Positions 1 through 64,000 of a stretch of 64,000 nucleotides of DNA are shown here, in pieces. This stretch comes from Desulforamulus putei DSM 12395 (lineage in GTDB: Bacteria > Bacillota > Desulfotomaculia > Desulfotomaculales > Desulfotomaculaceae), in assembly GCF_900129195.1 (NCBI RefSeq), contig NZ_FQUY01000003.1, positions 62,001 to 126,000 on the forward strand, in the 5' to 3' direction. How positions within the stretch are numbered: the stretch's first letter is position 1; each line of letters begins with the position of its first letter. Both the position numbers and the translations under genes were made by a program. The notes under the pieces are model-generated. The model searched no databases, was not told the DNA's origin, and saw only the letters and a list, made by a program, of their open reading frames with translations.

Positions 1-17
1 TGAATTAGATTTGTTAA

Positions 18-45
18 GCATCTCTCACCCGGGGAGGTGCTTTTT
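18..45 (+). terminator. Rho-independent terminator of an upstream gene
   Basis: A 9-bp stem (18-26 with 32-40, two G-U pairs) and a 5-nt loop are followed by five T. It ends a gene lying left of the window. Confidence 0.75.
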
Positions 46-68
46 CCTTGGGAAAAGGGAGCGCTTGC

Positions 69-98
69 TTGTACGTTTCAGACTATAGATGTTATAAT
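69..98 (+). promoter_or_regulatory. Sigma-A-type promoter for mltG
   Basis: TTGTAC at 69-74 and TATAAT at 93-98 are separated by 18 nt, just upstream of the mltG start and downstream of the terminator. Confidence 0.55.
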
Positions 99-118
99 TG
101 GTTAAATTATAAAAGGTT

Positions 119-1147
119 GTGTCTTTTTTGGTAATGAAATGGAAAATGAATAAAAGGTTTATTGTTGTAACCGTCCTGGTCTTGTTTGGACTGTTGTCCC
201 GGTACCCATTCACCTTATTGGACCCTGTGGATCCATCGGGCAAAGCTCCGGATGTATTGGTTCGGATTGCGCCCAAGAGCAGCACTGCGCAAATTGCCGC
301 TATGCTGGAACAACAGGGCATGATCCGGGATGCCACGGCCTTTCGCCTGTATGCCCGCTTCCACGGTCTGGATAACAAGATTAAAGCGGGCTATTACCTG
401 CTCAATGCATCCATGTCAACGGAAGAGATCCTGAGCATTCTGGTTCAGGGCCAAACGGCCACCAAAAGTTTTACCATTCCCGAGGGGTATACCCTGAAGC
501 AGATAACGGAAAGCTTGTCCGCTAAAGGATTCATTCGTGAACCGTTGTTTAAAGATTTACTTGTCAACGGTCAGTTCGACTATGCTTTTATAAAAGACTT
601 GCCCCCGGGGGAAAAACGATTGGAGGGCTACCTGTTTCCGGAAACCTATAACATTCCTTTTGACAGCACCGAAAAACATATTATTAACGTAATGCTGGCA
701 GGTATGGACCGTCAGATTAAAGAACTTAAACTGGAGGAAAAGGCAAAGGCTTTAAATTTAACACTGCACCAGGTCGTTACCATCGCTTCTATGATTGAGC
801 GGGAAGCCCGGGTGGACCAGGATCGTCCCCTGATCTCCAGCGTCATTCACAACCGTCTGAAATCAGGCATGAGGCTGCAAATTGATGCCACCGTAGAGTA
901 TGCCCTGGGGGAGCACCGGGAGAAAATATATTACAAGGACCTGGAGGTTGCATCCCCCTATAATACCTATAAATATAACGGGCTGCCACCGGGGCCCATC
1001 GCTTCCCCCGGCAGGGAGTCATTGCTGGCTGCGGTAAACCCCGCTCACACAAAATATTTCTATTATGTGGCCAAGCCCGACGGTTCCCATGCCTTTGCCG
1101 AGACCCTGGCAGAGCATAATGCCAATAAAAATAAATACTTGAGGTGA
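119..1147 (+). CDS. mltG: Endolytic murein transglycosylase MltG (YceG-like)
   Basis: MltG cuts nascent glycan strands in the membrane and sets their length. The protein has 342 residues, a usual length. An N-terminal membrane segment (about residues 11-30) precedes the periplasmic YceG domain. The family's catalytic glutamate lies in the ASMIEREA motif (Glu227). The downstream signatures IQIDATVEYALG-like, SPYNTY and GLPPGPIASPG are all present. GTG at 119 is the longest start and has AAAAGG only 2 nt upstream; ATG at 134 or 146 is equally possible. The U32 peptidase gene follows after 7 nt, an arrangement resembling the B. subtilis yrrL-yrrO region. Confidence 0.95.
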   Translation: MSFLVMKWKMNKRFIVVTVLVLFGLLSRYPFTLLDPVDPSGKAPDVLVRIAPKSSTAQIAAMLEQQGMIRDATAFRLYARFHGLDNKIKAGYYLLNASMSTEEILSILVQGQTATKSFTIPEGYTLKQITESLSAKGFIREPLFKDLLVNGQFDYAFIKDLPPGEKRLEGYLFPETYNIPFDSTEKHIINVMLAGMDRQIKELKLEEKAKALNLTLHQVVTIASMIEREARVDQDRPLISSVIHNRLKSGMRLQIDATVEYALGEHREKIYYKDLEVASPYNTYKYNGLPPGPIASPGRESLLAAVNPAHTKYFYYVAKPDGSHAFAETLAEHNANKNKYLR

Positions 1148-1154
1148 CCATAGA

Positions 1155-2378
1155 TTGAGCAGTTTGGAACTCCTGGCTCCGGCAGGAGATTTAGAAAAGC
1201 TGAAGATTGCCGTCCTCTACGGGGCAGATGCCGTCTACCTGGGGGGGCGGCAGTTTAGTCTGCGGGCCGGGGCCGCTAACTTTGATGACAAAAACATGTT
1301 GGAAGGTATTACTTTTGCCCACCGGCACAACGTCAAGGTCTATGTGGCTGTCAACATCTATGCCCACAACCCGGACCTGGAAACGCTGCCCGCATACCTG
1401 CAGTTTATTGCCCGGGCCGGGGCGGACGGCGTCATTGCCAGCGACCCGGGAGTTATTGATATGATTTTAAAATTACAGCCGGACTTACCCATTCACTTGA
1501 GTACCCAGGCCAATACCACCAACTGGGCCAGCGCCGCTTTCTGGAAAAGGCTGGGGGTTCAAAGGATTGTGTTGGCTAGGGAACTCTCCCTGGAAGAAAT
1601 AAAAGAAATAGGTTCCCGGGTGGACATCGAACTGGAGGCCTTTGTTCACGGGGCCATGTGCATGGCCTATTCCGGCCGCTGCTTACTCAGCAACTTTATG
1701 ACCGGTCGGGATGCCAACCGGGGCGATTGCGCCCAGTCCTGCCGCTGGCGCTATCATTTGGTGGAAGAAAAAAGGCCGGGGCAGTATTTTCCGGTGGAGG
1801 AAGATGCCAGGGGAACCTACTTTATGAGCAGCAAAGACCTCTGCCTGTTGGAATACCTTCCCCAACTGGCACAGGCAGGGGTAACCAGTTTTAAGATTGA
1901 AGGACGCATGAAGAGTATCCATTACCTGGCCACCGTGGTGAAGACGTACCGGCAGGCCATCGACAGTTATCTGAAAAACCCGGCCGGTTACCAGGCGCTT
2001 CCTCAATGGATGGAAGAAATAAGAAAAGTCAGTCACCGTGAGTATACAACCGGCTTTTTGCTGGGGGATCAAGGGAAAACAGCGACGGTTGAACCGGCAC
2101 AAAGCACCTATACCCGCCTGGCTGCCTTTGTGGGTTTGGTACTGGGATATAACGAAGAAACCGGCAGAATCATTGTGGAGCAGCGCAACAACTTCAAAGC
2201 AGGGGAAAGCCTGGAGGTGCTGGTGCCCCGGGGGGATAACCGTACCCTTACGGTAGCCGCCATCTATGACGGGGAAACCGGAGAACAAATGGAGGTTGCA
2301 CCTCATCCCCAGCAAATTGTTGAACTGCCGGTTGACGAGCCCGTACCGCCCATGTCTATGCTCAGGAGAATTGGCTAA
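1155..2378 (+). CDS. U32-family peptidase-like protein (TrhP/YegQ-type)
   Basis: Members of this family act in tRNA wobble uridine hydroxylation (TrhP in B. subtilis and E. coli), although the old name is collagenase-like peptidase. The N-terminus LELLAPAGDLEKLKIAVLYG is typical. The U32 signature is seen around residues 165-195 (EAFVHGAMCMAYSGRC), followed by GDCAQSC, whose cysteines probably hold an Fe-S cluster. At 407 residues it matches the family. The start is TTG, read through GAGGTGA at 1141-1147, which overlaps the mltG stop, so translation is likely coupled. Two U32 paralogues often occur together; only one is here. The tRNA role is inferred from the family. Confidence 0.9.
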   Translation: MSSLELLAPAGDLEKLKIAVLYGADAVYLGGRQFSLRAGAANFDDKNMLEGITFAHRHNVKVYVAVNIYAHNPDLETLPAYLQFIARAGADGVIASDPGVIDMILKLQPDLPIHLSTQANTTNWASAAFWKRLGVQRIVLARELSLEEIKEIGSRVDIELEAFVHGAMCMAYSGRCLLSNFMTGRDANRGDCAQSCRWRYHLVEEKRPGQYFPVEEDARGTYFMSSKDLCLLEYLPQLAQAGVTSFKIEGRMKSIHYLATVVKTYRQAIDSYLKNPAGYQALPQWMEEIRKVSHREYTTGFLLGDQGKTATVEPAQSTYTRLAAFVGLVLGYNEETGRIIVEQRNNFKAGESLEVLVPRGDNRTLTVAAIYDGETGEQMEVAPHPQQIVELPVDEPVPPMSMLRRIG

Positions 2379-2451
2379 AGGCATAAACATTCCAGTTTTT
2401 GGCGAAAATATGGGATGAATCCTATTCGCCTGCTAAAGGGATGTTTGGCCA

Positions 2452-4152
2452 GTGACTATTTTTCAGCAAAAAAGATTGGTTAAAACCTTTTATATTATCT
2501 TTTTTCTTTTTGTACCTTTGATTATACACCTGGGATTTATCCAACTGGTGCACGGCGATGAGTATAAACAAAAGGCGCTGGAACAGCGCACCCTGAAGGT
2601 TGCCCTGGAGGAGATCCCGAGGGGCGGCATTTTTGACCGGTCGGGAGAAAAAACCTTAACCCTGGGTAACAGGGAACCCCGGGTGGTGATTTTCCCCGAG
2701 ATCATTTTGGACAAGGAAGAAGCAGCAGGGAAGTTGGGTTTAATCCTTGGCCGGAAACCTGAAGAATTGACCCGGTATTTTGAGGGACGGGCTTGTTTTT
2801 TGCCCTTTGCCCTGGATTACCGGCAGGTCAGGCAGATAAAGGAACTGGGCATTCCCGGCATCATGGCGGAGGAGATTTATTTCCGCTACGGGCCGGCCCC
2901 GCTGGCAGCCCACGTGGTGGGCCATTTAGGACCCATTTCAAACAGCCATCAGTTGGAACGGCTTAACAACCTGGGTGATAAAAAGTACCAGCTAACGGAT
3001 TTGGTAGGCAAAAGCGGCTTGGAGTATTTTTACGAAAGTCAGTTGAAAGCCGGAGAGTCCAATCGTTTCGCCAAGGCATATGTAGACGTCTACCGCAACT
3101 TGCTTGCCGGTCTGGGAATCAAGAGGGAAAGCCACAGTGAAACCGGCCGGCAGGATGTGATAACAACCATTGATCTGGACATCCAGAAAACGGTAGAGAA
3201 GGTGATGGATCAGAAGGTTCAGCGGGGCGCCGTGGTGGTCATGGATGCCAGGAACGGCGATTTGCTGGCCATGGCCAGCAGGCCCAACTTCAATCCCGCC
3301 AACATCGCCTTATCCCTGTCCGGACATAAAGACACCTTTCTGGACCATTGTACCGCCTTGTACCAACCGGGATCCATTTTCAAGGTTGTGGTGGCGGCGG
3401 CAGCCCTGGAAGAAGGTCTGGTGAAACCCACCGATACCTTTGTCTGTTTAGGGGAAAAGGACCATTTAATCAGCTGCTGGCATAAACCCGGCCACGGTCC
3501 CATTACCTTCGAGGAAGCTTTTGCCCAGTCCTGCAATCCTGTATTTGCGGAACTGGGCCTGAAGCTTGGTTCGGTAAAACTCATTTCCTACGCCAGAGCT
3601 TTTGGACTGGAATCACAAACCATTATCGGCTATCCTGTACCCAGAGACAAAAGACAGAACCTGAGTTTAATCGGTGAACCCTATAACCTGGTCAACAGCA
3701 GTATCGGACAGGGACCTGTCCTGACCAGCCCGGTACAGCTTACCGCCATGATGAACGCCATCGTAAATAACGGCGTGTACATTGAACCAAGGCTGGTTAA
3801 GGGGTTGAGGGACGAAAAGGGCCGGTTCACAAACCATTTTCCCATGGGAAGCAGTCATAAGGTGATTTCCTGCGAAACTGCCAGGGAGTTAAAAAGATTG
3901 CTAAGCCTGGTGACAACCCGGGGTGTGGGGAAGGAAGCAATGGTTCCGGACTACGGCACTGCCGGCAAGACCGGTTCGGCAGAACTGACCGGCGGGTCAA
4001 AAAAAGTAAATGCCTGGTTTTGCGGGTTTGCTCCCTTTGACAAGCCCAGATATATCGTTACAGTGCTGGTGGAGGAGGGAATCAGTGGAGGCGCCACGGC
4101 GGCTCCTGTGTTTCGGGAGATCGTAGAAGGTATTCTATTGCCGCCACATTGA
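2452..4152 (+). CDS. Class B penicillin-binding protein (peptidoglycan transpeptidase)
   Basis: This is a membrane-anchored D,D-transpeptidase that cross-links peptidoglycan. One transmembrane helix (residues 12-30) precedes a dimerisation domain containing the RGGIFDR motif. The penicillin-binding domain has all three active-site motifs: S308-I-F-K, S360-C-N and K506-T-G. At 566 residues it is shorter than many PBP2/SpoVD proteins, and no C-terminal PASTA domain is visible. The start is GTG with AAAGGGA at 2435-2441. It could serve elongation, division or sporulation; the sequence alone does not decide. Confidence 0.9.
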   Translation: MTIFQQKRLVKTFYIIFFLFVPLIIHLGFIQLVHGDEYKQKALEQRTLKVALEEIPRGGIFDRSGEKTLTLGNREPRVVIFPEIILDKEEAAGKLGLILGRKPEELTRYFEGRACFLPFALDYRQVRQIKELGIPGIMAEEIYFRYGPAPLAAHVVGHLGPISNSHQLERLNNLGDKKYQLTDLVGKSGLEYFYESQLKAGESNRFAKAYVDVYRNLLAGLGIKRESHSETGRQDVITTIDLDIQKTVEKVMDQKVQRGAVVVMDARNGDLLAMASRPNFNPANIALSLSGHKDTFLDHCTALYQPGSIFKVVVAAAALEEGLVKPTDTFVCLGEKDHLISCWHKPGHGPITFEEAFAQSCNPVFAELGLKLGSVKLISYARAFGLESQTIIGYPVPRDKRQNLSLIGEPYNLVNSSIGQGPVLTSPVQLTAMMNAIVNNGVYIEPRLVKGLRDEKGRFTNHFPMGSSHKVISCETARELKRLLSLVTTRGVGKEAMVPDYGTAGKTGSAELTGGSKKVNAWFCGFAPFDKPRYIVTVLVEEGISGGATAAPVFREIVEGILLPPH

Positions 4153-4177
4153 CGGTGGTTTAAAATTATCGTAGAAT
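4149..4177 (+). promoter_or_regulatory. Sigma-A promoter for the triple-HTH regulator
   Basis: TTGACG at 4149-4154 and TAGAAT at 4172-4177 have exact 17-nt spacing. The -35 box overlaps the stop codon of the PBP gene, so the regulator has its own promoter. Confidence 0.65.
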
Positions 4178-4212
4178 GTTAGTATATTTTGTTTGGTATG
4201 GGGGATATTGTC

Positions 4213-4980
4213 ATGATAGTGCGGGGGGATCAAATTCGAGCTTTAAGAGAGGAAAGAGGCTACACATTGCAAGACCTGGCACGCCGGGCAAAACTTTCCT
4301 TATCTTACTTAAGCGAGATTGAGAGGGGTTCTAAAAGGCCCTCCTTAAAGACCATTGAAAAATTAGCCGCAGCATTAAACGTATCAAAGACACAGTTGGT
4401 GGAAGGGGAAATCACCGATTCCGGCCTTGGCCTCGGCGAAAAGATTAGAATTATTCGCAATGAGAGAGGTATGTCCTTACAAGAACTGGCGGACAAGATA
4501 GGGATATCCCTCTCCTACCTGAGCGAAATTGAAAGAGGTACTGTTTATCCCGCACTGAACACCCTGAAGCGGATTGCCGAGGGGTTGGGCGTACCCGCCA
4601 CGGCCTTGATGGGCCACGAGGGTTCTCTCGGGTATAAATTAAAGCACTTAAGAGAAGAATATGGCCTGACCCAGGCTCAACTGGCGAATTTGGCGGGGGT
4701 GACAGCCGGCTTAATCGGGCAAATCGAGCAGGGTAAGGTGCAGCCATCCTTAAAAACATTAGAAAAATTATCTGAAGTGATGGGCGTTTCACCATGCTAC
4801 TTCATTATGGAACCGGGCGCTGTGGACCAGATGGTGAGCTTGATGAATCCGGAACTGAGGGAACTTTTAATTCACCCCAATGTCCAGGCTGTGCTAGGTC
4901 TGGTCTGTAACTTAAATGAAAAAGAACTGCAGTTCATTTTAAATTTCATTCAGTTATTCAAGCGTTCCGAGTTGAATTAA
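4213..4980 (+). CDS. Transcriptional regulator with three tandem XRE/Cro-CI HTH domains
   Basis: The protein contains three consecutive helix-turn-helix domains of the XRE family, at about residues 1-60, 78-135 and 144-200. Each has the form RxxRxxxGxxxxxLA, and the first two contain SLSYLSEIERG. The first two repeats are much closer to each other than to the third, in which SLSYLSEIERG is replaced by TAGLIGQIEQG. The last 50 residues are helical, with no recognisable ligand domain. ATG at 4213 is chosen because GGGGGA lies 7 nt upstream; in-frame TTG 4189 and ATG 4198 lack this. The target is unknown. One HTH per chain is usual, so the architecture is unusual. Confidence 0.85.
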   Translation: MIVRGDQIRALREERGYTLQDLARRAKLSLSYLSEIERGSKRPSLKTIEKLAAALNVSKTQLVEGEITDSGLGLGEKIRIIRNERGMSLQELADKIGISLSYLSEIERGTVYPALNTLKRIAEGLGVPATALMGHEGSLGYKLKHLREEYGLTQAQLANLAGVTAGLIGQIEQGKVQPSLKTLEKLSEVMGVSPCYFIMEPGAVDQMVSLMNPELRELLIHPNVQAVLGLVCNLNEKELQFILNFIQLFKRSELN

Positions 4981-5010
4981 CGGGAACGGGAATATCTTTT
5001 ACAAAATATA

Positions 5011-5039
5011 TTGCTGGCGAACAAGAATTATAGTAATAT
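5011..5039 (+). promoter_or_regulatory. Probable promoter for trxA
   Basis: TTGCTG at 5011-5016 and TAATAT at 5034-5039 are 17 nt apart. They lie in the AT-rich leader ahead of the strong trxA Shine-Dalgarno AAGGAGG. Confidence 0.45.
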
Positions 5040-5106
5040 AGGTATATGCCTATAGATTATTTATTTTAAGTATTCAACTCATATATTACAAGGAGGCGGT
5101 TTTTAC

Positions 5107-5424
5107 ATGGCAATGGAATTTAATGCCGCAAATTTTGAGACTGAAGTGCTTAAGTCCGATATTCCCGTACTGGTTGACTTTTGGGCAGCCTGGTGCGGAC
5201 CCTGCCGTGCCATTGCACCGATCATTGATCAGTTGTCCTCGGAGTTTGCCGGCAAGGTAAAAATCGGCAAGGTAAACGTGGATGAAAACAGAGACCTGGC
5301 CCAACAATTCGGTGTTATGAGTATTCCTACCCTCATCTTCTTCAAGGGAGGGCAAAAGGTAGACCAGGTTATTGGTTTTACCAGCAAGGCAGATCTGGAA
5401 AAGAAGCTCAACGCTCTTTTATAA
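5107..5424 (+). CDS. trxA: Thioredoxin
   Basis: A cytoplasmic thiol-disulfide oxidoreductase of 105 residues, the standard thioredoxin length. The redox active site W-C-G-P-C is at residues 29-33, and the conserved cis-proline loop SIPT follows near residue 75. The ATG has AAGGAGGCGG upstream. It is monocistronic: it has its own promoter-like sequence, and a hairpin follows directly. Confidence 0.97.
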   Translation: MAMEFNAANFETEVLKSDIPVLVDFWAAWCGPCRAIAPIIDQLSSEFAGKVKIGKVNVDENRDLAQQFGVMSIPTLIFFKGGQKVDQVIGFTSKADLEKKLNALL

Positions 5425-5432
5425 AGTTTTGT

Positions 5433-5460
5433 AAATCCTCCGTTGCCAAACGGAGGATTT
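5433..5460 (+). terminator. Terminator after trxA
   Basis: An 11-bp perfect stem (5433-5443 with 5450-5460) has a 6-nt loop and ends in a short T run. Confidence 0.7.
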
Positions 5461-5573
5461 ATACTTTGCCAATCCAAGATGACATAACGTTAAGAGCCTG
5501 ATTAATGGTGTAAGACAATTAATCTTTGGAACTTCGAATTACGAATTTCGAACCTCGAAAAGGAGTGGCTCCT

Positions 5574-6380
5574 TTGCATCAAATACTTTTCTATATCGGA
5601 GATTATCCGATTCGTTCCTTCGGCTTAATGCTCTCCCTTGGGATTCTGGCGGGTTTACTGGTATCTTACTGTGTGGCGAAAGCCCAGGGGCGTTACCAGG
5701 AAGAAGTCACGGACCTGGCCTTCTATGCCATCCTGGGCGGCCTTCTGGGCGCCCGCATCTGGGAGGTCATGTTTAGCTGGGATTATTACGGCAGCCACCT
5801 GTTGGAGATCCCGGCCATTTGGAACGGGGGTATTTCCGTTCAGGGTTCGGTGGTGGGCGGCCTGCTGGCAGTTATCTGGTACTGCCGAAAATACAAAATT
5901 GCTGTCTGGCCCATGCTGGATACCCTGGCTCCCGGAGTGCTGGTGGGACAAGCCATCGGGCGCATAGGCTGTTTTTTAAACGGCTGTTGTTACGGGATTC
6001 CCCATCAACACCTGGGGGTTGTTTATCCTGCAGGTACGGATGCCTATCATGCCTTCGGCTCACAGCCGCTTTTCCCGGCCGTGTTGTTTGAAGCCGCCTG
6101 GGATGTATTGGTTTTAATCCTGCTGCTTGTCATTTACAAAAGAAAGCCCTTTGACGGTTTTATCGCCCTGAGTTATTTTATTCTTTACTCCATTGGCAGG
6201 TTTACGCTGGAATTTTGGCGCGGGGACAGTTTGCGTACCTTTATGGACTTAAAAGCGGCGCAGGTTTCCTCTGTTGTTACCGTTTGTGTGGCTTTGGCCT
6301 TCATGGTTTACCTCAACAATCGAGAACGCCGCTCTGCCAAAAAAAGTACTGACAAAGTAAATATAAAAACTGACATATGA
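5574..6380 (+). CDS. lgt: Prolipoprotein diacylglyceryl transferase
   Basis: Lgt transfers diacylglycerol to the lipobox cysteine of prolipoproteins in the cytoplasmic membrane. The chain has about seven membrane segments. It carries the Firmicute/clostridial form of the Lgt signature, GRIGCFLNGCCYG, and the N-terminal YIGDYPIRSFGLM region. TTG at 5574 is chosen because AAAGGAG (5559-5565) sits 8 nt upstream; an in-frame TTG at 5526 would add 16 residues without homology. The upstream 5533-5560 stretch contains repeated TTCGAA-type palindromes of unknown meaning. The solute-binding lipoprotein at 10919 is one likely substrate. Confidence 0.93.
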   Translation: MHQILFYIGDYPIRSFGLMLSLGILAGLLVSYCVAKAQGRYQEEVTDLAFYAILGGLLGARIWEVMFSWDYYGSHLLEIPAIWNGGISVQGSVVGGLLAVIWYCRKYKIAVWPMLDTLAPGVLVGQAIGRIGCFLNGCCYGIPHQHLGVVYPAGTDAYHAFGSQPLFPAVLFEAAWDVLVLILLLVIYKRKPFDGFIALSYFILYSIGRFTLEFWRGDSLRTFMDLKAAQVSSVVTVCVALAFMVYLNNRERRSAKKSTDKVNIKTDI

Positions 6381-6465
6381 GGAGTATTCCTCTTTTTTTG
6401 TTGCTTAAATGCATAAAGGAATTGATCTTTTCGAATAGGACAAAATATGACCAGGAGGTGATTAG

Positions 6466-6726
6466 ATGGAGATTGGTCATAACTGGCATAAATGGAAAGA
6501 GATTTTGGGTGATGCAGTGGGGTTGGGAGAAAGGGTTGGCATGGATGAAGAGACCATCAATAATGTTGCCTACAGGCTGGGCAACTTCTTTGCCGACAAA
6601 TTTGACCCCGCCAACGATGAACAGCGCCTGATGAAAGAATTGTGGGATGAAGGAAACGAAGAAGAAAGGAAAACCCTTGCCTCCCTTATGGCCCGTGTGT
6701 CTCACAAAGCAAGTACCCGACATTAA
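6466..6726 (+). CDS. DUF3243 family small protein (YmfJ-like)
   Basis: An 86-residue acidic, helical, soluble protein. Its pattern (W-x-x-W-K-x-x-L-G, then NNVAYRLGNF and a helical tail) fits the DUF3243 family, widespread in Firmicutes and of unknown function. The ATG is preceded by AGGAGGTGA. The stop codon lies inside the left arm of a perfect inverted repeat that forms the terminator. Confidence 0.75.
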   Translation: MEIGHNWHKWKEILGDAVGLGERVGMDEETINNVAYRLGNFFADKFDPANDEQRLMKELWDEGNEEERKTLASLMARVSHKASTRH

Positions 6727-6780
6727 TCAAGAGGAGCCGACGGCTCCTCTTGATTAATGGTGCAAAAGTTATTTTGCACC
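6721..6780 (+). terminator. Tandem hairpins after the DUF3243 gene
   Basis: A perfect 19-bp inverted repeat (6721-6739 with 6741-6759) is followed by a second hairpin (6759-6767 with 6772-6780). A T-rich tract (CTCTTTTTAATTTC) lies just downstream. The first arm overlaps the stop codon. Confidence 0.7.
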
Positions 6781-6906
6781 TCCGCTCTTTTTAATTTCTT
6801 CATTTTAAAAATCAACTCAAAAGTATTGCGGTGGTATAGTAAAATTGCCTTTTTAATAATTATAAGAAGTTTCTGCAATACTTATCTATAAAAAATCACA
6901 TAACAT

Positions 6907-6972
6907 AAACAAACGAAAAGTGTCATAATCAAACAAAATAGTGTTCCTTTTGTGAGAGGTTTTTGTTATAAT
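6907..6972 (+). promoter_or_regulatory. Promoter and probable DeoR operator of the polyol locus
   Basis: TATAAT lies at 6967-6972 with a weak -35 region. Two AAACAAA-type half sites occur at 6907-6914 and 6930-6939. They match the half sites upstream of the DeoR gene at 7885-7918, so the same repressor probably acts here. The rest of 6781-7009 holds no gene. Confidence 0.45.
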
Positions 6973-7009
6973 TGGCTCAGATAAGTATATGTAAGGGTAG
7001 TGAATTTTA

Positions 7010-7855
7010 GTGACACTGGTAAACTTAAGCACCGTCTTAAAACAAGCCATGCAGCAGGGCTGTGCCGTTGGTTGTTTTAACATGGTGGACATAAACTCAC
7101 TGGAGGCCATTATTAACGGTGCTGTCAAGCTGAATTCGCCGGTGATTGTATCGGTGGCAGAAATCCATTTTCCTTATGTTGATATTGAGAAATATTCTTC
7201 TGTTATTTGTCATTTAGCTAATCAAGCAAGTGTTCCGGTGGTTTTACACTTGGATCATGGACAGACCTTAGATGCTATTATGAAAGCTATGCGGCATGGT
7301 TTCACATCCGTCATGTTTGACGGTTCCCAATTGCCATTGGAAGAAAATATCGCCAGGACGACTGAGATTGTTCGTTTTGCACATGCTGTCGGGGTCTCCG
7401 TGGAAGCTGAATTGGGGCACGTGGGGGGAGCCGAAGGTCAATCGGAGGTCGGGGATTATGATACTGGCTTGCTTACGGATCCTTTGCAAGCCGCAGCCTT
7501 TGTCAGGAGCACGGGAGTTGATGCCCTGGCCGTTGCCGTCGGCTCCGCCCACGGTGTGTATAAACGAAAACCGCAGTTGGATTTTCAACGGCTAACAAGG
7601 ATTAAAGAACTTACTGACGTCCCCCTGGTATTGCACGGGGGTTCGGGGATTTCCGATGAGGATTTCCGCCAATCCATAGCCTGCGGAATCCATAAAATCA
7701 ACGTCTATACTGATCTTTCCCTGCAAGCCAACAAGGCTATCAAAGAAGCCTTAAATGAAAACCCCGGGCTGGCTTACCCGGATATAAAAGCGGTGGCCCG
7801 GCAAGCCATGGAGAAGGTTGTTATGGAAAAAATCAAAGTTTTTGCAGCCGGTTAA
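7010..7855 (+). CDS. Class II ketose-bisphosphate aldolase (GatY/KbaY/FbaA-like)
   Basis: A zinc-dependent aldolase that splits a ketose phosphate into dihydroxyacetone phosphate and an aldehyde. The 281-residue chain has the metal-binding HLDHG motif (about residue 80), a conserved EAELGHVGG segment, GSAHGVYK and HGGSG, with NVYTDL near the end. The GTG start has AAGGGTAG upstream. It leads the sugar-alcohol locus and is followed by a DeoR repressor and a PfkB kinase. This suggests it acts on a ketose 1-phosphate or bisphosphate from polyol breakdown, not on glycolytic fructose bisphosphate. The substrate is not set by sequence. Confidence 0.88.
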   Translation: MTLVNLSTVLKQAMQQGCAVGCFNMVDINSLEAIINGAVKLNSPVIVSVAEIHFPYVDIEKYSSVICHLANQASVPVVLHLDHGQTLDAIMKAMRHGFTSVMFDGSQLPLEENIARTTEIVRFAHAVGVSVEAELGHVGGAEGQSEVGDYDTGLLTDPLQAAAFVRSTGVDALAVAVGSAHGVYKRKPQLDFQRLTRIKELTDVPLVLHGGSGISDEDFRQSIACGIHKINVYTDLSLQANKAIKEALNENPGLAYPDIKAVARQAMEKVVMEKIKVFAAG

Positions 7856-7884
7856 AGATATGAACATTATATTGTTTAAATTCA

Positions 7885-7918
7885 CAGAAACAAACAAAAT
7901 ATAACATTGTTTGTTCTG
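7885..7918 (+). promoter_or_regulatory. Inverted-repeat operator before the DeoR gene
   Basis: CAGAAACAAACAA (7885-7897) faces TTGTTTGTTCTG (7907-7918), a near-perfect inverted repeat with a 9-nt spacer. It is probably the autoregulatory site of the DeoR protein. Confidence 0.55.
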
Positions 7919-7938
7919 TTTTGACAGGGAGTGAGGGT

Positions 7939-8715
7939 ATGCTATCCATTGATCGGCAAACAAAAATTATTCAACTGCTCAAGCAGAACAGCAGTGTAAA
8001 GGTCTCCGAACTGAAAGAAATGTTTGGCGTATCGGAAATGACTATCCGCAGGGATTTGGAAAGGCTGGAAAAACATGGTGTATTGATACGCAGCCACGGC
8101 GGAGCCACCCTGAATCCCAAAAATAATGTGGACATAACATTTCAAAAAAGGAACAAACGGTTTGTTCTGGAGAAGGAAGCCATTGCCAAGGCAGCGGCGG
8201 CTTTGGTAAACGACGGGGAATCCATTGTGCTGGATGCGGGGACCACCACCACCGCCATGACCAAATACCTGCGTGAGAAAAAAGATCTGGTGGTTTTAAC
8301 AAATTCTTTAACTGTTGTCAACGAATTAACCCATGTCCAGGGAATTACCTTGATTTTGACCGGCGGCAACGTCAGGGATGTAACCCTGTCCCTGGTGGGT
8401 TCCCTAGCCAAGGAAAATTTACTCAGGTTTAATGTGGACAAAGCTTTTATCGGCACCAGCGGGCTTTGCCCGGTTCAAGGATTGACCAACCAAAACATGT
8501 ATGAATCGGAAGTCAAGAAAGCCATGATTGATATAGCTAGGGAGGCCATTGTAATGGCTGACCACAGCAAATTTCACCGGGTCTCCTTTAGTTGTTTCAG
8601 CCCCATTACAGCGGTACACAAAATTATCACAGATGATAAAGCGCCCTTAGATACGGTAAAAAAGTTAAGGGAAATGGGCATCGAAGTTATACTGGCGGAA
8701 ACCGGTGCCAGTTAA
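7939..8715 (+). CDS. DeoR/GlpR-family transcriptional repressor
   Basis: This is a sugar-phosphate-responsive repressor. The N-terminal winged helix (residues 3-58) has the family signature VSEMTIRRDLERLEKHGVL followed by RSHGGA. The C-terminal effector domain contains DAGTTTTAM and KAFIGTSG, typical of the DeoR sensor fold. ATG at 7939 is preferred because GGGAGTGAGGG lies upstream; the TTG at 7921 lies too close to the operator. It lies between the aldolase and kinase genes, and matching inverted repeats occur before both it and the aldolase. It probably represses the whole polyol locus until a phosphorylated sugar intermediate appears. Confidence 0.92.
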   Translation: MLSIDRQTKIIQLLKQNSSVKVSELKEMFGVSEMTIRRDLERLEKHGVLIRSHGGATLNPKNNVDITFQKRNKRFVLEKEAIAKAAAALVNDGESIVLDAGTTTTAMTKYLREKKDLVVLTNSLTVVNELTHVQGITLILTGGNVRDVTLSLVGSLAKENLLRFNVDKAFIGTSGLCPVQGLTNQNMYESEVKKAMIDIAREAIVMADHSKFHRVSFSCFSPITAVHKIITDDKAPLDTVKKLREMGIEVILAETGAS

Positions 8716-8730
8716 AGGGTGGTATTTGCT

Positions 8731-9680
8731 ATGCCGGATGTTTTATGTTTAGGGATTCTCGTTGCGGATTTGGTAGCGAAGCCTGTAACCGCTTTACCTC
8801 CCAAGGGGGGGTTGAAGCTGGTGGAAAGTATCCAGCTTCATAACGGGGGATGTGCCGCCAACACCGCCACTGCCCTGGCTAAGTTGGGTTTTACCGCAGC
8901 GGTCAGCGGCATGGTAGGGAACGATGGGCTGGGTCAGGTCTTAATTGATAATCTGATCAAGGCAGGAATTGACACCAGATATATTATGAAAACCAACCAG
9001 GCAGGTACTTCTGTCAGTATGGTTTTGGTTGACTCATCCGGAGAACGAAGTTTTATTCATTACACCGGAGCCAATGCTTTGCTGCGGGCAGAGGATTTTA
9101 ATCAAGAATCCCTTGTCAATACCAGGATTTTACATATTGCAGGCTCCCTTCTCATGCCGGGGTTTGACGGCGAACCCTGTGCGGAAGTGCTGAAAATTGC
9201 CAAATCCCAGGGGCTTATGACCACCATGGATACTGCCTGGGATGATACCGGCAGGTGGATGAAGGCCATTGCCCCCTGCCTGCCCCATTTGGACATATTT
9301 ATACCCAGTTTGGCGGAAGCCAAAATGCTGACGGGGCTGGAAAACTCGGCGGAGATTGCCCAGGTCTTCTTAGGTTACGGGGTGAAAGTAGTTGTCATCA
9401 AACTTGGATCGGACGGGTGCTATATTCAGACCCAAGATTCGTCTTATCATATTCCCGGCTTTAAAGTACGTGCAGTTGATGCCACCGGGGCAGGAGATTG
9501 CTTCGTGGCAGGTCTTTTGGCAGGCGTGTTACAGGGGTTACCCATTGACTGGTGTGGCCGTTTAGCCAACGCGGTGGGCGCCATGTCTGTCACTTCCGTG
9601 GGAGCGGCAACCGGGGTGGTATCTCTTGCCAACACCTTTGCATTCATGAACAGCAGCATCGAGAGACAGGAGGGGCACAA

Positions 9681-9693
<13 letters not shown>
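8731..9693 (+). CDS. PfkB-family sugar kinase
   Basis: A ribokinase-fold kinase of 320 residues. The PfkB signature 1 region (NGGCAANTATALAKLG) and the ATP/anion-hole signature DATGAGDCFVAG are intact, the latter with its catalytic aspartate. ATG 8731 is preferred because AAAGGGTGG lies about 9 nt upstream; GTG 8719 overlaps that element. The gene overlaps the ABC ATPase gene by 13 nt, so both are co-translated. It probably phosphorylates a ketose or ketose phosphate made by the dehydrogenases of this locus. The substrate is unassigned. Confidence 0.88.
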
Positions 9694-10781
<1,088 letters not shown>

Positions 10782-10790
10782 GTTTAAATT

Positions 10791-10810
10791 CCCGGGTTAA
10801 CCGGGTTTTT
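10791..10810 (+). terminator. Weak intercistronic terminator
   Basis: CCCGG/CCGGG, a 5-bp stem with loop GTTAA, is followed by five T. It lies between the ATPase and binding-protein genes. Confidence 0.5.
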
Positions 10811-10918
10811 ACGAACCATTTCATTGCAAAGGATGGTGGTGTCTGGAAAAACAGGGGATAGGAAGTTTTTGTATGGCCTTTATGTAAAATTAAAAGGGAT
10901 TAAACGGAGGGGAGTATT

Positions 10919-12439
10919 TTGAAAAAGAAACTTTTTGCCATTTTGAGCTGCCTGGTCATTCTAACCCTGGTTCTGGCCGGTTGCGGCGGCGAAAAAGCGA
11001 AAGACACGGCCAAGGAACCCGCTGCCCAGGGCAAACTGGTTGACGGCCCTTTCAAGAAAGTTGAAGGCCTACCCGCAATTCAAGCTCCCGAAGGCTTTGA
11101 CTGGAAGCAGTTTGCCGGTGTTGAACTGAACGTGATTTCCGAGAACACACCGCCCAGTTCTGCCATTGCCGCCAATATCAAAGAGTTTGAGGAAGCCACC
11201 GGTATCAAGGTAAACATCCAGCAGATGGATCTCGGTACACTGGTACAAAAGGTTGGCCTGGACTTTGGTGCCGGCAGCTCCAAGTACCATGTGATTTATG
11301 CCGACCCCTATCAAGTATTGGCCAAGTACTCTTCCAAGTTTGTTGATCTAAACGAATTGGAAAAAGACCCCACTTTGCCGAAGATTCCCGGCGGCCTGGA
11401 GGACTTCATTCAGAGCCAGCTGGAAATTGACGGTTACATGGGCTCCAAGGACAAACTGTACGCCCTGCCCTACGACTGCCCGACCATGGTACTGGCTTAC
11501 CGTACCGACGTAATGGCCAAGATTAAAGAAAACTTCCTTAAAGAAAAGGGCTTTGACCCCACTCCCAACCCCAACATGACATGGGAGCAGTATTATCAAG
11601 TTGCCGAGTATATCAACAAGCACGCTGCTGAGCTGGGTGTGAAATACGGGACCGGTCACCAGGCCAAGCAGTATGACTCCTTGATGTGCGATTTCTCCAA
11701 CATTCTAAATGCTTACGGCGCCGATTACTTTGAAAACCGTGATCTGGGTGGCATTGGCGCTGCCAACCCCGGCAAGACCGCTCTGACCACTCCGGAAGCC
11801 ATTCAAGCCTTTGAATTCTACAACAAGCTGTTAAAGATTGCTCACCCCGGCTCCAAGTCCTGGGATTGGAACGGTTTGGCGGAAGCCTTTGCCGCCGGTG
11901 AAGTGGCTATGGCTCCCGAATGGCACGAGTTTGCCTCTATGTTCGAGAACCCTGAAAAGTCCAAAGTGGCCGGCAAAGTAGCCTGGACCACCCTGCCCAA
12001 GGGTCCCAAGCGTTCTGCCAACATCTTTGGCGGTACCGGTATCGGTATCAACGCCAACGCTTCCGAGAAAGAGAAGAAAGCCGCTTGGTTGTTCCTGGTA
12101 TGGGCAACCTCTCCCCAGACCCAGCTGATGATCCTGGAGTCTCCCGTAGGGGGCGCCACTCCTTCCCGTAATTCCGTTTACAATGTGGCGTCCGTGAAGA
12201 AAGCCATGGAAGATCCCACTTCCGAAGAAGCCAAGAAGATGCCGAACCTGACCTCCATGAAGGCCACCCTGGAAGCCTGGAAGGCTGAAAATGCTTATGG
12301 TCGTCCCAAGGTTCCCCAGTGGCCGCAAATTGACACCATCGTGTTTACTGAACTTTCCAAGATGCTGGCCGGACAGCAGGATCCCAAGACCACTGCCGAG
12401 TCCATCAGCAAGCAAGTTGACGCGTTAACCGGTAACTAA
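10919..12439 (+). CDS. Solute-binding lipoprotein of a CUT1 sugar/polyol ABC importer
   Basis: An extracellular family 1 binding protein, lipid-anchored outside the cell. The signal peptide ends in the lipobox LAGC at residues 20-23. The mature part has the bilobal binding-protein pattern, including GGTGIGINANASEKEKKAAW in the hinge/C-lobe region. At 506 residues it is longer than most maltose-type binding proteins. The TTG start has CGGAGGGGAG upstream. Codon use is strikingly biased towards C-ending codons, suggesting high expression, and a stable hairpin follows the stop. The ligand is probably a polyol, judged from the neighbouring dehydrogenases. Confidence 0.9.
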   Translation: MKKKLFAILSCLVILTLVLAGCGGEKAKDTAKEPAAQGKLVDGPFKKVEGLPAIQAPEGFDWKQFAGVELNVISENTPPSSAIAANIKEFEEATGIKVNIQQMDLGTLVQKVGLDFGAGSSKYHVIYADPYQVLAKYSSKFVDLNELEKDPTLPKIPGGLEDFIQSQLEIDGYMGSKDKLYALPYDCPTMVLAYRTDVMAKIKENFLKEKGFDPTPNPNMTWEQYYQVAEYINKHAAELGVKYGTGHQAKQYDSLMCDFSNILNAYGADYFENRDLGGIGAANPGKTALTTPEAIQAFEFYNKLLKIAHPGSKSWDWNGLAEAFAAGEVAMAPEWHEFASMFENPEKSKVAGKVAWTTLPKGPKRSANIFGGTGIGINANASEKEKKAAWLFLVWATSPQTQLMILESPVGGATPSRNSVYNVASVKKAMEDPTSEEAKKMPNLTSMKATLEAWKAENAYGRPKVPQWPQIDTIVFTELSKMLAGQQDPKTTAESISKQVDALTGN

Positions 12440-12450
12440 CAGGATTAGCT

Positions 12451-12470
12451 AGGGGCCCGCAAGGGCCCCT
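12451..12470 (+). terminator. Intercistronic stem-loop after the binding-protein gene
   Basis: AGGGGCCC-GCAA-GGGCCCCT, with a further TAGC/GCTA pairing outside, has no T tract. It probably protects the upstream mRNA end so that more binding protein than permease is made. Confidence 0.6.
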
Positions 12471-12502
12471 GCTAAACCCCGGCAGAAGGGAGTTGTTTAC
12501 CT

Positions 12503-13435
12503 TTGAGTACAGAAAAAGCACTAGGAGCTTCGATGCCGCAACCGCAGCCAAAGGGTGCCCCCAGCGCCGGGGGACGTTTAGCCCGTTTTTTTACCACCGA
12601 GAATATGATGCTGGCACCGGCCATGCTAGTGCTGGCATCGGTTAGTATTTTCCCGTTTCTCTACCTGATTTACGCCAGTTTGATGGATTTTTCATTGGCC
12701 ATTGATAATCCCACCTTTGCCGGTTTCCGCAACTGGCTCCGGCTGGTGAAAGATCCTCTCATCTTTCAGTCCTGGAAAGTTACCATTGTGTACGCTGTGA
12801 CCGGCCTGGGACTGGAATTGATCCTGGGCGTGGGCATTGCCCTGCTGTTGTATGCCGCCCCCTGGGGTCGCAATCTGTTTGTTACCCTCTGGATGCTGCC
12901 CATCTTTGTGGCGCCGGTTGTGGCGGGACTTTTGGGCTGGTTTTTGCTGAACAGCAGTTATGGTTTATACGCCTGGGTGCTGCAACAGTTTGGCGTCCAC
13001 ACCGACATCTTCGGTACGGTTGCCACAGCCCTGCCGGCTGTTATCCTTATAGATGTTTGGGAATGGACCCCCCTGATTACGCTCATTGTTTTATCAGGAC
13101 TGCAGTCGCTGCCGACGGAACCACTGGAAGCTGCGGAAGTGGACGGCGCCACCTACTGGCAAAAGCTGCGTTATATCATTCTGCCCTTATCTTTCCGCAT
13201 CATTGTGGTGGCCCTACTGATCCGTTCCATGGATATCATGCGTTTTATTGATACCATCTTCATCACCACCGCCGGTGGACCGGCGGATAGCACCAAAATT
13301 ATCGGTTTACGACTTTTCGACGTGGCTTTCAGATTTATGGATATTGGTTTTGCCGCCGCCATCGGTCTTTCCATGCTGGTGGTGACCATTTTCCTGGGTA
13401 AGGCCTTTATCAGAGTCATGTACGGGAGGGAATAA
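12503..13435 (+). CDS. ABC transporter permease 1 (MalF/UgpA/SmoF type)
   Basis: A membrane subunit of the CUT1 importer with six membrane segments after a Pro-rich N-terminal tail. The cytoplasmic EAA loop that docks on the ATPase reads EAAEVDGATYWQKLRYIILP (about residues 209-228). The TTG start has AAGGGAG upstream. It pairs with the next gene, whose start lies 1 nt beyond this stop, so the two permeases are translationally coupled. Confidence 0.92.
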   Translation: MSTEKALGASMPQPQPKGAPSAGGRLARFFTTENMMLAPAMLVLASVSIFPFLYLIYASLMDFSLAIDNPTFAGFRNWLRLVKDPLIFQSWKVTIVYAVTGLGLELILGVGIALLLYAAPWGRNLFVTLWMLPIFVAPVVAGLLGWFLLNSSYGLYAWVLQQFGVHTDIFGTVATALPAVILIDVWEWTPLITLIVLSGLQSLPTEPLEAAEVDGATYWQKLRYIILPLSFRIIVVALLIRSMDIMRFIDTIFITTAGGPADSTKIIGLRLFDVAFRFMDIGFAAAIGLSMLVVTIFLGKAFIRVMYGRE

Positions 13436-13436
13436 A

Positions 13437-14276
13437 ATGGCCGGAACAAAAGTATCATCTCGCAAATTAATCACCACTGTTCTTATTTATACCGCCCTAG
13501 GCATCGCTATGGTGTGGGCCCTGTTGCCGATTATCTGGATGGTTCTTTCCTCCCTGAAAACCGAGGCCAACATGTTTTCCATGCCGCCCAAGTTCACCTT
13601 TAAACCAACCTTCAGTACCTACGCTTTCATGTTTACCGAAGGAAACTTTGGCGGCTTCTTGAAAAACAGCATGATCGCCGCCTTTTCCTCAACAGCCATC
13701 GCCCTTATTCTGGGGACCCTGGGGGGCTATGCCCTGGCCAGAGGAAACTACAGAAGGGGTAAGGATATTGCCTTTTGGATTATCAGTACCCGCATGACGC
13801 CGGTGGCAGCGGCCATTGTGCCACTGTATATCATTTTTGCCAAATTTCATTTGATCGGGACCACCTTTGGTCTGGTCTTTGCTTACACCACCTTTAACTT
13901 ACCCTTTGCCCTTTGGATGATGATGACCTTTTTTGCAGAACTGCCACCGGATATGGAGCATGCTGCCATGGTGGACGGAGCCACCAAGTTCCAGGCCTTT
14001 TACCGTATTGCCCTGCCCCAGGTGACGCCGGGGCTGGTGGCCACAGGGATCCTGTGCCTGATGTTTGCCTGGAATGATTTTGCCTTTGCTTCGGTCTTCA
14101 CCAGCCATGAAAACCAGACCATCCCGGTTGCTGCCTCGCTGCTGGTCAGCCAGACCGGTATCGCCTGGGGCCAGGCCATGGCCACCGGCACCGTCATTAT
14201 TACCCCGATGTTGATTACCGGCCTGGCGGTGCGCAAGTACCTGGTACGGGGTCTGTCCATGGGGGCGGTCAAATAG
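13437..14276 (+). CDS. ABC transporter permease 2 (MalG/UgpE/SmoG type)
   Basis: The second membrane subunit of the importer, 279 residues with six membrane segments. The EAA loop is EHAAMVDGATKFQAFYRIAL (residues 180-199). The ATG has GGGAGGG upstream. With the preceding permease, the lipoprotein at 10919 and the ATPase at 9681 it completes a CUT1 system similar in content to the smoEFGK sorbitol/mannitol importer. Specificity is inferred from context only. Confidence 0.92.
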   Translation: MAGTKVSSRKLITTVLIYTALGIAMVWALLPIIWMVLSSLKTEANMFSMPPKFTFKPTFSTYAFMFTEGNFGGFLKNSMIAAFSSTAIALILGTLGGYALARGNYRRGKDIAFWIISTRMTPVAAAIVPLYIIFAKFHLIGTTFGLVFAYTTFNLPFALWMMMTFFAELPPDMEHAAMVDGATKFQAFYRIALPQVTPGLVATGILCLMFAWNDFAFASVFTSHENQTIPVAASLLVSQTGIAWGQAMATGTVIITPMLITGLAVRKYLVRGLSMGAVK

Positions 14277-14283
14277 AAAAAAC

Positions 14284-14299
14284 AGGGGCCCCGGCCCCT
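14284..14299 (+). terminator. Stem-loop after permease genes
   Basis: AGGGGCC/GGCCCCT forms a GC-rich hairpin followed by a pyrimidine run (TCTTCTATATTTG). It is a leaky terminator or an mRNA-processing hairpin. Confidence 0.45.
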
Positions 14300-14344
14300 T
14301 CTTCTATATTTGTAACTTTTTATTAATTGGGAGGAGTGTTGACC

Positions 14345-15385
14345 ATGGAAAAAATGAAAGCCTGCGTCTTATATGCGCCCCTTGACGTGCGGGTGGAAGA
14401 GTTGCCGGTTCCCCAACTGAAACCGGACCAGGCCTTGGTAAAGGTGAAGGCCGTGGGTGTATGCGGCTCCGATGTACACTATTATGAGCACGGCAAAATC
14501 GGCCGTTATGTGGTGGAAAAACCAATGATTCTCGGCCACGAGGCCGGCGGTGAAGTGGTGGCTGTGGGTGAGGCCGTGACCAACCTGAAGGTGGGCCAGC
14601 GGGTGGCCATTGAACCCGGTGTCACCTGCGGCAGGTGCAAGTTCTGTAAAGAAGGCCGTTACAACCTGTGTCCGGACGTTGAGTTTCTGGCCACGCCTCC
14701 CTACGATGGGGCCTTTTGCGAATACCTGGCTATGCGTGCGGATTTCTTGCACCCCATTCCCGACCACATGAGCTTTGAAGCCGCTTCTCTGGTGGAGCCC
14801 TTTTCCGTCGGGCTGCATGCCTGCAAGCGGGCCGGCGTCAAGCCCGGTGATACCGTGGCTGTTTTGGGCCTAGGGCCCGTGGGATTGCTGACCGTTGTGG
14901 CTGCCAGGGCCTTTGGGGCCACCAACATTATCGCTGCGGATTTGGCGGACATCCGTCTGGAGATGGCCAGGGAGATGGGCGCCACCACCATGGTCAATGC
15001 CAGGGAACAGAATGTTTATGACGTTATCATGCAGGCGACCGGCGGCGTTGGTGTGGACGTAGCTATTGAAACCGCCGGCAGCACCGCCACCAACCTGATG
15101 GCCGTGCAAGTGGCCCGCCGCGGGGGCAAAGTGGCTCTGGTGGGTCTGCCGCCCAACCCCGAAGTCCCCTTTAACGTGTTTACCATCGCCGATGGCGAGT
15201 TGGATATTTTCGGCATCTTCCGCTATGCCAACACCTACCCCACAGCGGTGGAACTGCTGGCCAGCGGCATCGCCCCGGTGGAAAAGCTGGTGACGCACCG
15301 CTTTACACTGGATCAGGCCAAAGAAGCCCTGGACAAAGCGAGAACCGATAAGCAGGGCAGCATCAAGGTTATGGTCAACCTGTAA
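14345..15385 (+). CDS. Zinc-dependent polyol dehydrogenase (sorbitol/xylitol dehydrogenase, GutB-like)
   Basis: A medium-chain dehydrogenase oxidising a sugar alcohol to a ketose with NAD. Catalytic zinc ligands are in VCGSDVHYYEHG and GHEAGGEV; the structural zinc cluster is CGRCKFCKEGRYNLC; the nucleotide fold has GLGPVGLLTV. The CGSDVHYY form is characteristic of sorbitol/xylitol dehydrogenases. ATG 14345 has GGGAGGAG upstream. It is followed at 8 nt by a second dehydrogenase, then xylulokinase and a PfkB kinase, a complete polyol-to-ketose-phosphate set. Confidence 0.88.
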   Translation: MEKMKACVLYAPLDVRVEELPVPQLKPDQALVKVKAVGVCGSDVHYYEHGKIGRYVVEKPMILGHEAGGEVVAVGEAVTNLKVGQRVAIEPGVTCGRCKFCKEGRYNLCPDVEFLATPPYDGAFCEYLAMRADFLHPIPDHMSFEAASLVEPFSVGLHACKRAGVKPGDTVAVLGLGPVGLLTVVAARAFGATNIIAADLADIRLEMAREMGATTMVNAREQNVYDVIMQATGGVGVDVAIETAGSTATNLMAVQVARRGGKVALVGLPPNPEVPFNVFTIADGELDIFGIFRYANTYPTAVELLASGIAPVEKLVTHRFTLDQAKEALDKARTDKQGSIKVMVNL

Positions 15386-15393
15386 GGAGGCAA

Positions 15394-16413
15394 ATGAACA
15401 TGAAAACCATGCGAGCGGCGGTCATTGAAGGACCCCATAAAATATCCATACAAGAAGTACCCTATCCCACCCCCGGTCCCGGCCAGGTGGTGGTAAAGGT
15501 TGAAGCCTGCGGTATATGCGGCACCGACTACCACATTCTGGAGGGAGATTTTCTTTCTCCCTACCCGCTGATTCCCGGCCACGAGTTTTCCGGTACCGTG
15601 CACGAGCTGGGCGAAGGGGTGCAGAACTGGCAGGTAGGCGAAAGAGTTGCGGTGGACCCCTCGGTTTATTGTGGTGAGTGTTACTACTGCTTAAGCAACC
15701 AGGGCAATATGTGCCAAAACTGGAACGCCATCGGCGTTACGTTAAACGGAGCCTTTGCGGAATATGTGGTGGTACCGGCCAAAAACCTTTACCGCCTGCC
15801 GGAAACCATGAGCTTCCGGCAGGGCGCCTTTGTGGAGCCCCTTTCCTGTGTGGTCTACGCCATGCGGCGTCTAAATATTCGCTTTGGCGACAAGGTGCTG
15901 CTGTTTGGTTCCGGTCCCATGGGTTTACTGTTGCTGCAGTCTCTCGTTAAGGGCGGCGCTTCGGAAGTGGTGGTGGTGGATCTGGCCGAGGACAAACTGG
16001 CCATAGCCCGGCAGCTCGGTGCCCATAGAACCTTTACGGGTACAGCGGGGCTCAAGGAAGCCTACCCGTTGGGTTTTGACATTGTCATTGACGCCACCGG
16101 GGTGCCGGCGGTGATAGAAAACATGTTCCAGTTTGCCGGCAACCGTGCCAAGATCATGCAGTTCGGTTGCGCCCCCAGGGATGCCAAAGTCTCCGTCAGC
16201 CCCTTTGATATTTATAATAAAGACTGGGAAATCCTTGGCACCATGGCGCTGCTGTTTACCTTCCATCCGGCGGTGAATCTTTTGAAGAACGGTGTGGTAG
16301 TATCCGACCCGTTAACGACCAGGGAAATCAGTCTGGATGAATTTCCTGCTTACTTGTCTCAGCCCAAGAGCAGTAAGGACTTGAAGGTACTGGTATGCCC
16401 CTGGAAGAAATAG
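15394..16413 (+). CDS. Second zinc-dependent polyol (or polyol-phosphate) dehydrogenase
   Basis: A medium-chain alcohol dehydrogenase distinct from its neighbour. Catalytic zinc residues lie in CGICGTDYH and GHEFSGTV. The structural zinc site is partly changed: CGECYYCLSNQGNMC keeps four cysteines. The Rossmann glycine motif is GSGPMGLLLL. The protein is 339 residues with a GGAGG Shine-Dalgarno. It resembles arabitol or arabitol-phosphate dehydrogenases more than GutB, but this is an impression from motifs. Oxidation of arabitol to xylulose would feed the xylulokinase encoded next. Confidence 0.8.
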   Translation: MNMKTMRAAVIEGPHKISIQEVPYPTPGPGQVVVKVEACGICGTDYHILEGDFLSPYPLIPGHEFSGTVHELGEGVQNWQVGERVAVDPSVYCGECYYCLSNQGNMCQNWNAIGVTLNGAFAEYVVVPAKNLYRLPETMSFRQGAFVEPLSCVVYAMRRLNIRFGDKVLLFGSGPMGLLLLQSLVKGGASEVVVVDLAEDKLAIARQLGAHRTFTGTAGLKEAYPLGFDIVIDATGVPAVIENMFQFAGNRAKIMQFGCAPRDAKVSVSPFDIYNKDWEILGTMALLFTFHPAVNLLKNGVVVSDPLTTREISLDEFPAYLSQPKSSKDLKVLVCPWKK

Positions 16414-16425
16414 GAGGGCGGTCAT

Positions 16426-17958
16426 ATGCAGGGTTTGTTTTTAGGCATTGATATCGGCACCACCGGGGTCAAGGCCCTGGTGATGGATGAGCAGGGCCAG
16501 GTGGTATTCCAGGTAACCAGGGAATACCCCCTGCATGTCCCCCGTCCCGGCTGGGCGGAACAGGACCCGGAGGATTGGTATAAGGCCACCTGTGATGCAG
16601 TTGCCACGATTTTAAGCAGGGGTATTTCACCCGGCCGGATTCAAGGGATTGGCTTAACCGGCCAGATGCATGGATCGGTTTTTCTGGATGCACAGGGGAG
16701 AGTTATTCGGGAGGCCATCCTCTGGTGTGACCAGCGCACAGCGGACGAATGTCGGCAAATTACCGACCTGGTGGGAGAAAGCGGGCTCATTGCGCTGGTC
16801 TCCAACCCCGCCCTAGCCGGGTTTACGGCGCCCAAAATTTTGTGGCTGCGCAATCATGAGCCGGAGAATTACAGGCGGGTGGCCAAGGTACTCTTACCCA
16901 AGGACTACATTGGCTGGCGCTTGACCGGCGTCTTTGCCACCGATGTATCCGATGCCAGTGGCATGCTGCTGCTGGATGTGGTCAACCGCAAGTGGAGCGC
17001 TGAAATGCTGGCGGCACTGGAGATTCCCGGCTCCTGGCTGGCAGAAGTCTTTGAAAGCCCCGAAGTGGTGGGCCGGGTAAATGTCCGGGGAGCTGCCGAA
17101 ACTGGGCTGCCGGTGGGGACCCCGGTGGTGGCCGGGGCCGGTGATAATGCCGCCGGCGCCGTAGGCAACGGCATTATTCGCCCCGGTATGGCCACAGCCA
17201 GCCTGGGGACTTCCGGTGTCGTTTTCACACCCAGCCTGACCCCCGCCGTAGATCAGGCCGGCCGGTTGCATACCTTCTGTCATGCTGTACCTGGCCAGTG
17301 GCACCTGATGGGAGTCACCATGGCCGCCGGCGGTTCTCTGCGCTGGTACAGAGATACCTTTGCTGGGGAAGAAAGGGCGGTGGCCCAATTGACCGGCAAA
17401 GACCCCTATGAACTGTTGAACGACGAAGCGGCTTTGATCGAACCGGGCTCCGAAGGATTGCTCTTCCTGCCCTACCTCTCCGGGGAACGCACGCCCCATG
17501 CGGATCCCCTAGCCAGAGGAGTCTTTGTGGGCATGAGCTTGAAACATACCAAAGGTCACTTTGTGCGGTCCATTATGGAAGGAGTGGCCTTTAGCCTGAA
17601 AGATACGGTAGAAATTATGTCCGGTCTGGGAATCGCTTTGGACGACCTGCGAATCACCGGCGGCGGCGGCCGCAGCCCCGTATGGCGTCAAATCCTGGCC
17701 GATGTATTGAACATGCCCTTGCATGTGATGGAAAACTCCGACGGGCCCGCTTACGGGGCAGCCATTCTGGGCGCCGTGGGCGCCGGGTGCTGGAACAGTG
17801 TGCCAGAGGCGGTGGCAGCCACCTGCAGCCGTCAGCAACTGCAAGGGGTGACACCCATCCCGCAAAACGCAGCCCGGTACCAAAAAATCTATCAAATTTA
17901 TGCAGACACTTACCCGCCTCTGAAACCTCTCTTTAAGCGGTTGGGCGAAATATACTAG
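16426..17958 (+). CDS. xylB: Xylulokinase (FGGY family)
   Basis: It phosphorylates D-xylulose to xylulose 5-phosphate for the pentose phosphate pathway. The protein has 510 residues, a normal length. The phosphate-binding LGIDIGTTGVKALVMD is at residues 5-20. The xylulokinase-specific GLTGQMHG loop lies near residue 80. The catalytic aspartate region is DNAAGAVGNGI, and the C-terminal ATP motif is ITGGGGRSPVWRQILADVL. The ATG has AGGAGGG upstream. It sits between the dehydrogenases and a fructokinase-like gene. Confidence 0.93.
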   Translation: MQGLFLGIDIGTTGVKALVMDEQGQVVFQVTREYPLHVPRPGWAEQDPEDWYKATCDAVATILSRGISPGRIQGIGLTGQMHGSVFLDAQGRVIREAILWCDQRTADECRQITDLVGESGLIALVSNPALAGFTAPKILWLRNHEPENYRRVAKVLLPKDYIGWRLTGVFATDVSDASGMLLLDVVNRKWSAEMLAALEIPGSWLAEVFESPEVVGRVNVRGAAETGLPVGTPVVAGAGDNAAGAVGNGIIRPGMATASLGTSGVVFTPSLTPAVDQAGRLHTFCHAVPGQWHLMGVTMAAGGSLRWYRDTFAGEERAVAQLTGKDPYELLNDEAALIEPGSEGLLFLPYLSGERTPHADPLARGVFVGMSLKHTKGHFVRSIMEGVAFSLKDTVEIMSGLGIALDDLRITGGGGRSPVWRQILADVLNMPLHVMENSDGPAYGAAILGAVGAGCWNSVPEAVAATCSRQQLQGVTPIPQNAARYQKIYQIYADTYPPLKPLFKRLGEIY

Positions 17959-17971
17959 GAGGTGCATCCGT

Positions 17972-18961
17972 ACGGACATTATCGCCATTGGGGAAGCCAT
18001 CATTGATTTTATCCCGACCACCCCGGGTAAAGGACTGGCGGATACACCGGCCTTTGAGAAACGACCGGGAGGTGCGCCGGCCAACGTAGCGGTGGGAATT
18101 GCCAGGTTGGGCGGCAGTTCCGGCTTTATAGGGAAGTTTGGTGAGGATGAATTCGGCCGGTTTTTACTGAGGACCCTGGAAGAAAATCATGTGGATACAC
18201 GGGCTGTTGTATTGACCCGGGAAGCAAAGACGGGTTTGGCCTTTGTAACCCTGAAAGACAACGGGGAACGGGAATTTATCTTTTACCGGCAGCCCTGCGC
18301 CGATATCCTGCTGACCCCGGAAGAGATTGCCATCCAATATATTGAACAAGCCAAAGTTCTTCATTTTGGAACTGTTTCATTAATCGTTGAACCCGGCCGC
18401 AGCGCCACCTACCACGCTGTGCAATGGGCCAGGAGCGCCGGGAAAATAATTTCTTTGGATGTCAACCTGAGAGAAGCCCTCTGGCCTTCCCTGGCAGCGG
18501 CCCGGCAAGAGATTTACACTGCCCTGAGCCTGGCCCACATTGTTAAGGTCAGCGAGGAGGAACTGGCTTTTATTACCGGAAACAATGAAAGCATTGAAGA
18601 GGAAACCAATCAAATACTGGCCTTGGGTCCCGGCCTGGTTTTTGTAACCCTGGGGGCAGGGGGATGCTATGTAAAAACAAAGCATTTTGCTACGGCTGTT
18701 GAAGGCATCGCCGTCCAGGCCGTGGACACCACCGGGGCAGGAGATGCCTTTACCGCAGCGGTGCTGACAAGACTGGTGGAAATCGGCCTCCATGACCCCC
18801 GCCAAATCCATGACATTTCTTTAAGCACCATGCAGGAGATTTGCACCTTTGCCAACATAGCAGGAGCTTTAACTTGCACCAAGAACGGGGCCATCCCGGC
18901 CTTACCCACCAAGGCAGACGTAGAAGAACGAATGGGCCAAGTCAGAATGAATGCGAAGTAA
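17972..18961 (+). CDS. PfkB-family fructokinase-like protein with an ACG start position
   Basis: A ribokinase-fold sugar kinase of 329 residues with GGAPANVAVGIARLGG (substrate glycines) and DTTGAGDAFTAAVL (catalytic aspartate). Homologues begin M-(Y/D)-I-x-A-(L/I)-G-E-A. Here the codon in that position is ACG (17972), correctly spaced 9 nt after a perfect AGGAGG (17957-17962). The next in-frame standard start is GTG 18092, which would remove the glycine motif and 40 residues. So either ACG is used as a weak start, or an ATG was lost, or there is a sequence error. The gene body is intact, arguing against long decay. Confidence 0.8.
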   Translation, partial: TDIIAIGEAIIDFIPTTPGKGLADTPAFEKRPGGAPANVAVGIARLGGSSGFIGKFGEDEFGRFLLRTLEENHVDTRAVVLTREAKTGLAFVTLKDNGEREFIFYRQPCADILLTPEEIAIQYIEQAKVLHFGTVSLIVEPGRSATYHAVQWARSAGKIISLDVNLREALWPSLAAARQEIYTALSLAHIVKVSEEELAFITGNNESIEEETNQILALGPGLVFVTLGAGGCYVKTKHFATAVEGIAVQAVDTTGAGDAFTAAVLTRLVEIGLHDPRQIHDISLSTMQEICTFANIAGALTCTKNGAIPALPTKADVEERMGQVRMNAK

Positions 18962-18965
18962 GAAG

Positions 18966-18993
18966 ACAGGCTGCCTGTGAACAGGCAGCCTGT
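18966..18993 (+). terminator. Terminator of the polyol locus
   Basis: A 12-bp perfect stem (18966-18977 with 18982-18993) has loop TGAA and a very short T run, just after the last kinase gene. Confidence 0.65.
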
Positions 18994-19015
18994 TTGATCG
19001 AAGGGGGAAAGTCAG

Positions 19016-19192
19016 ATGCCTGGCAGCACCACAGAATTCCTGATTCGCTTTGTGCTTGGTATTGTGAAACCACTTTATCGATTGAATGTAATAGGTCTCC
19101 CTGGGAAGCCGCCAGGATATATTGAAAGTGTGGGTTATCAGGGGATAAGTTCTGATCCGGTTCATAAAGCAGGGAACGGGTTTTTAAAATAA
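19016..19192 (+). CDS. 58-residue ORF with Shine-Dalgarno, possible gene remnant
   Basis: ATG 19016 is preceded by GAAGGGGGAAAG. The predicted peptide begins like a PlsC-type acyltransferase N-terminus (hydrophobic, then KPLYRLNVIGL), but it continues without homology and stops after 58 residues. It overlaps the decayed PilJ-type gene on the other strand by 31 nt. It may be a truncated gene or chance. Confidence 0.25.
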   Translation: MPGSTTEFLIRFVLGIVKPLYRLNVIGLPGKPPGYIESVGYQGISSDPVHKAGNGFLK

Positions 19193-19580
19193 AGGTACGC
19201 ATTTTCAAAATCTAACCGGTCCGGCGGTTCATAATAAATGGCTCTCAATTGCGGTGAGAGGCGGCCGGGAAGGTGCAGAGCACCGTCTCCGTTAATAAGC
19301 CCGTTATGAGTTTTTTCCATCAGAGCGATTACTTCGGAGAGTTCCTTACGAATTTTTTGCCGTTCTTCACGGTCTTTACTCTCAACAAGCCGGAGGCTGA
19401 GGAATGCCGTTTTTTGAGAAAGCATACGCTGACGGCCGCTAATATTAATCACAGCGGCGCTTACTTCCTGGGTTTTAATCAGTTGGTGTAAATTAAGGTA
19501 CCCTGTGATTGAGAGCAGGCAATAATTCCTAGGGCATAGAAACATCTTCTTTTGAGGTTTCTAATTGAAGCGACATTCAT
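19162..19580 (-). pseudogene. Remnant of a PilJ/NarX-type sensor (N-terminal domain only)
   Basis: The minus strand encodes a PilJ-type sensory N-terminus with the hallmark INISGRQRMLSQKTAF and a following helix. Reading from ATG 19580 gives MNVASIRNLKRRCFYALGII, a normal membrane-anchor start, but it then runs out of frame. The rest (LLSITGYLNLHQ onwards) is in another frame, so a frameshift lies near 19508-19525. The chain stops at 19162, before any signalling domain. It is a decayed chemoreceptor or sensor gene. Confidence 0.7.
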
Positions 19581-19742
19581 AAAAATACCTTTCGAATGAC
19601 GTTTTCAAATGTTATCTGGCAGGCTTGGCCTGTGAACAGGCAGGGTAAAAAATGACTAGTAATAAATACGACCAGGCTTAGAAAAGTTCCTTCTATATTT
19701 GTCGTAAATAAGTTATTAAAAGAAAAATTTAGTAGAACAAAA

Positions 19743-19760
19743 GTCTCTCGCGCAAGAGAC
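19743..19760. repeat. Small hairpin upstream of agrB1
   Basis: GTCTCT and AGAGAC enclose CGCGCA. It lies in a 278-nt AT-rich gap (19581-19857) that otherwise holds no recognisable gene. Confidence 0.3.
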
Positions 19761-19857
19761 CAAAGTCCCTAATAAAAAATAAAATTACGACTAAACTTGT
19801 CATAATATAACATTTTATAACAAAGGAATTTGTTGCTAAATATCAAATATTAAGTAT

Positions 19858-20473
19858 ATGATGAAGAAACAGTATGAAAAAACAATTAATTTGTGGGCCG
19901 AGGCTTTAGCCGGGTCAAGACCAGGAAATCCGGAAGAGAATAAAGCCGTAATGGCCTATGCTCTGCATGTGGTAATTTTTAATTCGTTGGTTGTTGCTAT
20001 GACTGTTTTAATCAGTGTTGTTTTAGGTATATTTCCTACAGTTGCTATGGCACTGATTGCCAGCGGTTCGTTACGAATATTTACAGGAGGTTATCATTGT
20101 TCCGGTCCAACAGCTTGCTTGATTCTGTCAGTTGGACTCATGAATTTTTACGGACTAGCTGCAGTTCAACTTGCCGATAGAATGGCTTTATCCCATATCC
20201 TGTTTTTCTTGTTTATTGTGATGACTTTATCTTTATATTTCATTTTTAAATAATGCTCCCGTTGAAACACCTAATAAACCCATCAAAGTGTGCCGAAACG
20301 TTTATTCATTATTATATATATATAAAATATTTGGTAATGTATCAATAGACGATACTTTTTTGTGGATTATAGTTGGTTGGCCTCAGATACTTATAATGAT
20401 TGGTGTTGCGGTTACTATTCAAAAAATAATTAGACCAATGATATCATTTCATTTTAAAAAGGATAGTGTTTGA
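19858..20473 (+). pseudogene. AgrB-like peptidase, frameshifted (first agr locus)
   Basis: AgrB is a membrane cysteine peptidase that processes the AgrD autoinducer precursor. The first frame gives 131 residues with the catalytic pair His80 and Cys87 in GGYHCSGPTAC, the same spacing as in S. aureus AgrB. The frame ends at TAA 20251-20253, but the family's next motif, NAPVETPNKPI, continues in the +1 frame from 20252 to the stop at 20471-20473, with two more membrane helices. Total length would be about 205 residues. A one-base shift after AAA has broken it, unless a +1 programmed slip occurs. No AgrD gene lies beside it. The stop overlaps the kinase start. Confidence 0.75.
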
Positions 20474-22041
20474 TGATAAATAATATGTCTCCTATAGTAA
20501 TGCTTAAAGAAATTTATTGGATATCTCATTTTTTATTTTTTTCTTTAATCCTTTTATTGGGTAGTTTAACCAGAGGAATATATCTAAAGGATATATATAA
20601 ATCATTTTATTTCAACTTGGCTATGTTAGGTATGTTAGGGTCATTTTTTGGCTTCTTGGCAGTAAACTACCTGTTTCTGAGGGCCATAGAGGAGAGATTT
20701 TATTCTGGCAAATACTATTATAGAATTGTTTATGCAGTTGTATTAACTTTTTTTGCTTTGCTATTCACTGTTTTCAGCAATGGGGAAATACATAAACTGA
20801 TATATGTTATTCCCGTTGCTTTGATTTCCTTAACCAGCGGTTCTGTATTAGGATTAGCTTCTTCAGTTTTTTTGGGTTATGATATATTCTTGCATCCTAT
20901 ACAAACAGATGAAATATCCTTTATTTTGTGTTTGGCATTGTTAGCATGGATTGTAGGACAAATTTCTCAAATTAATTTTCGTTATGCATTGCAATTGGAG
21001 AATGAAAAAAATTTCCTGAAGGATTTAATTGAAACATTCTCCGAAGGCATCACCATTTGTAATTCAACAGGTCAAGTTTTACTTTGCAATAAACAAATAG
21101 AGCAAATATTTAAAATTAACAAGAGTGAAATCTTAGGAAAAAGTGAAACATTGCTCTGGGAGCAATGTTCTATACCCTACCACAAATGGATGCCAAACTT
21201 TATGAACATGGAAACGCAAATAGACGACAGGACATTTCTAATCAACAGATTTACCTTAAAGGGACCGGAAGTAAAAGAAAACTGTTTTGTTACTGTCATT
21301 AACGATATAACAGAATTACAACAACAAAAGAACAAAATGCAGCGTTTGGCAACGCTCTCTGCAGTTGGGGAATTGGCTGCCGGAGCGGCCCATGAAATAA
21401 GGAATCCCCTCACCACGGTCAGAGGATTTATTCAATTAATACAAGCCAAATGGCCCGATCCTAAATTGGCGGATTTAAGCCGGCTTTCATTGGAGGAATT
21501 GGACAGGGTTAACGGCATCGTCACCAGCATGCTTCAGTTGGCCAGACCGGAGCAGGCTGAAAGCAAACTGCTTAACATTAACGACATCGTGAATGAAACC
21601 TGGGATCTTTATACTTATTCAGGCATGCGCAAAGGAATTCAATACGAAAAGCATCTGGATGAGACAGTGAGACCCTTTGCGGGCAGTGACAAACAAATTA
21701 AACAAGTGCTGCTGAATATTATGCAAAATGCCGAGAGGGCCTGCAACAGAGGTGATACCATATCGGTCAGGACCTACGGTGATGACAAGCATACTTGCAT
21801 TGATATCAGTGATACCGGGAGAGGGATTAGCCCGGAGCATATAGAAAAAATATTGCACCCCTTTTTTACCACCGACCCTGCCGGTACGGGTCTGGGGCTT
21901 GCCATCTGTGATCGAATAATTTCAGACCATAACGGTACCATAAAAGTAACCAGCGAACTTGGTGTAGGGACCACATTTACTCTAGCCTTTCAGGTAGTCA
22001 ACGATAATGAAAATAAAGCATCTAAGAACCATTCCAAATAA
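20473..22041 (+). CDS. Membrane sensor histidine kinase with PAS domain, sporulation-kinase type
   Basis: The protein autophosphorylates on histidine and probably passes phosphate to a response regulator. The N-terminal six or so membrane helices (residues 10-175) form the sensor. A PAS domain follows (about 185-290), then the H-box with His307 in GAAHEIRNPLTTVRGFIQLI, and an HATPase domain with an N-box (NIMQNAERA), DTGRGI and GTGLGLAI. The H-box resembles Kin sporulation kinases that feed Spo0F/Spo0A, and no response regulator is adjacent. ATG 20473 overlaps the agrB1 stop (TGATG), suggesting coupling. Family placement is clear; the Spo0A link is inference. Confidence 0.88.
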   Translation: MINNMSPIVMLKEIYWISHFLFFSLILLLGSLTRGIYLKDIYKSFYFNLAMLGMLGSFFGFLAVNYLFLRAIEERFYSGKYYYRIVYAVVLTFFALLFTVFSNGEIHKLIYVIPVALISLTSGSVLGLASSVFLGYDIFLHPIQTDEISFILCLALLAWIVGQISQINFRYALQLENEKNFLKDLIETFSEGITICNSTGQVLLCNKQIEQIFKINKSEILGKSETLLWEQCSIPYHKWMPNFMNMETQIDDRTFLINRFTLKGPEVKENCFVTVINDITELQQQKNKMQRLATLSAVGELAAGAAHEIRNPLTTVRGFIQLIQAKWPDPKLADLSRLSLEELDRVNGIVTSMLQLARPEQAESKLLNINDIVNETWDLYTYSGMRKGIQYEKHLDETVRPFAGSDKQIKQVLLNIMQNAERACNRGDTISVRTYGDDKHTCIDISDTGRGISPEHIEKILHPFFTTDPAGTGLGLAICDRIISDHNGTIKVTSELGVGTTFTLAFQVVNDNENKASKNHSK

Positions 22042-22053
22042 AGATTCTTAGAC
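22018..22053. terminator. Stem-loop at the end of the kinase gene
   Basis: TCTAAGAA and TTCTTAGA flank a 15-nt loop, with GC pairs outside after one mismatch. It lies between the converging kinase gene and the symporter fragment and has no clear T tract. Confidence 0.35.
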
Positions 22054-22056
22054 GCT

Positions 22057-22212
22057 TTAGGACAAGAAGCCACCGAAGATGCCGTTGAAGGTTGCCAGCA
22101 GACGAACAAAGAAATCAAGATGTAAAAATTCTTTGGAAACATAACCTACGATAATACCTAAAGCTAGACCGATAACTAATCTGGTTAATAATCCAACTTT
22201 TTTTACGCTAAT
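22057..22212 (-). pseudogene. N-terminal fragment of a dicarboxylate/amino acid:cation symporter
   Basis: The minus strand reads KKVGLLTRLVIGLALGIIVG and later FVRLLATFNGIFGGFLS, the first helix and loop of a DAACS symporter. It stops after 51 codons where intact members run to about 400 residues. No standard start codon is present; ATT at 22212 occupies the start position behind AGAAAGAGAG. The YheO-type regulator upstream on the same strand is the usual partner of such transporters, so the pair was probably once functional. Confidence 0.6.
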
Positions 22213-22292
22213 AACGCTCTCTTTCTGTTATTTATAATGAGTCATGGGTTTGTAAAAAAATTTGCCTGAGAACTCCCTCTTTACTTAATTAA

Positions 22293-22994
22293 TTATTTGG
22301 TTATTAAATTTAGCCCCTCTGTGGAGCGAACCTTTTGCAGATAGTTATAGACGGTGTATTTTGACACTCCTAAAACAGTTGCGATGTAGTCCACAGCGCC
22401 TTTTATTAAGAACGCGCCCTTTTGTTCTAAAGTTGCCACAAATTTAATTTTTTCCTCCATGGACATGGTCGCAGGGGGCTTACCCACAACCTCCGCCGCC
22501 TGGGCCACCAGCACATCGATGGTCTCATGAACGGTGGAAGCAAAGGTTTCTTTTTTGTCTTCCCCACCCTGGTAGGGCAGGTTAATCAAATCACCCACGG
22601 CAGCCTGGATGTGTTGAAAATCTGTTATGTCAAAATTAATGCAAAGGGCCCCGATAATTTTGTCCCGACCGTCCCGAATAAAGGTGGTAGAGGATTTAAG
22701 AATGCGGCCGTCTTTGGTGATACTCTTGTACCCGACCATATCCCGGGCCTGATCACCTTCCTGATGCAACACCTTGACCACCAGATCCGTAATGGGCGCG
22801 CCGGGTTTCCGGTGTGTGACATCCCCGGCAATATGAATTAATGATTTGTCCAGGTTGGATAAATCATGGACGGCTACCTCGCAGTTTTTGCCGAAGTTTT
22901 GAGCAATGGTATCAGCGATACGGATAAGATTCGAAAAAATAACTTCCGGGGTGTCCATCTCTTTATTCACTTTTGGTACTCTTGAATTAGACAT
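22293..22994 (-). CDS. YheO/DauR-type transcriptional regulator (PAS-like plus HTH)
   Basis: A 233-residue regulator. The N-terminal YheO-like PAS domain spans about residues 18-130 (EVAVHDLSN, DGRILKSST, GALCINFDIT). A C-terminal HTH_22 domain spans about 170-228, with VLGVSKYTVYNYLQKV as the recognition region. It is predicted to sense a metabolite and control a neighbouring transporter or amino-acid gene. The only neighbour on its strand is the truncated symporter, so its original target may be lost. Confidence 0.85.
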   Translation of the reverse strand: MSNSRVPKVNKEMDTPEVIFSNLIRIADTIAQNFGKNCEVAVHDLSNLDKSLIHIAGDVTHRKPGAPITDLVVKVLHQEGDQARDMVGYKSITKDGRILKSSTTFIRDGRDKIIGALCINFDITDFQHIQAAVGDLINLPYQGGEDKKETFASTVHETIDVLVAQAAEVVGKPPATMSMEEKIKFVATLEQKGAFLIKGAVDYIATVLGVSKYTVYNYLQKVRSTEGLNLITK

Positions 22995-23081
22995 GTTAAT
23001 GACCGCCGCTTTACTTCAAACTTTATGAAAAAAGTATTATTTTCTATTTGCATGGGAGAACTCTGCCTTAACAATGACATA

Positions 23082-23098
23082 TTACAATCTTGTTGTAA
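23082..23098. promoter_or_regulatory. Dyad upstream of the YheO-type regulator
   Basis: TTACAATCTTGTTGTAA is a dyad in the otherwise gene-free 22995-23384 gap. A third TTACAA follows at 23102. It may be an operator of the regulator. Confidence 0.3.
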
Positions 23099-23189
23099 GA
23101 ATTACAATAATTTTTTAATAAATTATCTAAGTTAAATAATTACCAAAAAAATACAAGTGTACTTCTGGGGCGGTCAGAGGAGGTATTTG

Positions 23190-23297
23190 GTGCTGAATTT
23201 CCTAATAAACGGGAGTAAAATGTTCTCCGTGATTAGACAAAGGCTTGTTACCAATAAAGTTATGTTAACCTTTAACTTCTATTTATCTTCTTATTGA
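23190..23297 (+). CDS. Candidate 35-residue peptide
   Basis: GTG 23190 follows AGGAGG (23179-23184) at good spacing and opens a basic, hydrophobic 35-residue peptide without recognisable relatives. It lies just upstream of the second agr locus. It could equally be chance. Confidence 0.2.
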   Translation: MLNFLINGSKMFSVIRQRLVTNKVMLTFNFYLSSY

Positions 23298-23384
23298 GTT
23301 TTTTGATGATGGAAGGGATTAGAAAAATAGTGTCGAAAACAGTTTTAGACTAAACATTATTAGCAATAATCTCGGGGAGGAACA

Positions 23385-23834
23385 ATGGGCACCATACCGC
23401 TGTATCTCTACTTTACTCTGGCGATTTTAGAAGGCCTAAGCGTTTTTTTCTTTATTTTTGCTTTTGCCAGAGTGAATTGGGCAAAAAAAGAATTGCTGTT
23501 GTTTTCAATAATATATGCAATACTAACTTTTGTTCTAAGAAAGTTACCAATTAGTTTTGGGATTCATTCACTACTTTTGATTTGTCTGGTCGGCGTATTT
23601 GTTAGTTATTACTATAAGGTAAAACTTTCATCATCTCTATTTAGCATGATTTTAGTTTACACTGTTATTATTATGACAGAAATATTAACGGCATTCTTAT
23701 TTTCCCATGTCTTTTTAATTCAATTTGATATTATTTTTCATAACCCCCTGTGGTGGTTCCTATCTGGTTTACCCCATGTTATATTTATTTTTATCTTTGG
23801 TTTAGTCATAAAGAACGTAAGGAGACAGGAGTAA
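23385..23834 (+). CDS. Six-helix membrane protein of the agr locus (AgrC-like sensor without kinase)
   Basis: The protein is 149 residues and almost entirely membrane helices (about six), ending in a short basic cytoplasmic tail. Its size and position resemble the input half of AgrC-type sensors, but no histidine kinase region follows. The stop overlaps the agrB start by one base (TAATG), so the two are made together. The ATG has GGGGAGG upstream. It may be a receptor, a chaperone for AgrB, or a peptide exporter; no family name can be given with certainty. Confidence 0.7.
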   Translation: MGTIPLYLYFTLAILEGLSVFFFIFAFARVNWAKKELLLFSIIYAILTFVLRKLPISFGIHSLLLICLVGVFVSYYYKVKLSSSLFSMILVYTVIIMTEILTAFLFSHVFLIQFDIIFHNPLWWFLSGLPHVIFIFIFGLVIKNVRRQE

Positions 23835-24475
23835 TGTCTTTAAGCGAAAAACTGGCACATTATTTGATTAAAACTAAAGGGATTGAGGATCAAGATCAAC
23901 AAGAAATTCTGGCATTTGGAGCAGAGGTGTTGTTTGGAATATTATCCGGGGTATTTATTACTCTGGGTGTTGGGTATGTCTTGGGTTTGCATATATTAAT
24001 TTTTTATATGCTATTTGCATCATTAATGATACGAAAGACAGCAGGTGGAGCCCATAGTGCGCATCCTACTAATTGTTTAATAATCACCGTTGCAGCCTTT
24101 AATATATTAGCACTTTTTGCCAGGGAAACGTTTGCCTATGTGCAAGATTTTTTGGGTTATTTTCTTGTGATTGTGTTTCTTATTGGGTTTACGGCTGTTT
24201 ATATCAATGCACCAGTGGAATCTTTACAGAAACCCCTACATCCAAGGCAAAGAAAAATATTAAGGAAATTGGCCATATTATCGGTGTTATTGATATCTGT
24301 CACTCAGTTTATCGCCTATTATTTCTCTTTTTATTCTTTGGTTAACTATGCGGTAAGCCTTGTGTTGCTCTGGCAGTATTTGATGTTAACTGTTCTTGGA
24401 CACAAGATGATTTTGTGCTTGGACAATTTTTTCAATTCAATATATAAAGGAGGTGAGACGTGTGAAAAAAATTAA
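23834..24475 (+). CDS. agrB: AgrB-like autoinducer-processing membrane peptidase (second agr locus)
   Basis: An intact AgrB homologue of 213 residues. The catalytic His74 and Cys81 lie in GGAHSAHPTNC, with the same spacing as in S. aureus AgrB, followed by the conserved NAPVESLQKPLHPRQRK. About six membrane helices are visible. ATG 23834 is chosen: it follows AAGGAGACAGG and starts a typical AgrB N-terminus (MSLSEKLAHYLI). The autoinducer precursor gene agrD overlaps the 3' end, the standard arrangement. It should cut AgrD and help form a cyclic thiolactone peptide. Confidence 0.92.
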   Translation: MSLSEKLAHYLIKTKGIEDQDQQEILAFGAEVLFGILSGVFITLGVGYVLGLHILIFYMLFASLMIRKTAGGAHSAHPTNCLIITVAAFNILALFARETFAYVQDFLGYFLVIVFLIGFTAVYINAPVESLQKPLHPRQRKILRKLAILSVLLISVTQFIAYYFSFYSLVNYAVSLVLLWQYLMLTVLGHKMILCLDNFFNSIYKGGETCEKN

Positions 24476-24593
24476 GTCATTATTTATTACCTTGGCAACG
24501 ATTGTGTTAACATTATCAGCACTTATTAATGCTGCTTCTGCTTGTGGTGTTGCACACTATCAACCTAAGTTGCCTAAGGCACTTAGAAAGTAA
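24462..24593 (+). CDS. agrD: AgrD-like cyclic autoinducer peptide precursor
   Basis: A 43-residue peptide in the classic three-part AgrD layout. It has a basic amphipathic N-terminus (VKKIKSLFITLA), a small-residue linker ending in ASA, and a core with a single cysteine (CGVAHYQPKLP) followed by the tail KALRK. The YQPKxP pattern matches the family called cyclic lactone autoinducer peptide. The GTG start sits inside the agrB 3' end (14-nt overlap) behind AAAGGAGGTGAG. The ring is probably a thiolactone from the cysteine to a downstream residue; its exact ends cannot be read from the sequence. Confidence 0.85.
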   Translation: MKKIKSLFITLATIVLTLSALINAASACGVAHYQPKLPKALRK

Positions 24594-24597
24594 CATG

Positions 24598-24640
24598 ATT
24601 AAAAACAAAAGAGTGATTTTCTCACTCTTTTGTTTTTAAT
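24598..24640. terminator. Strong bidirectional terminator after agrD
   Basis: A 19-bp perfect stem (24598-24616 with 24622-24640) has loop TTTTC, A-rich on one side and T-rich on the other. It separates agrBD from the GGDEF gene. Confidence 0.85.
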
Positions 24641-24671
24641 GAATTGGCACATATTACCAGAGAGTGATTTT

Positions 24672-26357
24672 ATGAATGGATGGCAGCATAAAAGAGAAGA
24701 CAACTTTAGGGAATTAAGGATCACTATATATCTTTTCTGTATGATAGTTTTTGCAATTGCTATCTTATTAAAATTCAACTGGAATATTTCTGCAAATCTA
24801 CAATACAAAGAGATACCCAATTATATACAACACGGCCTCGTGTTAATGATGTGTTTATTCGTTGTTTTATTAGGTTCTAGCATAATGCCATGTCTCAATG
24901 CTCTTTCGTTTGGTACATTGCTGCTTTCTATTTTAGTTTTTATCTTAATTGCTCACTTTCATGACAAATACCTAAACAACCTTTTAATCATCCCAGTTGC
25001 TTTTGCATCCTTTACAAAGAGTAAAAAAGTAGGATGTTTTATCGCCTTAGGCAGTGGCTTATTATTATGCATTGGGGACATTAAGAGATATGGATTTGGT
25101 TTTCCCAATAGAAACCTGGAATCTGATATTATCTTAACAGGTGTCATGTTTATCTGTGCCTGGCTTATCGGAGGAATAGCCGGTATTGAACGTGACACCC
25201 GAAATTATTTACTTGAACTAGCCAATAAGGACGGCCTGTCTGGAGTTTATAATCATAGATATTTTCAGGTCTATTTTAAACAAGCTGTAGAAGAGGCTAA
25301 AAACACTAGCAAACCCCTTAGCCTTTTTATCTTTGATATCGACTTTTTCAAGTACTATAACGACACCTTTGGTCACCTGGCCGGGGATCAAATATTAAAG
25401 GATGTGGGGCAAATATTGGCGCGGGAAGTGATACCTCCCGGCATTGCCGCTCGGTATGGCGGTGATGAGTTTTGTGTGTTACTTCCTGAGCATGACTCCA
25501 AATCAGCCTATATCATAGCCAAAAAATTAAAAGATAAAATAACAGAATCAATATTAAATAATGAGAACGCGAGCAAACTTCCTACCGGCAAGTTAAGTGT
25601 TACCGTAGGGGTTGCTTGCTATCCGGAACATACAAAATCCGGCGAAGATCTTTTGGAATTGGCCGACCAGGCGTTGTATAAGGCTAAAAAGACTAGTAAA
25701 GATAAAATAGAACTGTACTTTAACGTTTTAGATACATTAAAAGGATCCTGTGACCAGTCTGAAATGGAACTTCTCAGTTCCATCAAAACACTTCTGAGCA
25801 TCATCAATGCCAAGGACCGCTATACATATGGGCATTCCGAGAGAGTGCTGGAATACGCGACTCTTCTGGCAAAAAAATATGGTCTGAGTGAAGAAGAGGT
25901 GCGCTACGTACAATACGGAGCCTACCTGCACGATATTGGTAAAATTGAGGTCGATATTAGCATTCTGAATGCGCCGGGTAAAGTGACAGAGGCCGAGTGG
26001 GAGATTTTAAAGCAACACCCTTACTGGGGCAGTGAGATCATCCGTCCCATCAAGTCCCTTGAAAAGGTCAGACCATATATTCTGCATCACCATGAAAATT
26101 ATGACGGTACGGGTTATCCTCTGGGTCTGAGCTGTTCTCATATCCCCATTGGTGCCAGAATTATTAGGATTGCAGACAGCTTCGATGCCATGACCACAGA
26201 CAGGCCGTATAAAAAAGGAATGTCACCTGAGGCTGCCTGCCAGGAATTGTTGTCCATGGCTGGTTCACATTATGACCCGGAATTGTGTCATCTTTTTGTT
26301 AGCATGGTAAAGTCTTATCCGGATACCTTTAAAATTGTAACAGTAAATGAGAGATAG
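24672..26357 (+). CDS. Membrane GGDEF/HD-GYP protein (c-di-GMP synthesis and hydrolysis)
   Basis: About six membrane helices (residues 15-170) precede a GGDEF domain (about 180-350; GGDEF at 263-267) and an HD-GYP domain (about 375-560; His420-Asp421 in HDIGKIEVD, then HHENYDGTGYPLGL). Both catalytic motifs are intact, so the protein may both make and degrade cyclic di-GMP, with the sensor choosing between them. ATG 24672 is selected because the upstream ATG 24639 lies in the terminator. The sensor shares an IPVA...AW..G.I pattern with the kinase at 20473. It follows the agrBD genes. Confidence 0.93.
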   Translation: MNGWQHKREDNFRELRITIYLFCMIVFAIAILLKFNWNISANLQYKEIPNYIQHGLVLMMCLFVVLLGSSIMPCLNALSFGTLLLSILVFILIAHFHDKYLNNLLIIPVAFASFTKSKKVGCFIALGSGLLLCIGDIKRYGFGFPNRNLESDIILTGVMFICAWLIGGIAGIERDTRNYLLELANKDGLSGVYNHRYFQVYFKQAVEEAKNTSKPLSLFIFDIDFFKYYNDTFGHLAGDQILKDVGQILAREVIPPGIAARYGGDEFCVLLPEHDSKSAYIIAKKLKDKITESILNNENASKLPTGKLSVTVGVACYPEHTKSGEDLLELADQALYKAKKTSKDKIELYFNVLDTLKGSCDQSEMELLSSIKTLLSIINAKDRYTYGHSERVLEYATLLAKKYGLSEEEVRYVQYGAYLHDIGKIEVDISILNAPGKVTEAEWEILKQHPYWGSEIIRPIKSLEKVRPYILHHHENYDGTGYPLGLSCSHIPIGARIIRIADSFDAMTTDRPYKKGMSPEAACQELLSMAGSHYDPELCHLFVSMVKSYPDTFKIVTVNER

Positions 26358-26386
26358 TAGAATAATATGAGAGATAGTAGAATAAT
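26347..26386. repeat. 20-bp tandem duplication at the GGDEF stop codon
   Basis: The unit ATGAGAGATAGTAGAATAAT occurs twice head to tail. The first copy contains the stop codon, so the protein is unaffected. Confidence 0.85.
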
Positions 26387-26488
26387 AAGAGCGGCCGGTG
26401 TGGAAAAACTCGGATACATTAGAACCGGTGGTAAACAGATCAATATTTTTGCTATAATAATATTTAGCAATAAAACTATATTATTTAA

Positions 26489-26522
26489 AATTGACCAGAC
26501 AGTTTACATAATCTGGTCAATT
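26489..26522 (+). promoter_or_regulatory. Inverted-repeat operator upstream of the LUD gene
   Basis: AATTGACCAGA and TCTGGTCAATT, 11-bp perfect arms, are 12 nt apart. They lie between a TATAAT-like box (26453-26458) and the Shine-Dalgarno. The position suits a repressor. Confidence 0.55.
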
Positions 26523-26542
26523 GTTGTTGTGGAGGGGAGAAA

Positions 26543-27184
26543 ATGAGTATTGATCAGTGGCACAGGGACACTCTGGGACAAAGAGTCGTACAAGCTCTAA
26601 AGAAAAACCAGTTTGATGCCGTTTATTTCCCAACCCGGGAAGAAGCCGTGGAACATGTTCTAAGCTTTATTTCACCCGGGGCGCAGGTGGGTTTTGGCGG
26701 TTCCATGACACTAACAAAGGAATTGAATTTGGCGGAACAAGTGAAGGCCAAAGGAGCGGATCTTCTCATCCACGGGGATCCTAAACTTTCACCGGAAGAA
26801 AAGATGGAAATCATGCGCAAGCAGCAGGTTTGTGATGTTTTCTTAACCAGCACCAACGCGTTAACCCTGGATGGTTATCTGGTGAATATTGACGGGGTGG
26901 GAAATCGGGTTGCAGCGATGACCTTTGGGCCCAAAAAGGTTGTGGTTGTGGTGGGAATCAATAAAATTTGTAAAGATGTAAATGCCGCCTTTGAACGGCT
27001 ACAGACCATCGTTTCGCCTAAGAACAATAAACGGCTGAATTATACCAACCCGTGCACAATCACCGGAGTGTGCTCGGAATGCCAAAGTTCCACCAGAATC
27101 TGCAGGATCTATTCCGTAATCAAAAAGAAACCCATGCTTACAGATATAACAGTAGTGGTAGTCGGTGAGGAGTTAGGATATTAG
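26543..27184 (+). CDS. LUD-domain protein (LutC/YkgG-like, lactate utilisation family)
   Basis: A 213-residue DUF162/LUD protein: an N-terminal helical part, a GFGGSMTL nucleotide-like loop and NIDGVGNRVAAM. A C-terminal cysteine-containing segment (PCTITGVCSECQSSTRICR) suggests a metal or Fe-S site. Such proteins are usually part of L-lactate oxidation complexes, but LutA and LutB are absent here, so it stands alone. The ATG has GGAGGGGAG upstream. The 34-bp inverted repeat before it suggests regulated expression. Confidence 0.85.
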   Translation: MSIDQWHRDTLGQRVVQALKKNQFDAVYFPTREEAVEHVLSFISPGAQVGFGGSMTLTKELNLAEQVKAKGADLLIHGDPKLSPEEKMEIMRKQQVCDVFLTSTNALTLDGYLVNIDGVGNRVAAMTFGPKKVVVVVGINKICKDVNAAFERLQTIVSPKNNKRLNYTNPCTITGVCSECQSSTRICRIYSVIKKKPMLTDITVVVVGEELGY

Positions 27185-27198
27185 TCCTTTAGAAAAGC

Positions 27199-27226
27199 TA
27201 CAGGCTGCGGGTAATCGCAGCCTGTA
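27199..27226. terminator. Convergent terminator between the LUD gene and the ParR-like gene
   Basis: An 11-bp perfect stem (27199-27209 with 27216-27226). On the minus strand it is followed by GCTTTTCT, so it mainly serves the parM operon. Confidence 0.6.
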
Positions 27227-27233
27227 AAAATTC

Positions 27234-27650
27234 TTAACCTAAATCCAGGAAAGCATCTACATCAAATTTCACAGTTCTTTCCTTGGTTTCTCCTGTTATT
27301 CCGGTTGCTTGAGTGATCTGACCTTCCGGAGAAATATTTTTTATCATCTCTGCTGTATTTGTTACAAGCTTCTGTTCGCTCCGGAGAAGCCCCTGTGCAA
27401 TGAATCCCATAGTTTGCTTAATGTCCTGAACGACGTAATAGATTTCATCAATTAAGTTTATTTTTGATGCAAGCGTTTCTACCCTTTTGTTAAGCCGGCT
27501 TAGCTGCTCCTCCACCTGATGTCCATTGCTATAATAACTGTTCAAGATCTCTTGAACTTTTTCTTCTCTTTCCTCCTCATTCAGTTGCAGTATGGGATGG
27601 TTTTCTGCCAGGTTTATCACCACTTGCCGGGTCTTTATTGCATCTCCCAT
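27234..27650 (-). CDS. Small coiled-coil partner of the actin-like protein (ParR-like position)
   Basis: The 138-residue protein has a central heptad-rich coiled coil (about residues 38-85) and a polar C-terminal tail. It follows the actin-like gene by 44 nt on the same strand, the position of ParR/StbB adaptors. No ribbon-helix-helix DNA-binding region is obvious, so the adaptor role is inferred from position. It could instead be a filament regulator. No direct-repeat centromere is seen nearby. Confidence 0.6.
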   Translation of the reverse strand: MGDAIKTRQVVINLAENHPILQLNEEEREEKVQEILNSYYSNGHQVEEQLSRLNKRVETLASKINLIDEIYYVVQDIKQTMGFIAQGLLRSEQKLVTNTAEMIKNISPEGQITQATGITGETKERTVKFDVDAFLDLG

Positions 27651-27694
27651 AAAGTAAGCCCCCTGAACTGATCAGTGAACAGCCCTTTGATAAT

Positions 27695-28654
27695 TTACAC
27701 AATGGAAAGGAAGCCCTGGGCATTTGCCCACTGGGGTTCCGGGATGTTAATAGCACCCCGGAAGAAATCCGATAAGGGCAAGGCCATAGCGCCGCCACCG
27801 GCCAGGTAGATTCTGCTCAAGAAGCTGAACCTTTCACCTAGGGCCGCTTGCACTTGATCAAAGATGGATCTGGCCACGCTCTCTTTAATGGTTTTAATAA
27901 CCAGTCGGAAGTCATATTCTTTACCGTTAAATGTTACCATACCGTTCCCGCGTACAATTTCAATAACTCTGACTGGGGAGATGGGCGAACCGGTCAGCAC
28001 CTGAAATTCCACGGCAAAGGCTTCATAAACATTGCCCACCGCGGTCTCGATGGAACCGCACAGGCTGGCAATGGGGCGCACCACATCGTTCACAATTTCC
28101 GCCGTTACATAGTCGGTGGTTTTCTGCCCCACATCAATCAACAAGACTATACCTGAGTTTGATAAAAGGGGTGCCTTCAGCAATGCCCCCGCCCCCTGGG
28201 GATAAACAATGACCTTGCCAAAGCTAATTCGCTTGGGCTCGCCGCTGCCGGTAGCCACATCCGCCTCAAGCTGCTCCAGGTGTTGTTTTAATTCTTCCTT
28301 TTGGGCTTTGTAATAGGCGATGGGCAAGCCTGCCACCAGAGTGGCTCCCGGCTCCGCTCCTAACAGTTTGGCAACGGTTAAAACTAAAATGTCATGATTG
28401 GGATGCCTGTGTTTTTCCCGGTCTGTGGTAAAGGTGGCCCCTTGTCCCTCTTTAATGGCTAATTCACCAACAAAATATTTTTGTACCGGTCCGCCGGGTT
28501 TTTGTATAGAAACCGCATAACCGGTCTTCTGGGCAAACTCGGACAGGGATAATTCCCTGGCCGGAGCAACCACCGAAGGAATAACCATCCGACCCTCATG
28601 GGAAACAGCTTTGACATGGGAATACCCTACATCAATGGCGATTACATTACTCAA
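27695..28654 (-). CDS. ParM/StbA-family actin-like ATPase
   Basis: A 319-residue actin-fold ATPase. Phosphate-1 loop IAIDVGYSHVKAV is at residues 5-17; phosphate-2 is VLLIDVGQKTTDYV (about 170-183); the adenosine loop is YLAGGGAMALPL near residue 290. Such proteins form filaments that segregate plasmids or large elements. It lies just downstream of the sigma-K C-terminal half and outside the skin-like element, so it belongs to the host chromosome. Its role is unknown: segregation, cytoskeleton or sporulation are all possible. Confidence 0.85.
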   Translation of the reverse strand: MSNVIAIDVGYSHVKAVSHEGRMVIPSVVAPARELSLSEFAQKTGYAVSIQKPGGPVQKYFVGELAIKEGQGATFTTDREKHRHPNHDILVLTVAKLLGAEPGATLVAGLPIAYYKAQKEELKQHLEQLEADVATGSGEPKRISFGKVIVYPQGAGALLKAPLLSNSGIVLLIDVGQKTTDYVTAEIVNDVVRPIASLCGSIETAVGNVYEAFAVEFQVLTGSPISPVRVIEIVRGNGMVTFNGKEYDFRLVIKTIKESVARSIFDQVQAALGERFSFLSRIYLAGGGAMALPLSDFFRGAINIPEPQWANAQGFLSIV

Positions 28655-28849
28655 ACAAAGGCCCCCTTTAAAAATATTTAAAATGCCTAAACTTTAATCG
28701 TTTTGGATCATAAATATTTTAAGACTTTCTATTAGAGCTAAAGACCAGACGTATTTCGTCAAAAATCAATAGTTAAATTCTATAGAAAGTGATTTAATCC
28801 TTCTCAATTTGGCTTTAATGTTTCACGAAAGAGAGGTGTTTAAACAACC

Positions 28850-28866
28850 TTCCAGTATTACTGGAA
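28850..28866. repeat. Palindrome between sigK and parM
   Basis: TTCCAGTATTACTGGAA is a perfect 17-bp palindrome in the 247-nt gap between the two genes. It may be a binding site. Confidence 0.4.
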
Positions 28867-28891
28867 CTTGATCCAAAATCTAATAAAATCA

Positions 28892-28915
28892 AAGGCTGCC
28901 GTCACTGGCAGCCTT
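28892..28915 (-). terminator. Terminator of sigK
   Basis: A 9-bp stem (28892-28900 with 28907-28915) overlaps the stop codon of the sigma-K C-terminal half. On the minus strand a T-rich run (TTTGATTTTATT) follows. Confidence 0.75.
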
Positions 28916-29267
28916 CCATGCTGAATTCCTTGGTCAGTTTATTTAACGCTCTCTTTTCGATGCGGGAGACATAGGAGCGGGAGATTCCTAAAGTGCGGGC
29001 AATTTCCCTCTGGGTTTTCCGGGCGGTGGTGCCAAGACCGAAACGCATTTCCAACACCATTTTTTCCCGGTTGGTCAACCTGCGCACCTTTTCCATCAGG
29101 TGATTCCTTTCAAAGGTGGTTTCAACCATATCAGCCACCACTTCCGGGTCGGTACCCAGAATATCAATGAGACTTATTTCATTACCTTCTTTGTCTACAC
29201 CGATGGGGTCGTACAGGGAAACCTCCGTCTTCACTTTCTTGATGAACCTTAAATGCATCAGAATTTC
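28902..29267 (-). CDS. sigK: Sigma-K, C-terminal half (spoIIIC-like), split by the skin-like element
   Basis: This piece encodes the last 120 residues of the mother-cell sporulation sigma factor: linker ([20 protein letters not shown]), region 3 and region 4 with [20 protein letters not shown]. Alone it lacks regions 1.2-2.4 and cannot act. An internal ATG at 29258 could start a 118-residue fragment, but the reading frame continues upstream through EIL to the core ATTTC at 29263-29267. The N-terminal half lies 16 kb away (45242-45588) on the same strand. Joining both at the core gives a 235-residue pro-sigma-K with no frame change. Confidence 0.95.
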
Positions 29268-29295
29268 AATTTAACTGACTAGTAAATAGCAAGCC
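29263..29295. other. Left attachment half-site of the skin-like element
   Basis: The core ATTTC (29263-29267) is followed by 7 nt and a 21-nt arm (29275-29295). The arm matches the inverse of the right-end arm at 17 of 21 positions. Confidence 0.8.
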
Positions 29296-29376
29296 TCCCT
29301 AGGACAAACTATATTGTTTTACCCCAGAAACCTTGTTATCAAAGGTTTTATTTTTTTATCGAGGAGGCTTTGCAAA

Positions 29377-29625
29377 ATGACCAATACCATACGCCGTAGA
29401 GACATTGGATTCTTTATGGGTGATAACGCCATCTTTGACCGCCACGACCTTTCGGTGTACGAAAAAATCGTTTACATCTACCTTTGCCGCCGGGCAGACA
29501 GTGAAAGCCGGGCCTGGCCCAGTTATGATCGTATCGCCCAGGACTGTGGCATCAGCCGGGATACAGCAATGCGGGCCGTGGCCAAGCTGGTGGAAAAGGG
29601 ACTGTTGGAAGGAAAGGGGGTATAG
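29377..29625 (+). CDS. Small winged-helix protein (HTH_36-like, Rep-associated)
   Basis: An 82-residue DNA-binding protein: YEKIVYIYLCRRADSESRAWPSYDRIAQDCGISRDTAMRAV shows the winged-helix pattern of plasmid/phage replication initiators. ATG 29377 follows CGAGGAGGCTT; the frame is open further upstream but without a comparable start signal. The gene is the first in the element after the left end and lies 3 nt before a related larger gene, so the two form a pair. Its N-terminal portion resembles that of the next protein, suggesting a duplicated module. Confidence 0.75.
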   Translation: MTNTIRRRDIGFFMGDNAIFDRHDLSVYEKIVYIYLCRRADSESRAWPSYDRIAQDCGISRDTAMRAVAKLVEKGLLEGKGV

Positions 29626-29628
29626 ACG

Positions 29629-30492
29629 ATGACAGACCAACTGAAGATAAACGGTATATACAGCCAAGGTTATGGAATGGTGGCCAAGTCTATCATGAAA
29701 GACCGCTCATTGTCGATAGGGGCCAAAGGGCTATACGCATATATTTGCAGTTATGCCGGAGCCGGTAACACCGCTTGGCCTGGCAGGGAACGTATCTGCG
29801 AAGACCTCGGCATTAACAAAAACACTTTAACAAAATACATGATAGAGTTAAAAGAACGTGACTACATAAGAATTGAGCAACGCAAAGACGAAAAAGGAAA
29901 ATTTATCGGTAACGTATTTTGGATTGTGCAAAATCCATCACCATTGTTGCAAAAAGATAATAACGATGATAGTGAAAAGCCATGTATTAAAAAACAGGAC
30001 ACGGTAGAAAAACCGCGTCCTAAAAAACAGGACACGGAACCGTGTCCTACTTTACCGTGTCCCAAAAAACAGGACAATAATATTAACATTAATAATTTTA
30101 ATATTAACAAAACAACAACAATAACATGTCTGAAAGAAAATGTAGAAGACAAGACTCAACATGAATTTGTTGTTGTTGTGGGAGATGCAAAATTGCCAGT
30201 AAACGAAGGGGCTGTAGAAATCTGCTGGCAGGCTGTGCTAAAAGCCAAAGGGGTAGATATTGACAGAAAGTTTATTGTTCAAAATCTGGTTAAATACGCA
30301 GATCGCGGAGGGCTTGAGTATTTCCTTGAAAAAGTTGAAGTATTAAAGCAAACTGCAATAAAAACAACGATAGAAGGATTTCTAGCAAGAGCACTTGCAG
30401 AAGACTGGAAACCAGGAAAAACAGAGTCACATTTGCTACAAACTCGAGCTGATGAAAAGAAAAAAGCACTCATGGCAGCAATGTATTCCTGA
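29629..30492 (+). CDS. Replication-initiator-like winged-helix protein
   Basis: A 287-residue protein. The N-terminal winged helix (residues 15-95; GAKGLYAYICSYAG, WPGRERICEDLGINKNTL) resembles DnaD/RepA-type initiators. A low-complexity linker (120-160) carries three copies of a P-K-K-Q-D unit and an Asn/Ile-rich stretch. A helical C-terminal domain has KTTIEGFLARALAEDWKPG, like the DnaD tail. The linker DNA forms three AAAAAACAGGAC repeats and a palindrome. A replication role is inferred; a repressor is also possible. Confidence 0.65.
   Translation: MTDQLKINGIYSQGYGMVAKSIMKDRSLSIGAKGLYAYICSYAGAGNTAWPGRERICEDLGINKNTLTKYMIELKERDYIRIEQRKDEKGKFIGNVFWIVQNPSPLLQKDNNDDSEKPCIKKQDTVEKPRPKKQDTEPCPTLPCPKKQDNNININNFNINKTTTITCLKENVEDKTQHEFVVVVGDAKLPVNEGAVEICWQAVLKAKGVDIDRKFIVQNLVKYADRGGLEYFLEKVEVLKQTAIKTTIEGFLARALAEDWKPGKTESHLLQTRADEKKKALMAAMYS
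29989..30075 (+). repeat. Iteron-like repeats and palindrome inside the Rep-like gene
   Basis: AAAAAACAGGAC occurs at 29989-30000, 30022-30033 and 30064-30075. GGACACGGAACCGTGTCC (30030-30047) is a perfect interrupted palindrome, and CCGTGTCC recurs at 30055-30062. They may be an origin or only a coding repeat. Confidence 0.5.
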
Positions 30493-30509
30493 AAGGAGGG
30501 TGGTAACCC

Positions 30510-32378
30510 GTGAACACCATAACTAAAATAACTAAGGAGTGCTTATATTTAGCTATCTTACCCCTGATTGCAGGGGTATTAATTTTAGATATATGGTTTT
30601 TGGGCACCTTGGCCGCCTGGCTGGTGGCGGTCGGGAAGTGGGCGGCAGGGATGTCCCTGCTGGCCACGCCCGAACAGAAGGAGGCGGCCAAACATGCCTT
30701 CGACATGGTGGGATGGTACTTTCACCATCCTGTATCCACCGCCTGGGCCTGGTTGACCCGCCCCAATGCAGAGCTATCCCAGCCCGGAGTCAGGGTCATG
30801 TGGCTTATCCTGAACCTGGTAATGTGCGCCGGAGGCATTGCCTGGTGGATGTGGAAAATCGGGTGCGGGAAAAAACATCAGGCAGCCCATGACGGGAGGG
30901 ATATTGAGAAAATCAGCTTTGAGAGGGTAAATTTCAAAGCCATAGACCATATTAACCGAACACCAAAAGACCAAATTTTCCTGGGCCTGGACGACCGACG
31001 GCGGCCGGTGACGCTGCCGGTAAAAAGCCTGACGGAGCATGTTCACATCATCGGCGGCAGCGGTTCAGGCAAAACCAGCCTAGCCGTGCTGCCCCTGTGC
31101 ATCCAGGCTTTCCGGCGTGGTATGTCTGTTGTTTGTGTTGATTTCAAGGGAGATGAACAGGCAATTAAGCTACTGGCCAGGGAAGCCAGGGCGGCAGGAA
31201 AGCGGTTTTACTTCTTCTCCTTGCACCCAGAAATTGCCAGCAACACATACAACCCTCTGCAACACGGTACAGCCCTAAGTAAAGTGGAACGCATCATGAC
31301 CGCCCTGGAGCTGGTGTTCGAGGGCCAGGCTAAGTTCTATACTTACGTCCAGCAGTCATTCTTTATTCCGATCGTGAAGGCCCTAGACAGCCAGGGGGCC
31401 ATATACACCCTGGAGGGTATAGCTAGAATCCTCAGTAGTGAAGCTCTGGTGGCCAGTCTATTGGGTATCGAAGAAAAGGAGATAAATAAAAACCAGCTCA
31501 AGGGGCTGACGGCCGCCCTGGAGCCGTTCACGGATTTACGGATTATTAATCAGCCAGCGGCAGACATAAACCTGCGGCAAATCATGGAAGACGGTGACAT
31601 ATGCTATTTTGACCTGCGTTCGGCCGTAGCCCCCAGCATAGCTTCGGCCCTAGGCAAAATGATAGCCATGGAGCTGCAAGAGCTGGCCGTCTATCGTACA
31701 CCTGGTTCCCGGCTGGCCATGATAGCAATAGACGAATTCCAGAACATGGCCTGTCAGGCCTTTGAGAATGTCATTTCCAAAGTGCGTTCGGCCAACTACG
31801 CCTTGGTGTTGGCCAACCAGGCCCGAGGCAATTTGGAAAAGGTGTCGCCGGCTTTTATCAACGAAGTGGCCACTAACACGGCAGTTAAGATCATTTTCCA
31901 CGTGGACGACCCAAAAGACGTGCAAGACTTTTCCGCCCGGGCGGGTACCGTACTGGTTAAGGCTAAAACAGAAAGCGCAAGCACAAGCAAACCCGGCGGT
32001 CGGTTGTTTTCCTTCGGCACACACAGCAGCGGTGAAAGTGTCCATGAAGAAGAAATACCACGTATTCATCCCAATGTATTTTTAAGTCTGCCGGAAAAGA
32101 AATCCGTCATCTTCCGCCGACGCCAGCAGGCCACTTTAACAAATCATGCTCATATTCTCACCTGGGAAGAAAAAGAACAGTTGGAAGCAGAGCCCTGGCC
32201 GGAACCAGCCAGGGTAAATAAAATCCCAACCGGCATTACCGTGGGGGAAGTCATCGAGGCGGAGAAGCGGAAGATCATCGAGAGGCAGTTGGCCAAAAAG
32301 AGGGAAGAGGAAGCGGCCCGAAAGGCCGCCGGTGAACAAGCGGCAGAGGGGCTGCAGCAGGAGGAAATCGAACTCTAA
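30510..32378 (+). CDS. VirD4/TraG-type coupling ATPase
   Basis: A 622-residue membrane ATPase. Two N-terminal membrane helices (about residues 10-40 and 93-115) precede a RecA-like motor domain with Walker A GGSGSGKTSLA (Lys188) and Walker B LAMIAIDEFQNM. The family pattern continues (ALVLANQARGNLEKV). The C-terminus is a charged helical tail. Coupling proteins bring DNA to a type IV secretion channel, but neither channel genes nor a relaxase are visible in the element. The GTG start has GAAAGGAGGG upstream. It may use a helper element or pump DNA for another purpose. Confidence 0.85.
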   Translation: MNTITKITKECLYLAILPLIAGVLILDIWFLGTLAAWLVAVGKWAAGMSLLATPEQKEAAKHAFDMVGWYFHHPVSTAWAWLTRPNAELSQPGVRVMWLILNLVMCAGGIAWWMWKIGCGKKHQAAHDGRDIEKISFERVNFKAIDHINRTPKDQIFLGLDDRRRPVTLPVKSLTEHVHIIGGSGSGKTSLAVLPLCIQAFRRGMSVVCVDFKGDEQAIKLLAREARAAGKRFYFFSLHPEIASNTYNPLQHGTALSKVERIMTALELVFEGQAKFYTYVQQSFFIPIVKALDSQGAIYTLEGIARILSSEALVASLLGIEEKEINKNQLKGLTAALEPFTDLRIINQPAADINLRQIMEDGDICYFDLRSAVAPSIASALGKMIAMELQELAVYRTPGSRLAMIAIDEFQNMACQAFENVISKVRSANYALVLANQARGNLEKVSPAFINEVATNTAVKIIFHVDDPKDVQDFSARAGTVLVKAKTESASTSKPGGRLFSFGTHSSGESVHEEEIPRIHPNVFLSLPEKKSVIFRRRQQATLTNHAHILTWEEKEQLEAEPWPEPARVNKIPTGITVGEVIEAEKRKIIERQLAKKREEEAARKAAGEQAAEGLQQEEIEL

Positions 32379-32880
32379 CCAGCCGGGTTACGGCAGTGCA
32401 TCCCCCCAGTGCCCCGGCTTCCCGCCGTGTCACGGTGGATGTATACCGCCGCCGGGCACGCCCCGGCGAAGCAAGCCAAACCTTGCGGCGCAAGGTTTGG
32501 CCCGTTGAGCCGCAACCCCATTACGGTGCGGCCCAACGGAGTAGGAGCAGCCACCACGCCAAGCGTTCCAATCCTCGCTATCGCTCGGGGAACGCTAAGG
32601 CGTGGCGCAGGCCTTCGGCGGCACCCGGCTGCGCCGGGCAAGGGGGCTTCGCCCCTGCCGCCTGCGGCCTGCGGTCTCGCTATCGCTCGACTGGCTGCTC
32701 AGTGCCCCGCCGTTCCGCCGCTTCATGGTTCGGGCTATCGCCCGAACCATAAACCGGCTCCACTCTGGGGCACAAAGAGGGGGCCGGGGGCTTTGCCCCC
32801 TCCCCCTCTTTAACTCCCCCCACCCCCACCAGGGGAATTTTATTCCCCTGGACCCCTTTAATTTATCTTGGAAAGGAGTA
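32379..32880. other. GC-rich, hairpin-dense noncoding region
   Basis: About 500 bp without a convincing gene, although open frames exist on both strands because of the high GC. Inverted repeats lie at 32476-32487/32489-32500 (12 bp), 32554-32569/32589-32605 (16-17 bp), 32725-32735/32740-32750 (11 bp) and 32775-32810 (15 bp with internal loop). CTATCGC motifs recur in the loops. It could be a transfer or replication origin, or a structured RNA. Confidence 0.6.
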
Positions 32881-32883
32881 TGT

Positions 32884-33201
32884 ATGATGAATTTAAACAT
32901 GACCGCTAACCACGATTTTGAATTAGCACAGGAGGTAAACGATTTTGTTAACGCCAGGCTAGAAAGCCTTCACCCGGCCGCATTGCCGGAGGAAGCTACG
33001 AAAGCCATTCAAAGGCTGGATCAATTGCTTGAGGGTATAGACCTTACCATCTTGTCTAACATGACTCTTGATGAAGTTACGGAATTTCGTGCAATTGAAG
33101 ACGCTATCACCTTAGCCTTTTGCCAGCACCAGAAAAATGCATATCGCCTAGGTTTTTGCGACGGAGTTAAGTTAATACTCGGCTTATTGCGGGAGGAATA
33201 A
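32884..33201 (+). CDS. Small helical protein of unknown function
   Basis: 105 residues, acidic, predicted almost all helical, ending in AYRLGFCDGVKLILGLLREE. Such Y-R-x-G-x-x-x-G endings are common in small plasmid/phage proteins of Firmicutes, but I do not recognise the family. ATG 32884 has GGAAAGGAG upstream; the frame stays open further upstream through the GC-rich block without coding character. The stop overlaps the start of the next gene (TAATG), so it is in that operon. Confidence 0.6.
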   Translation: MMNLNMTANHDFELAQEVNDFVNARLESLHPAALPEEATKAIQRLDQLLEGIDLTILSNMTLDEVTEFRAIEDAITLAFCQHQKNAYRLGFCDGVKLILGLLREE

Positions 33202-33833
33202 TGGCTAAGATTACCAAAGCTAAACAGCTTACCGACCGGGACAGGGATATTTTATTAGACCTGGCCCGGTGCCGGGTCCTGTCTTTAGAGCAAATAAAAG
33301 ACCAGTATTGGCCAAAGGCCAAGGAAAGGACTTGCTTGGAACGTTTGGCCAGGTTGGAAAAGTCCGGCTATCTCAAGTCCATGGATATTTCCGCCGAAAC
33401 TCCCGGCCGCCATATGAAGGTATATTGTCTTGATAAAAAAGGCCGCCGGGAGGTTTGCGGCCCGGAGGGGTTGGACAAAGACGATGTTTTCATCACCCAC
33501 GGCAAGCAGAATGAGATATTACATCAGGTCAGAACAAACCAGGTCTATTTTCGACTATCTCAAACCGAAAGGGAAACCTACAAAATCGGCGATTTGCTAG
33601 AAAAAGAGCGGGGCGGCCGCCGGGCCGGCGGTGCGGAAGCCCCGGATGCCGCTTACACTTCGGACGAAGGGGAGGAAATATATATTGAGACCGACACCGG
33701 TCAGTACACCGGCAAGCAGGTAAAATCAAAGGTCAGAAGTTTTGCCGGTAAAAAAGTGATATGGGTCTGTCCCCAAAACAGGGTCAATTTTCTTCAAAAA
33801 CACGGCGCAAGAGGAGAATTCTTAACCTACTAG
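33201..33833 (+). CDS. Replication-relaxation family protein
   Basis: 210 residues. The N-terminal winged helix (about 5-75: LTDRDRDILLDLARCRVLSLEQIKDQYWP, then RLARLEKSGYL) is the hallmark of the replication-relaxation family, found on plasmids and integrative elements next to coupling ATPases. The C-terminal half contains YIETDTGQYTGKQVKSKVR, the E-x-D-x-G-x-Y pattern of the family's second domain, and a basic end. ATG 33201 overlaps the previous stop. A role in DNA processing is inferred from the family and the nearby coupling protein. Confidence 0.75.
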   Translation: MAKITKAKQLTDRDRDILLDLARCRVLSLEQIKDQYWPKAKERTCLERLARLEKSGYLKSMDISAETPGRHMKVYCLDKKGRREVCGPEGLDKDDVFITHGKQNEILHQVRTNQVYFRLSQTERETYKIGDLLEKERGGRRAGGAEAPDAAYTSDEGEEIYIETDTGQYTGKQVKSKVRSFAGKKVIWVCPQNRVNFLQKHGARGEFLTY

Positions 33834-33841
33834 GAGTGGCG

Positions 33842-34492
33842 ATGATGGCGGATGGCGTGGTTATTACCGAAAGAGACAAGCAGGTATTGTTGTTTTTAGC
33901 TAAGTGGCGGTTTTCCACCGTAGAACAGCTTATAAAGGCCGGTATTTTTCAGACCAGCCATAAAAGGTGTTACAACCGGCTATTACAGCTATGCAAAGGC
34001 AGGTATATAGCCGCTAATCGACTGGCCAGGGGACAAATGTATTATCACCTACTACCCGACGGGGCAGAAATATTGGGGTTGACTATACCATGGTATTCTC
34101 GCTTGTTTAAAAGCGCCTCGGATAGTACGGTGGTACAGTATTTGGTTTGGTGCGACTACGCCCAGGCTTGTAAGATTAGTTACCTATCGTCCAAGCAGGC
34201 CTTTCAGGAATTATCTCAGGCCTCCTACGATGCCCTAAAACGGGTCATAAAAGGGCAGGATAGGTTCTACTACCAGGACGACATTTTACACGCCCTAGTG
34301 GCGGATTTTGGGCTTTCTACGAAGTATTTATCCGAGAGGGCTGCCGCCTACAGCAAACTACCAGCAGCCATAAAGGACCGCTTGACAGTGGTCTTTTTGG
34401 TTTTTAACGACACTAAAAGACACGCAGTGGCCAGGGCAGTGCAGCATAGCGGATTAAAGGTTAAAATACTCAAAGCAAAATGGAAATATTGA
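33842..34492 (+). CDS. Second replication-relaxation-like winged-helix protein
   Basis: 216 residues. The N-terminal ITERDKQVLLFLAKWRFSTVEQLIKAGIF followed by YNRLLQLCKGRYI matches the winged helix of the preceding protein, so the two are probably paralogues. The central part is cysteine- and tyrosine-rich and unlike its neighbour. The end, VVFLVFNDTKRHAVARAVQH, looks like the C-terminal strand/helix of the family. ATG 33842 or 33845 is served by TAGGAGTGG. Confidence 0.65.
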   Translation: MMADGVVITERDKQVLLFLAKWRFSTVEQLIKAGIFQTSHKRCYNRLLQLCKGRYIAANRLARGQMYYHLLPDGAEILGLTIPWYSRLFKSASDSTVVQYLVWCDYAQACKISYLSSKQAFQELSQASYDALKRVIKGQDRFYYQDDILHALVADFGLSTKYLSERAAAYSKLPAAIKDRLTVVFLVFNDTKRHAVARAVQHSGLKVKILKAKWKY

Positions 34493-34493
34493 A

Positions 34494-34881
34494 CGTACCG
34501 GCCATGGCCCTAACGGGCCATCGCCGGTACGAAAAAAAGGGGGGCAGACTGCCGCCAAAGCCCATGTAAGAATGGCTTTGGGGTCTGGCTTTGGCGGCAG
34601 ACTGCCCTGGTGCATGCCGGTCTTTGGGGTCCACAAGAGGAAATAAAATATTTTTCCTTGGCTCCGCTGCGCTGCGGCCTTGGCGGCCCGGTGGCGGCAT
34701 GTCCGTTCGCTGCGCCGACGGACGTAGACGCTACCAACCGCAAGGTTGTTGACATAGAGAAGCACCTTACATCTAAGTGGGCGGTGTCCGTCGCTTCTCT
34801 CATTGTACATGCCGCCACCGGGCCGCCAAGGCGGGAAAAATATTTTATTTTGATTTAAACTTGGGGGACGCTGTCCCCCAA
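34494..34881. repeat. Cluster of long inverted repeats, noncoding
   Basis: Inverted repeats: 34494-34531 (about 17-bp arms, loop TAAC); 34542-34562 with 34587-34607 (21-nt arms, one mismatch); 34678-34702 with 34807-34831 (25-bp perfect arms, 104 nt apart); 34861-34869 with 34873-34881. Outside the 25-bp arms an AAATAAAATATTTTTCC-type sequence is repeated in inverse at 34641 and 34833. No gene is convincing here. Confidence 0.75.
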
Positions 34882-35025
34882 ACCCCCTGGCCTCGGGGCC
34901 GTTCCGCTGATTTTTATCCAGCTGCGGGGCGGCCATGGTCCGAAGTGCGGCGGTGGTACGCGGGGCGGCTGCCGTCCTGGGCAGTGGTTCCGGTGCTGAT
35001 CTAGGGCTTTGGAGTCAGTTTGAGA

Positions 35026-35672
35026 AGGTTAATATATATTGAAAGTGGTTTGATATATATTAACCGAAAAATAATATGCATTAAAAACGTTTTAATATAT
35101 ACTAACCGGGTGCCAATATGTATTGAAACAGCAACAAAGCATATTAATACGCCACAACCAGGATGGTAAAGGTCATCGCTGGCGTACCGGCCCGGTGCCG
35201 TCACGGTGGACTGGTATGATTCACAGCATATGAACAGGTGTGAATGGTGTGCTGGTACCCTGACCGAGGCGGTGCCCCACTGCCAGTCGGACGTTGTTAA
35301 CATCCATGCATTGAGTTTATTGGGGTTAACTTCGGTTAACATGTTAATAATAGGTTAACATCCCAGCGCCATTGGCCTAAGACCATGACCATGCGGTTAA
35401 CCTGTTTAAAATAGGTTAACTTCCTGCCATGACCATGCGCCTGGTGCCGTCCCCACTGCCTGCCGGTGCCGACACGGTGGACCGGTACCATCGCCAGCCG
35501 TTTTTTCCAGCCCTGCGAGGGCCGCTTTAGTAACTGGTATACTGTAAAAAGTCGGTTAATAAGTTTATTCCACTCATTTTCTTTTCTTAGTATGCCCTTT
35601 AAGCAAGCAATTGATTATCTTAACATTACTTGAGTGGAATAAACGGTAGTTTATTCTACATGTTTATTCTAC
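35026..35672. other. Repeat-rich, origin-like region
   Basis: An AT-rich block at 35026-35130 holds TTAATATATATTG-type repeats in both directions. Five GGTTAAC copies follow (35324, 35334, 35353, 35395, 35414). CCATGACCATGCG occurs at 35382 and 35427. A 23-bp near-identical repeat lies at 35194 and 35465. GTTTATTC(T/C)AC occurs at 35563, 35649 and 35662 and inverted at 35634. No coding sequence is credible in 34495-35933. The pattern suits iterons and an unwinding element. Confidence 0.6.
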
Positions 35673-35807
35673 TGTAAACCAGAGGCGAGGGAATGACGTG
35701 ATGCTGGCGATGCCAGCTTAACTACTTCTACCGGGGCTGGTGGCAGGGTAATGGCGGTTATCGCCCAGGGCGATGGGGTTTTTCGTCCTGGCCATGGGGT
35801 GTACAAA

Positions 35808-35933
35808 GGTATACCTAAAATAAATTGGTAAACCTTGCAAAATTACGTTGACCATTGAATTATCTATGGTATACTAAAAGTATACCGGTTTACCTAAGTA
35901 AACCTGAGCAAATTCAAGGAGGTTGAGTATACC
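35808..35933 (+). promoter_or_regulatory. Promoter with an array of GGTATACC-like operators
   Basis: TTGACC (35848-35853) and TATACT (35870-35875) form a strong sigma-A promoter. GGTATACC (35808), GGTATAC...GTATACC (35868-35886), GGTTTACC (35887), GTAAACC (35898) and GTATACC (35927) surround it. This strongly suggests autoregulation. Confidence 0.7.
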
Positions 35934-36716
35934 ATGGCCACAGTGGCTTTTACGGTGAAAGTCGATGAGGAAGTCAGGGATCAATTGCAGGAGGCCATCC
36001 AGAATTCTAATATGACGGCCGGTGAGTTTGTAGCCAGGTTGATAGGTTCCTACCAGGCGGCCCAGGCCAGGGAGACCATGGCCCAGGTGAAGGAGTTGGA
36101 ACAGCTCAGGCACCACTTGGGCAGGGTGGAGGAAATCTATATCAGCCTGGTCAAGGGTGCCCAGGACCGCCAGGAGGCTGATGCCGAGCGCATCGCCCGG
36201 GCGGAGGCGGAGGCTCAGGCGGCCAAGGCCGAAGCTCACGAGAGGGAAAAGCAGGCGGCAGCGGCCATTGAGTCGGCCAACGAACGGGTACAGCAGGCCG
36301 AAGCCCAGGTTGCCCTCTTGCGGGAGCAGACAGCTAAGGAGTTGGCAGAAATGAAAGAAGCCCTGGAGAGGGCAGAGAACGCGCGGGAACAATCCAACCG
36401 GTTGGCCAGCCTGGCGGAGCAGGCCGCAGCGGCCGCCGAGACCAGGGCGAAAAACTTAGAGGAACAGGCAGCCCAGGCGACAGCCTACCGGCAGGAAAGG
36501 GACAGCTTGGCCCAGCAGTTAAAGCAAGCCCAGGAGGCCCTGGAACGGGCCGCAGAGCGGGCGGAATTGGATAAAGAAAAGGCGGTGCTGGCGGCCCAGC
36601 GGGAAATGATGAAGGAGATTAGGGAACTGCAAGAGGCCTTGGCCCGGTGCCGGGAAGAGAAGGTGGTGTTGGAGGTAGAGTTGGCCAGGTTCAAGAATTC
36701 TACTCACAATGCCTAA
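35934..36716 (+). CDS. DNA-binding coiled-coil protein (ribbon-helix-helix-like N-terminus, KfrA-like)
   Basis: 260 residues. The first 45 (VAFTVKVDEEVRDQLQEAIQ, then MTAGEFVARLIGSY) look like a ribbon-helix-helix DNA-binding motif. The rest is an uninterrupted Ala/Glu/Gln/Arg-rich coiled coil of about 200 residues. Plasmid KfrA proteins share this plan of DNA-binding head and long coil, though with a different head, and act in partition and autoregulation. The ATG follows AAGGAGGTTGAG, and the gene is preceded by an array of GGTATACC-like operators, so it probably represses itself. Confidence 0.65.
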   Translation: MATVAFTVKVDEEVRDQLQEAIQNSNMTAGEFVARLIGSYQAAQARETMAQVKELEQLRHHLGRVEEIYISLVKGAQDRQEADAERIARAEAEAQAAKAEAHEREKQAAAAIESANERVQQAEAQVALLREQTAKELAEMKEALERAENAREQSNRLASLAEQAAAAAETRAKNLEEQAAQATAYRQERDSLAQQLKQAQEALERAAERAELDKEKAVLAAQREMMKEIRELQEALARCREEKVVLEVELARFKNSTHNA

Positions 36717-36795
36717 TAGTATCGTGGACTTGAGGTTATTCAAGGTTTTATAATGGCATTAAGGGATACTCCAGGTTACGGAGGTAATAAGGGGG

Positions 36796-37113
36796 GTGGT
36801 CTTGGTGGAAATCATTGAGTTAATGGCCAGGGATATAGCCAGTAAATTTAATCCATTAAAGGTTATTGTTTTTGGTTCCTGGGCCAGAGGGGAAGCAGGG
36901 TCGGACAGTGATGTGGATTTACTGGTTATTCTTAACTGTACAAGGGATAAAAAAAGAGATATGCAGGTTGCCATAAGAAAAGAGCTGCGGAAATTCAAGG
37001 TTCCCAAGGACATAGTGGTAGCAACGCCAGAGGATATTGAGGAATATAAGGATGCTTGGTGGACTGTCTACCACCCCGCCCTGCAAGAAGGGAAGGTGCT
37101 TTATGAGCAGTAA
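36796..37113 (+). CDS. MNT-type minimal nucleotidyltransferase
   Basis: 105 residues with the nucleotidyltransferase core GSWARGEAGSDSDVDLLV (about residues 27-44), holding the catalytic G-S and the D-x-D pair. Such proteins usually pair with a HEPN protein as a toxin-antitoxin module; the next gene is not a recognisable HEPN protein, so it may be orphan. GTG 36796 follows AAGGGGGG closely; GTG 36805 is an alternative start. Confidence 0.8.
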   Translation: MVLVEIIELMARDIASKFNPLKVIVFGSWARGEAGSDSDVDLLVILNCTRDKKRDMQVAIRKELRKFKVPKDIVVATPEDIEEYKDAWWTVYHPALQEGKVLYEQ

Positions 37114-37136
37114 GAAGCACCTCGAATTCCGGTAAA

Positions 37137-37583
37137 GTGATACCTAAGAGAAATGGTGTGATAAAGGAAATGATGAAAGTCAAAAAAGAAGAATTATACA
37201 AACTAATTGAAAAATTGTCTTACGATGAATTAGAAATAACAATAAATTATGTCAAAAATTTAATTAATAATGAAGATTTAAATAATAGAAAGTATAGAAC
37301 TAGATTAAAAAGCGGAAAAGTTTTTTGTGATGGAGAAAGAAAATTTGTATATAAAACTGCTCATATTGACATGGCTGAAATAGAAATTTTAGATTTTGGA
37401 TGCAGCTTTGCAAACCAAGCTAAAATTATCTCTGGCAAACTCAAAGGTAAAGGGTTATCAACAACAAAGATGTATAATAGCATAGAAGAAGCCCTAAACA
37501 ATATAATAGATTTGATCGAAGACGAAATAATTGAAGACCCATTTGTAATCAAATGTGAAGAAATTATAAATAGAACACACTAA
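37137..37583 (+). CDS. AT-rich hypothetical gene
   Basis: Up to 148 residues, lysine-, isoleucine- and asparagine-rich, with a helical N-terminal part (VKKEELYKLIEKLSYDELEI) and a C-terminal acidic helix (NNIIDLIEDEIIEDP). The base composition is far more AT-rich than in the flanking genes, pointing to recent separate acquisition. The start is uncertain (GTG 37137 or 37158, ATG 37170). I do not recognise the family. A perfect terminator overlaps the stop. Confidence 0.6.
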   Translation: MIPKRNGVIKEMMKVKKEELYKLIEKLSYDELEITINYVKNLINNEDLNNRKYRTRLKSGKVFCDGERKFVYKTAHIDMAEIEILDFGCSFANQAKIISGKLKGKGLSTTKMYNSIEEALNNIIDLIEDEIIEDPFVIKCEEIINRTH

Positions 37584-37614
37584 CAAAACCGCCATATGGC
37601 GGTTTTGTTAGTGT
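37577..37614 (+). terminator. Terminator, 17-bp perfect stem
   Basis: 37577-37593 pairs with 37598-37614 around loop ATAT; the left arm contains the stop codon of the AT-rich gene. Confidence 0.75.
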
Positions 37615-37653
37615 ATGTAGTTTGGAATAAATTTTTATAAAGGAGTTGAAACA

Positions 37654-37863
37654 ATGAAGAACATGAGAGAAATTCAAATATTAAGTATGCTGCAAAGTGG
37701 CCCGCAAACCGTTGAAAGCATTGCTAAAGTATTGTATCCCAAAGGAAGGGGGTGTGGAAGAATGAAAAAGCAAAGATTATATGCTCTTATTTACCATTTG
37801 AGAAAAAAGGGTCATAATATTGTTTTTAAAGATGGTAAATATTGTTTAAAATTTTATCAGTAA
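37654..37863 (+). CDS. Small winged-helix DNA-binding protein
   Basis: 69 residues: IQILSMLQSGPQTVESIAKVL, then RLYALIYHLRKKGHNIVF, then DGKYCL is a winged helix with its wing. The ATG follows AAAGGAGTTG. The gene converges on, and overlaps by 38 nt, the XRE regulator on the other strand, so the two transcripts would collide. The target is unknown. Confidence 0.65.
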   Translation: MKNMREIQILSMLQSGPQTVESIAKVLYPKGRGCGRMKKQRLYALIYHLRKKGHNIVFKDGKYCLKFYQ

Positions 37864-38632
37864 ATAATAACCCTGTCTCTAAGCAAACAGTTATCTTTTT
37901 TGGAGGTGTTATATCTTGGTATAAATGTGCCTCAATAAATCTATCTTCAAGGTTTATTGACAATGATTTAAATAATAGCATGCATATATCAATAAGCCAG
38001 CAATCTTCTTTGAAAGTATGTTTAGATTGTAAAATAATTGCTTCAATGATATCTTTATCTTTATTTAATATATTACTTTCAATATAATCCAAGTTAATAG
38101 CCTTAACAATGTCAACATATCCTTGGAAATAAGTAATTAAAGATAATACTTTGGGAGAGAATATAATTTCGTTATTATATCCATAACTATAACTTTTTTC
38201 AATAAATAAATTAAATATTAACTTTCTTAGAAGATCTCTTCCAAAGCCGAACATAAATCCTTGATCACAAATATTGATAATAGATTTAATAAAATTTTCC
38301 CTCAACATGGATTCAGTAAAGCTTTCTCTTAAGCTTATTTTTTTCTTAATTACAGGACTTAGATTGTCTTTTCTATTAATAACTAGGGTTGAAAAAAAGT
38401 CATACTGATATAATTTTTCAAGTTCATCAAGGAACATAAACAGCTTTTTTTCAGGAAAAGGTCTTTGACCAGTTTCGCATAAAACTACATCAGTCTGGCT
38501 TAACTTGGTTTTTTTAGCAAATTCTCTAGTAGTTAAATCTAAAGAAGTCCTAATTAATTTCAATATATTTCCAGGGCGAAGTCTATAGACTTGAAAATCA
38601 CAGAAAAAATTAGCAAAATCACGATTCTGCAC
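37826..38632 (-). CDS. XRE-type regulator with long helical C-terminal domain
   Basis: 268 residues, AT-rich. The N-terminal HTH (about 18-60) reads GNILKLIRTSLDLTTREFAKKTKLSQTDVVLCETGQRP. The remaining 200 residues are helical and resemble no family I know; Rgg/PlcR-type tetratricopeptide regulators have similar size but are not demonstrated here. It is divergent from the secreted-protein genes at 38859-42292 and could control them. The 38633-38858 gap holds both promoters' space and a short ACAAAA-rich stretch. Confidence 0.65.
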   Translation of the reverse strand: MQNRDFANFFCDFQVYRLRPGNILKLIRTSLDLTTREFAKKTKLSQTDVVLCETGQRPFPEKKLFMFLDELEKLYQYDFFSTLVINRKDNLSPVIKKKISLRESFTESMLRENFIKSIINICDQGFMFGFGRDLLRKLIFNLFIEKSYSYGYNNEIIFSPKVLSLITYFQGYVDIVKAINLDYIESNILNKDKDIIEAIILQSKHTFKEDCWLIDICMLLFKSLSINLEDRFIEAHLYQDITPPKKITVCLETGLLFTDKILNNIYHL

Positions 38633-38858
38633 AGAATTTGACTCTCCTTGCCTTTTTTAGCGATATATACAGTTTACTTTATTTCCGTGTGATGCTAAAA
38701 TCATAATCAGTGAATCTGCACATCATAGGACGCAAGCAGTTAAACTTTTAGAAAAAAAAGATGCTGTTATTTGTATTATATCACAAAAATCACAAAACCC
38801 ACAAAACCCGGAACGGCCCGGGCAAACCGCCGATTAAGCCAAAAAAAGGGGGAATAGT

Positions 38859-39185
38859 ATGCATATTTTTCCCGTAGCTGTTGCAAAATCTGACATCGTT
38901 TACGTCGCCGACCTGGACGGCGTGGTAAAATTTTCCATGCCAAAGGAAAAAGCGGAAAAATTTGTAAAAAAGGGAAAGGGGGAATGGGTCAGTCCAAATT
39001 TAGTTCAAGCGCTAGTTCGTCTGCGAGCGCCGCGTCGCGCGATGAAAACTGACGACATAATCTTCACTGACCACTTTTCCGATTCCAAAAATTGGAAAGC
39101 AGGGGTGGTGGAGAGGGAAAGAGTTAGTGAACAAAATGCAAAGAATGTTTTGAAGTATTTTAAAAAAAGAGGTGAAACTTTATGA
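38859..39185 (+). CDS. Hypothetical protein preceding the secreted stalk-domain gene
   Basis: 108 residues, no signal peptide. The first part repeats short strands (DIVYVADLDGVVKFSMPKEK); the end is basic and helical. I do not recognise it. ATG 38859 follows AGGGGGAAT. Its stop region overlaps the next ATG by 4 nt, so it is translated with the secreted protein. It contains a local GC-rich run of arginine codons (RLRAPRRAMK). Confidence 0.5.
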   Translation: MHIFPVAVAKSDIVYVADLDGVVKFSMPKEKAEKFVKKGKGEWVSPNLVQALVRLRAPRRAMKTDDIIFTDHFSDSKNWKAGVVERERVSEQNAKNVLKYFKKRGETL

Positions 39186-40093
39186 AAAAACTTATGTCAG
39201 CAATTTTAACCTGTGCCCTGACCCTGTCCCTGGCCGCCGGCGCTATGGCGGAACAAAAAGAACAGGTGAACGTTTATGAGCAAAACAAACTGGTCAAAAG
39301 CGTAGTCTTTGCAGTTGGTCAAAAAGAATACTTCGTTGATGGCAAGACACCAGGCGTGAAGATGGACGTCGCCCCGTATATAAGCCAAAACCGGACGTTT
39401 GTGCCGGTACGCTACCTGGGCAATGCCCTGGGCGTGACGGACGAAAACATCTCCTGGGATACGAAAACCAGCAAAGCTAAGCTGACCCTGGGTAGCCGGT
39501 CAGCCGAGCTGACCATCGGCAAGAAGCAGATTATCTCCAACGGCAAAGTGGTTGAAGCAGACGTAGCCCCGGAACTGAAAAGCGGCCGTACCTACCTGCC
39601 CGCCCGGTTCGTGGCTGAGGCCCTGGGCTACCGGGTGGACTTCATCGATGGCCTGGTGGTGTGCTACCCGGAAGGCAGTCAGAAGCCGGACATTTCGGCA
39701 GTGAAGCAGTACATTAATCAGCAACAGCCTCCGGTGCAGCAGGGTGAGACATACAACCTGAACGGGTACACCGTGCCGAAGAAGCCGAAGACGGATTTGA
39801 AGATTGTGTACGGGGATGCAGAAAAAGTGAACAAGGTTGAACTTAATATTGCCATCATCGTTCCCTATCGTGATGTGCAAAAACAGTGTGATGAAGCAGA
39901 ACAAATTCTGGCAAGCAAGTTTGGCCAGGCCTTTGCCAAGCAGTTGGTGGACTTAGCCCGGCAGAAAACTGACCCGGAACAAGAAATCTACAAAGACTTT
40001 ACCGGCCCAAACGGCGAAAGCATTGAGGTTTCTTCTCCCTGGGGAGCCACCAGAACCAGCATTGTTGTATGGAGTCCCAAAGGAGGTCGATAA
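39182..40093 (+). CDS. Secreted stalk-domain protein (copper amine oxidase N-like domain)
   Basis: 303 residues with a clear signal peptide (MKKLMSAILTCALTLSLAAG, then AMAEQ). Two stalk-like segments follow: DVAPYISQNRTFVPVRYLGN and DVAPELKSGRTYLPARFVAE, each with the R-x-(F/Y)-(V/L)-P-x-R signature of the PF07833 domain found in secreted Firmicute proteins. The C-terminal third is a helical, unrelated domain. It is probably exported and cell-wall associated. It heads a three-gene secreted cargo set in the skin-like element. Confidence 0.8.
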   Translation: MKKLMSAILTCALTLSLAAGAMAEQKEQVNVYEQNKLVKSVVFAVGQKEYFVDGKTPGVKMDVAPYISQNRTFVPVRYLGNALGVTDENISWDTKTSKAKLTLGSRSAELTIGKKQIISNGKVVEADVAPELKSGRTYLPARFVAEALGYRVDFIDGLVVCYPEGSQKPDISAVKQYINQQQPPVQQGETYNLNGYTVPKKPKTDLKIVYGDAEKVNKVELNIAIIVPYRDVQKQCDEAEQILASKFGQAFAKQLVDLARQKTDPEQEIYKDFTGPNGESIEVSSPWGATRTSIVVWSPKGGR

Positions 40094-40094
40094 G

Positions 40095-41915
40095 ATGAGA
40101 AAAAGACTTGTCTTACTCCTGCTCATGCTCATACTGTTCTGCTTTACCTCTGTGGCTTGGGCGGACACACCGCCCCGGACTATAGACGAAGCCCTAGCAG
40201 TGGCCAACGACGAAATAAAAGCTAAAAACGATGGACGCAATTATTTCAAAGCCACCAACAAAAACAATAAACCCATTAACACCAGCCTGTGGGAATTCCG
40301 CAGGTTGTTTGTTTATGGCGCGCCTTCCGGCTACGACCCGGCCACTGGAAACAATCGGTACCTGGGTGAGACCATGCAGGGCGAAGCGTATACCAATACC
40401 CTGTTCCGCCACGATGCCTGGGAGGGCGGTTTGATTAACGATCGTAACTGGATACCATATCCCTGGTCTAACAATGCAGTCAAAGCCCACCTCCAGCGCA
40501 TGGGAGAACAAACGTTGGATAAAAACAACCTTTTCAACAACAACCCGGCCTACAATGCCAGTATCAAGCGGGGATTGAAAGAATACTTCAAACCCGGCGG
40601 CAACGTACAACTATACTTCCGGGACGACAACACACCCTGGCACCAGTACGTCCACGTACTGCAGCCGCCGACCAAATATACCTGGGGCATGGGCCGCATG
40701 TGGCACCAGAAAAGCGATGGCTCCATTTGGTATTTAACCATACCTATGGCGCCGCTGATTATGACAGAAGAACCCAACCTGGTAGCAGTAAACATTAACA
40801 CTGGCTTACAGCAGGGACAGAAAGCAAAGCCGGGGCAAAAACTCACCGGCAAATTTACTGTTGAAAATGAAAGCGGCCAAAACTTCAGCCGTATACCCGT
40901 TGGTGTTTGGCACCAAAACACCCCGGTAAAACTCTTTGACCCCATTGGCAGACAGGTCGATGGATACACCGATCTGAAAGCAGGTGAAGTCAAAGAGTTT
41001 TATTTTGACTACACTGTGGAAGAAAACAGCACCTTAAAAGGCGCGATAGACCATGAACCGGAGACCGAAAACACTGTTTCAGAAAGCAACGAAAACGATA
41101 ACGTTTTAGAAGTAAAAGTACCATTGGTACAGGACAACCTATGGGTAGAAATCATTGACTACACCAAAGAAGCCCAGGTGGGCGGTACAGCTACAGTTAG
41201 AGCCCGTATCCACAATGAACGGGGAGAATTACTTACATCCCGCCTGGTCTGGAAGGTTAATGGAGTAATCATGAAAGACATCCCCAACTACGACATAATT
41301 GGTACCTTGGAGAACAGCCTTACCTTCACCATGCCCAAGGATGCTGCTGTTGTAACCGTAGAAATTAACCCTGACCGAAATAAACCGGCAAATGAGACAA
41401 GCTACGAGGACAACAAAGCAACCTGTACGGTTAACCCTATAGTAATAGTAATTCCGCCGGATCATGATTCATCAAGAGAACTAAAAATAAAAATCAGCGC
41501 ACCTTCCCGGGTTAAAGCCTTTACGAAATGGAAATACACAGTGACAGTCACGACAAACTATCCACCACCGCCGCCGCCACCGGATGGTCCTGAGCCGAAG
41601 CCACCCATAATCACAATGAATATGAGCGCCACCGGCCAAAACATAGACTTCAATATAGGGTATCGCATTGATGACGGCTACCAAAAAATTATTCCGGTAA
41701 AGAAAACCGACAAAAAAGTTTTCAGTGCCGGTTGGGGAAAGAATACACATACTTTTACCTACGAGTACCCTGCCACAGGCATATACGGTAAACCAGTCAC
41801 CGTAATCATCAAGGCAAATGCTACAAGTTCAGAAGGGCAATCTGCAAGCGATACAGCCATTGTGAAAATTGACCCTTACCCGATACCGCAAACTGAGAGA
41901 CAGTTAATTAAGTAA
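40095..41915 (+). CDS. Secreted multi-domain protein with CARDB-like repeats
   Basis: 606 residues starting at ATG 40095 behind AAGGAGGTCG; signal peptide RKRLVLLLLMLILFCFTSVA. The N-terminal 220 residues are aromatic-rich and of unknown fold (GEAYTNTLFRHDAWEGG, DDNTPWHQYVHVL). Then come at least two CARDB-like adhesion modules (NLVAVNINTGLQQGQKAKPG, and NLWVEIIDYTKEAQVGGTAT) and a Pro-rich linker (PPPPPPPDGPEPKPP) before a last beta-rich domain. It looks like a surface or matrix protein, perhaps related to the clostridial Athe_2463 group, which I could not check. Confidence 0.7.
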   Translation: MRKRLVLLLLMLILFCFTSVAWADTPPRTIDEALAVANDEIKAKNDGRNYFKATNKNNKPINTSLWEFRRLFVYGAPSGYDPATGNNRYLGETMQGEAYTNTLFRHDAWEGGLINDRNWIPYPWSNNAVKAHLQRMGEQTLDKNNLFNNNPAYNASIKRGLKEYFKPGGNVQLYFRDDNTPWHQYVHVLQPPTKYTWGMGRMWHQKSDGSIWYLTIPMAPLIMTEEPNLVAVNINTGLQQGQKAKPGQKLTGKFTVENESGQNFSRIPVGVWHQNTPVKLFDPIGRQVDGYTDLKAGEVKEFYFDYTVEENSTLKGAIDHEPETENTVSESNENDNVLEVKVPLVQDNLWVEIIDYTKEAQVGGTATVRARIHNERGELLTSRLVWKVNGVIMKDIPNYDIIGTLENSLTFTMPKDAAVVTVEINPDRNKPANETSYEDNKATCTVNPIVIVIPPDHDSSRELKIKISAPSRVKAFTKWKYTVTVTTNYPPPPPPPDGPEPKPPIITMNMSATGQNIDFNIGYRIDDGYQKIIPVKKTDKKVFSAGWGKNTHTFTYEYPATGIYGKPVTVIIKANATSSEGQSASDTAIVKIDPYPIPQTERQLIK

Positions 41916-41935
41916 AAAAAACGGAGGTATAGCAA

Positions 41936-42292
41936 ATGAAAAAAATATTTTTGCTTCTATTCACGCTTCTTTTCGTTTTTTCGAGCACTGCTAACAACAC
42001 CGCGGCGGCAAAAGAAGTCAACATAGGCAAAGACGTAGTGGTGAAAATATTATTAGAAGAAAATGGAAATATAGAAAAAGAAGTAATGTTTCTGCCGCTT
42101 CGCAAGTCATGCGAAGCGCTCGGCTACAAAGTCGACTGGGAAGTAAATTCAAACCGCGCAAAAGTATACAAAAACGGAGCTGAAGTTCTAGTTGTCCAGC
42201 CCGGTTGTGAAGCCATTCTGCTTGACAATAAAATATATGTTAGCAGCACCGTTTTTGAAGAAAAATTTTCTGTTCGAGTTAAGAAAAAATGA
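41936..42292 (+). CDS. Short secreted stalk-domain protein
   Basis: 118 residues with a signal peptide (IFLLLFTLLFVFSST) and one stalk-type domain (EVMFLPLRKSCEALGYKVDW, then AKVYKNGAEVLVV). It is half the size of the 39182 protein and AT-rich. The Shine-Dalgarno is ACGGAGG. It may be a truncated paralogue or a single-domain partner of the two preceding exported proteins. Confidence 0.65.
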   Translation: MKKIFLLLFTLLFVFSSTANNTAAAKEVNIGKDVVVKILLEENGNIEKEVMFLPLRKSCEALGYKVDWEVNSNRAKVYKNGAEVLVVQPGCEAILLDNKIYVSSTVFEEKFSVRVKKK

Positions 42293-42395
42293 TTGAAGAA
42301 GAAAAATGTGGTAAAATGGCAATCGGGAATACATAACTAACTAACGGGCCTCACCTACCGGGGATGGAAACATCTTTGAAAGGGGGTGAGGCGGG

Positions 42396-42482
42396 ATGAT
42401 TACCATAAGTGATGCAGTACAAATCGTGATAGCGGTAATACTCCTGTTAACCCTCGTGAACCAAATGATTTACCGGCGTTAG
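42396..42482 (+). CDS. Holin-like type I toxin (Hol-Tox family), 28 residues
   Basis: The peptide MITISDAVQIVIAVILLLTL plus NQMIYRR is one membrane helix with a basic end. The ITISDA...I beginning is the pattern of the putative holin-like toxins (TxpA/BsrG relatives) of Firmicutes. The ATG follows a very strong AAAGGGGGTGAGG. A 16-bp terminator hairpin lies just downstream, and inverted arms enclose the transcript, both typical of type I toxin mRNAs. No antisense RNA promoter could be assigned by eye. It probably stabilises the element. Confidence 0.75.
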   Translation: MITISDAVQIVIAVILLLTLVNQMIYRR

Positions 42483-42488
42483 TAGTAG

Positions 42489-42527
42489 TTGAACCCTTAA
42501 ACTGTTCGCAGCAGTTTAAGGGTTCAA
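42489..42527. terminator. Terminator of the toxin transcript
   Basis: A 16-bp perfect stem (42489-42504 with 42512-42527) and a 7-nt loop lie 6 nt after the toxin stop codon. Confidence 0.75.
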
Positions 42528-42709
42528 GACGAAAACCTCGGTAGTTGAGGCAAGCGAGCCGTTTAGTTAGTTATCAGTATTCCCACTTATATTTTTATTA
42601 TACATAATTAAAAACCTTATATCAATAATTTTCCACCCTTTCTGATTCCAGGTACATATTAAAAAGTGATAAAATAAAATTAAAAGACTCCCAGGAGGAG
42701 TGTATATGA

Positions 42710-43477
42710 ATGTTTAAAAAAATTGATTCTCTTAAGAAAATCGTAGAAGCTAAACGACCTTTACATCCAGAATTAATGGCAACCATTGCTCAAAAATTTC
42801 GCGAAGAATGGACGTATAATTCCAATGCCATTGAAGGTAACACCATGACCTTGCAGGAAACGCTTTTCTTTTTGCGTGAGGGATTGACTGTACAGGGGCG
42901 TACCCTTCGAGAACATTTAGAGATGATTAATCATGCAGAAGCGGTAGATTACTTGCAAGATGCCATTAAACACCGTGATTTAACCGAAGGACTAATTAAA
43001 GAATTTCATGCCATACTTTTCTCGGGCATTAAGACTATGGCCGGAGGAGTTCCTGTGGTACCTGGGTCATATAAAACTAAGAATAATCATGTACTAACTG
43101 CCAGCGGTAAAATACACCACTATACGCCGGCTAGTCAGGTTCCGGTTGAGATGGAAAAGCTACTAAAGTGGTACAACGATAACAAAGGAAAGTTGCATAC
43201 CATTGAATTAGCAGCGCTTTTTCACCACAGGTTTGTTGCCATCCACCCTTTTCCGGACGGAAACGGTAGGGTAGGCAGATTGTGTATGAATTTTATTTTG
43301 ATGAAAAATGCTTATCCGCCAGCTATTATTCGCAAAGAAAACCGTAAAGAATATTACATTGCTTTAGAAGAAGCTGACCATGGCAACCCGCAGTTATTTA
43401 TAAATTTAGTGGCTGATGAGGTAACAAGGAATTTACAGTTGATGGTAGATGAAATCGAAAGAGCCCCAAAAAATTAA
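42710..43477 (+). CDS. Fic-domain protein (AMPylator type with N-terminal inhibitory motif)
   Basis: 255 residues. The catalytic Fic motif HPFPDGNGRVGR lies near residues 181-192. The N-terminal helix carries the inhibitory S-N-A-I-E-G-N motif, so this is a class II Fic protein in which inhibitor and enzyme are one chain. Such proteins usually transfer AMP to a hydroxyl group of a target protein. The target is unknown. ATG 42710 follows CAGGAGGAG. The gene is cargo in the skin-like element and ends in its own terminator. Confidence 0.88.
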   Translation: MFKKIDSLKKIVEAKRPLHPELMATIAQKFREEWTYNSNAIEGNTMTLQETLFFLREGLTVQGRTLREHLEMINHAEAVDYLQDAIKHRDLTEGLIKEFHAILFSGIKTMAGGVPVVPGSYKTKNNHVLTASGKIHHYTPASQVPVEMEKLLKWYNDNKGKLHTIELAALFHHRFVAIHPFPDGNGRVGRLCMNFILMKNAYPPAIIRKENRKEYYIALEEADHGNPQLFINLVADEVTRNLQLMVDEIERAPKN

Positions 43478-43498
43478 ATTAGTTCATGTATTAATAAG

Positions 43499-43518
43499 AC
43501 CGCCATTGTGCGGTTTTT
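43499..43518 (+). terminator. Terminator after the Fic gene
   Basis: ACCGC/GCGGT stem (43499-43503 with 43510-43514), loop CATTGT, followed by a T-rich tract. Confidence 0.6.
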
Positions 43519-43589
43519 AATTTTATAGCGGTTTTTTAAGCAAGTGTACAAACCGTATAAACATATTCTATGACAGGGGTGATATAGTT

Positions 43590-43754
43590 ATGAAAAAAAG
43601 CAGCAGCAATACTGTTTCCAGGCGGCCGGTTATTTCACTAACGGTTTGTTATTCACAAGATGGCGCAGGTTTAAATGATGCATACAAACTACTGGCCAAA
43701 AAGGTTATGGAACGGAGGTTAGCAGTTTGCGGGCGGCGGTCTATATCCGGGTAA
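43590..43754 (+). CDS. 54-residue protein overlapping the recombinase gene
   Basis: ATG 43590 opens a basic 54-residue frame (KKSSSNTVSRRPVISLTVCY..., then AYKLLAKKVMERR) that overlaps the recombinase start by 28 nt. Small basic genes in this position often accompany serine recombinases and could be excision factors, but I cannot assign one. A GGGGTG Shine-Dalgarno lies upstream. Confidence 0.45.
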   Translation: MKKSSSNTVSRRPVISLTVCYSQDGAGLNDAYKLLAKKVMERRLAVCGRRSISG

Positions 43755-45208
43755 GTACAGATGACCAGGTGAAACACGGCTACAGTTTGGCCGAACAACG
43801 GGAGGCCTGCTGTAGCCGTGCCCGTATATTAGGAGCCCAGGAAGTGACGGTGTTTTCCGATGAGGGAATTTCGGGAAGTACCCTGGAACGCCCTGGCTTA
43901 AACGAAATGAGGGAAGCTGCTCGGGAGGGAAGGTTTCAGCTGCTGGTTGTGCGAGATCCCGACCGTCTTTCACGAAAGCTGGCCCACCAGTTGCTTATTA
44001 CCGATGAATTAGAAAAATGCGGTATTAAGCTGGAATTCCTTGATTTTGACTGGAAGGATACGCCAGAGGGACGGTTGTTTTACTCAATACGAGGTGCGAT
44101 AGCCGAGTATGAAAGGGAAAAAATTCGGGATCGCATGGGCAGAGGGAAAGAGCAAAAGGCAAGGCAAGGCGGTATTCCAATAAATTTTGACGTTTTTGGG
44201 TATCAATATGACCTGGAAACCGGAAAAGTGAGCCATTTGGAACACGAAAAAAAGGTTGTAGTTGATATATTTAACTGGTTTACTAGTGAAGATATAGGGG
44301 CAAATGGTATAGCGAAAAGACTGAATGAAAACGGTATACCAACCCGCCGTCGGGCTGGACGGTGGCACCGTCAGGTGGTGAAACAAATATTAGCAAACAC
44401 TGTCTATGTTGGCTTGTGGCGGTTTAAAGGTATGTATATTAAAGTACCCCCGATAATAGATGAAAATACATTTTATAGGGCTCAAGAAAAGTTAAAAGAA
44501 GTCCGCAGGCTTTACGCAGGAAAACAAAAGCATGGGTATCTTTTGTCCGGACTAATTACCTGCGCCGATTGCGGCAATACAATGACGGGCGCTTACGCCA
44601 GGTGGTGGGGTAAGAGGGAAAGAAGATATACTTGTAATAAAACTTGCCAGGGATACAAAAACGAAGGGTGCAGACCGGTCAAATATATATTAGCAGACGC
44701 CCTGGAAGAAGCTGTTTGGAACCAAATACAAACATGGTTGATGGATCCTGACCGTCTGGCACGGGAGGCCATGGGCCAAATAGTTGGGCAGAATGACCCT
44801 AGGGAGCAGATCATGGTTATTAACAAGCACCTGGCCAGTATAGAAAAGGGACAGGAGGCGTTAATTGACGTGATTGCCAAAGGGTATCTTGACCATATGG
44901 ACAGCATAGAGAAAAAACTGGCTGAATTGAAACGACGCAAAGAGAAGTTGGAAAAAAGAAAAGAGGAATTACTTCTGGCATACAGGCAACGTGAGGAGTT
45001 ATCTGCTAAAATTGATGAGATAAGGGAAATATCCGAGTCCATCTTACGAAGGTTAAATGATTTGGCTTTTACTGAAAAGCGTTCCTTGGTCAGGGCACTA
45101 GTCAAGCAGGTTATTGTATCCGGCCGGGGGGTACCAGGAGGCAATGGGTTGCGGTTTATCAATGTTACCGTACTAGCCAAAATACCGGAGCAAAAAATAT
45201 CGTCCTAG
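43727..45208 (+). CDS. Large serine recombinase of the skin-like element (SpoIVCA-like)
   Basis: 493 residues. The N-terminal resolvase domain has the nucleophile Ser10 in YIRVSTDDQ and the conserved R-x-x-R-L-S type pattern (DPDRLSRKL). The recombinase domain follows (about 160-260: GIPTRRRAGRWHRQVVKQIL). A zinc ribbon (CADCGNTMTG with further cysteines) and a long coiled coil come last. This is the full large-serine-integrase plan. TTG 43727 follows ACGGAGG. The gene ends 34 nt from the right core copy, convergent with sigK. It is predicted to excise the element in the mother cell to rebuild sigK, probably with a directionality factor. Confidence 0.95.
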   Translation: MRAAVYIRVSTDDQVKHGYSLAEQREACCSRARILGAQEVTVFSDEGISGSTLERPGLNEMREAAREGRFQLLVVRDPDRLSRKLAHQLLITDELEKCGIKLEFLDFDWKDTPEGRLFYSIRGAIAEYEREKIRDRMGRGKEQKARQGGIPINFDVFGYQYDLETGKVSHLEHEKKVVVDIFNWFTSEDIGANGIAKRLNENGIPTRRRAGRWHRQVVKQILANTVYVGLWRFKGMYIKVPPIIDENTFYRAQEKLKEVRRLYAGKQKHGYLLSGLITCADCGNTMTGAYARWWGKRERRYTCNKTCQGYKNEGCRPVKYILADALEEAVWNQIQTWLMDPDRLAREAMGQIVGQNDPREQIMVINKHLASIEKGQEALIDVIAKGYLDHMDSIEKKLAELKRRKEKLEKRKEELLLAYRQREELSAKIDEIREISESILRRLNDLAFTEKRSLVRALVKQVIVSGRGVPGGNGLRFINVTVLAKIPEQKISS

Positions 45209-45216
45209 CCACGCAG

Positions 45217-45246
45217 GGCTTGCTATACTCTTGTCAGCGACATTTC
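45217..45246. other. Right attachment half-site of the skin-like element
   Basis: A 21-nt arm (45217-45237), 4 nt, then the core ATTTC (45242-45246). The arm is an imperfect inverse (17/21) of 29275-29295. In the excised circle the arms lie 16 nt apart and centre on the core dinucleotide TC. Confidence 0.8.
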
Positions 45247-45588
45247 GTTTTCGATACAGCGGGCCGCATAGGTAGCCAGTCGGGTGCCCTTGTCGGGTTT
45301 GAAGGTGTTAATGGCTTTGATCAAACCGATGGTGCCGATGGAAATCAGGTCATCAACATCTTCGCCGGTTGAATCAAATTTTTTTACAATGTGGGCCACC
45401 AGTCTCAGGTTTCTTTCGGTTAAAACATTGCGTGCCGATTCATCTCCTTCTGCCAGCAGCTCAAGATAATAGGCTTCTTCTTCCTCGTTTAGAGGATGGG
45501 GAAAGGTGTTGTTGGCAATGTAGGAAACCAGCGCCATGACCCCGTTCATAACCGACAGGACAGCGACCGTCCACAGGCCGGGTAGCAT
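45223..45588 (-). CDS. sigK: Pro-sigma-K, N-terminal half (spoIVCB-like), split by the skin-like element
   Basis: This piece supplies the pro-sequence and regions 1.2-2.4. ATG 45588 follows TAGGGGGGAT. The protein starts with a hydrophobic pro-peptide ending in [15 protein letters not shown], equivalent to the SpoIVFB cleavage site of pro-sigma-K. Region 2 follows: [26 protein letters not shown], then [11 protein letters not shown]. After the core the frame continues a few codons into the element (MSLTRV) and stops. Codons up to GAA at 45244-45246 join those from 29264 downwards after excision, giving 115 + 120 residues. Confidence 0.95.
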
Positions 45589-45798
45589 CAAGTAATCCCC
45601 CCTAATAAGAATTGAGTCAACAATATATGTTATGGGGAGAAAATGATTTGGTGTCTGTCCCAGGAAGAAGATGATCATACTATTTAATAGGCGTTGTTAA
45701 GTTGACGAAAGGTGCCAAATGCAGGTAAAATAAGCACAGCAAAAAGTTGTTAAAACATACGGGCGCCGCGGGTGCCCGGCGCAAAGTGGTGTGAAAAG

Positions 45799-46299
45799 AT
45801 GCTTTCAGTACTTTATCCCAAGGCCTATGTGCCTTCCTTATTTCACATAAACTTGGGTGAATTAAAGAAAAGGGGAATCAAGGCCATTCTTTTTGATATC
45901 GACAACACACTGATTCCCTGGGACTGTCAGCACATGGACCCCAAAATTGAAACCTGGTTTCGAAATCTCTGCCAGCAGGGATTTAAGGTGTGTTTTGTAT
46001 CCAACAATAATGAAAGCAGGGTCTCGGCATTATGCCGCTCTTTACAGGTGCCGGGGGTACACAAGGCGGCCAAGCCCCGGCGCAGAGGATTACGGCGGGC
46101 CCTCAGCATCCTGGGGACAGACACCCGTGAAACAGCGCTGGTAGGGGACCAGGTATTTACCGATGTACTGGCGGGCAACCGCTTGGGGCTGTATACCATT
46201 CTGGTAGCCCCCCTGGCCGGCAAGGAATTTATCGGCACCAGAATCAACAGGAAGTTGGAAAAGCTGGTGTTGGGTCGGATAAAAAAACTACAATCATAA
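45799..46299 (+). CDS. yqeG: YqeG-family HAD-type phosphatase
   Basis: 166 residues of the HAD superfamily, IIIA subfamily. Motif I is ILFDIDNTLIPWD with the nucleophilic aspartate; motif II is CFVSNN; the later GDQVFTDVLAGN supplies the acidic motif. In Firmicutes yqeG lies upstream of aroE or yqeH, as here. ATG 45799 is taken; GTG 45772 is an upstream alternative. The substrate is not certain (phosphatidylglycerophosphate phosphatase activity is known in relatives). Confidence 0.9.
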   Translation: MLSVLYPKAYVPSLFHINLGELKKRGIKAILFDIDNTLIPWDCQHMDPKIETWFRNLCQQGFKVCFVSNNNESRVSALCRSLQVPGVHKAAKPRRRGLRRALSILGTDTRETALVGDQVFTDVLAGNRLGLYTILVAPLAGKEFIGTRINRKLEKLVLGRIKKLQS

Positions 46300-46306
46300 A
46301 TATTTC

Positions 46307-46328
46307 GCTTGGCGCGGGCCAAGCTTTT
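46307..46328 (+). terminator. Terminator between yqeG and aroE
   Basis: GCTTGGC/GCCAAGC, a 7-bp stem with loop GCGG, is followed by TTTTCTT. Confidence 0.7.
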
Positions 46329-46351
46329 CTTACATACGGGAGGGAGTTCCC

Positions 46352-47236
46352 ATGGGTTTTCCTAATATTAACGGTAAAACAAGGGTTTGTGGTTTGTTTG
46401 GTTTTCCGGTGGAGCATTCCTTTTCTCCCGCCATGCACAATGCCGCTTATGCAAAACTGGGGCTGAACTGGGTGTATGTGCCTTATGGCGTTCATCCTGA
46501 CCGCCTTGCACAGGCAATGGAAGGTATACGTTCCCTCGAACTGACTGGGGTCAATGTGACGGTACCGCACAAACAAAACATCCTTCCCCTGCTGGATGAA
46601 ATTGACCCGGCAGCCCGTATCATCGGTGCGGTCAACACCATTGTAAATGAGGGTGGAAAGCTGGTCGGATACAACACCGACGGGCCGGGTTTTATTCGGT
46701 CCCTGGAAACCGAAGCCGGTTTCTCGCCCCGGGGCAAAAGCATTTTACTGGTAGGGGCCGGCGGGGCCGCCAGGGCGGTGGCTATCGCTCTGGCTTTCGC
46801 CGGGGCTGACTCCCTTTATATTACCAACCGGACGCCCGAAAGAGCAGAGGGTTTGGCCAGGGATGTCTCCCGGGCCTGTCAAGTAAAGGCCCGTGTCCTT
46901 CCCTGGGGAAAACAACTGCCCAGGACAACGGTTTCGGAAGTGAATCTGGTGGTCCAGACCACCTCCATCGGCATGAGTCCCGGGGTAGACCAGGCTCCCG
47001 AGTTTCCCTTTACTGCCCTCAGGCCGGGTCAGTTGGTGTGTGACCTAATTTATAACCCTGCAAAGACTCTGTTTTTGCAGCGGGCGGCGGCACAGGGGGC
47101 GAAAACCTTTAACGGCCTGGGCATGCTGCTCTACCAGGGAGTTTTAGCATTTGAGCTGTGGACTGGCCTGCCTGCGCCGGTGGAGATTATGAGGGAAACG
47201 CTGCTCAGACAGGTTTCCGGACGAGAGGAGAGATAA
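46352..47236 (+). CDS. aroE: Shikimate 5-dehydrogenase
   Basis: It reduces 3-dehydroshikimate to shikimate with NADPH. 294 residues. The shikimate-binding loop is [17 protein letters not shown] (residues 17-33), the catalytic lysine lies in NVTVPHKQ, and the Rossmann motif is GAGGAARAV. The nucleotide-specificity strand ends ITNRTPERA, the N-R-T form usual for NADP. The ATG has GGGAGGG upstream. It starts the aroE-aroC-aroK-aroB operon; aroC begins 2 nt after its stop. Confidence 0.95.
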
Positions 47237-47238
47237 CT

Positions 47239-48402
47239 TTGCTTCGTTTTCTAACAGCGGGGGAATCCCATGGCCCGGCTCTGACGGCCATTGTGGAGGG
47301 AATGATCGCCGGTTTGCCCATTACCCGGGAATATATCAATGAGCAACTGGCCAGGCGCCAGGGAGGTTATGGCCGGGGTGGCCGTATGAAAATCGAAAAG
47401 GACCAGGTCCGGTTTCTTTCCGGGGTCCGGGGAGGGCGAACCACCGGCAGCCCCATCACCCTTCAAATCGTCAACAAAGACTGGGATAACTGGTCGGATA
47501 TTATGGCTCCGGGGCCGGAGGCCCATCTACACGAAAGGGTAGTTACCAGACCCAGGCCGGGTCATGCGGATTTATCCGGTGCCATAAAGTACCGCCATGA
47601 AGATATACGGAACGTTTTAGAAAGGTCCAGCGCCAGAGAAACAGCTGCCCGGGTGGCTGTGGGAACCCTGGCCCGCTGTTTGCTGGAGGAACTGGGAGTA
47701 GAAATTGTAGGTTTCGTCCGCCGCATTGGGTCTGTAGAGGCCGTGATCGAAGAAGACCTGGGCACGTCAGAGTTGCAAAAACGCACCGCACGGTCCCAAC
47801 TGCTTTGCCCGGATCCACAGGCAGAGGAGGCCATGGTCAAAGAAATTGACCGGGCCAGGGAAAATGGTGACTCCCTGGGAGGGATATTTGAAATACGGGC
47901 CTACGGGGTGCCAGTGGGGTTGGGCAGCCATGTCCACTGGGATCGTAAGTTAGACAGTCGTTTAGCCGGTGCGGTCATGGGAATTCAAGCGATTAAAGGG
48001 GTAGAAATCGGCATGGGTTTTGGTACCGCGGCTGTTCCCGGTTCCCAGGTGCACGACGAAATATATTATTCCCCTGACCGGGGCTTTTACCGGAATACCA
48101 ACAGGGCCGGGGGGATCGAGGGAGGTATGAGTAACGGCGAACCTGTTGTGGTCAGGGCAGCCATGAAGCCCATCCCCACCCTGTATAAGCCCTTGCTCAG
48201 TGTCGATCTGAAAACCAGGGAACCCTTTGAGGCCTCGGTGGAAAGATCGGATGTTTGTGCTGTACCTGCCGCCTGTGTGGTGGGAGAAGCAGTGGTGGCC
48301 TGGGAATTGGCTTGTGCCATGATGGAGAAATTCGGTGGGGACAGCCTGGAAGAAATAAAAGAAAGGGTTAGCCAGTGGCGACAATTGGTTAGGCAGGTGT
48401 GA
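47239..48402 (+). CDS. aroC: Chorismate synthase
   Basis: It makes chorismate from EPSP with reduced FMN as cofactor. 387 residues. The signature GESHGPAL is at residues 8-15; [12 protein letters not shown] and [22 protein letters not shown] are the conserved FMN-binding stretches, and [11 protein letters not shown] and [10 protein letters not shown] close the active site. TTG 47239 is chosen because the protein then begins [11 protein letters not shown] as homologues do, with GAGAGGAGA upstream. Confidence 0.95.
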
Positions 48403-48403
48403 G

Positions 48404-48931
48404 ATGAAAAACATTGTATTGATCGGTTTTATGGGATCGGGTAAATCCACCGTAGGGCGGGGATTGGCCAAACGTTTGGGGTACAGGTTTATCGATACGG
48501 ATGATGCCATCGAACAAATCACCGGACTTACGGTGGAGCAGATTTTTCACAAGCATGGCGTAAAGCGATTCCGGGGAGAAGAAGCTTTGCTGGTAAGCAA
48601 GCTAGCCAATAAAAAGAACTTGGTCATCGCCACCGGCGGGGGACTGGTGCTGAACCCGGAAAATGTAAAAAAATTAAAAGCAAACGGTATCCTGATCGGT
48701 CTTGAGGCTTCTGCAGAAGTCATTTGCAAGAGAGTCCGCAACAAAAGAACCCGCCCCCTGTTGGCCCGGGGGAATCTCCAGGAGAAAGTGGAAAAGTTGC
48801 TGGCAGAGCGTAAAGAAGCCTATCAAGTTGCTGATTTTACCGTGCAAACTGATCAATTAAGTCCGGAAGAAATAGTTAACATAATATGCCATTACCTGGC
48901 GAAGAGGGAGGATATCCATGAGAAACATTAA
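48404..48931 (+). CDS. aroK: Shikimate kinase
   Basis: It phosphorylates shikimate at O3. 175 residues. Walker A is GFMGSGKSTVGRGLA (7-21), the shikimate-binding D-x-D is FIDTDDAIE, and the second conserved loop is VIATGGGLVLNPEN; the LID arginine lies in KRTRPLL. Only 1 nt separates it from aroC, and its end overlaps aroB by 14 nt. Confidence 0.95.
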   Translation: MKNIVLIGFMGSGKSTVGRGLAKRLGYRFIDTDDAIEQITGLTVEQIFHKHGVKRFRGEEALLVSKLANKKNLVIATGGGLVLNPENVKKLKANGILIGLEASAEVICKRVRNKRTRPLLARGNLQEKVEKLLAERKEAYQVADFTVQTDQLSPEEIVNIICHYLAKREDIHEKH

Positions 48932-50018
48932 CGTGGCCTTAGGTAGCCGTAGTTACCCTATCTATATAGCCAACGGACTGATAAACGACCTGGGTACCTA
49001 CCTGTCTGAAATGCCCCTTGGGAAAGAGGTGCTGCTTGTAACAGACACCAACGTAGGCCCACTCTACGGGCAGAAAGTTGCAGACGTTTTGCTCCGGGCC
49101 GGTTTTCAAGTGGCAGTTGCCCAGGTGCCGGCGGGGGAAAGTACCAAGACCCTGGACCAGGCAGCCAGGTTATATGATATGGCCTTCGACCATGGTTTGG
49201 ACCGCACTTGCCCGGTGGTGGCCCTGGGCGGCGGTGTGGTGGGGGATTTGGCGGGATTCGTTGCTGCCACCTACATGAGGGGAGTTCCTTTCGTTCAAGT
49301 GCCCACCACCCTGCTGGCCCAGGTAGACAGCAGCGTGGGCGGCAAAGTGGCGGTGAACCACCCCCGGGGAAAAAACATCATCGGCGCCTTTTACCAACCC
49401 AGGGCGGTATTTATTGATGTGGATACGCTAACGACCTTAAGCCTCAGGGAACTAAAGGCCGGTTTGGCGGAAGTAATTAAGTACGGAGTCATCTGGGACA
49501 AAGAGTTTTTTGCCTGGCTGGAAGAAAATATTACCAGGGTCCTCAACCGGGAAGCTGACGCCTTGGGTTATGTTATAGAAACCTGCTGTAAAATTAAAGC
49601 GGCTGTGGTGGAACAGGACGAAACCGAACAAGGCCGCCGGGCGATATTAAACTACGGCCACACCGTGGGGCATGCCATCGAGGCATTAAGCGGGTATGGG
49701 ACTTATTTACATGGCGAGGCAGTGGCTATCGGCATGGTCATGGCCGCCCGGATGGCAGTAAGCCAGGGACTGTTCAATCTTGCGGATTGCCAAAGGATCG
49801 AAAATTTAATCAGGGCCATAGGGTTACCAACAGACATGCCCGAAGGAATCAATCCCCATGAGGTGTTAGCCAGTATTTACCATGATAAAAAGGTCATAAT
49901 GAATAAATTGGTTTTTGTCTTACCCAAAGAGATTGGACATGTGGGTATTTTCAAAGATGTACATGAAAAAGATGTGTTACATGTTCTGCAGCAAAAAAGA
50001 AAAGCAAATCCATCATAA
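48918..50018 (+). CDS. aroB: 3-dehydroquinate synthase
   Basis: It converts DAHP to 3-dehydroquinate using NAD and a divalent metal. 366 residues. NAD-binding GGGVVGDLAGFVAATYMRG, PTTLLAQVDSSVGGK and the metal ligands in LAEVIKYG and NYGHTVGHAIE are all intact. ATG 48918 overlaps the aroK end. It is the last gene of the shikimate operon in the window. Confidence 0.95.
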   Translation: MRNINVALGSRSYPIYIANGLINDLGTYLSEMPLGKEVLLVTDTNVGPLYGQKVADVLLRAGFQVAVAQVPAGESTKTLDQAARLYDMAFDHGLDRTCPVVALGGGVVGDLAGFVAATYMRGVPFVQVPTTLLAQVDSSVGGKVAVNHPRGKNIIGAFYQPRAVFIDVDTLTTLSLRELKAGLAEVIKYGVIWDKEFFAWLEENITRVLNREADALGYVIETCCKIKAAVVEQDETEQGRRAILNYGHTVGHAIEALSGYGTYLHGEAVAIGMVMAARMAVSQGLFNLADCQRIENLIRAIGLPTDMPEGINPHEVLASIYHDKKVIMNKLVFVLPKEIGHVGIFKDVHEKDVLHVLQQKRKANPS

Positions 50019-50084
50019 TCAACATAATCTAGTCAATGACCTGTATCAATATCTCGTCATATTTCCTTGTAGGGGGTGAACCAT

Positions 50085-51596
<1,512 letters not shown>

Positions 51597-51607
51597 GGGG
51601 AGTTCAA

Positions 51608-52702
51608 ATGCAAATTAACGAACTTTTGCAGTTAGCCTTTCAGTACGGAGCATCTGATGTGCATATTACAGTGAATAGCGCGCCGTGTTTCCGAATAAAT
51701 GGGCATTTAAGACCCCTGAACGCCCCGGAAATACAGAAACAATTTGGTCTAATGTCCTCAAAGGTTGACATTCTTACTGCCGCTGCCACTGAGCAAATGG
51801 TGAAAGACATTACCACTGCGGAACAATATGAAACCTTTTGTGCCACAGGAGATTTAGATTTCTCCTATGCAACTTCCGACGGGTATCGTTATCGTGTCAA
51901 TGCCTATCGGCAGCAGGGCTGTGCTGCCATGGCCATTCGCCTTATTAATTCCCGCATTTACTCTTTTAAAGAACTAGGTTTGCCGGATGTTCTATCCTAC
52001 CTGGCAAGAAGACCCAGAGGTTTGGTTTTAGTCACGGGGCCGACGGGCAGCGGGAAATCCACCACACTTGCCTCGATGATTGATTTAATTAACTCAGAGT
52101 TTGCCTACCATATCATAACCTTAGAGGATCCCATTGAGTTTGTCCACCAGCACAAAAAATCCTTAATTAACCAGCGGGAAATAGGCCGGGATAGCAAATC
52201 CTTTGCCAGTGCCCTACGGTCCGCCATGCGGGAGGATCCAGATGTGATTCTGGTGGGTGAAATGCGTGACCCGGAAACTATTGCCATTGCAATCACAGCA
52301 GCGGAGACTGGTCACTTGGTTTTTGGCACCCTGCACACATCCAGTGCTGCCCAGACTATCGACCGTATAATAGACGTATTTCCTCCTCACCAGCAGCAAC
52401 AAATCCGGGTTCAATTGGCCAATACCATTCAGGGTGTGGTGGCCCAACAATTACTACCTAGAATCGATAGGCCCGGTCGAATTGCGGCCATAGAAGTGAT
52501 GGTAGCCACTCCGGCCATTCGAAATCTTATTCGTGAAGGAAAAACCTATCAAATTATTTCTCAAATCCAGACCGGGGCAAAATTTGGTATGCAATCCCTG
52601 GATATGTCCTTAAAGGCATTGTACCAGATGAAGGCCGTTAGTAGAGATGAGGTTATTAACAGGGCAATTGACCCGGAAGGCTTACAAAGGATGTTAGGAT
52701 AA
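51608..52702 (+). CDS. pilT: PilT-type retraction ATPase (first copy)
   Basis: A hexameric ATPase thought to power pilus disassembly and twitching. 364 residues. Walker A GPTGSGKSTTLASMI, Asp box TLEDPIEFVH, Walker B DPDVILVGEMRDPETI, and the AIRNLIREGK motif with RRP-type end (QPMLG-like LQRMLG) are seen. The ATG follows AGGGGGAG. The PilT family's absence of the zinc cysteines and N-terminal MshEN separates it from the gene upstream. A 16-residue insert (about 38-56) enlarges the N-domain. Confidence 0.9.
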   Translation: MQINELLQLAFQYGASDVHITVNSAPCFRINGHLRPLNAPEIQKQFGLMSSKVDILTAAATEQMVKDITTAEQYETFCATGDLDFSYATSDGYRYRVNAYRQQGCAAMAIRLINSRIYSFKELGLPDVLSYLARRPRGLVLVTGPTGSGKSTTLASMIDLINSEFAYHIITLEDPIEFVHQHKKSLINQREIGRDSKSFASALRSAMREDPDVILVGEMRDPETIAIAITAAETGHLVFGTLHTSSAAQTIDRIIDVFPPHQQQQIRVQLANTIQGVVAQQLLPRIDRPGRIAAIEVMVATPAIRNLIREGKTYQIISQIQTGAKFGMQSLDMSLKALYQMKAVSRDEVINRAIDPEGLQRMLG

Positions 52703-52721
52703 ATCTGAAAATGTCGAACGA

Positions 52722-52750
52722 ATCCTGTCTAATGACGGCAGGATTTTTTA
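52722..52750 (+). terminator. Terminator after pilT
   Basis: A 9-bp stem (52722-52730 with 52738-52746, one G-U pair) runs into a T tract. Confidence 0.8.
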
Positions 52751-52819
52751 TTATATTTGTGGAAAAGCAAGCTAAATGGAAAAAAATATCAACTAATCGG
52801 AGAAAGCGACAGGTGGTGA

Positions 52820-54034
52820 ATGTGCCTGTTAACTTTTAAATACAGGGCCAGGAATCTCGCCGGTAAGGTGATAACCGGAAAGATAACAGCACCGCATAAA
52901 ATTGAAGCAATCAATCGGCTCCGGCAAAAAAACCTGTTTGTTGCTGAAATTAAAGAAATGTCTACTGATAAAGGACTATTCAAATTCATGCCTGAAGCAA
53001 GGGTTAGTATTAAAGATTTATCATTATTTTGCCGCCAATTTGCCACTTTAACCAATGCAGGTATACCAATCATTCAGAGTTTAAACATTCTATATGAACA
53101 AACTGAAAATAAAGCTTTATTGCATGCCATAAAGGACATGAAGAAAAACCTTGAAGCCGGCTACTCTTTAAGCCAGTCTATGTCCTATCATTCCAAGATA
53201 TTTCCGGTAATGTTTATGAATATGGTTGAGGCCGGGGAATTAAGCGGATCTCTGGATCAAATTCTCGACCGGTTAGCCACTTACTATGAAAATTCCCATG
53301 AATTAATGGAAAAGTTCAAATCCGCCATTACCTATCCCCTGTTTATCCTGGTAATGGCTATGGTTGCCGTGGCAGCCATATTCATCTTCGTGTTACCCAC
53401 CTTTACTCAAATCATTATCGATATGCAGGCCCCTATTGCTCTTCCTACAGTTATTATGATAAAAATTAGTGACGTATTAAGGGGTTATTGGTATGTCCTA
53501 ATGATCACGGCAATATGTCTGGTGGTTGGATATAAAAAGTTTTCCTCCACTTCCGGCGGCAAGAAAATAGTTGACCAAACTGTGCTTTTCCTTCCGGTGT
53601 ATGGCAAACTGATTCAGCAAATCCATATTGTTCGTTTTAGCAGAACCCTTGCCATTCTTTTAAGCAGTGGCATTTCTCTTCTGGCATCCTTGGATGTGAT
53701 GAAAAACCATGCCCAAAATTCAGTATTCGGCCAGGCCATCGGGCAGGCCATAACCAGCCTTAAAGAGGGGAGCGGGTTGGCTGCCCCTTTGCAGAAGAGT
53801 GAAGTGTTTCCTGCCATGGTTATAAACATGATCAGGGTTGGGGAAGAGACAGGAGAGTTAGAAGTATTACTGGAGAAAACAGCCAATTTTTATGAAAAAG
53901 CAGCGTACCAAACTATCACACGCCTGTCAACCTTGCTGGAACCGGTTTTAATCTGCCTGGTGGGCGGCATTGTGAGCCTCATCATGATCGCAATTTTAAT
54001 ACCCCTATTGAGCATTATGGACTCGTTACAGTAA
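52820..54034 (+). CDS. pilC: Type IV pilus/type II secretion inner-membrane platform protein (PilC/GspF)
   Basis: 404 residues. The N-terminal KYRARNLAGKVITGKITAP is the usual GspF start, followed by two GspF domains (about 75-195 and 275-400), each with a helical bundle and membrane helix; MFMNMVEAGELSGSLDQILDRLA and MVINMIRVGEETGELEVLLE are the twin signatures. It anchors the ATPase and the growing pilus. ATG 52820 follows AGGTGGTGA. The prepilin genes start 45 nt downstream. Confidence 0.92.
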   Translation: MCLLTFKYRARNLAGKVITGKITAPHKIEAINRLRQKNLFVAEIKEMSTDKGLFKFMPEARVSIKDLSLFCRQFATLTNAGIPIIQSLNILYEQTENKALLHAIKDMKKNLEAGYSLSQSMSYHSKIFPVMFMNMVEAGELSGSLDQILDRLATYYENSHELMEKFKSAITYPLFILVMAMVAVAAIFIFVLPTFTQIIIDMQAPIALPTVIMIKISDVLRGYWYVLMITAICLVVGYKKFSSTSGGKKIVDQTVLFLPVYGKLIQQIHIVRFSRTLAILLSSGISLLASLDVMKNHAQNSVFGQAIGQAITSLKEGSGLAAPLQKSEVFPAMVINMIRVGEETGELEVLLEKTANFYEKAAYQTITRLSTLLEPVLICLVGGIVSLIMIAILIPLLSIMDSLQ

Positions 54035-54079
54035 AGCTGCCTGGAGGAGGGGAATTTTTTTAAAAAGGAGACGGTACCA

Positions 54080-54547
54080 GTGGCAAAGCTAAACAATAAC
54101 AGGGGTTTTACCTTGATTGAGATTTTGGTTGTGATTACGATGGTGGGCATCCTTTCAACAATTCTCGTTCCCCAGATTACGAAACAACTGGACAAACCCA
54201 AGAAAAGCAGGGCTGTTATTGAGATAACCGCCATGAAGCATGTCCTGGACATGTATTTTGCTGAAAATAACGTTTATCCCACCGATAAGGCTATTATCAA
54301 TGCCCTGATGAAGGAGAACGGGGTACTGGGAGGTAAGTACGGAGAAGCCACTGCTGATGATCCCTGGGGAAACCCCTATTATATTAAGACTACCGCTAAC
54401 ACCTACATCATCTGGTCCGAGGGGCCCAGGACAGACGATGAGGAGAAAGATGATATTTACACGGACCAAAATAAGACGGATGTCACGGTTCACAAGGACA
54501 ACCTGCAAATCAACACAGCCACCACCAATTCCAACGATAATTCTTAA
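54080..54547 (+). CDS. Major pseudopilin, GspG-like
   Basis: 155 residues. The prepilin leader is short and basic and ends before FTLIEILVVITMVGILSTIL, with Glu at position 5 after cleavage. The C-terminal domain has the GspG calcium/WG pattern DDPWGNPYYIKT and a highly acidic tail. The GTG start follows AAAAGGAGACGG. It is the likely main subunit of a type II-like or type IV pilus fibre. No prepilin peptidase gene is in the window. Confidence 0.9.
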   Translation: MAKLNNNRGFTLIEILVVITMVGILSTILVPQITKQLDKPKKSRAVIEITAMKHVLDMYFAENNVYPTDKAIINALMKENGVLGGKYGEATADDPWGNPYYIKTTANTYIIWSEGPRTDDEEKDDIYTDQNKTDVTVHKDNLQINTATTNSNDNS

Positions 54548-54563
54548 CAAGTTGCCGGCCATT

Positions 54564-55058
54564 ATGAATGGATTTGTTAGAAAAGCAACCCGGGTTCTCC
54601 AACAGAACGGTGCCTTCACCCTGGTGGAGGTGATGATTACTCTCATTCTTATAACCTTCATGTTATCTGTTGCCATGCCCCTGGCAGCCGATGCCCTGGC
54701 CCATTATCAAACTGTTACCACCGTTCGAAAACTTGTTTCAGATATTCAATACACCCAGCAACTGGCCACCAGGAGCGAAGATCCGAAGGCTTCCTTTGAA
54801 ATCATATTCAGCCCCCCGCAGGAACAATACACCATCAAACACGGTTCAAAAACCCTGCGTACTGAAAAATTTCCCGTCTGGGTGCATTTGGCCGGAACAA
54901 ACTTTGGCCAACCCGGTCTGCCGGAAATTTTAACCTTTAACATTCAAGGCAACCCGGTGCAGGCCGGTACCATTACCATTATCAACCGGCGGTCGGGCAA
55001 GGTCTATTATGTCAGGGTAGCGGTACTGACCGGCAGGGTAAGGGTTGAATCTTCATAG
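54564..55058 (+). CDS. Minor pseudopilin, GspH/FimT-like
   Basis: 164 residues. A 17-residue leader is cut before FTLVEVMITLILITFMLSVA, the hydrophobic pilin helix with Glu5. The rest is a beta-rich globular head (AGTITIINRRSGKVYYVRVA), the GspH-type terminal strand pair. ATG 54564 is chosen: it gives a normal leader and lies 16 nt after gspG-like stop. Upstream in-frame codons lie inside the previous gene. Confidence 0.8.
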   Translation: MNGFVRKATRVLQQNGAFTLVEVMITLILITFMLSVAMPLAADALAHYQTVTTVRKLVSDIQYTQQLATRSEDPKASFEIIFSPPQEQYTIKHGSKTLRTEKFPVWVHLAGTNFGQPGLPEILTFNIQGNPVQAGTITIINRRSGKVYYVRVAVLTGRVRVESS

Positions 55059-55087
55059 CCGGCAAGAGGTGAGAAAGAGAATTCTTT

Positions 55088-55528
55088 ATGAACAATCAAA
55101 GGGGATTTACCCTAACAGAGGTTTTGGCTGCTATGTTCATATTGATCATGGTCTTGCTGCCTGTGGTGTCAACTCTTTTTGCCAACAGCCGGCAAAATAT
55201 TGTCCTTGAGCGAAAACTTAAGGTCAAACACCTGGCCCAGTCAAAACTTGAGGAAGTAAAAGCTATGAACTGGTATGATTTCAAAACAAGCTTGGTGGAC
55301 GAGATGGAACAGGCAGCGGCACCTGAGCCCCTCCGGTTTGGTAATGAGTACCGGGACGGAAAATACCTGACTGAGGATGACAGCCGGCCGGAGAACGACT
55401 TTACATATGAAATTAGGGTATGGCCCTCCCATCGCCATTTGATCTATACGGTGCAAGTAACCGTGTTTTATAAGGAAGCGGGACAGGAAAAATGGGAAAC
55501 CCTGTATACGGAAAAAATGAGAAGGTAA
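55088..55528 (+). CDS. Minor pilin, PilV/GspI-like
   Basis: 146 residues. The very short leader MNNQRG precedes FTLTEVLAAMFILIMVLLPV with Glu5. The globular part has an AKLEEVKAMNW-like helix (QSKLEEVKAMNWYDF) typical of GspI/PilV and a terminal strand pattern (TVQVTVFYKEAG). The gene overlaps the following one by 37 nt, and both are probably co-translated. Confidence 0.8.
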   Translation: MNNQRGFTLTEVLAAMFILIMVLLPVVSTLFANSRQNIVLERKLKVKHLAQSKLEEVKAMNWYDFKTSLVDEMEQAAAPEPLRFGNEYRDGKYLTEDDSRPENDFTYEIRVWPSHRHLIYTVQVTVFYKEAGQEKWETLYTEKMRR

Positions 55529-56130
55529 CACCTGGAAAAGCCTTTGCTCAGCAAGGTTTAACCCTGATCGAAGTACTGGTATCCATGGTTTTGTTCATCT
55601 TTCTGGTTAACACTGCCTATGCCTTCCTCTTTAGCGGAGTTATCTCTTACGTTAAGTACAGTGATGAAAACGATGTTCGAAGCCAGCTCAGGATAGGCAT
55701 GAACCGGATGGAAAGGGAACTTAAGGAAGCCAGGTGGTTAACCACCAACACCGGCCCCTCTGTGTTAAAGTTCAGGCTACCCAAACATATGACGGATACC
55801 AACAAAGGGATACCTTTAACCTTTTCCAGGGATAAAATCGTCTCCTATTACGTGAAAGACGGCGAACTACTACGTCGCATTTATGATATCCCAAGCTCAG
55901 GATTTGACGGCCAGAGTCCCAACAGGGGTGACCCGGCCAGCCGCCCCAATGAGGGGGTAAATTCAATAGCCAGAAATATAGAGTCCCTGGAGCTTACCTA
56001 CCTCCCGGAGGATGCTGCAGACAACTCCTATAAAACCACTGTCTTGATTACCCTTACGGGAAAAGGCCGTTCAGCCAAACCCATTGTATTAACATCAACT
56101 GTCCGGCTGAGGGCGCAAAAGGGGTGGTGA
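55492..56130 (+). CDS. Minor pilin, PilW/GspJ-like
   Basis: 212 residues. Its leader (about 20 residues, ending AQQG) precedes LTLIEVLVSMVLFIFLVNTA, the pilin helix with Glu5. Compared with classic FTLIE the first residue is Leu. The globular head contains RMERELKEARWL and the terminal VLITLTGKGRSAKP strand pair, typical of GspJ/PilW. The start at 55492 lies inside the preceding gene. Confidence 0.8.
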   Translation: MGNPVYGKNEKVTPGKAFAQQGLTLIEVLVSMVLFIFLVNTAYAFLFSGVISYVKYSDENDVRSQLRIGMNRMERELKEARWLTTNTGPSVLKFRLPKHMTDTNKGIPLTFSRDKIVSYYVKDGELLRRIYDIPSSGFDGQSPNRGDPASRPNEGVNSIARNIESLELTYLPEDAADNSYKTTVLITLTGKGRSAKPIVLTSTVRLRAQKGW

Positions 56131-56134
56131 GGGC

Positions 56135-57586
56135 ATGCCGAAATTATTTGATAACAACAAAGGCCAGGTCCTGCTGTTGGTTACCACCCTCTTAATGATA
56201 CTGAGTCTCCTTTGTATAGCCGCTCTTATCCTTGCCAACACAGAAAAACTTACCGTGAAGGGATCCTTTGAAGAGGCTCAGGCCAATTATGTGGCCGATG
56301 CAGCACTGGAGAAGGTTCTCGCCATAGTAAAAGTTAACGTCCGGGTGTTGGATCAGCTTACGCTTAACAAGACTTACGGGAAACCCCAGTTAGAATCTTT
56401 ACTGACACGACTGGCAGGCCAAGACCTTGCCAGTGTTCAAGGGTTAATAGGACTATTTAATTCAACCTATACACCCCCCCATAACCCGGTTCAAGCCACC
56501 AAACCCGGAACCATTCAGTCCATTAGCTTAACCAAGACAGTCCAAGACCAGAGCGGCTACCAGGTGAGAATTGAGGTTACCGGTACATACGGCCCGGCCA
56601 GGCGATCTCTGGTGGCCAATGTTAGGATTTCTTTACCCCTGAATGCCTTCCCGGGTGTACTGGTACAAAATACGCCTGTCTTTTCTAACACCGACATGCG
56701 TTCGCCGTTAACTGTACTTACAGGCGTAGACTTTAATGGGGACAGCAGATTTTATAACAGCATCTATATTCAAGGAGATTGTGCACTCCGGCAACATGCC
56801 AAGTTCATTGCAACGGGGGAACTGGTGGTGCTGGGCAACACCATCGTTGATTCCGACGCTCAATTTGACGGGGAAATTAAATCAACCGGCGATGTTTTCA
56901 TCAACGGAGATGTTCTGGGGGGGCCGGTGAGAAGTACCGGCAGTGTATGGGTGGGGCAGGGTCACGTGGGCCACCAGGTATTTTCAGAACAGAAAACAGA
57001 ATGGAACGGAGATATTTACGCAACAGGCACCATTTCACCTGCCTCCTCCGACAACTTCGGAACGGCCTATCCCAACACCCCTCAAACAATCAGTTACTCC
57101 TTTCCCAAGTTTCCTCTGCTTGACGGCCCCTGGTATGCCAGAAACTGCGACTATTATTACGCCGGAGATCAAATATTGAGGGCCGAAGACATGTCAACAG
57201 GGATCTACTATATAGACGGTGACGTAACAATTTCCGGGAACTACCAGGGAAATATCACCCTGGTGGCCTCCGGAACCATTGCAGTTCCTAACAGTGCCAC
57301 TCTGAAGGCCCAGGACACCCGGGCCGATTCCCTGCTCTTAATGGGCCTGGGAGATGTTCACATCCATGAACAGGCACAGGTGGAAGCCATTGTTTATTCA
57401 AAGCAAAGGGTTATCCTGTCCAACAATGCTCAGTTAGTCGGCTCCCTGATCACAGCAAATTTAGACTGTCGCGGGGCGGTGGTTATTCATGAACCGCTGA
57501 TCAGCAATACACACCCGCCCTGGACAACCACAGACATAAGTATCCTGACCTGGCAGGAAAAATACCCTGTTATACCCATGGACTAG
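56135..57586 (+). CDS. PilX-like protein with C-terminal beta-solenoid
   Basis: 483 residues. An N-terminal membrane helix (QVLLLVTTLLMILSLLCIAA) with the PilX-type EEAQANYVADAALEKVL follows a non-canonical leader. From about residue 190 to 430 the sequence is repetitive and beta-strand rich (IYIQGDCALRQHAKFIATGE, FDGEIKSTGDVFINGDVLGG, and again GNITLVASGTIAVPNSA), reminiscent of bactofilin/polymer-forming solenoids. It is probably a large minor pilin or tip protein. The fifth pilin-class gene of the cluster. Confidence 0.75.
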   Translation: MPKLFDNNKGQVLLLVTTLLMILSLLCIAALILANTEKLTVKGSFEEAQANYVADAALEKVLAIVKVNVRVLDQLTLNKTYGKPQLESLLTRLAGQDLASVQGLIGLFNSTYTPPHNPVQATKPGTIQSISLTKTVQDQSGYQVRIEVTGTYGPARRSLVANVRISLPLNAFPGVLVQNTPVFSNTDMRSPLTVLTGVDFNGDSRFYNSIYIQGDCALRQHAKFIATGELVVLGNTIVDSDAQFDGEIKSTGDVFINGDVLGGPVRSTGSVWVGQGHVGHQVFSEQKTEWNGDIYATGTISPASSDNFGTAYPNTPQTISYSFPKFPLLDGPWYARNCDYYYAGDQILRAEDMSTGIYYIDGDVTISGNYQGNITLVASGTIAVPNSATLKAQDTRADSLLLMGLGDVHIHEQAQVEAIVYSKQRVILSNNAQLVGSLITANLDCRGAVVIHEPLISNTHPPWTTTDISILTWQEKYPVIPMD

Positions 57587-57636
57587 CCCCAGTGGCGGAA
57601 AGTCTTTCCGAGGTACCAGATGTTGAGAGGTGCAAG

Positions 57637-58728
57637 GTGAAAAAGCTGTTACAAAAACTCTTATCCAGGCAGCAGCCTTGTTTAACTGCGATTGACATAG
57701 GCTCACATACAACTAAAGTGATGGAGATAAAACGACGCAAGGGTCTACCTTATATAACAGCTCTTGGTAGTATGCCGACCCCTCCGTTAAGGGACGGGGT
57801 AAAACTAGATGAAGAAGAACTGGCCCGGGTTATCTCACGGCTTGTGGAAACCGCCGGGGTGACCGGTACAGAGGTAATCACTGCCATCTCTGGCTCCAAG
57901 GTTATCACCCGCCAGATTAGAGTACCCGTTATGCCTGATGCTGAACTGCAAAAAACTGCCTGGGCGGAGGCTAAAAAACATATTCCCCTGCCGATAGAGG
58001 ATCTTACGGTACGTTATGTAAAGTTGGGGGAAGAATCCGTGGACGGGATGACCCACATCAACCTGATGCTAATTGCTGTTCCAACGGCCCTGGTGGAACA
58101 GGTTTATCATATCTTCATGATGGCAGGGCTAAAAATTAGGGCGGTGGATTTACAAGCCTTTGCTCTCTGGCGGTTATTCGGCAAAGATCAAAGGGCTGCA
58201 ACCTTAGACAAAGGCAATGCCGAAGCAGTGGCCGTATTGGAGATCGGTGCCGGTAATTCCCAACTGGTGATTATAAAAGGCGGGGAGATAAAATTTGTCA
58301 GGGTTATGGCTGCCGGTGGTAACGCAGTGATCGAGGCCATAGCCGGTCATTACAGAATCAGCGGTGAGGAAGCCCGGCAGCTAACGGAAGAAACAACAAC
58401 CTCCTTCCCGGCCAGGCTACAGTTGGACTTTTATCTCAGGCAGGGGATTGATACCCTGGCCCGGGAGGTGGAGCGATCACTGGATTTTTATTGTTCCCAG
58501 CCAGGCAGTGTGCCTGTGAATAATATCCTTCTGGCCGGCGGCACTGCCAAACTCACTGGTTTAGCAGACTACCTGACTGAAAGATGGGGCATTGTCACGG
58601 AAATCAAGATACCTGACTGCTGGAACAACTACATATTAAATGATCAACAAGAAGCTTTATTTGAATATGACCCTGCCTATGCAGTGGCCCTGGGGCTGCT
58701 CATGGGGGAGGTGGAAGAGCATGTATAA
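57637..58728 (+). CDS. pilM: Type IV pilus assembly protein PilM
   Basis: A cytoplasmic actin-fold protein that links the ATPase to PilN. 363 residues from GTG 57637; GTG 57592 would add 15 residues but lacks a Shine-Dalgarno, while GAGAGGTG lies before 57637. Actin motifs are LTAIDIGSHTTKVMEI, AVLEIGAGNSQLVII and ILLAGGTAKLTGL. The end overlaps pilN by 8 nt. It is complete. Confidence 0.92.
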   Translation: MKKLLQKLLSRQQPCLTAIDIGSHTTKVMEIKRRKGLPYITALGSMPTPPLRDGVKLDEEELARVISRLVETAGVTGTEVITAISGSKVITRQIRVPVMPDAELQKTAWAEAKKHIPLPIEDLTVRYVKLGEESVDGMTHINLMLIAVPTALVEQVYHIFMMAGLKIRAVDLQAFALWRLFGKDQRAATLDKGNAEAVAVLEIGAGNSQLVIIKGGEIKFVRVMAAGGNAVIEAIAGHYRISGEEARQLTEETTTSFPARLQLDFYLRQGIDTLAREVERSLDFYCSQPGSVPVNNILLAGGTAKLTGLADYLTERWGIVTEIKIPDCWNNYILNDQQEALFEYDPAYAVALGLLMGEVEEHV

Positions 58729-59419
58729 GGTAAATTTACTCCCCGAGTATCTCCAACATCGGGATGTTGCTATTTGCAAACGTAAACTTCTTGTTTTGGG
58801 CGGCAGTGGCATTGTTCTTCTGTCTCTTCTTATCGGTTACGGGATTTTTTACCTTCAATTCATCTCCGACCAACACCGGTTGGACCGGGACACTGAAGAA
58901 CTGGCCAAACTGCGACCCAGGGTGGCGGAGATACAGAGGCTCAAAGGGGAAATCAAAGCGAAACAGGAGCAGTACTATACCTTCTCTCGCATTCTTGAAA
59001 AACGTCTTTCCTGGCACCGGATGCTGCAGGATTTATCCCTGGCCCTGCCCAGGGATACCTGGATTAACCGACTGGAAATCAAAAAGGTGGAAAGGCCGCC
59101 GGGAAGCGGGGGCTTTGCTTCATCTGGCTATAAGCCTGTGGCAGAAGTCAAGGTAGAAAGCGCTGAGTCAAAGGGGAAGCCGGTAAGCAACCTCCAATCT
59201 CCTCCGGTTCCCAATGTAATGTATCTTTACGGAACCTGTTGGACCATGGGTTCCGTAGGTGTGCTGGTGAACAACCTTAGCCGTCTCCCCTATTTTGATT
59301 CCGTCAAACTGGTAGAAGCAAAACATGACAAGGAAAAGGGAATCATTCTGTTTGAACTGGCCGCCAGCGTGAGGGGAGGAGAATGGGATGTTAAAGAAAT
59401 ACCAAAATCTCAGCCCTAG
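58721..59419 (+). CDS. pilN: Type IV pilus assembly protein PilN
   Basis: 232 residues. The N-terminal YKVNLLPEY motif binds PilM. A single membrane helix (about 25-48) and a coiled coil (55-90) follow, then a periplasmic-type domain with LPRDTWINRLEIKKV and VNNLSRLPYFDSVKL. ATG 58721 overlaps the pilM stop by 8 nt. It works with PilO as a heterodimeric membrane frame. Confidence 0.9.
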   Translation: MYKVNLLPEYLQHRDVAICKRKLLVLGGSGIVLLSLLIGYGIFYLQFISDQHRLDRDTEELAKLRPRVAEIQRLKGEIKAKQEQYYTFSRILEKRLSWHRMLQDLSLALPRDTWINRLEIKKVERPPGSGGFASSGYKPVAEVKVESAESKGKPVSNLQSPPVPNVMYLYGTCWTMGSVGVLVNNLSRLPYFDSVKLVEAKHDKEKGIILFELAASVRGGEWDVKEIPKSQP

Positions 59420-60146
59420 AGAAAAGGTCTTATTAAGTGCCTTGGGTCTGCTGCTGTTGTTTACCGGGCTATACAGGTTTGTTTTGGAAAAACAGATTAC
59501 GGCATATCTGGAGAACAAGAGTAAACTGGTTGAAACCCGGCAGCAATTAGCCATGGCCAGAAGCATGCTGGCCGGGGAAAAGGCCCAGCGGCAAAAGGCG
59601 AAGGATGTAGAAAAGAAACTGGCCTCTGTGCTGCCGTTTTTCGATACCCAGGTGCAGTCCGGCGGTGCACTGGTAGATTTGTCCTGGAAAGCTTATCAAT
59701 GTAGAGTTTCCATAGAAGGGGTTAAACCTATGCCGGTAGTGGATAAACAGTACCACCTGGAGATACCTCTTACCCTTAAAATCAGCGGGCAATACCTGGA
59801 TATCGTTGAGTTTTTGAAGGAGTTAGAAAATTTACCCAATGCCTCAGAAATCAGACGGGCTGATTTTTCTCCCGGGAATCAGGGAACCCCGGCCAACGTA
59901 GTGGGTACAACCACAGAAGTTTCGGACTGGCACCAGAACGGGGAGATTGATGTGGAACTGGATATGGTTCTTTTTTCCCACAGAGCGCCGGTCAAAACGG
60001 CAGATCAGGCCCGGAAGCTAATGGAAAGCTGGGCAGTGGGAAGAGCCAATGCCTTTCAATCGGTTGAACCTGTCTCTCACCTGGAAGAAATAACCATTCC
60101 GACAATCGAGACCAATTCTATAGAAAAAGATTTTCCTGACAATTAA
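59388..60146 (+). CDS. pilO: Type IV pilus assembly protein PilO
   Basis: 252 residues. A membrane helix (about 13-30: VLLSALGLLLLFTGLYRFVL) is followed by a long coiled coil (35-80) and a ferredoxin-like PilO domain (PLTLKISGQYLDIVEFLKELE). The C-terminal 45 residues form an extra acidic tail. It overlaps pilN by 32 nt. No PilP or secretin is expected in a monoderm host, and none is seen. Confidence 0.88.
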   Translation: MLKKYQNLSPREKVLLSALGLLLLFTGLYRFVLEKQITAYLENKSKLVETRQQLAMARSMLAGEKAQRQKAKDVEKKLASVLPFFDTQVQSGGALVDLSWKAYQCRVSIEGVKPMPVVDKQYHLEIPLTLKISGQYLDIVEFLKELENLPNASEIRRADFSPGNQGTPANVVGTTTEVSDWHQNGEIDVELDMVLFSHRAPVKTADQARKLMESWAVGRANAFQSVEPVSHLEEITIPTIETNSIEKDFPDN

Positions 60147-60316
60147 CCTGTCATGAAGTTAGAACTGATTGGCAATAACTAGAATATACTATAAAATATT
60201 GAGGTACCGGTTCCTTTATGATGTCGGGTTTTGCATATCTTGCTTGCCCGGGGTGGAAACTAGTAAACAAACTCCAATATCACCTTGTGACCGATTGTTT
60301 TAGGAGGGATACCAAA

Positions 60317-61768
60317 TTGATCAATCAAAATGATTTAAAGGAAGTACTCAGTGTCGCTTTATCCAATGGGGGCGACTTTGCTGATATTTTTCTTGAAGAG
60401 AAACAGACAACCGGCATCGGCATGGAAGCCGGGAGAATTGAGCGGGTAAGTTCCGGTTTGGATGCCGGGGCCGGCATCCGGGTGCTGTCCGGTGAGGCCA
60501 CAGCCTATGCCTATACAAACGATACCAGCAAGGAAGGACTGCTGGAAGCAGCCAGGATTGTCAGCCATGCCGCCCAGGGGGGTAAAAAGGATCTAAATTT
60601 GGATCTTACAACTGTAAAACCCCTGGTTAACTTCGAAATTAAAACCCGCCCGGAAAGTGTTCCCACTTCCGGCAAGGTAGAACTGGTAAAAAGGGTGGAT
60701 AGGGCTGCCCGGGCCGTTGATAATGAAAAGATTAAGCAGGTGATTGTAGGTTACGGAGATACGGTGCAGAAAGTCACCATTGCCAACAGCGAAGGCACCT
60801 ATGTAGAGGATGAAAGAGTACGTACCCGCCTGGTGGTGAATGTGGTGGCCTCGGAAAACGGGAATATCCAAACAGGCTACGATGCAGTGGGGAGCCTGGC
60901 CGGTTTTGAACTATTTGAGCAATATAACCCTGAGGAATTGGCCAGGGTTGCGGCCCGGCGGGCGGTGAATATGCTGAGCGCGCGCCCGGCGCCCTCCGGC
61001 AAAATGCCGGTGGTGATGGCCGGGGAAGCCGGCGGCACCATGGTCCATGAGGCCTGCGGCCACGGCCTGGAGGCAGACCTGGAGCAAAGACAACTGTCGG
61101 TATACGCCGGCAAAAAGGGCCAGCCGGTGGCCAGCCCATTAATCACGGTCATCGACGATGCTACCCTGCCCAACCGTTACGGTTCTTACCGTTTTGACGA
61201 TGAAGGGGTTCCTTCCCGCAAAGTAACCCTGATTGAAAAGGGAATTTTAACAGATTATCTTTACGACCGCCTCACCGCCGGCAAAGAAAAACGGGAATCC
61301 AACGGCCACGGACGCCGGGAGTCCTACCAGCACAAACCCCTGCCCCGGATGGCCAACACATATATTGCCCCGGGCAAGGAAGACCCGGACAAAATCATTA
61401 AAGATTATAAAAGCGGCCTGCTGGTGAAAAAAATGGGCGGCGGGCAGGTAAATACCACCACCGGAGATTTTGTATTTGACGTGGCCGAAGGCTACTTAAT
61501 TCAAGACGGGGAAATCGGCCCGCTGGTGCGCGGCGCCACCCTCACCGGCAACGGCCCGGAGGTTTTGCGGCTGGTGGAACGGGTGGGCTCCGACCTGGGC
61601 TTTACCATCGGCACCTGCGGCAAGGACGGTCAGGGTGCCCCGGTTTCGGATGCCCAGCCAACCATGGCCATCAAAGAATTGATTGTGGGGGGGACGGCTC
61701 ACGGGTCTGGCGATAAGCAGCTGAGCCGCCGGCTTACTGCCGGTTATGGTAAAATAAGGCGCATATAG
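60317..61768 (+). CDS. tldD: TldD-family metalloprotease
   Basis: 483 residues. The zinc site is HEACGHGLEADL (an H-E-x-x-x-H motif, near residue 244). The N-terminal GRIERVSSGLDAGAGIRVLSG and C-terminal GGQVNTTTGDFVFDV are typical of TldD. TTG 60317 is chosen because TTTAGGAGGG lies upstream; ATG 60218 would add 33 residues without homology. TldD usually works with a TldE/PmbA subunit; none is in this window. Its role here is unknown, and it may be an unrelated passenger between pilus operons. Confidence 0.9.
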   Translation: MINQNDLKEVLSVALSNGGDFADIFLEEKQTTGIGMEAGRIERVSSGLDAGAGIRVLSGEATAYAYTNDTSKEGLLEAARIVSHAAQGGKKDLNLDLTTVKPLVNFEIKTRPESVPTSGKVELVKRVDRAARAVDNEKIKQVIVGYGDTVQKVTIANSEGTYVEDERVRTRLVVNVVASENGNIQTGYDAVGSLAGFELFEQYNPEELARVAARRAVNMLSARPAPSGKMPVVMAGEAGGTMVHEACGHGLEADLEQRQLSVYAGKKGQPVASPLITVIDDATLPNRYGSYRFDDEGVPSRKVTLIEKGILTDYLYDRLTAGKEKRESNGHGRRESYQHKPLPRMANTYIAPGKEDPDKIIKDYKSGLLVKKMGGGQVNTTTGDFVFDVAEGYLIQDGEIGPLVRGATLTGNGPEVLRLVERVGSDLGFTIGTCGKDGQGAPVSDAQPTMAIKELIVGGTAHGSGDKQLSRRLTAGYGKIRRI

Positions 61769-61774
61769 CACACT

Positions 61775-61796
61775 GAAACGGCCGCAAGGCCGTTTC
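61775..61796 (+). terminator. Terminator after tldD
   Basis: GAAACGGCC/GGCCGTTTC stem with loop GCAA, ending in TCTGACTG. The 61797-62020 stretch beyond shows no convincing gene. Confidence 0.65.
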
Positions 61797-62020
61797 TGAC
61801 TGTAAACAAAGACTGCAAAACAATGTCAAGGTGGTTTTATGATCCCCTGCCGACGACTTGTCGAAGCACCGGTAACAGCACTTGATGAGCGAAGGAGCCA
61901 TTGGGGTGGCGCCCACAGGACGTGGATTTTTAACAAAGTTTTTAATTATGCAAAGTAGGAATTTTAAATTGTGTGACGAAAATAATTACAAGCAAGGCAA
62001 TAAATAACAGACGCTATACA

Positions 62021-62101
62021 AAAGGCAAACTCTTTGAAAAAAGAGGACGCAAAGCCACGGGCCTAAGGACATTTGTCTATGGCGGCCGGGTTGCCTTAGG
62101 T
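62021..62101 (+). ncRNA. Cyclic di-GMP-I (GEMM) riboswitch
   Basis: P1 is AAGGCAA (62022-62028) with TTGCCTT (62091-62097). P2 is CTCTTT-GAAA-AAAGAG (62030-62045) with its GAAA tetraloop. The class hallmark GACGCAAAGCC lies at 62046-62056, followed by CGGGCCTAA and a GGCGGCCGGG arm. These match the GEMM-I consensus in order. It precedes pilB, so c-di-GMP should control pilus assembly. Confidence 0.9.
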
Positions 62102-62111
62102 ATGCTGCTAT

Positions 62112-62146
62112 CCAAAACCTAAGTTAAATTAGAGTTTTGGTTTTTT
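62112..62146 (+). terminator. Intrinsic terminator of the riboswitch expression platform
   Basis: CCAAAAC/GTTTTGG plus CTAA/TTAG form an 11-bp stem with one bulge, followed by six T. CTTAGGT (62095-62101) can pair with ACCTAAG (62117-62123) instead, an antiterminator that would compete with P1 and this stem. Confidence 0.8.
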
Positions 62147-62176
62147 CATTTTCACCTTAAAACAGGGGTAATGGCG

Positions 62177-63853
62177 ATGAAATTCACCCGCAGTTTTTTA
62201 GGAACCTGGCTGGTTAACGAAGGAATCATCACCCAGAAACAACTGGAGGAAGCCCTGGCCTACCAAAAATCAAATAAAGACAAGTCACTGGTCCTGGGCA
62301 AAGCCCTGGTACAGCTGGGTTATTGTTCGGAAGACGATATTGCCAGGGTAATTGCCAAGCATGCCGGGGTACCCTTTGTGTCCCTGGAAAAATATAATAT
62401 TGACCCGGCGGCGCTGGCTGCCTTGCCGCTGGAAGCCGTTAAGCGTTACCGGGCGCTGCCCATCGGGTTTGCCGAAGGCAAGCTGGTGGTGGCTATGCAA
62501 AAGCCCACCGACATCATGGCCATTGATGACTTGCGGGTGTTGGCCGGCTACGACATCAAACCGGTATTTGCACCGGACAGTGAGCTGGAAGTGGCCATCG
62601 AAAAATACAGCCGCAGCAGCATGGAGTTTAGCCAAACAGAAGAAGAAGCGGCGCCGGTCACTGAATTATTTGCCGAACCGGAAGATACCGGCCAGCCGGC
62701 GGTGCAGCTGGCCAACCTGATACTAACCCAGGCGGTCAGTGCCAATGCCAGCGACGTGCATATCGAACGCTATGAAAAACACATGCGGGTTCGTTTCAGA
62801 ATTGACGGCGTGCTGCACGATATAATGGAGCCCCCTGTAAAAATGCACGCTTCCCTGGTTTCCCGCATTAAAGTGATGGCTAATATGGACATTGCCGACC
62901 GGCGCGTACCCCAGGACGGGCGCATGTCCGTAAAAATAGAAGGAAAGCCCATCGATATAAGGGTAGCTTCCCTGCCCACCAGCTTCGGAGAAAGATTAAC
63001 CCTCCGGCTGCTGGACAGTTCGGCCCGCCGCATCAGCCTGGAAGAATTAGGGCTGTCCCCGGCGGTATTGGAACGCTTCCGGGAAGCCATTAAACTGCCC
63101 TATGGTTTTATCCTGGTCACCGGCCCCACCGGCAGCGGCAAAAGCACCACCCTGTACGCCGGCCTTAATGCGGTGGATCGGGTGAGCAAGAATGTCATTA
63201 CCGTGGAAGACCCGGTGGAATACCGGATGGAAGGCATTAACCAAATTCAAATTAACCCGCAGGCCGGCCTTACCTTTGCTTCCGGGCTGCGTTCCATACT
63301 GCGCAGCGACCCTGACGTTATCATGGTGGGTGAAATTCGCGACCATGAAACAGCCAAAATTGCCATTGAATCTGCCATGACCGGCCACATGGTCTTTTCT
63401 ACCCTGCATACCAACGATGCCCCGGGGGCCATCAGCCGGTTAACCGAGATGGGTATCGAACCTTTCTTAACGGCTTCTTCGCTGGTGTGTGTGCTGGCCC
63501 AGCGTTTGGCCAGGATCTTATGCAGCCATTGCAAGGAAAAGATTGAACTGACCCCGCAGGACCTGGCCCATGTGCCTGATTTTCCCATAGACCCCGGAAG
63601 CAACCGGATAACCCTCTATAAGCCCAGGGGCTGCATGCGTTGCAGCAATACCGGCTACCGGGGCCGCACAGGCATTTATGAATTACTTATTGTCAGTGAA
63701 ACAATCCAGCGTTTAACCCTGGCACGGGCCTCGGCCAGGGAAATTAAACAAGCAGCCCTGGCCGAGGGCATGGTTACCCTGCGCCAGGACGGCTTGCTTA
63801 AGGTGAAACAAGGTATCACTTCCCTGGAGGAAGTGTTAAGGGTGGTCGTTTAA
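62177..63853 (+). CDS. pilB: PilB-type pilus extension ATPase (second copy), c-di-GMP riboswitch-controlled
   Basis: About 558 residues: MshEN domain (4-145; MKFTRSFLGTWLVNEGIITQ), a linker, then the ATPase with Walker A GPTGSGKSTTLYAGL, Asp box VEDPVEYRMEG, Walker B DPDVIMVGEIRD and the tetracysteine zinc site (CSHCKEKI ... CMRCSNTGYRGRTG). It is close in plan to the ATPase at 50085 but has a full MshEN domain, a fold known in other proteins to bind c-di-GMP. ATG 62177 has better Shine-Dalgarno spacing than ATG 62171. The next gene is a second pilT. Confidence 0.93.
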   Translation: MKFTRSFLGTWLVNEGIITQKQLEEALAYQKSNKDKSLVLGKALVQLGYCSEDDIARVIAKHAGVPFVSLEKYNIDPAALAALPLEAVKRYRALPIGFAEGKLVVAMQKPTDIMAIDDLRVLAGYDIKPVFAPDSELEVAIEKYSRSSMEFSQTEEEAAPVTELFAEPEDTGQPAVQLANLILTQAVSANASDVHIERYEKHMRVRFRIDGVLHDIMEPPVKMHASLVSRIKVMANMDIADRRVPQDGRMSVKIEGKPIDIRVASLPTSFGERLTLRLLDSSARRISLEELGLSPAVLERFREAIKLPYGFILVTGPTGSGKSTTLYAGLNAVDRVSKNVITVEDPVEYRMEGINQIQINPQAGLTFASGLRSILRSDPDVIMVGEIRDHETAKIAIESAMTGHMVFSTLHTNDAPGAISRLTEMGIEPFLTASSLVCVLAQRLARILCSHCKEKIELTPQDLAHVPDFPIDPGSNRITLYKPRGCMRCSNTGYRGRTGIYELLIVSETIQRLTLARASAREIKQAALAEGMVTLRQDGLLKVKQGITSLEEVLRVVV

Positions 63854-63854
63854 A

Positions 63855-64000
63855 TTGAGCGAACAAGCATTGCCGCACATCAATGAAATACTGGCCCGTA
63901 CCGTCCGGATGAACGGTTCGGATCTGCACCTGAACGTAGGAACGCCGCCGGTGGTACGGGTATTCGGCGAACTGGTCAGGATGGCCGACCTGCCCTGTTT
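63855..64000 (+). CDS. PilT-type ATPase (second copy), cut by the window end
   Basis: TTG 63855 starts 2 nt after the pilB stop. The visible 48 residues (LPHINEILARTVRMNGSDLH, then VGTPPVVRVFGELVRM) match a PilT N-domain. The gene continues beyond 64000. It duplicates the pilT at 51608. Confidence 0.85.
   Translation, partial: MSEQALPHINEILARTVRMNGSDLHLNVGTPPVVRVFGELVRMADLPC

Follow-up and report, generated by a model that had tools for sequence, protein, structure and literature searches.

The locus at positions 23385-26357 of the window, the 64,000-nucleotide stretch of the Desulforamulus putei DSM 12395 genome analyzed here, is probably an agr-type peptide locus with a split receptor, made of a small membrane protein and a membrane transducer domain, in which the output, as judged from sequence comparisons, would be c-di-GMP turnover and not phosphotransfer. 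This co-directional block comprises SENS (a working name for a 149-aa kinase-less membrane protein), agrB, agrD, a terminator hairpin, and the gene of a GGDEF/HD-GYP enzyme. Since a kinase receptor and a gene switch are missing, while SENS and a c-di-GMP enzyme are conserved, the secreted peptide probably controls c-di-GMP directly. The features of the block are the following:

23385..23834, + strand: SENS, 149-aa membrane protein, no kinase domain, proposed peptide-receptor subunit (sequence, profile searches, AlphaFold2 model)
23834..24475, + strand: agrB, peptide-processing membrane peptidase (PF04647, 121 bits, cut-off 23; sequence)
24462..24593, + strand: agrD, 43 aa (TIGR04223, 42.1 bits, cut-off 19)
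24543..24557, + strand: predicted peptide ring, Cys-Gly-Val-Ala-His thiolactone (CGVAH) (C+4 then [YF]xP pattern; Listeria analogy)
24606..24637, + strand: intrinsic terminator between agrD and the enzyme gene, hairpin (24606-24632) and T-run
24672..26357, + strand: membrane c-di-GMP enzyme, 561 aa, with transducer, GGDEF, and HD-GYP (Pfam; alignments)
24672..25220, + strand: transducer membrane domain, common to a type-3 histidine kinase (hhalign; tree)
25221..25703, + strand: GGDEF domain, active site RYGGDEF intact (PF00990; motif table over 40 loci)
25791..26285, + strand: HD-GYP domain, HDIGK and HHENYDGTGYP intact (PF13487; motif table over 40 loci)

An earlier sequence-only reading had proposed agrB, a 43-residue agrD, a strong terminator, and a GGDEF/HD-GYP membrane protein at this place, and all four were recovered, the last with 138 bits for GGDEF and 135 bits for HD_5. 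The start of agrB overlaps the SENS stop by 1 nt, and both the histidine and the cysteine of the AgrB motif are present (GGAHSAHPTNC). The agrD gene, the only one in the whole genome, starts with GTG behind a strong ribosome site, AAAGGAGG at 24448-24455, and the core sequence of its product is SACGVAHYQPKLP. Within it, the ring is predicted to be CGVAH, by its position in AgrD and by analogy with Listeria, for which a five-residue ring, CFMFV, has been proven (PMC4916163).

As regards signal production, the locus belongs to the agr group; as regards AgrC and AgrA, it does not. The description of the locus as lacking the AgrC kinase and AgrA of usual agr loci stands: SENS has no kinase domain, no SENS-bearing kinase is found in the genome, and neither the locus nor an AgrC pair elsewhere in the genome provides an AgrA (REC-LytTR). 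The alternative of a distant agrC/agrA pair answering the peptide found no candidate in the genome, with no SENS-bearing AgrC-like kinase; of the three LytTR regulators encoded, two lie beside LytS-type kinases, the only readable partners, and the third has no adjacent kinase.

The neighborhoods of about 140 loci with SENS or agrB were examined in the family of the window, in its order, and in Peptostreptococcaceae, and four locus types were found. In type 1, SENS is fused to a SPOB_a/GHKL kinase and accompanied by agrB and a REC-LytTR regulator; type 2 has the same content, with SENS and the kinase on separate proteins. Type 3 combines one to three SENS copies, agrB, and a membrane PAS-HisKA kinase, and type 4, that of the window, consists of SENS, agrB, agrD, and the GGDEF/HD-GYP enzyme. 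At least 40 species, ranging from Desulforamulus to Romboutsia, Terrisporobacter, and Paraclostridium, have the type-4 order: ten are in the order of the window (Desulfotomaculum relatives), seven are in Ca. Formimonas warabiya, Ca. Dichloromethanomonas, Niameybacter, and other genomes and metagenome-assembled genomes, and 23 are in Peptostreptococcaceae. A SENS match was obtained in 35 of 71 genomes of the latter family, where all 23 stand-alone strong SENS loci examined proved to be of type 4, with most of them occupying the same syntenic position, and none of these 23 contains a kinase. Conservation of gene order, suggested earlier as a check of the linkage between the peptide genes and the GGDEF/HD-GYP gene, was thus observed across 40 species.

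In every type-4 locus checked, an AgrD could be read between agrB and the enzyme gene, and all the type-4 AgrDs checked but one (L023 departs) show the C-x4-[YF]-x-P pattern or its serine variant. Serine replaces the ring cysteine in the AgrD homologues of L019, L021, L024, L032, and L157, and these signals are therefore likely to be lactones instead of thiolactones.

SENS matches no Pfam or NCBIfam family above cut-off. The earlier description of a six-helix protein without kinase remains valid for the missing kinase but not for the helix count, as the AlphaFold2 model (pLDDT 95) contains five transmembrane helices and one short helix. An alignment of 105 relatives shows no variation at G59 and H61, and almost none at E16, R52, E99, and P130. 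When the SENS profile was run against PDB sequences, nothing was returned; in Foldseek and VIA-align, no structural match to the SENS model rose above the helical-bundle background, and no similarity to a classical AgrC sensor was detectable in the one AgrC compared (L021). An annotated AgrC was sought as a yardstick in phage and plasmid sequences, and the matches were all generic GHKL kinases or agrB without annotation. A SENS-like match in 540-aa GGDEF proteins of five Peptostreptococcaceae genomes (~4.2-4.8 Mb) reached 18 bits with a local profile and was set aside as chance transmembrane similarity.

The function of SENS can be approached through its partners. Its gene adjoins agrB and often overlaps it, as would be expected if SENS, instead of being a receptor, were an accessory that assists AgrB in processing, export, or self-protection. 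Nevertheless, in many loci SENS is covalently fused to a SPOB_a/GHKL kinase, beside agrB and LytTR regulators, and it stays with kinases where agrB is absent (L068, L078, L107, L110, L112, and L139). In Peptostreptococcaceae, the N-termini of GHKL kinases of about 440 aa match SENS clearly (E 1e-8 to 1e-19; hhalign 97-98%), and such single-chain SENS-GHKL kinases occur without agrB neighbors. These fusions, together with the presence of SENS beside kinases without agrB, link SENS to the output rather than to the processing of the peptide, which makes the accessory role very improbable; SENS is probably the receptor of the locus. Tandem copies (two to four) are found in the type-3 agr loci L026, L030, L103, L104, L113, and others, and could be receptors of different specificity.

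The enzyme, whose start at ATG 24672 is supported by relatives, keeps the motifs of both its activities. RYGGDEF and FDIDFFKYYND, the latter with the metal-binding aspartate, are present in the window, and GG[DE]EF is found in 39 of 40 type-4 loci. The HD-GYP motifs are intact in all 40, one of them with N replacing the D of the second motif. The RxxD inhibition site is absent from the window enzyme and present in many Peptostreptococcaceae copies. The retention of both activities suggests that the enzyme works as a switch and not in one direction only.

The approximately 180 N-terminal residues of the enzyme form the transducer, whose homologue is found at the N-terminus of type-3 kinases (hhalign 99.8%, E=2e-27, 180 columns; the SENS and AgrB controls gave under 1%). 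The type-3 kinase fills, in sister agr loci, the same slot as the type-4 enzyme, and L121 encodes a kinase and an enzyme in one operon, with transducer copies 66% identical over 170 residues. On the maximum-likelihood transducer tree, five changes between kinase and enzyme are needed, at least three of which are forced by well-supported branches. The domain occurs twice in the genome of the window, both times in an agr context. Order-wide, at least 66 of 105 strong matches lie within 5 kb of SENS among the matches listed; the other 39 of the 105 have no SENS within 5 kb among the matches listed, so that the domain may have other uses, and the association, among the matches listed, is strong but not exclusive. 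Transducer proteins of 550-850 aa without nearby SENS among the matches listed include G003:C1:855736 and G071:C148:8245. No significant match came from Foldseek with the transducer model, which is of lower confidence than that of SENS; the best membrane-cyclase row was ImcA 8wcn (E=1.2).

As the transducer is common to type-3 kinases and type-4 enzymes, it could itself be the peptide receptor, with SENS as a co-receptor, chaperone, or immunity-like partner tuning specificity, and the tandem SENS copies of type-3 loci could then be modulators. This is unlikely, however: what all four locus types have in common, even where the kinase lacks a transducer, is SENS and not the transducer, and the SENS motif residues are far more conserved than the transducer. 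With SENS as the receptor, the enzyme is probably its output. The fusions of SENS to kinases in sister loci and the transducer domain shared by enzyme and kinase lend support to the earlier proposal that the peptide could signal through a membrane sensor to c-di-GMP.

The terminator after agrD reads CAAAAGAGTGA-TTTTC-TCACTCTTTTG, followed by TTTTT, and an equivalent hairpin is found in 33 of 38 type-4 loci, versus 0.03 expected from dinucleotide shuffles. It makes the enzyme gene a partly or wholly separate transcription unit. Its obvious role would be to set the enzyme level below that of the signal genes.

Upstream of SENS, at 19858-22041, lies a second, decayed agr locus of type 3, on which the earlier reading was silent:

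19858..20253, + strand: truncated and frameshifted second agrB, type-3 relic (PF04647 residues 16-121 only, in-frame TAA)
20288..20473, + strand: C-terminal remnant of a second SENS (SENS profile, 32 bits)
20473..22041, + strand: intact type-3 histidine kinase with transducer, PAS, HisKA, and HATPase (Pfam; transducer match; tree)

This locus has lost its agrD and the N-terminal part of its SENS. The segment 20288-20473 was also considered as the C-terminus of the second agrB, an assignment dropped in favor of the SENS remnant. A third, isolated partial agrB (L033, G000:C62) lies near transposase-like genes in the same genome, and no agrD was found at that locus.

The kinase at 20473-22041 could respond to the surviving SENS and the peptide, and constitutes the main two-component rival. 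The peptide would act through it, or through another two-component system, and the GGDEF/HD-GYP gene would be a mere neighbor behind a terminator. The kinase is intact, bears a transducer, and is located only 1.3 kb upstream, beside the decayed agrB and SENS; the strength of the terminator and the coexistence of kinase and enzyme in L121 also fit this reading. Nevertheless, the enzyme has been kept next to agrD in 40 species, the 23 Peptostreptococcaceae loci do without a kinase, and the transducer of the window kinase has type-3 kinases as its nearest tree rows and is not grouped with that of the window enzyme. Such a kinase route is, thus, distinctly unlikely, and direct control of the c-di-GMP enzyme is retained as the preferred reading.

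The genome contains five c-di-GMP-I riboswitches, which indicates that c-di-GMP is used by this organism, and one of them is within the window:

62014..62098, + strand: c-di-GMP-I riboswitch upstream of a pilB-like gene (RF01051, 87 bits)

The pilB-like gene (62171-63853) and its riboswitch adjoin a type IV pilus gene cluster at 50076-60146, and c-di-GMP could plausibly act on type IV pili. The shared locus and these riboswitches would also suit the reverse order of events, in which c-di-GMP controls the agr genes, but no c-di-GMP riboswitch precedes agr genes in the window or in 20 related loci scanned, and this reversal is hardly credible.

Elsewhere in the window, the gene of the sporulation sigma factor K looks split, with its C-terminal half at 28902-29258 (- strand) and its N-terminal half at 45223-45678 (- strand). 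The two halves flank a skin-like element of about 16 kb (listed with 43727-45208, + strand), whose genes include those of a large serine recombinase and of a TraG/VirD4-like coupling protein, as well as plasmid-type genes. In L028 (G006), a C-terminal sigma fragment is likewise followed by a recombinase-like protein.

The preferred mechanism, in which the peptide acts on c-di-GMP through SENS, can be outlined as follows. AgrB would cut and cyclize AgrD, and the peptide, with its predicted CGVAH ring, would leave the cell. SENS, a stand-alone five-helix membrane receptor subunit, would bind and sense this peptide and act within the membrane, presumably by direct contact, on the transducer domain of the enzyme. 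The balance between making and degrading c-di-GMP would shift in a direction that may be either, and c-di-GMP would then act via effectors, such as the five riboswitches, including that before the pilB-like gene. The terminator would keep enzyme expression lower than that of SENS-agrB-agrD, the ratio being a predicted one.

A search of the open-access literature in PMC found no GGDEF/HD-GYP gene described as linked to agrBD. Histidine kinases and cytoplasmic peptide-binding regulators are the other two peptide quorum outputs in the reading towards which we lean, namely that a third kind exists, a modular receptor family in which the small, conserved SENS is combined within the membrane with an interchangeable GHKL kinase, PAS-HisKA kinase, or bifunctional c-di-GMP enzyme, and in which a cyclic peptide gates c-di-GMP without phosphotransfer. 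If true, the main Gram-positive peptide signaling would be linked directly to c-di-GMP, in a kinase-free manner, across dozens of species, common gut anaerobes among them. It would also show how, in nature, a single sensor has come to drive different enzymatic outputs, a rewiring that by the tree took place at least three times.

Several known systems can be compared with this locus. RpfC-RpfG (DSF) and the AI-2/dCACHE cyclases connect a quorum signal to c-di-GMP turnover, as proposed here; they differ from the window locus in using fatty acid or furanone signals, with no AgrB or AgrD, and RpfG acts via a kinase relay. The NspS-MbaA polyamine/c-di-GMP circuit of Vibrio cholerae also relies on a separate ligand-sensing protein that switches a bifunctional membrane c-di-GMP enzyme, but with a periplasmic binding protein, polyamines, EAL in place of HD-GYP, and no signal-peptide synthesis (PMC8967002). 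By analogy, it is the nearest mechanism, although its sequence family and signal are unrelated and homology is not claimed. The staphylococcal-type agr system (AgrB, AgrD, AgrC, and AgrA) shares with the window locus adjacent AgrB and AgrD genes, above curated cut-offs here, and a membrane protein in the receptor position, whereas the window locus has neither AgrC nor AgrA, its receptor-like part is a separate 149-aa protein, and its output is GGDEF/HD-GYP. In Clostridium perfringens, the receptor of the agrBD signal is VirS, a kinase. The agr system of C. difficile influences c-di-GMP genes at the transcriptional level (PMC3754575), and the receptor of AgrD1 (agr1) is described as elusive (PMC10602386). 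The orphan clostridial agrBD loci, such as C. difficile agr1 (PMC10602386) and that of C. perfringens, resemble the window locus in having agrBD without adjacent agrC/agrA, but the window locus itself encodes a candidate receptor and an output enzyme. SENS constitutes a candidate receptor family, offering candidates for some of these orphan loci, and with such a family named, the sensing site of orphan agrBD peptides becomes testable.
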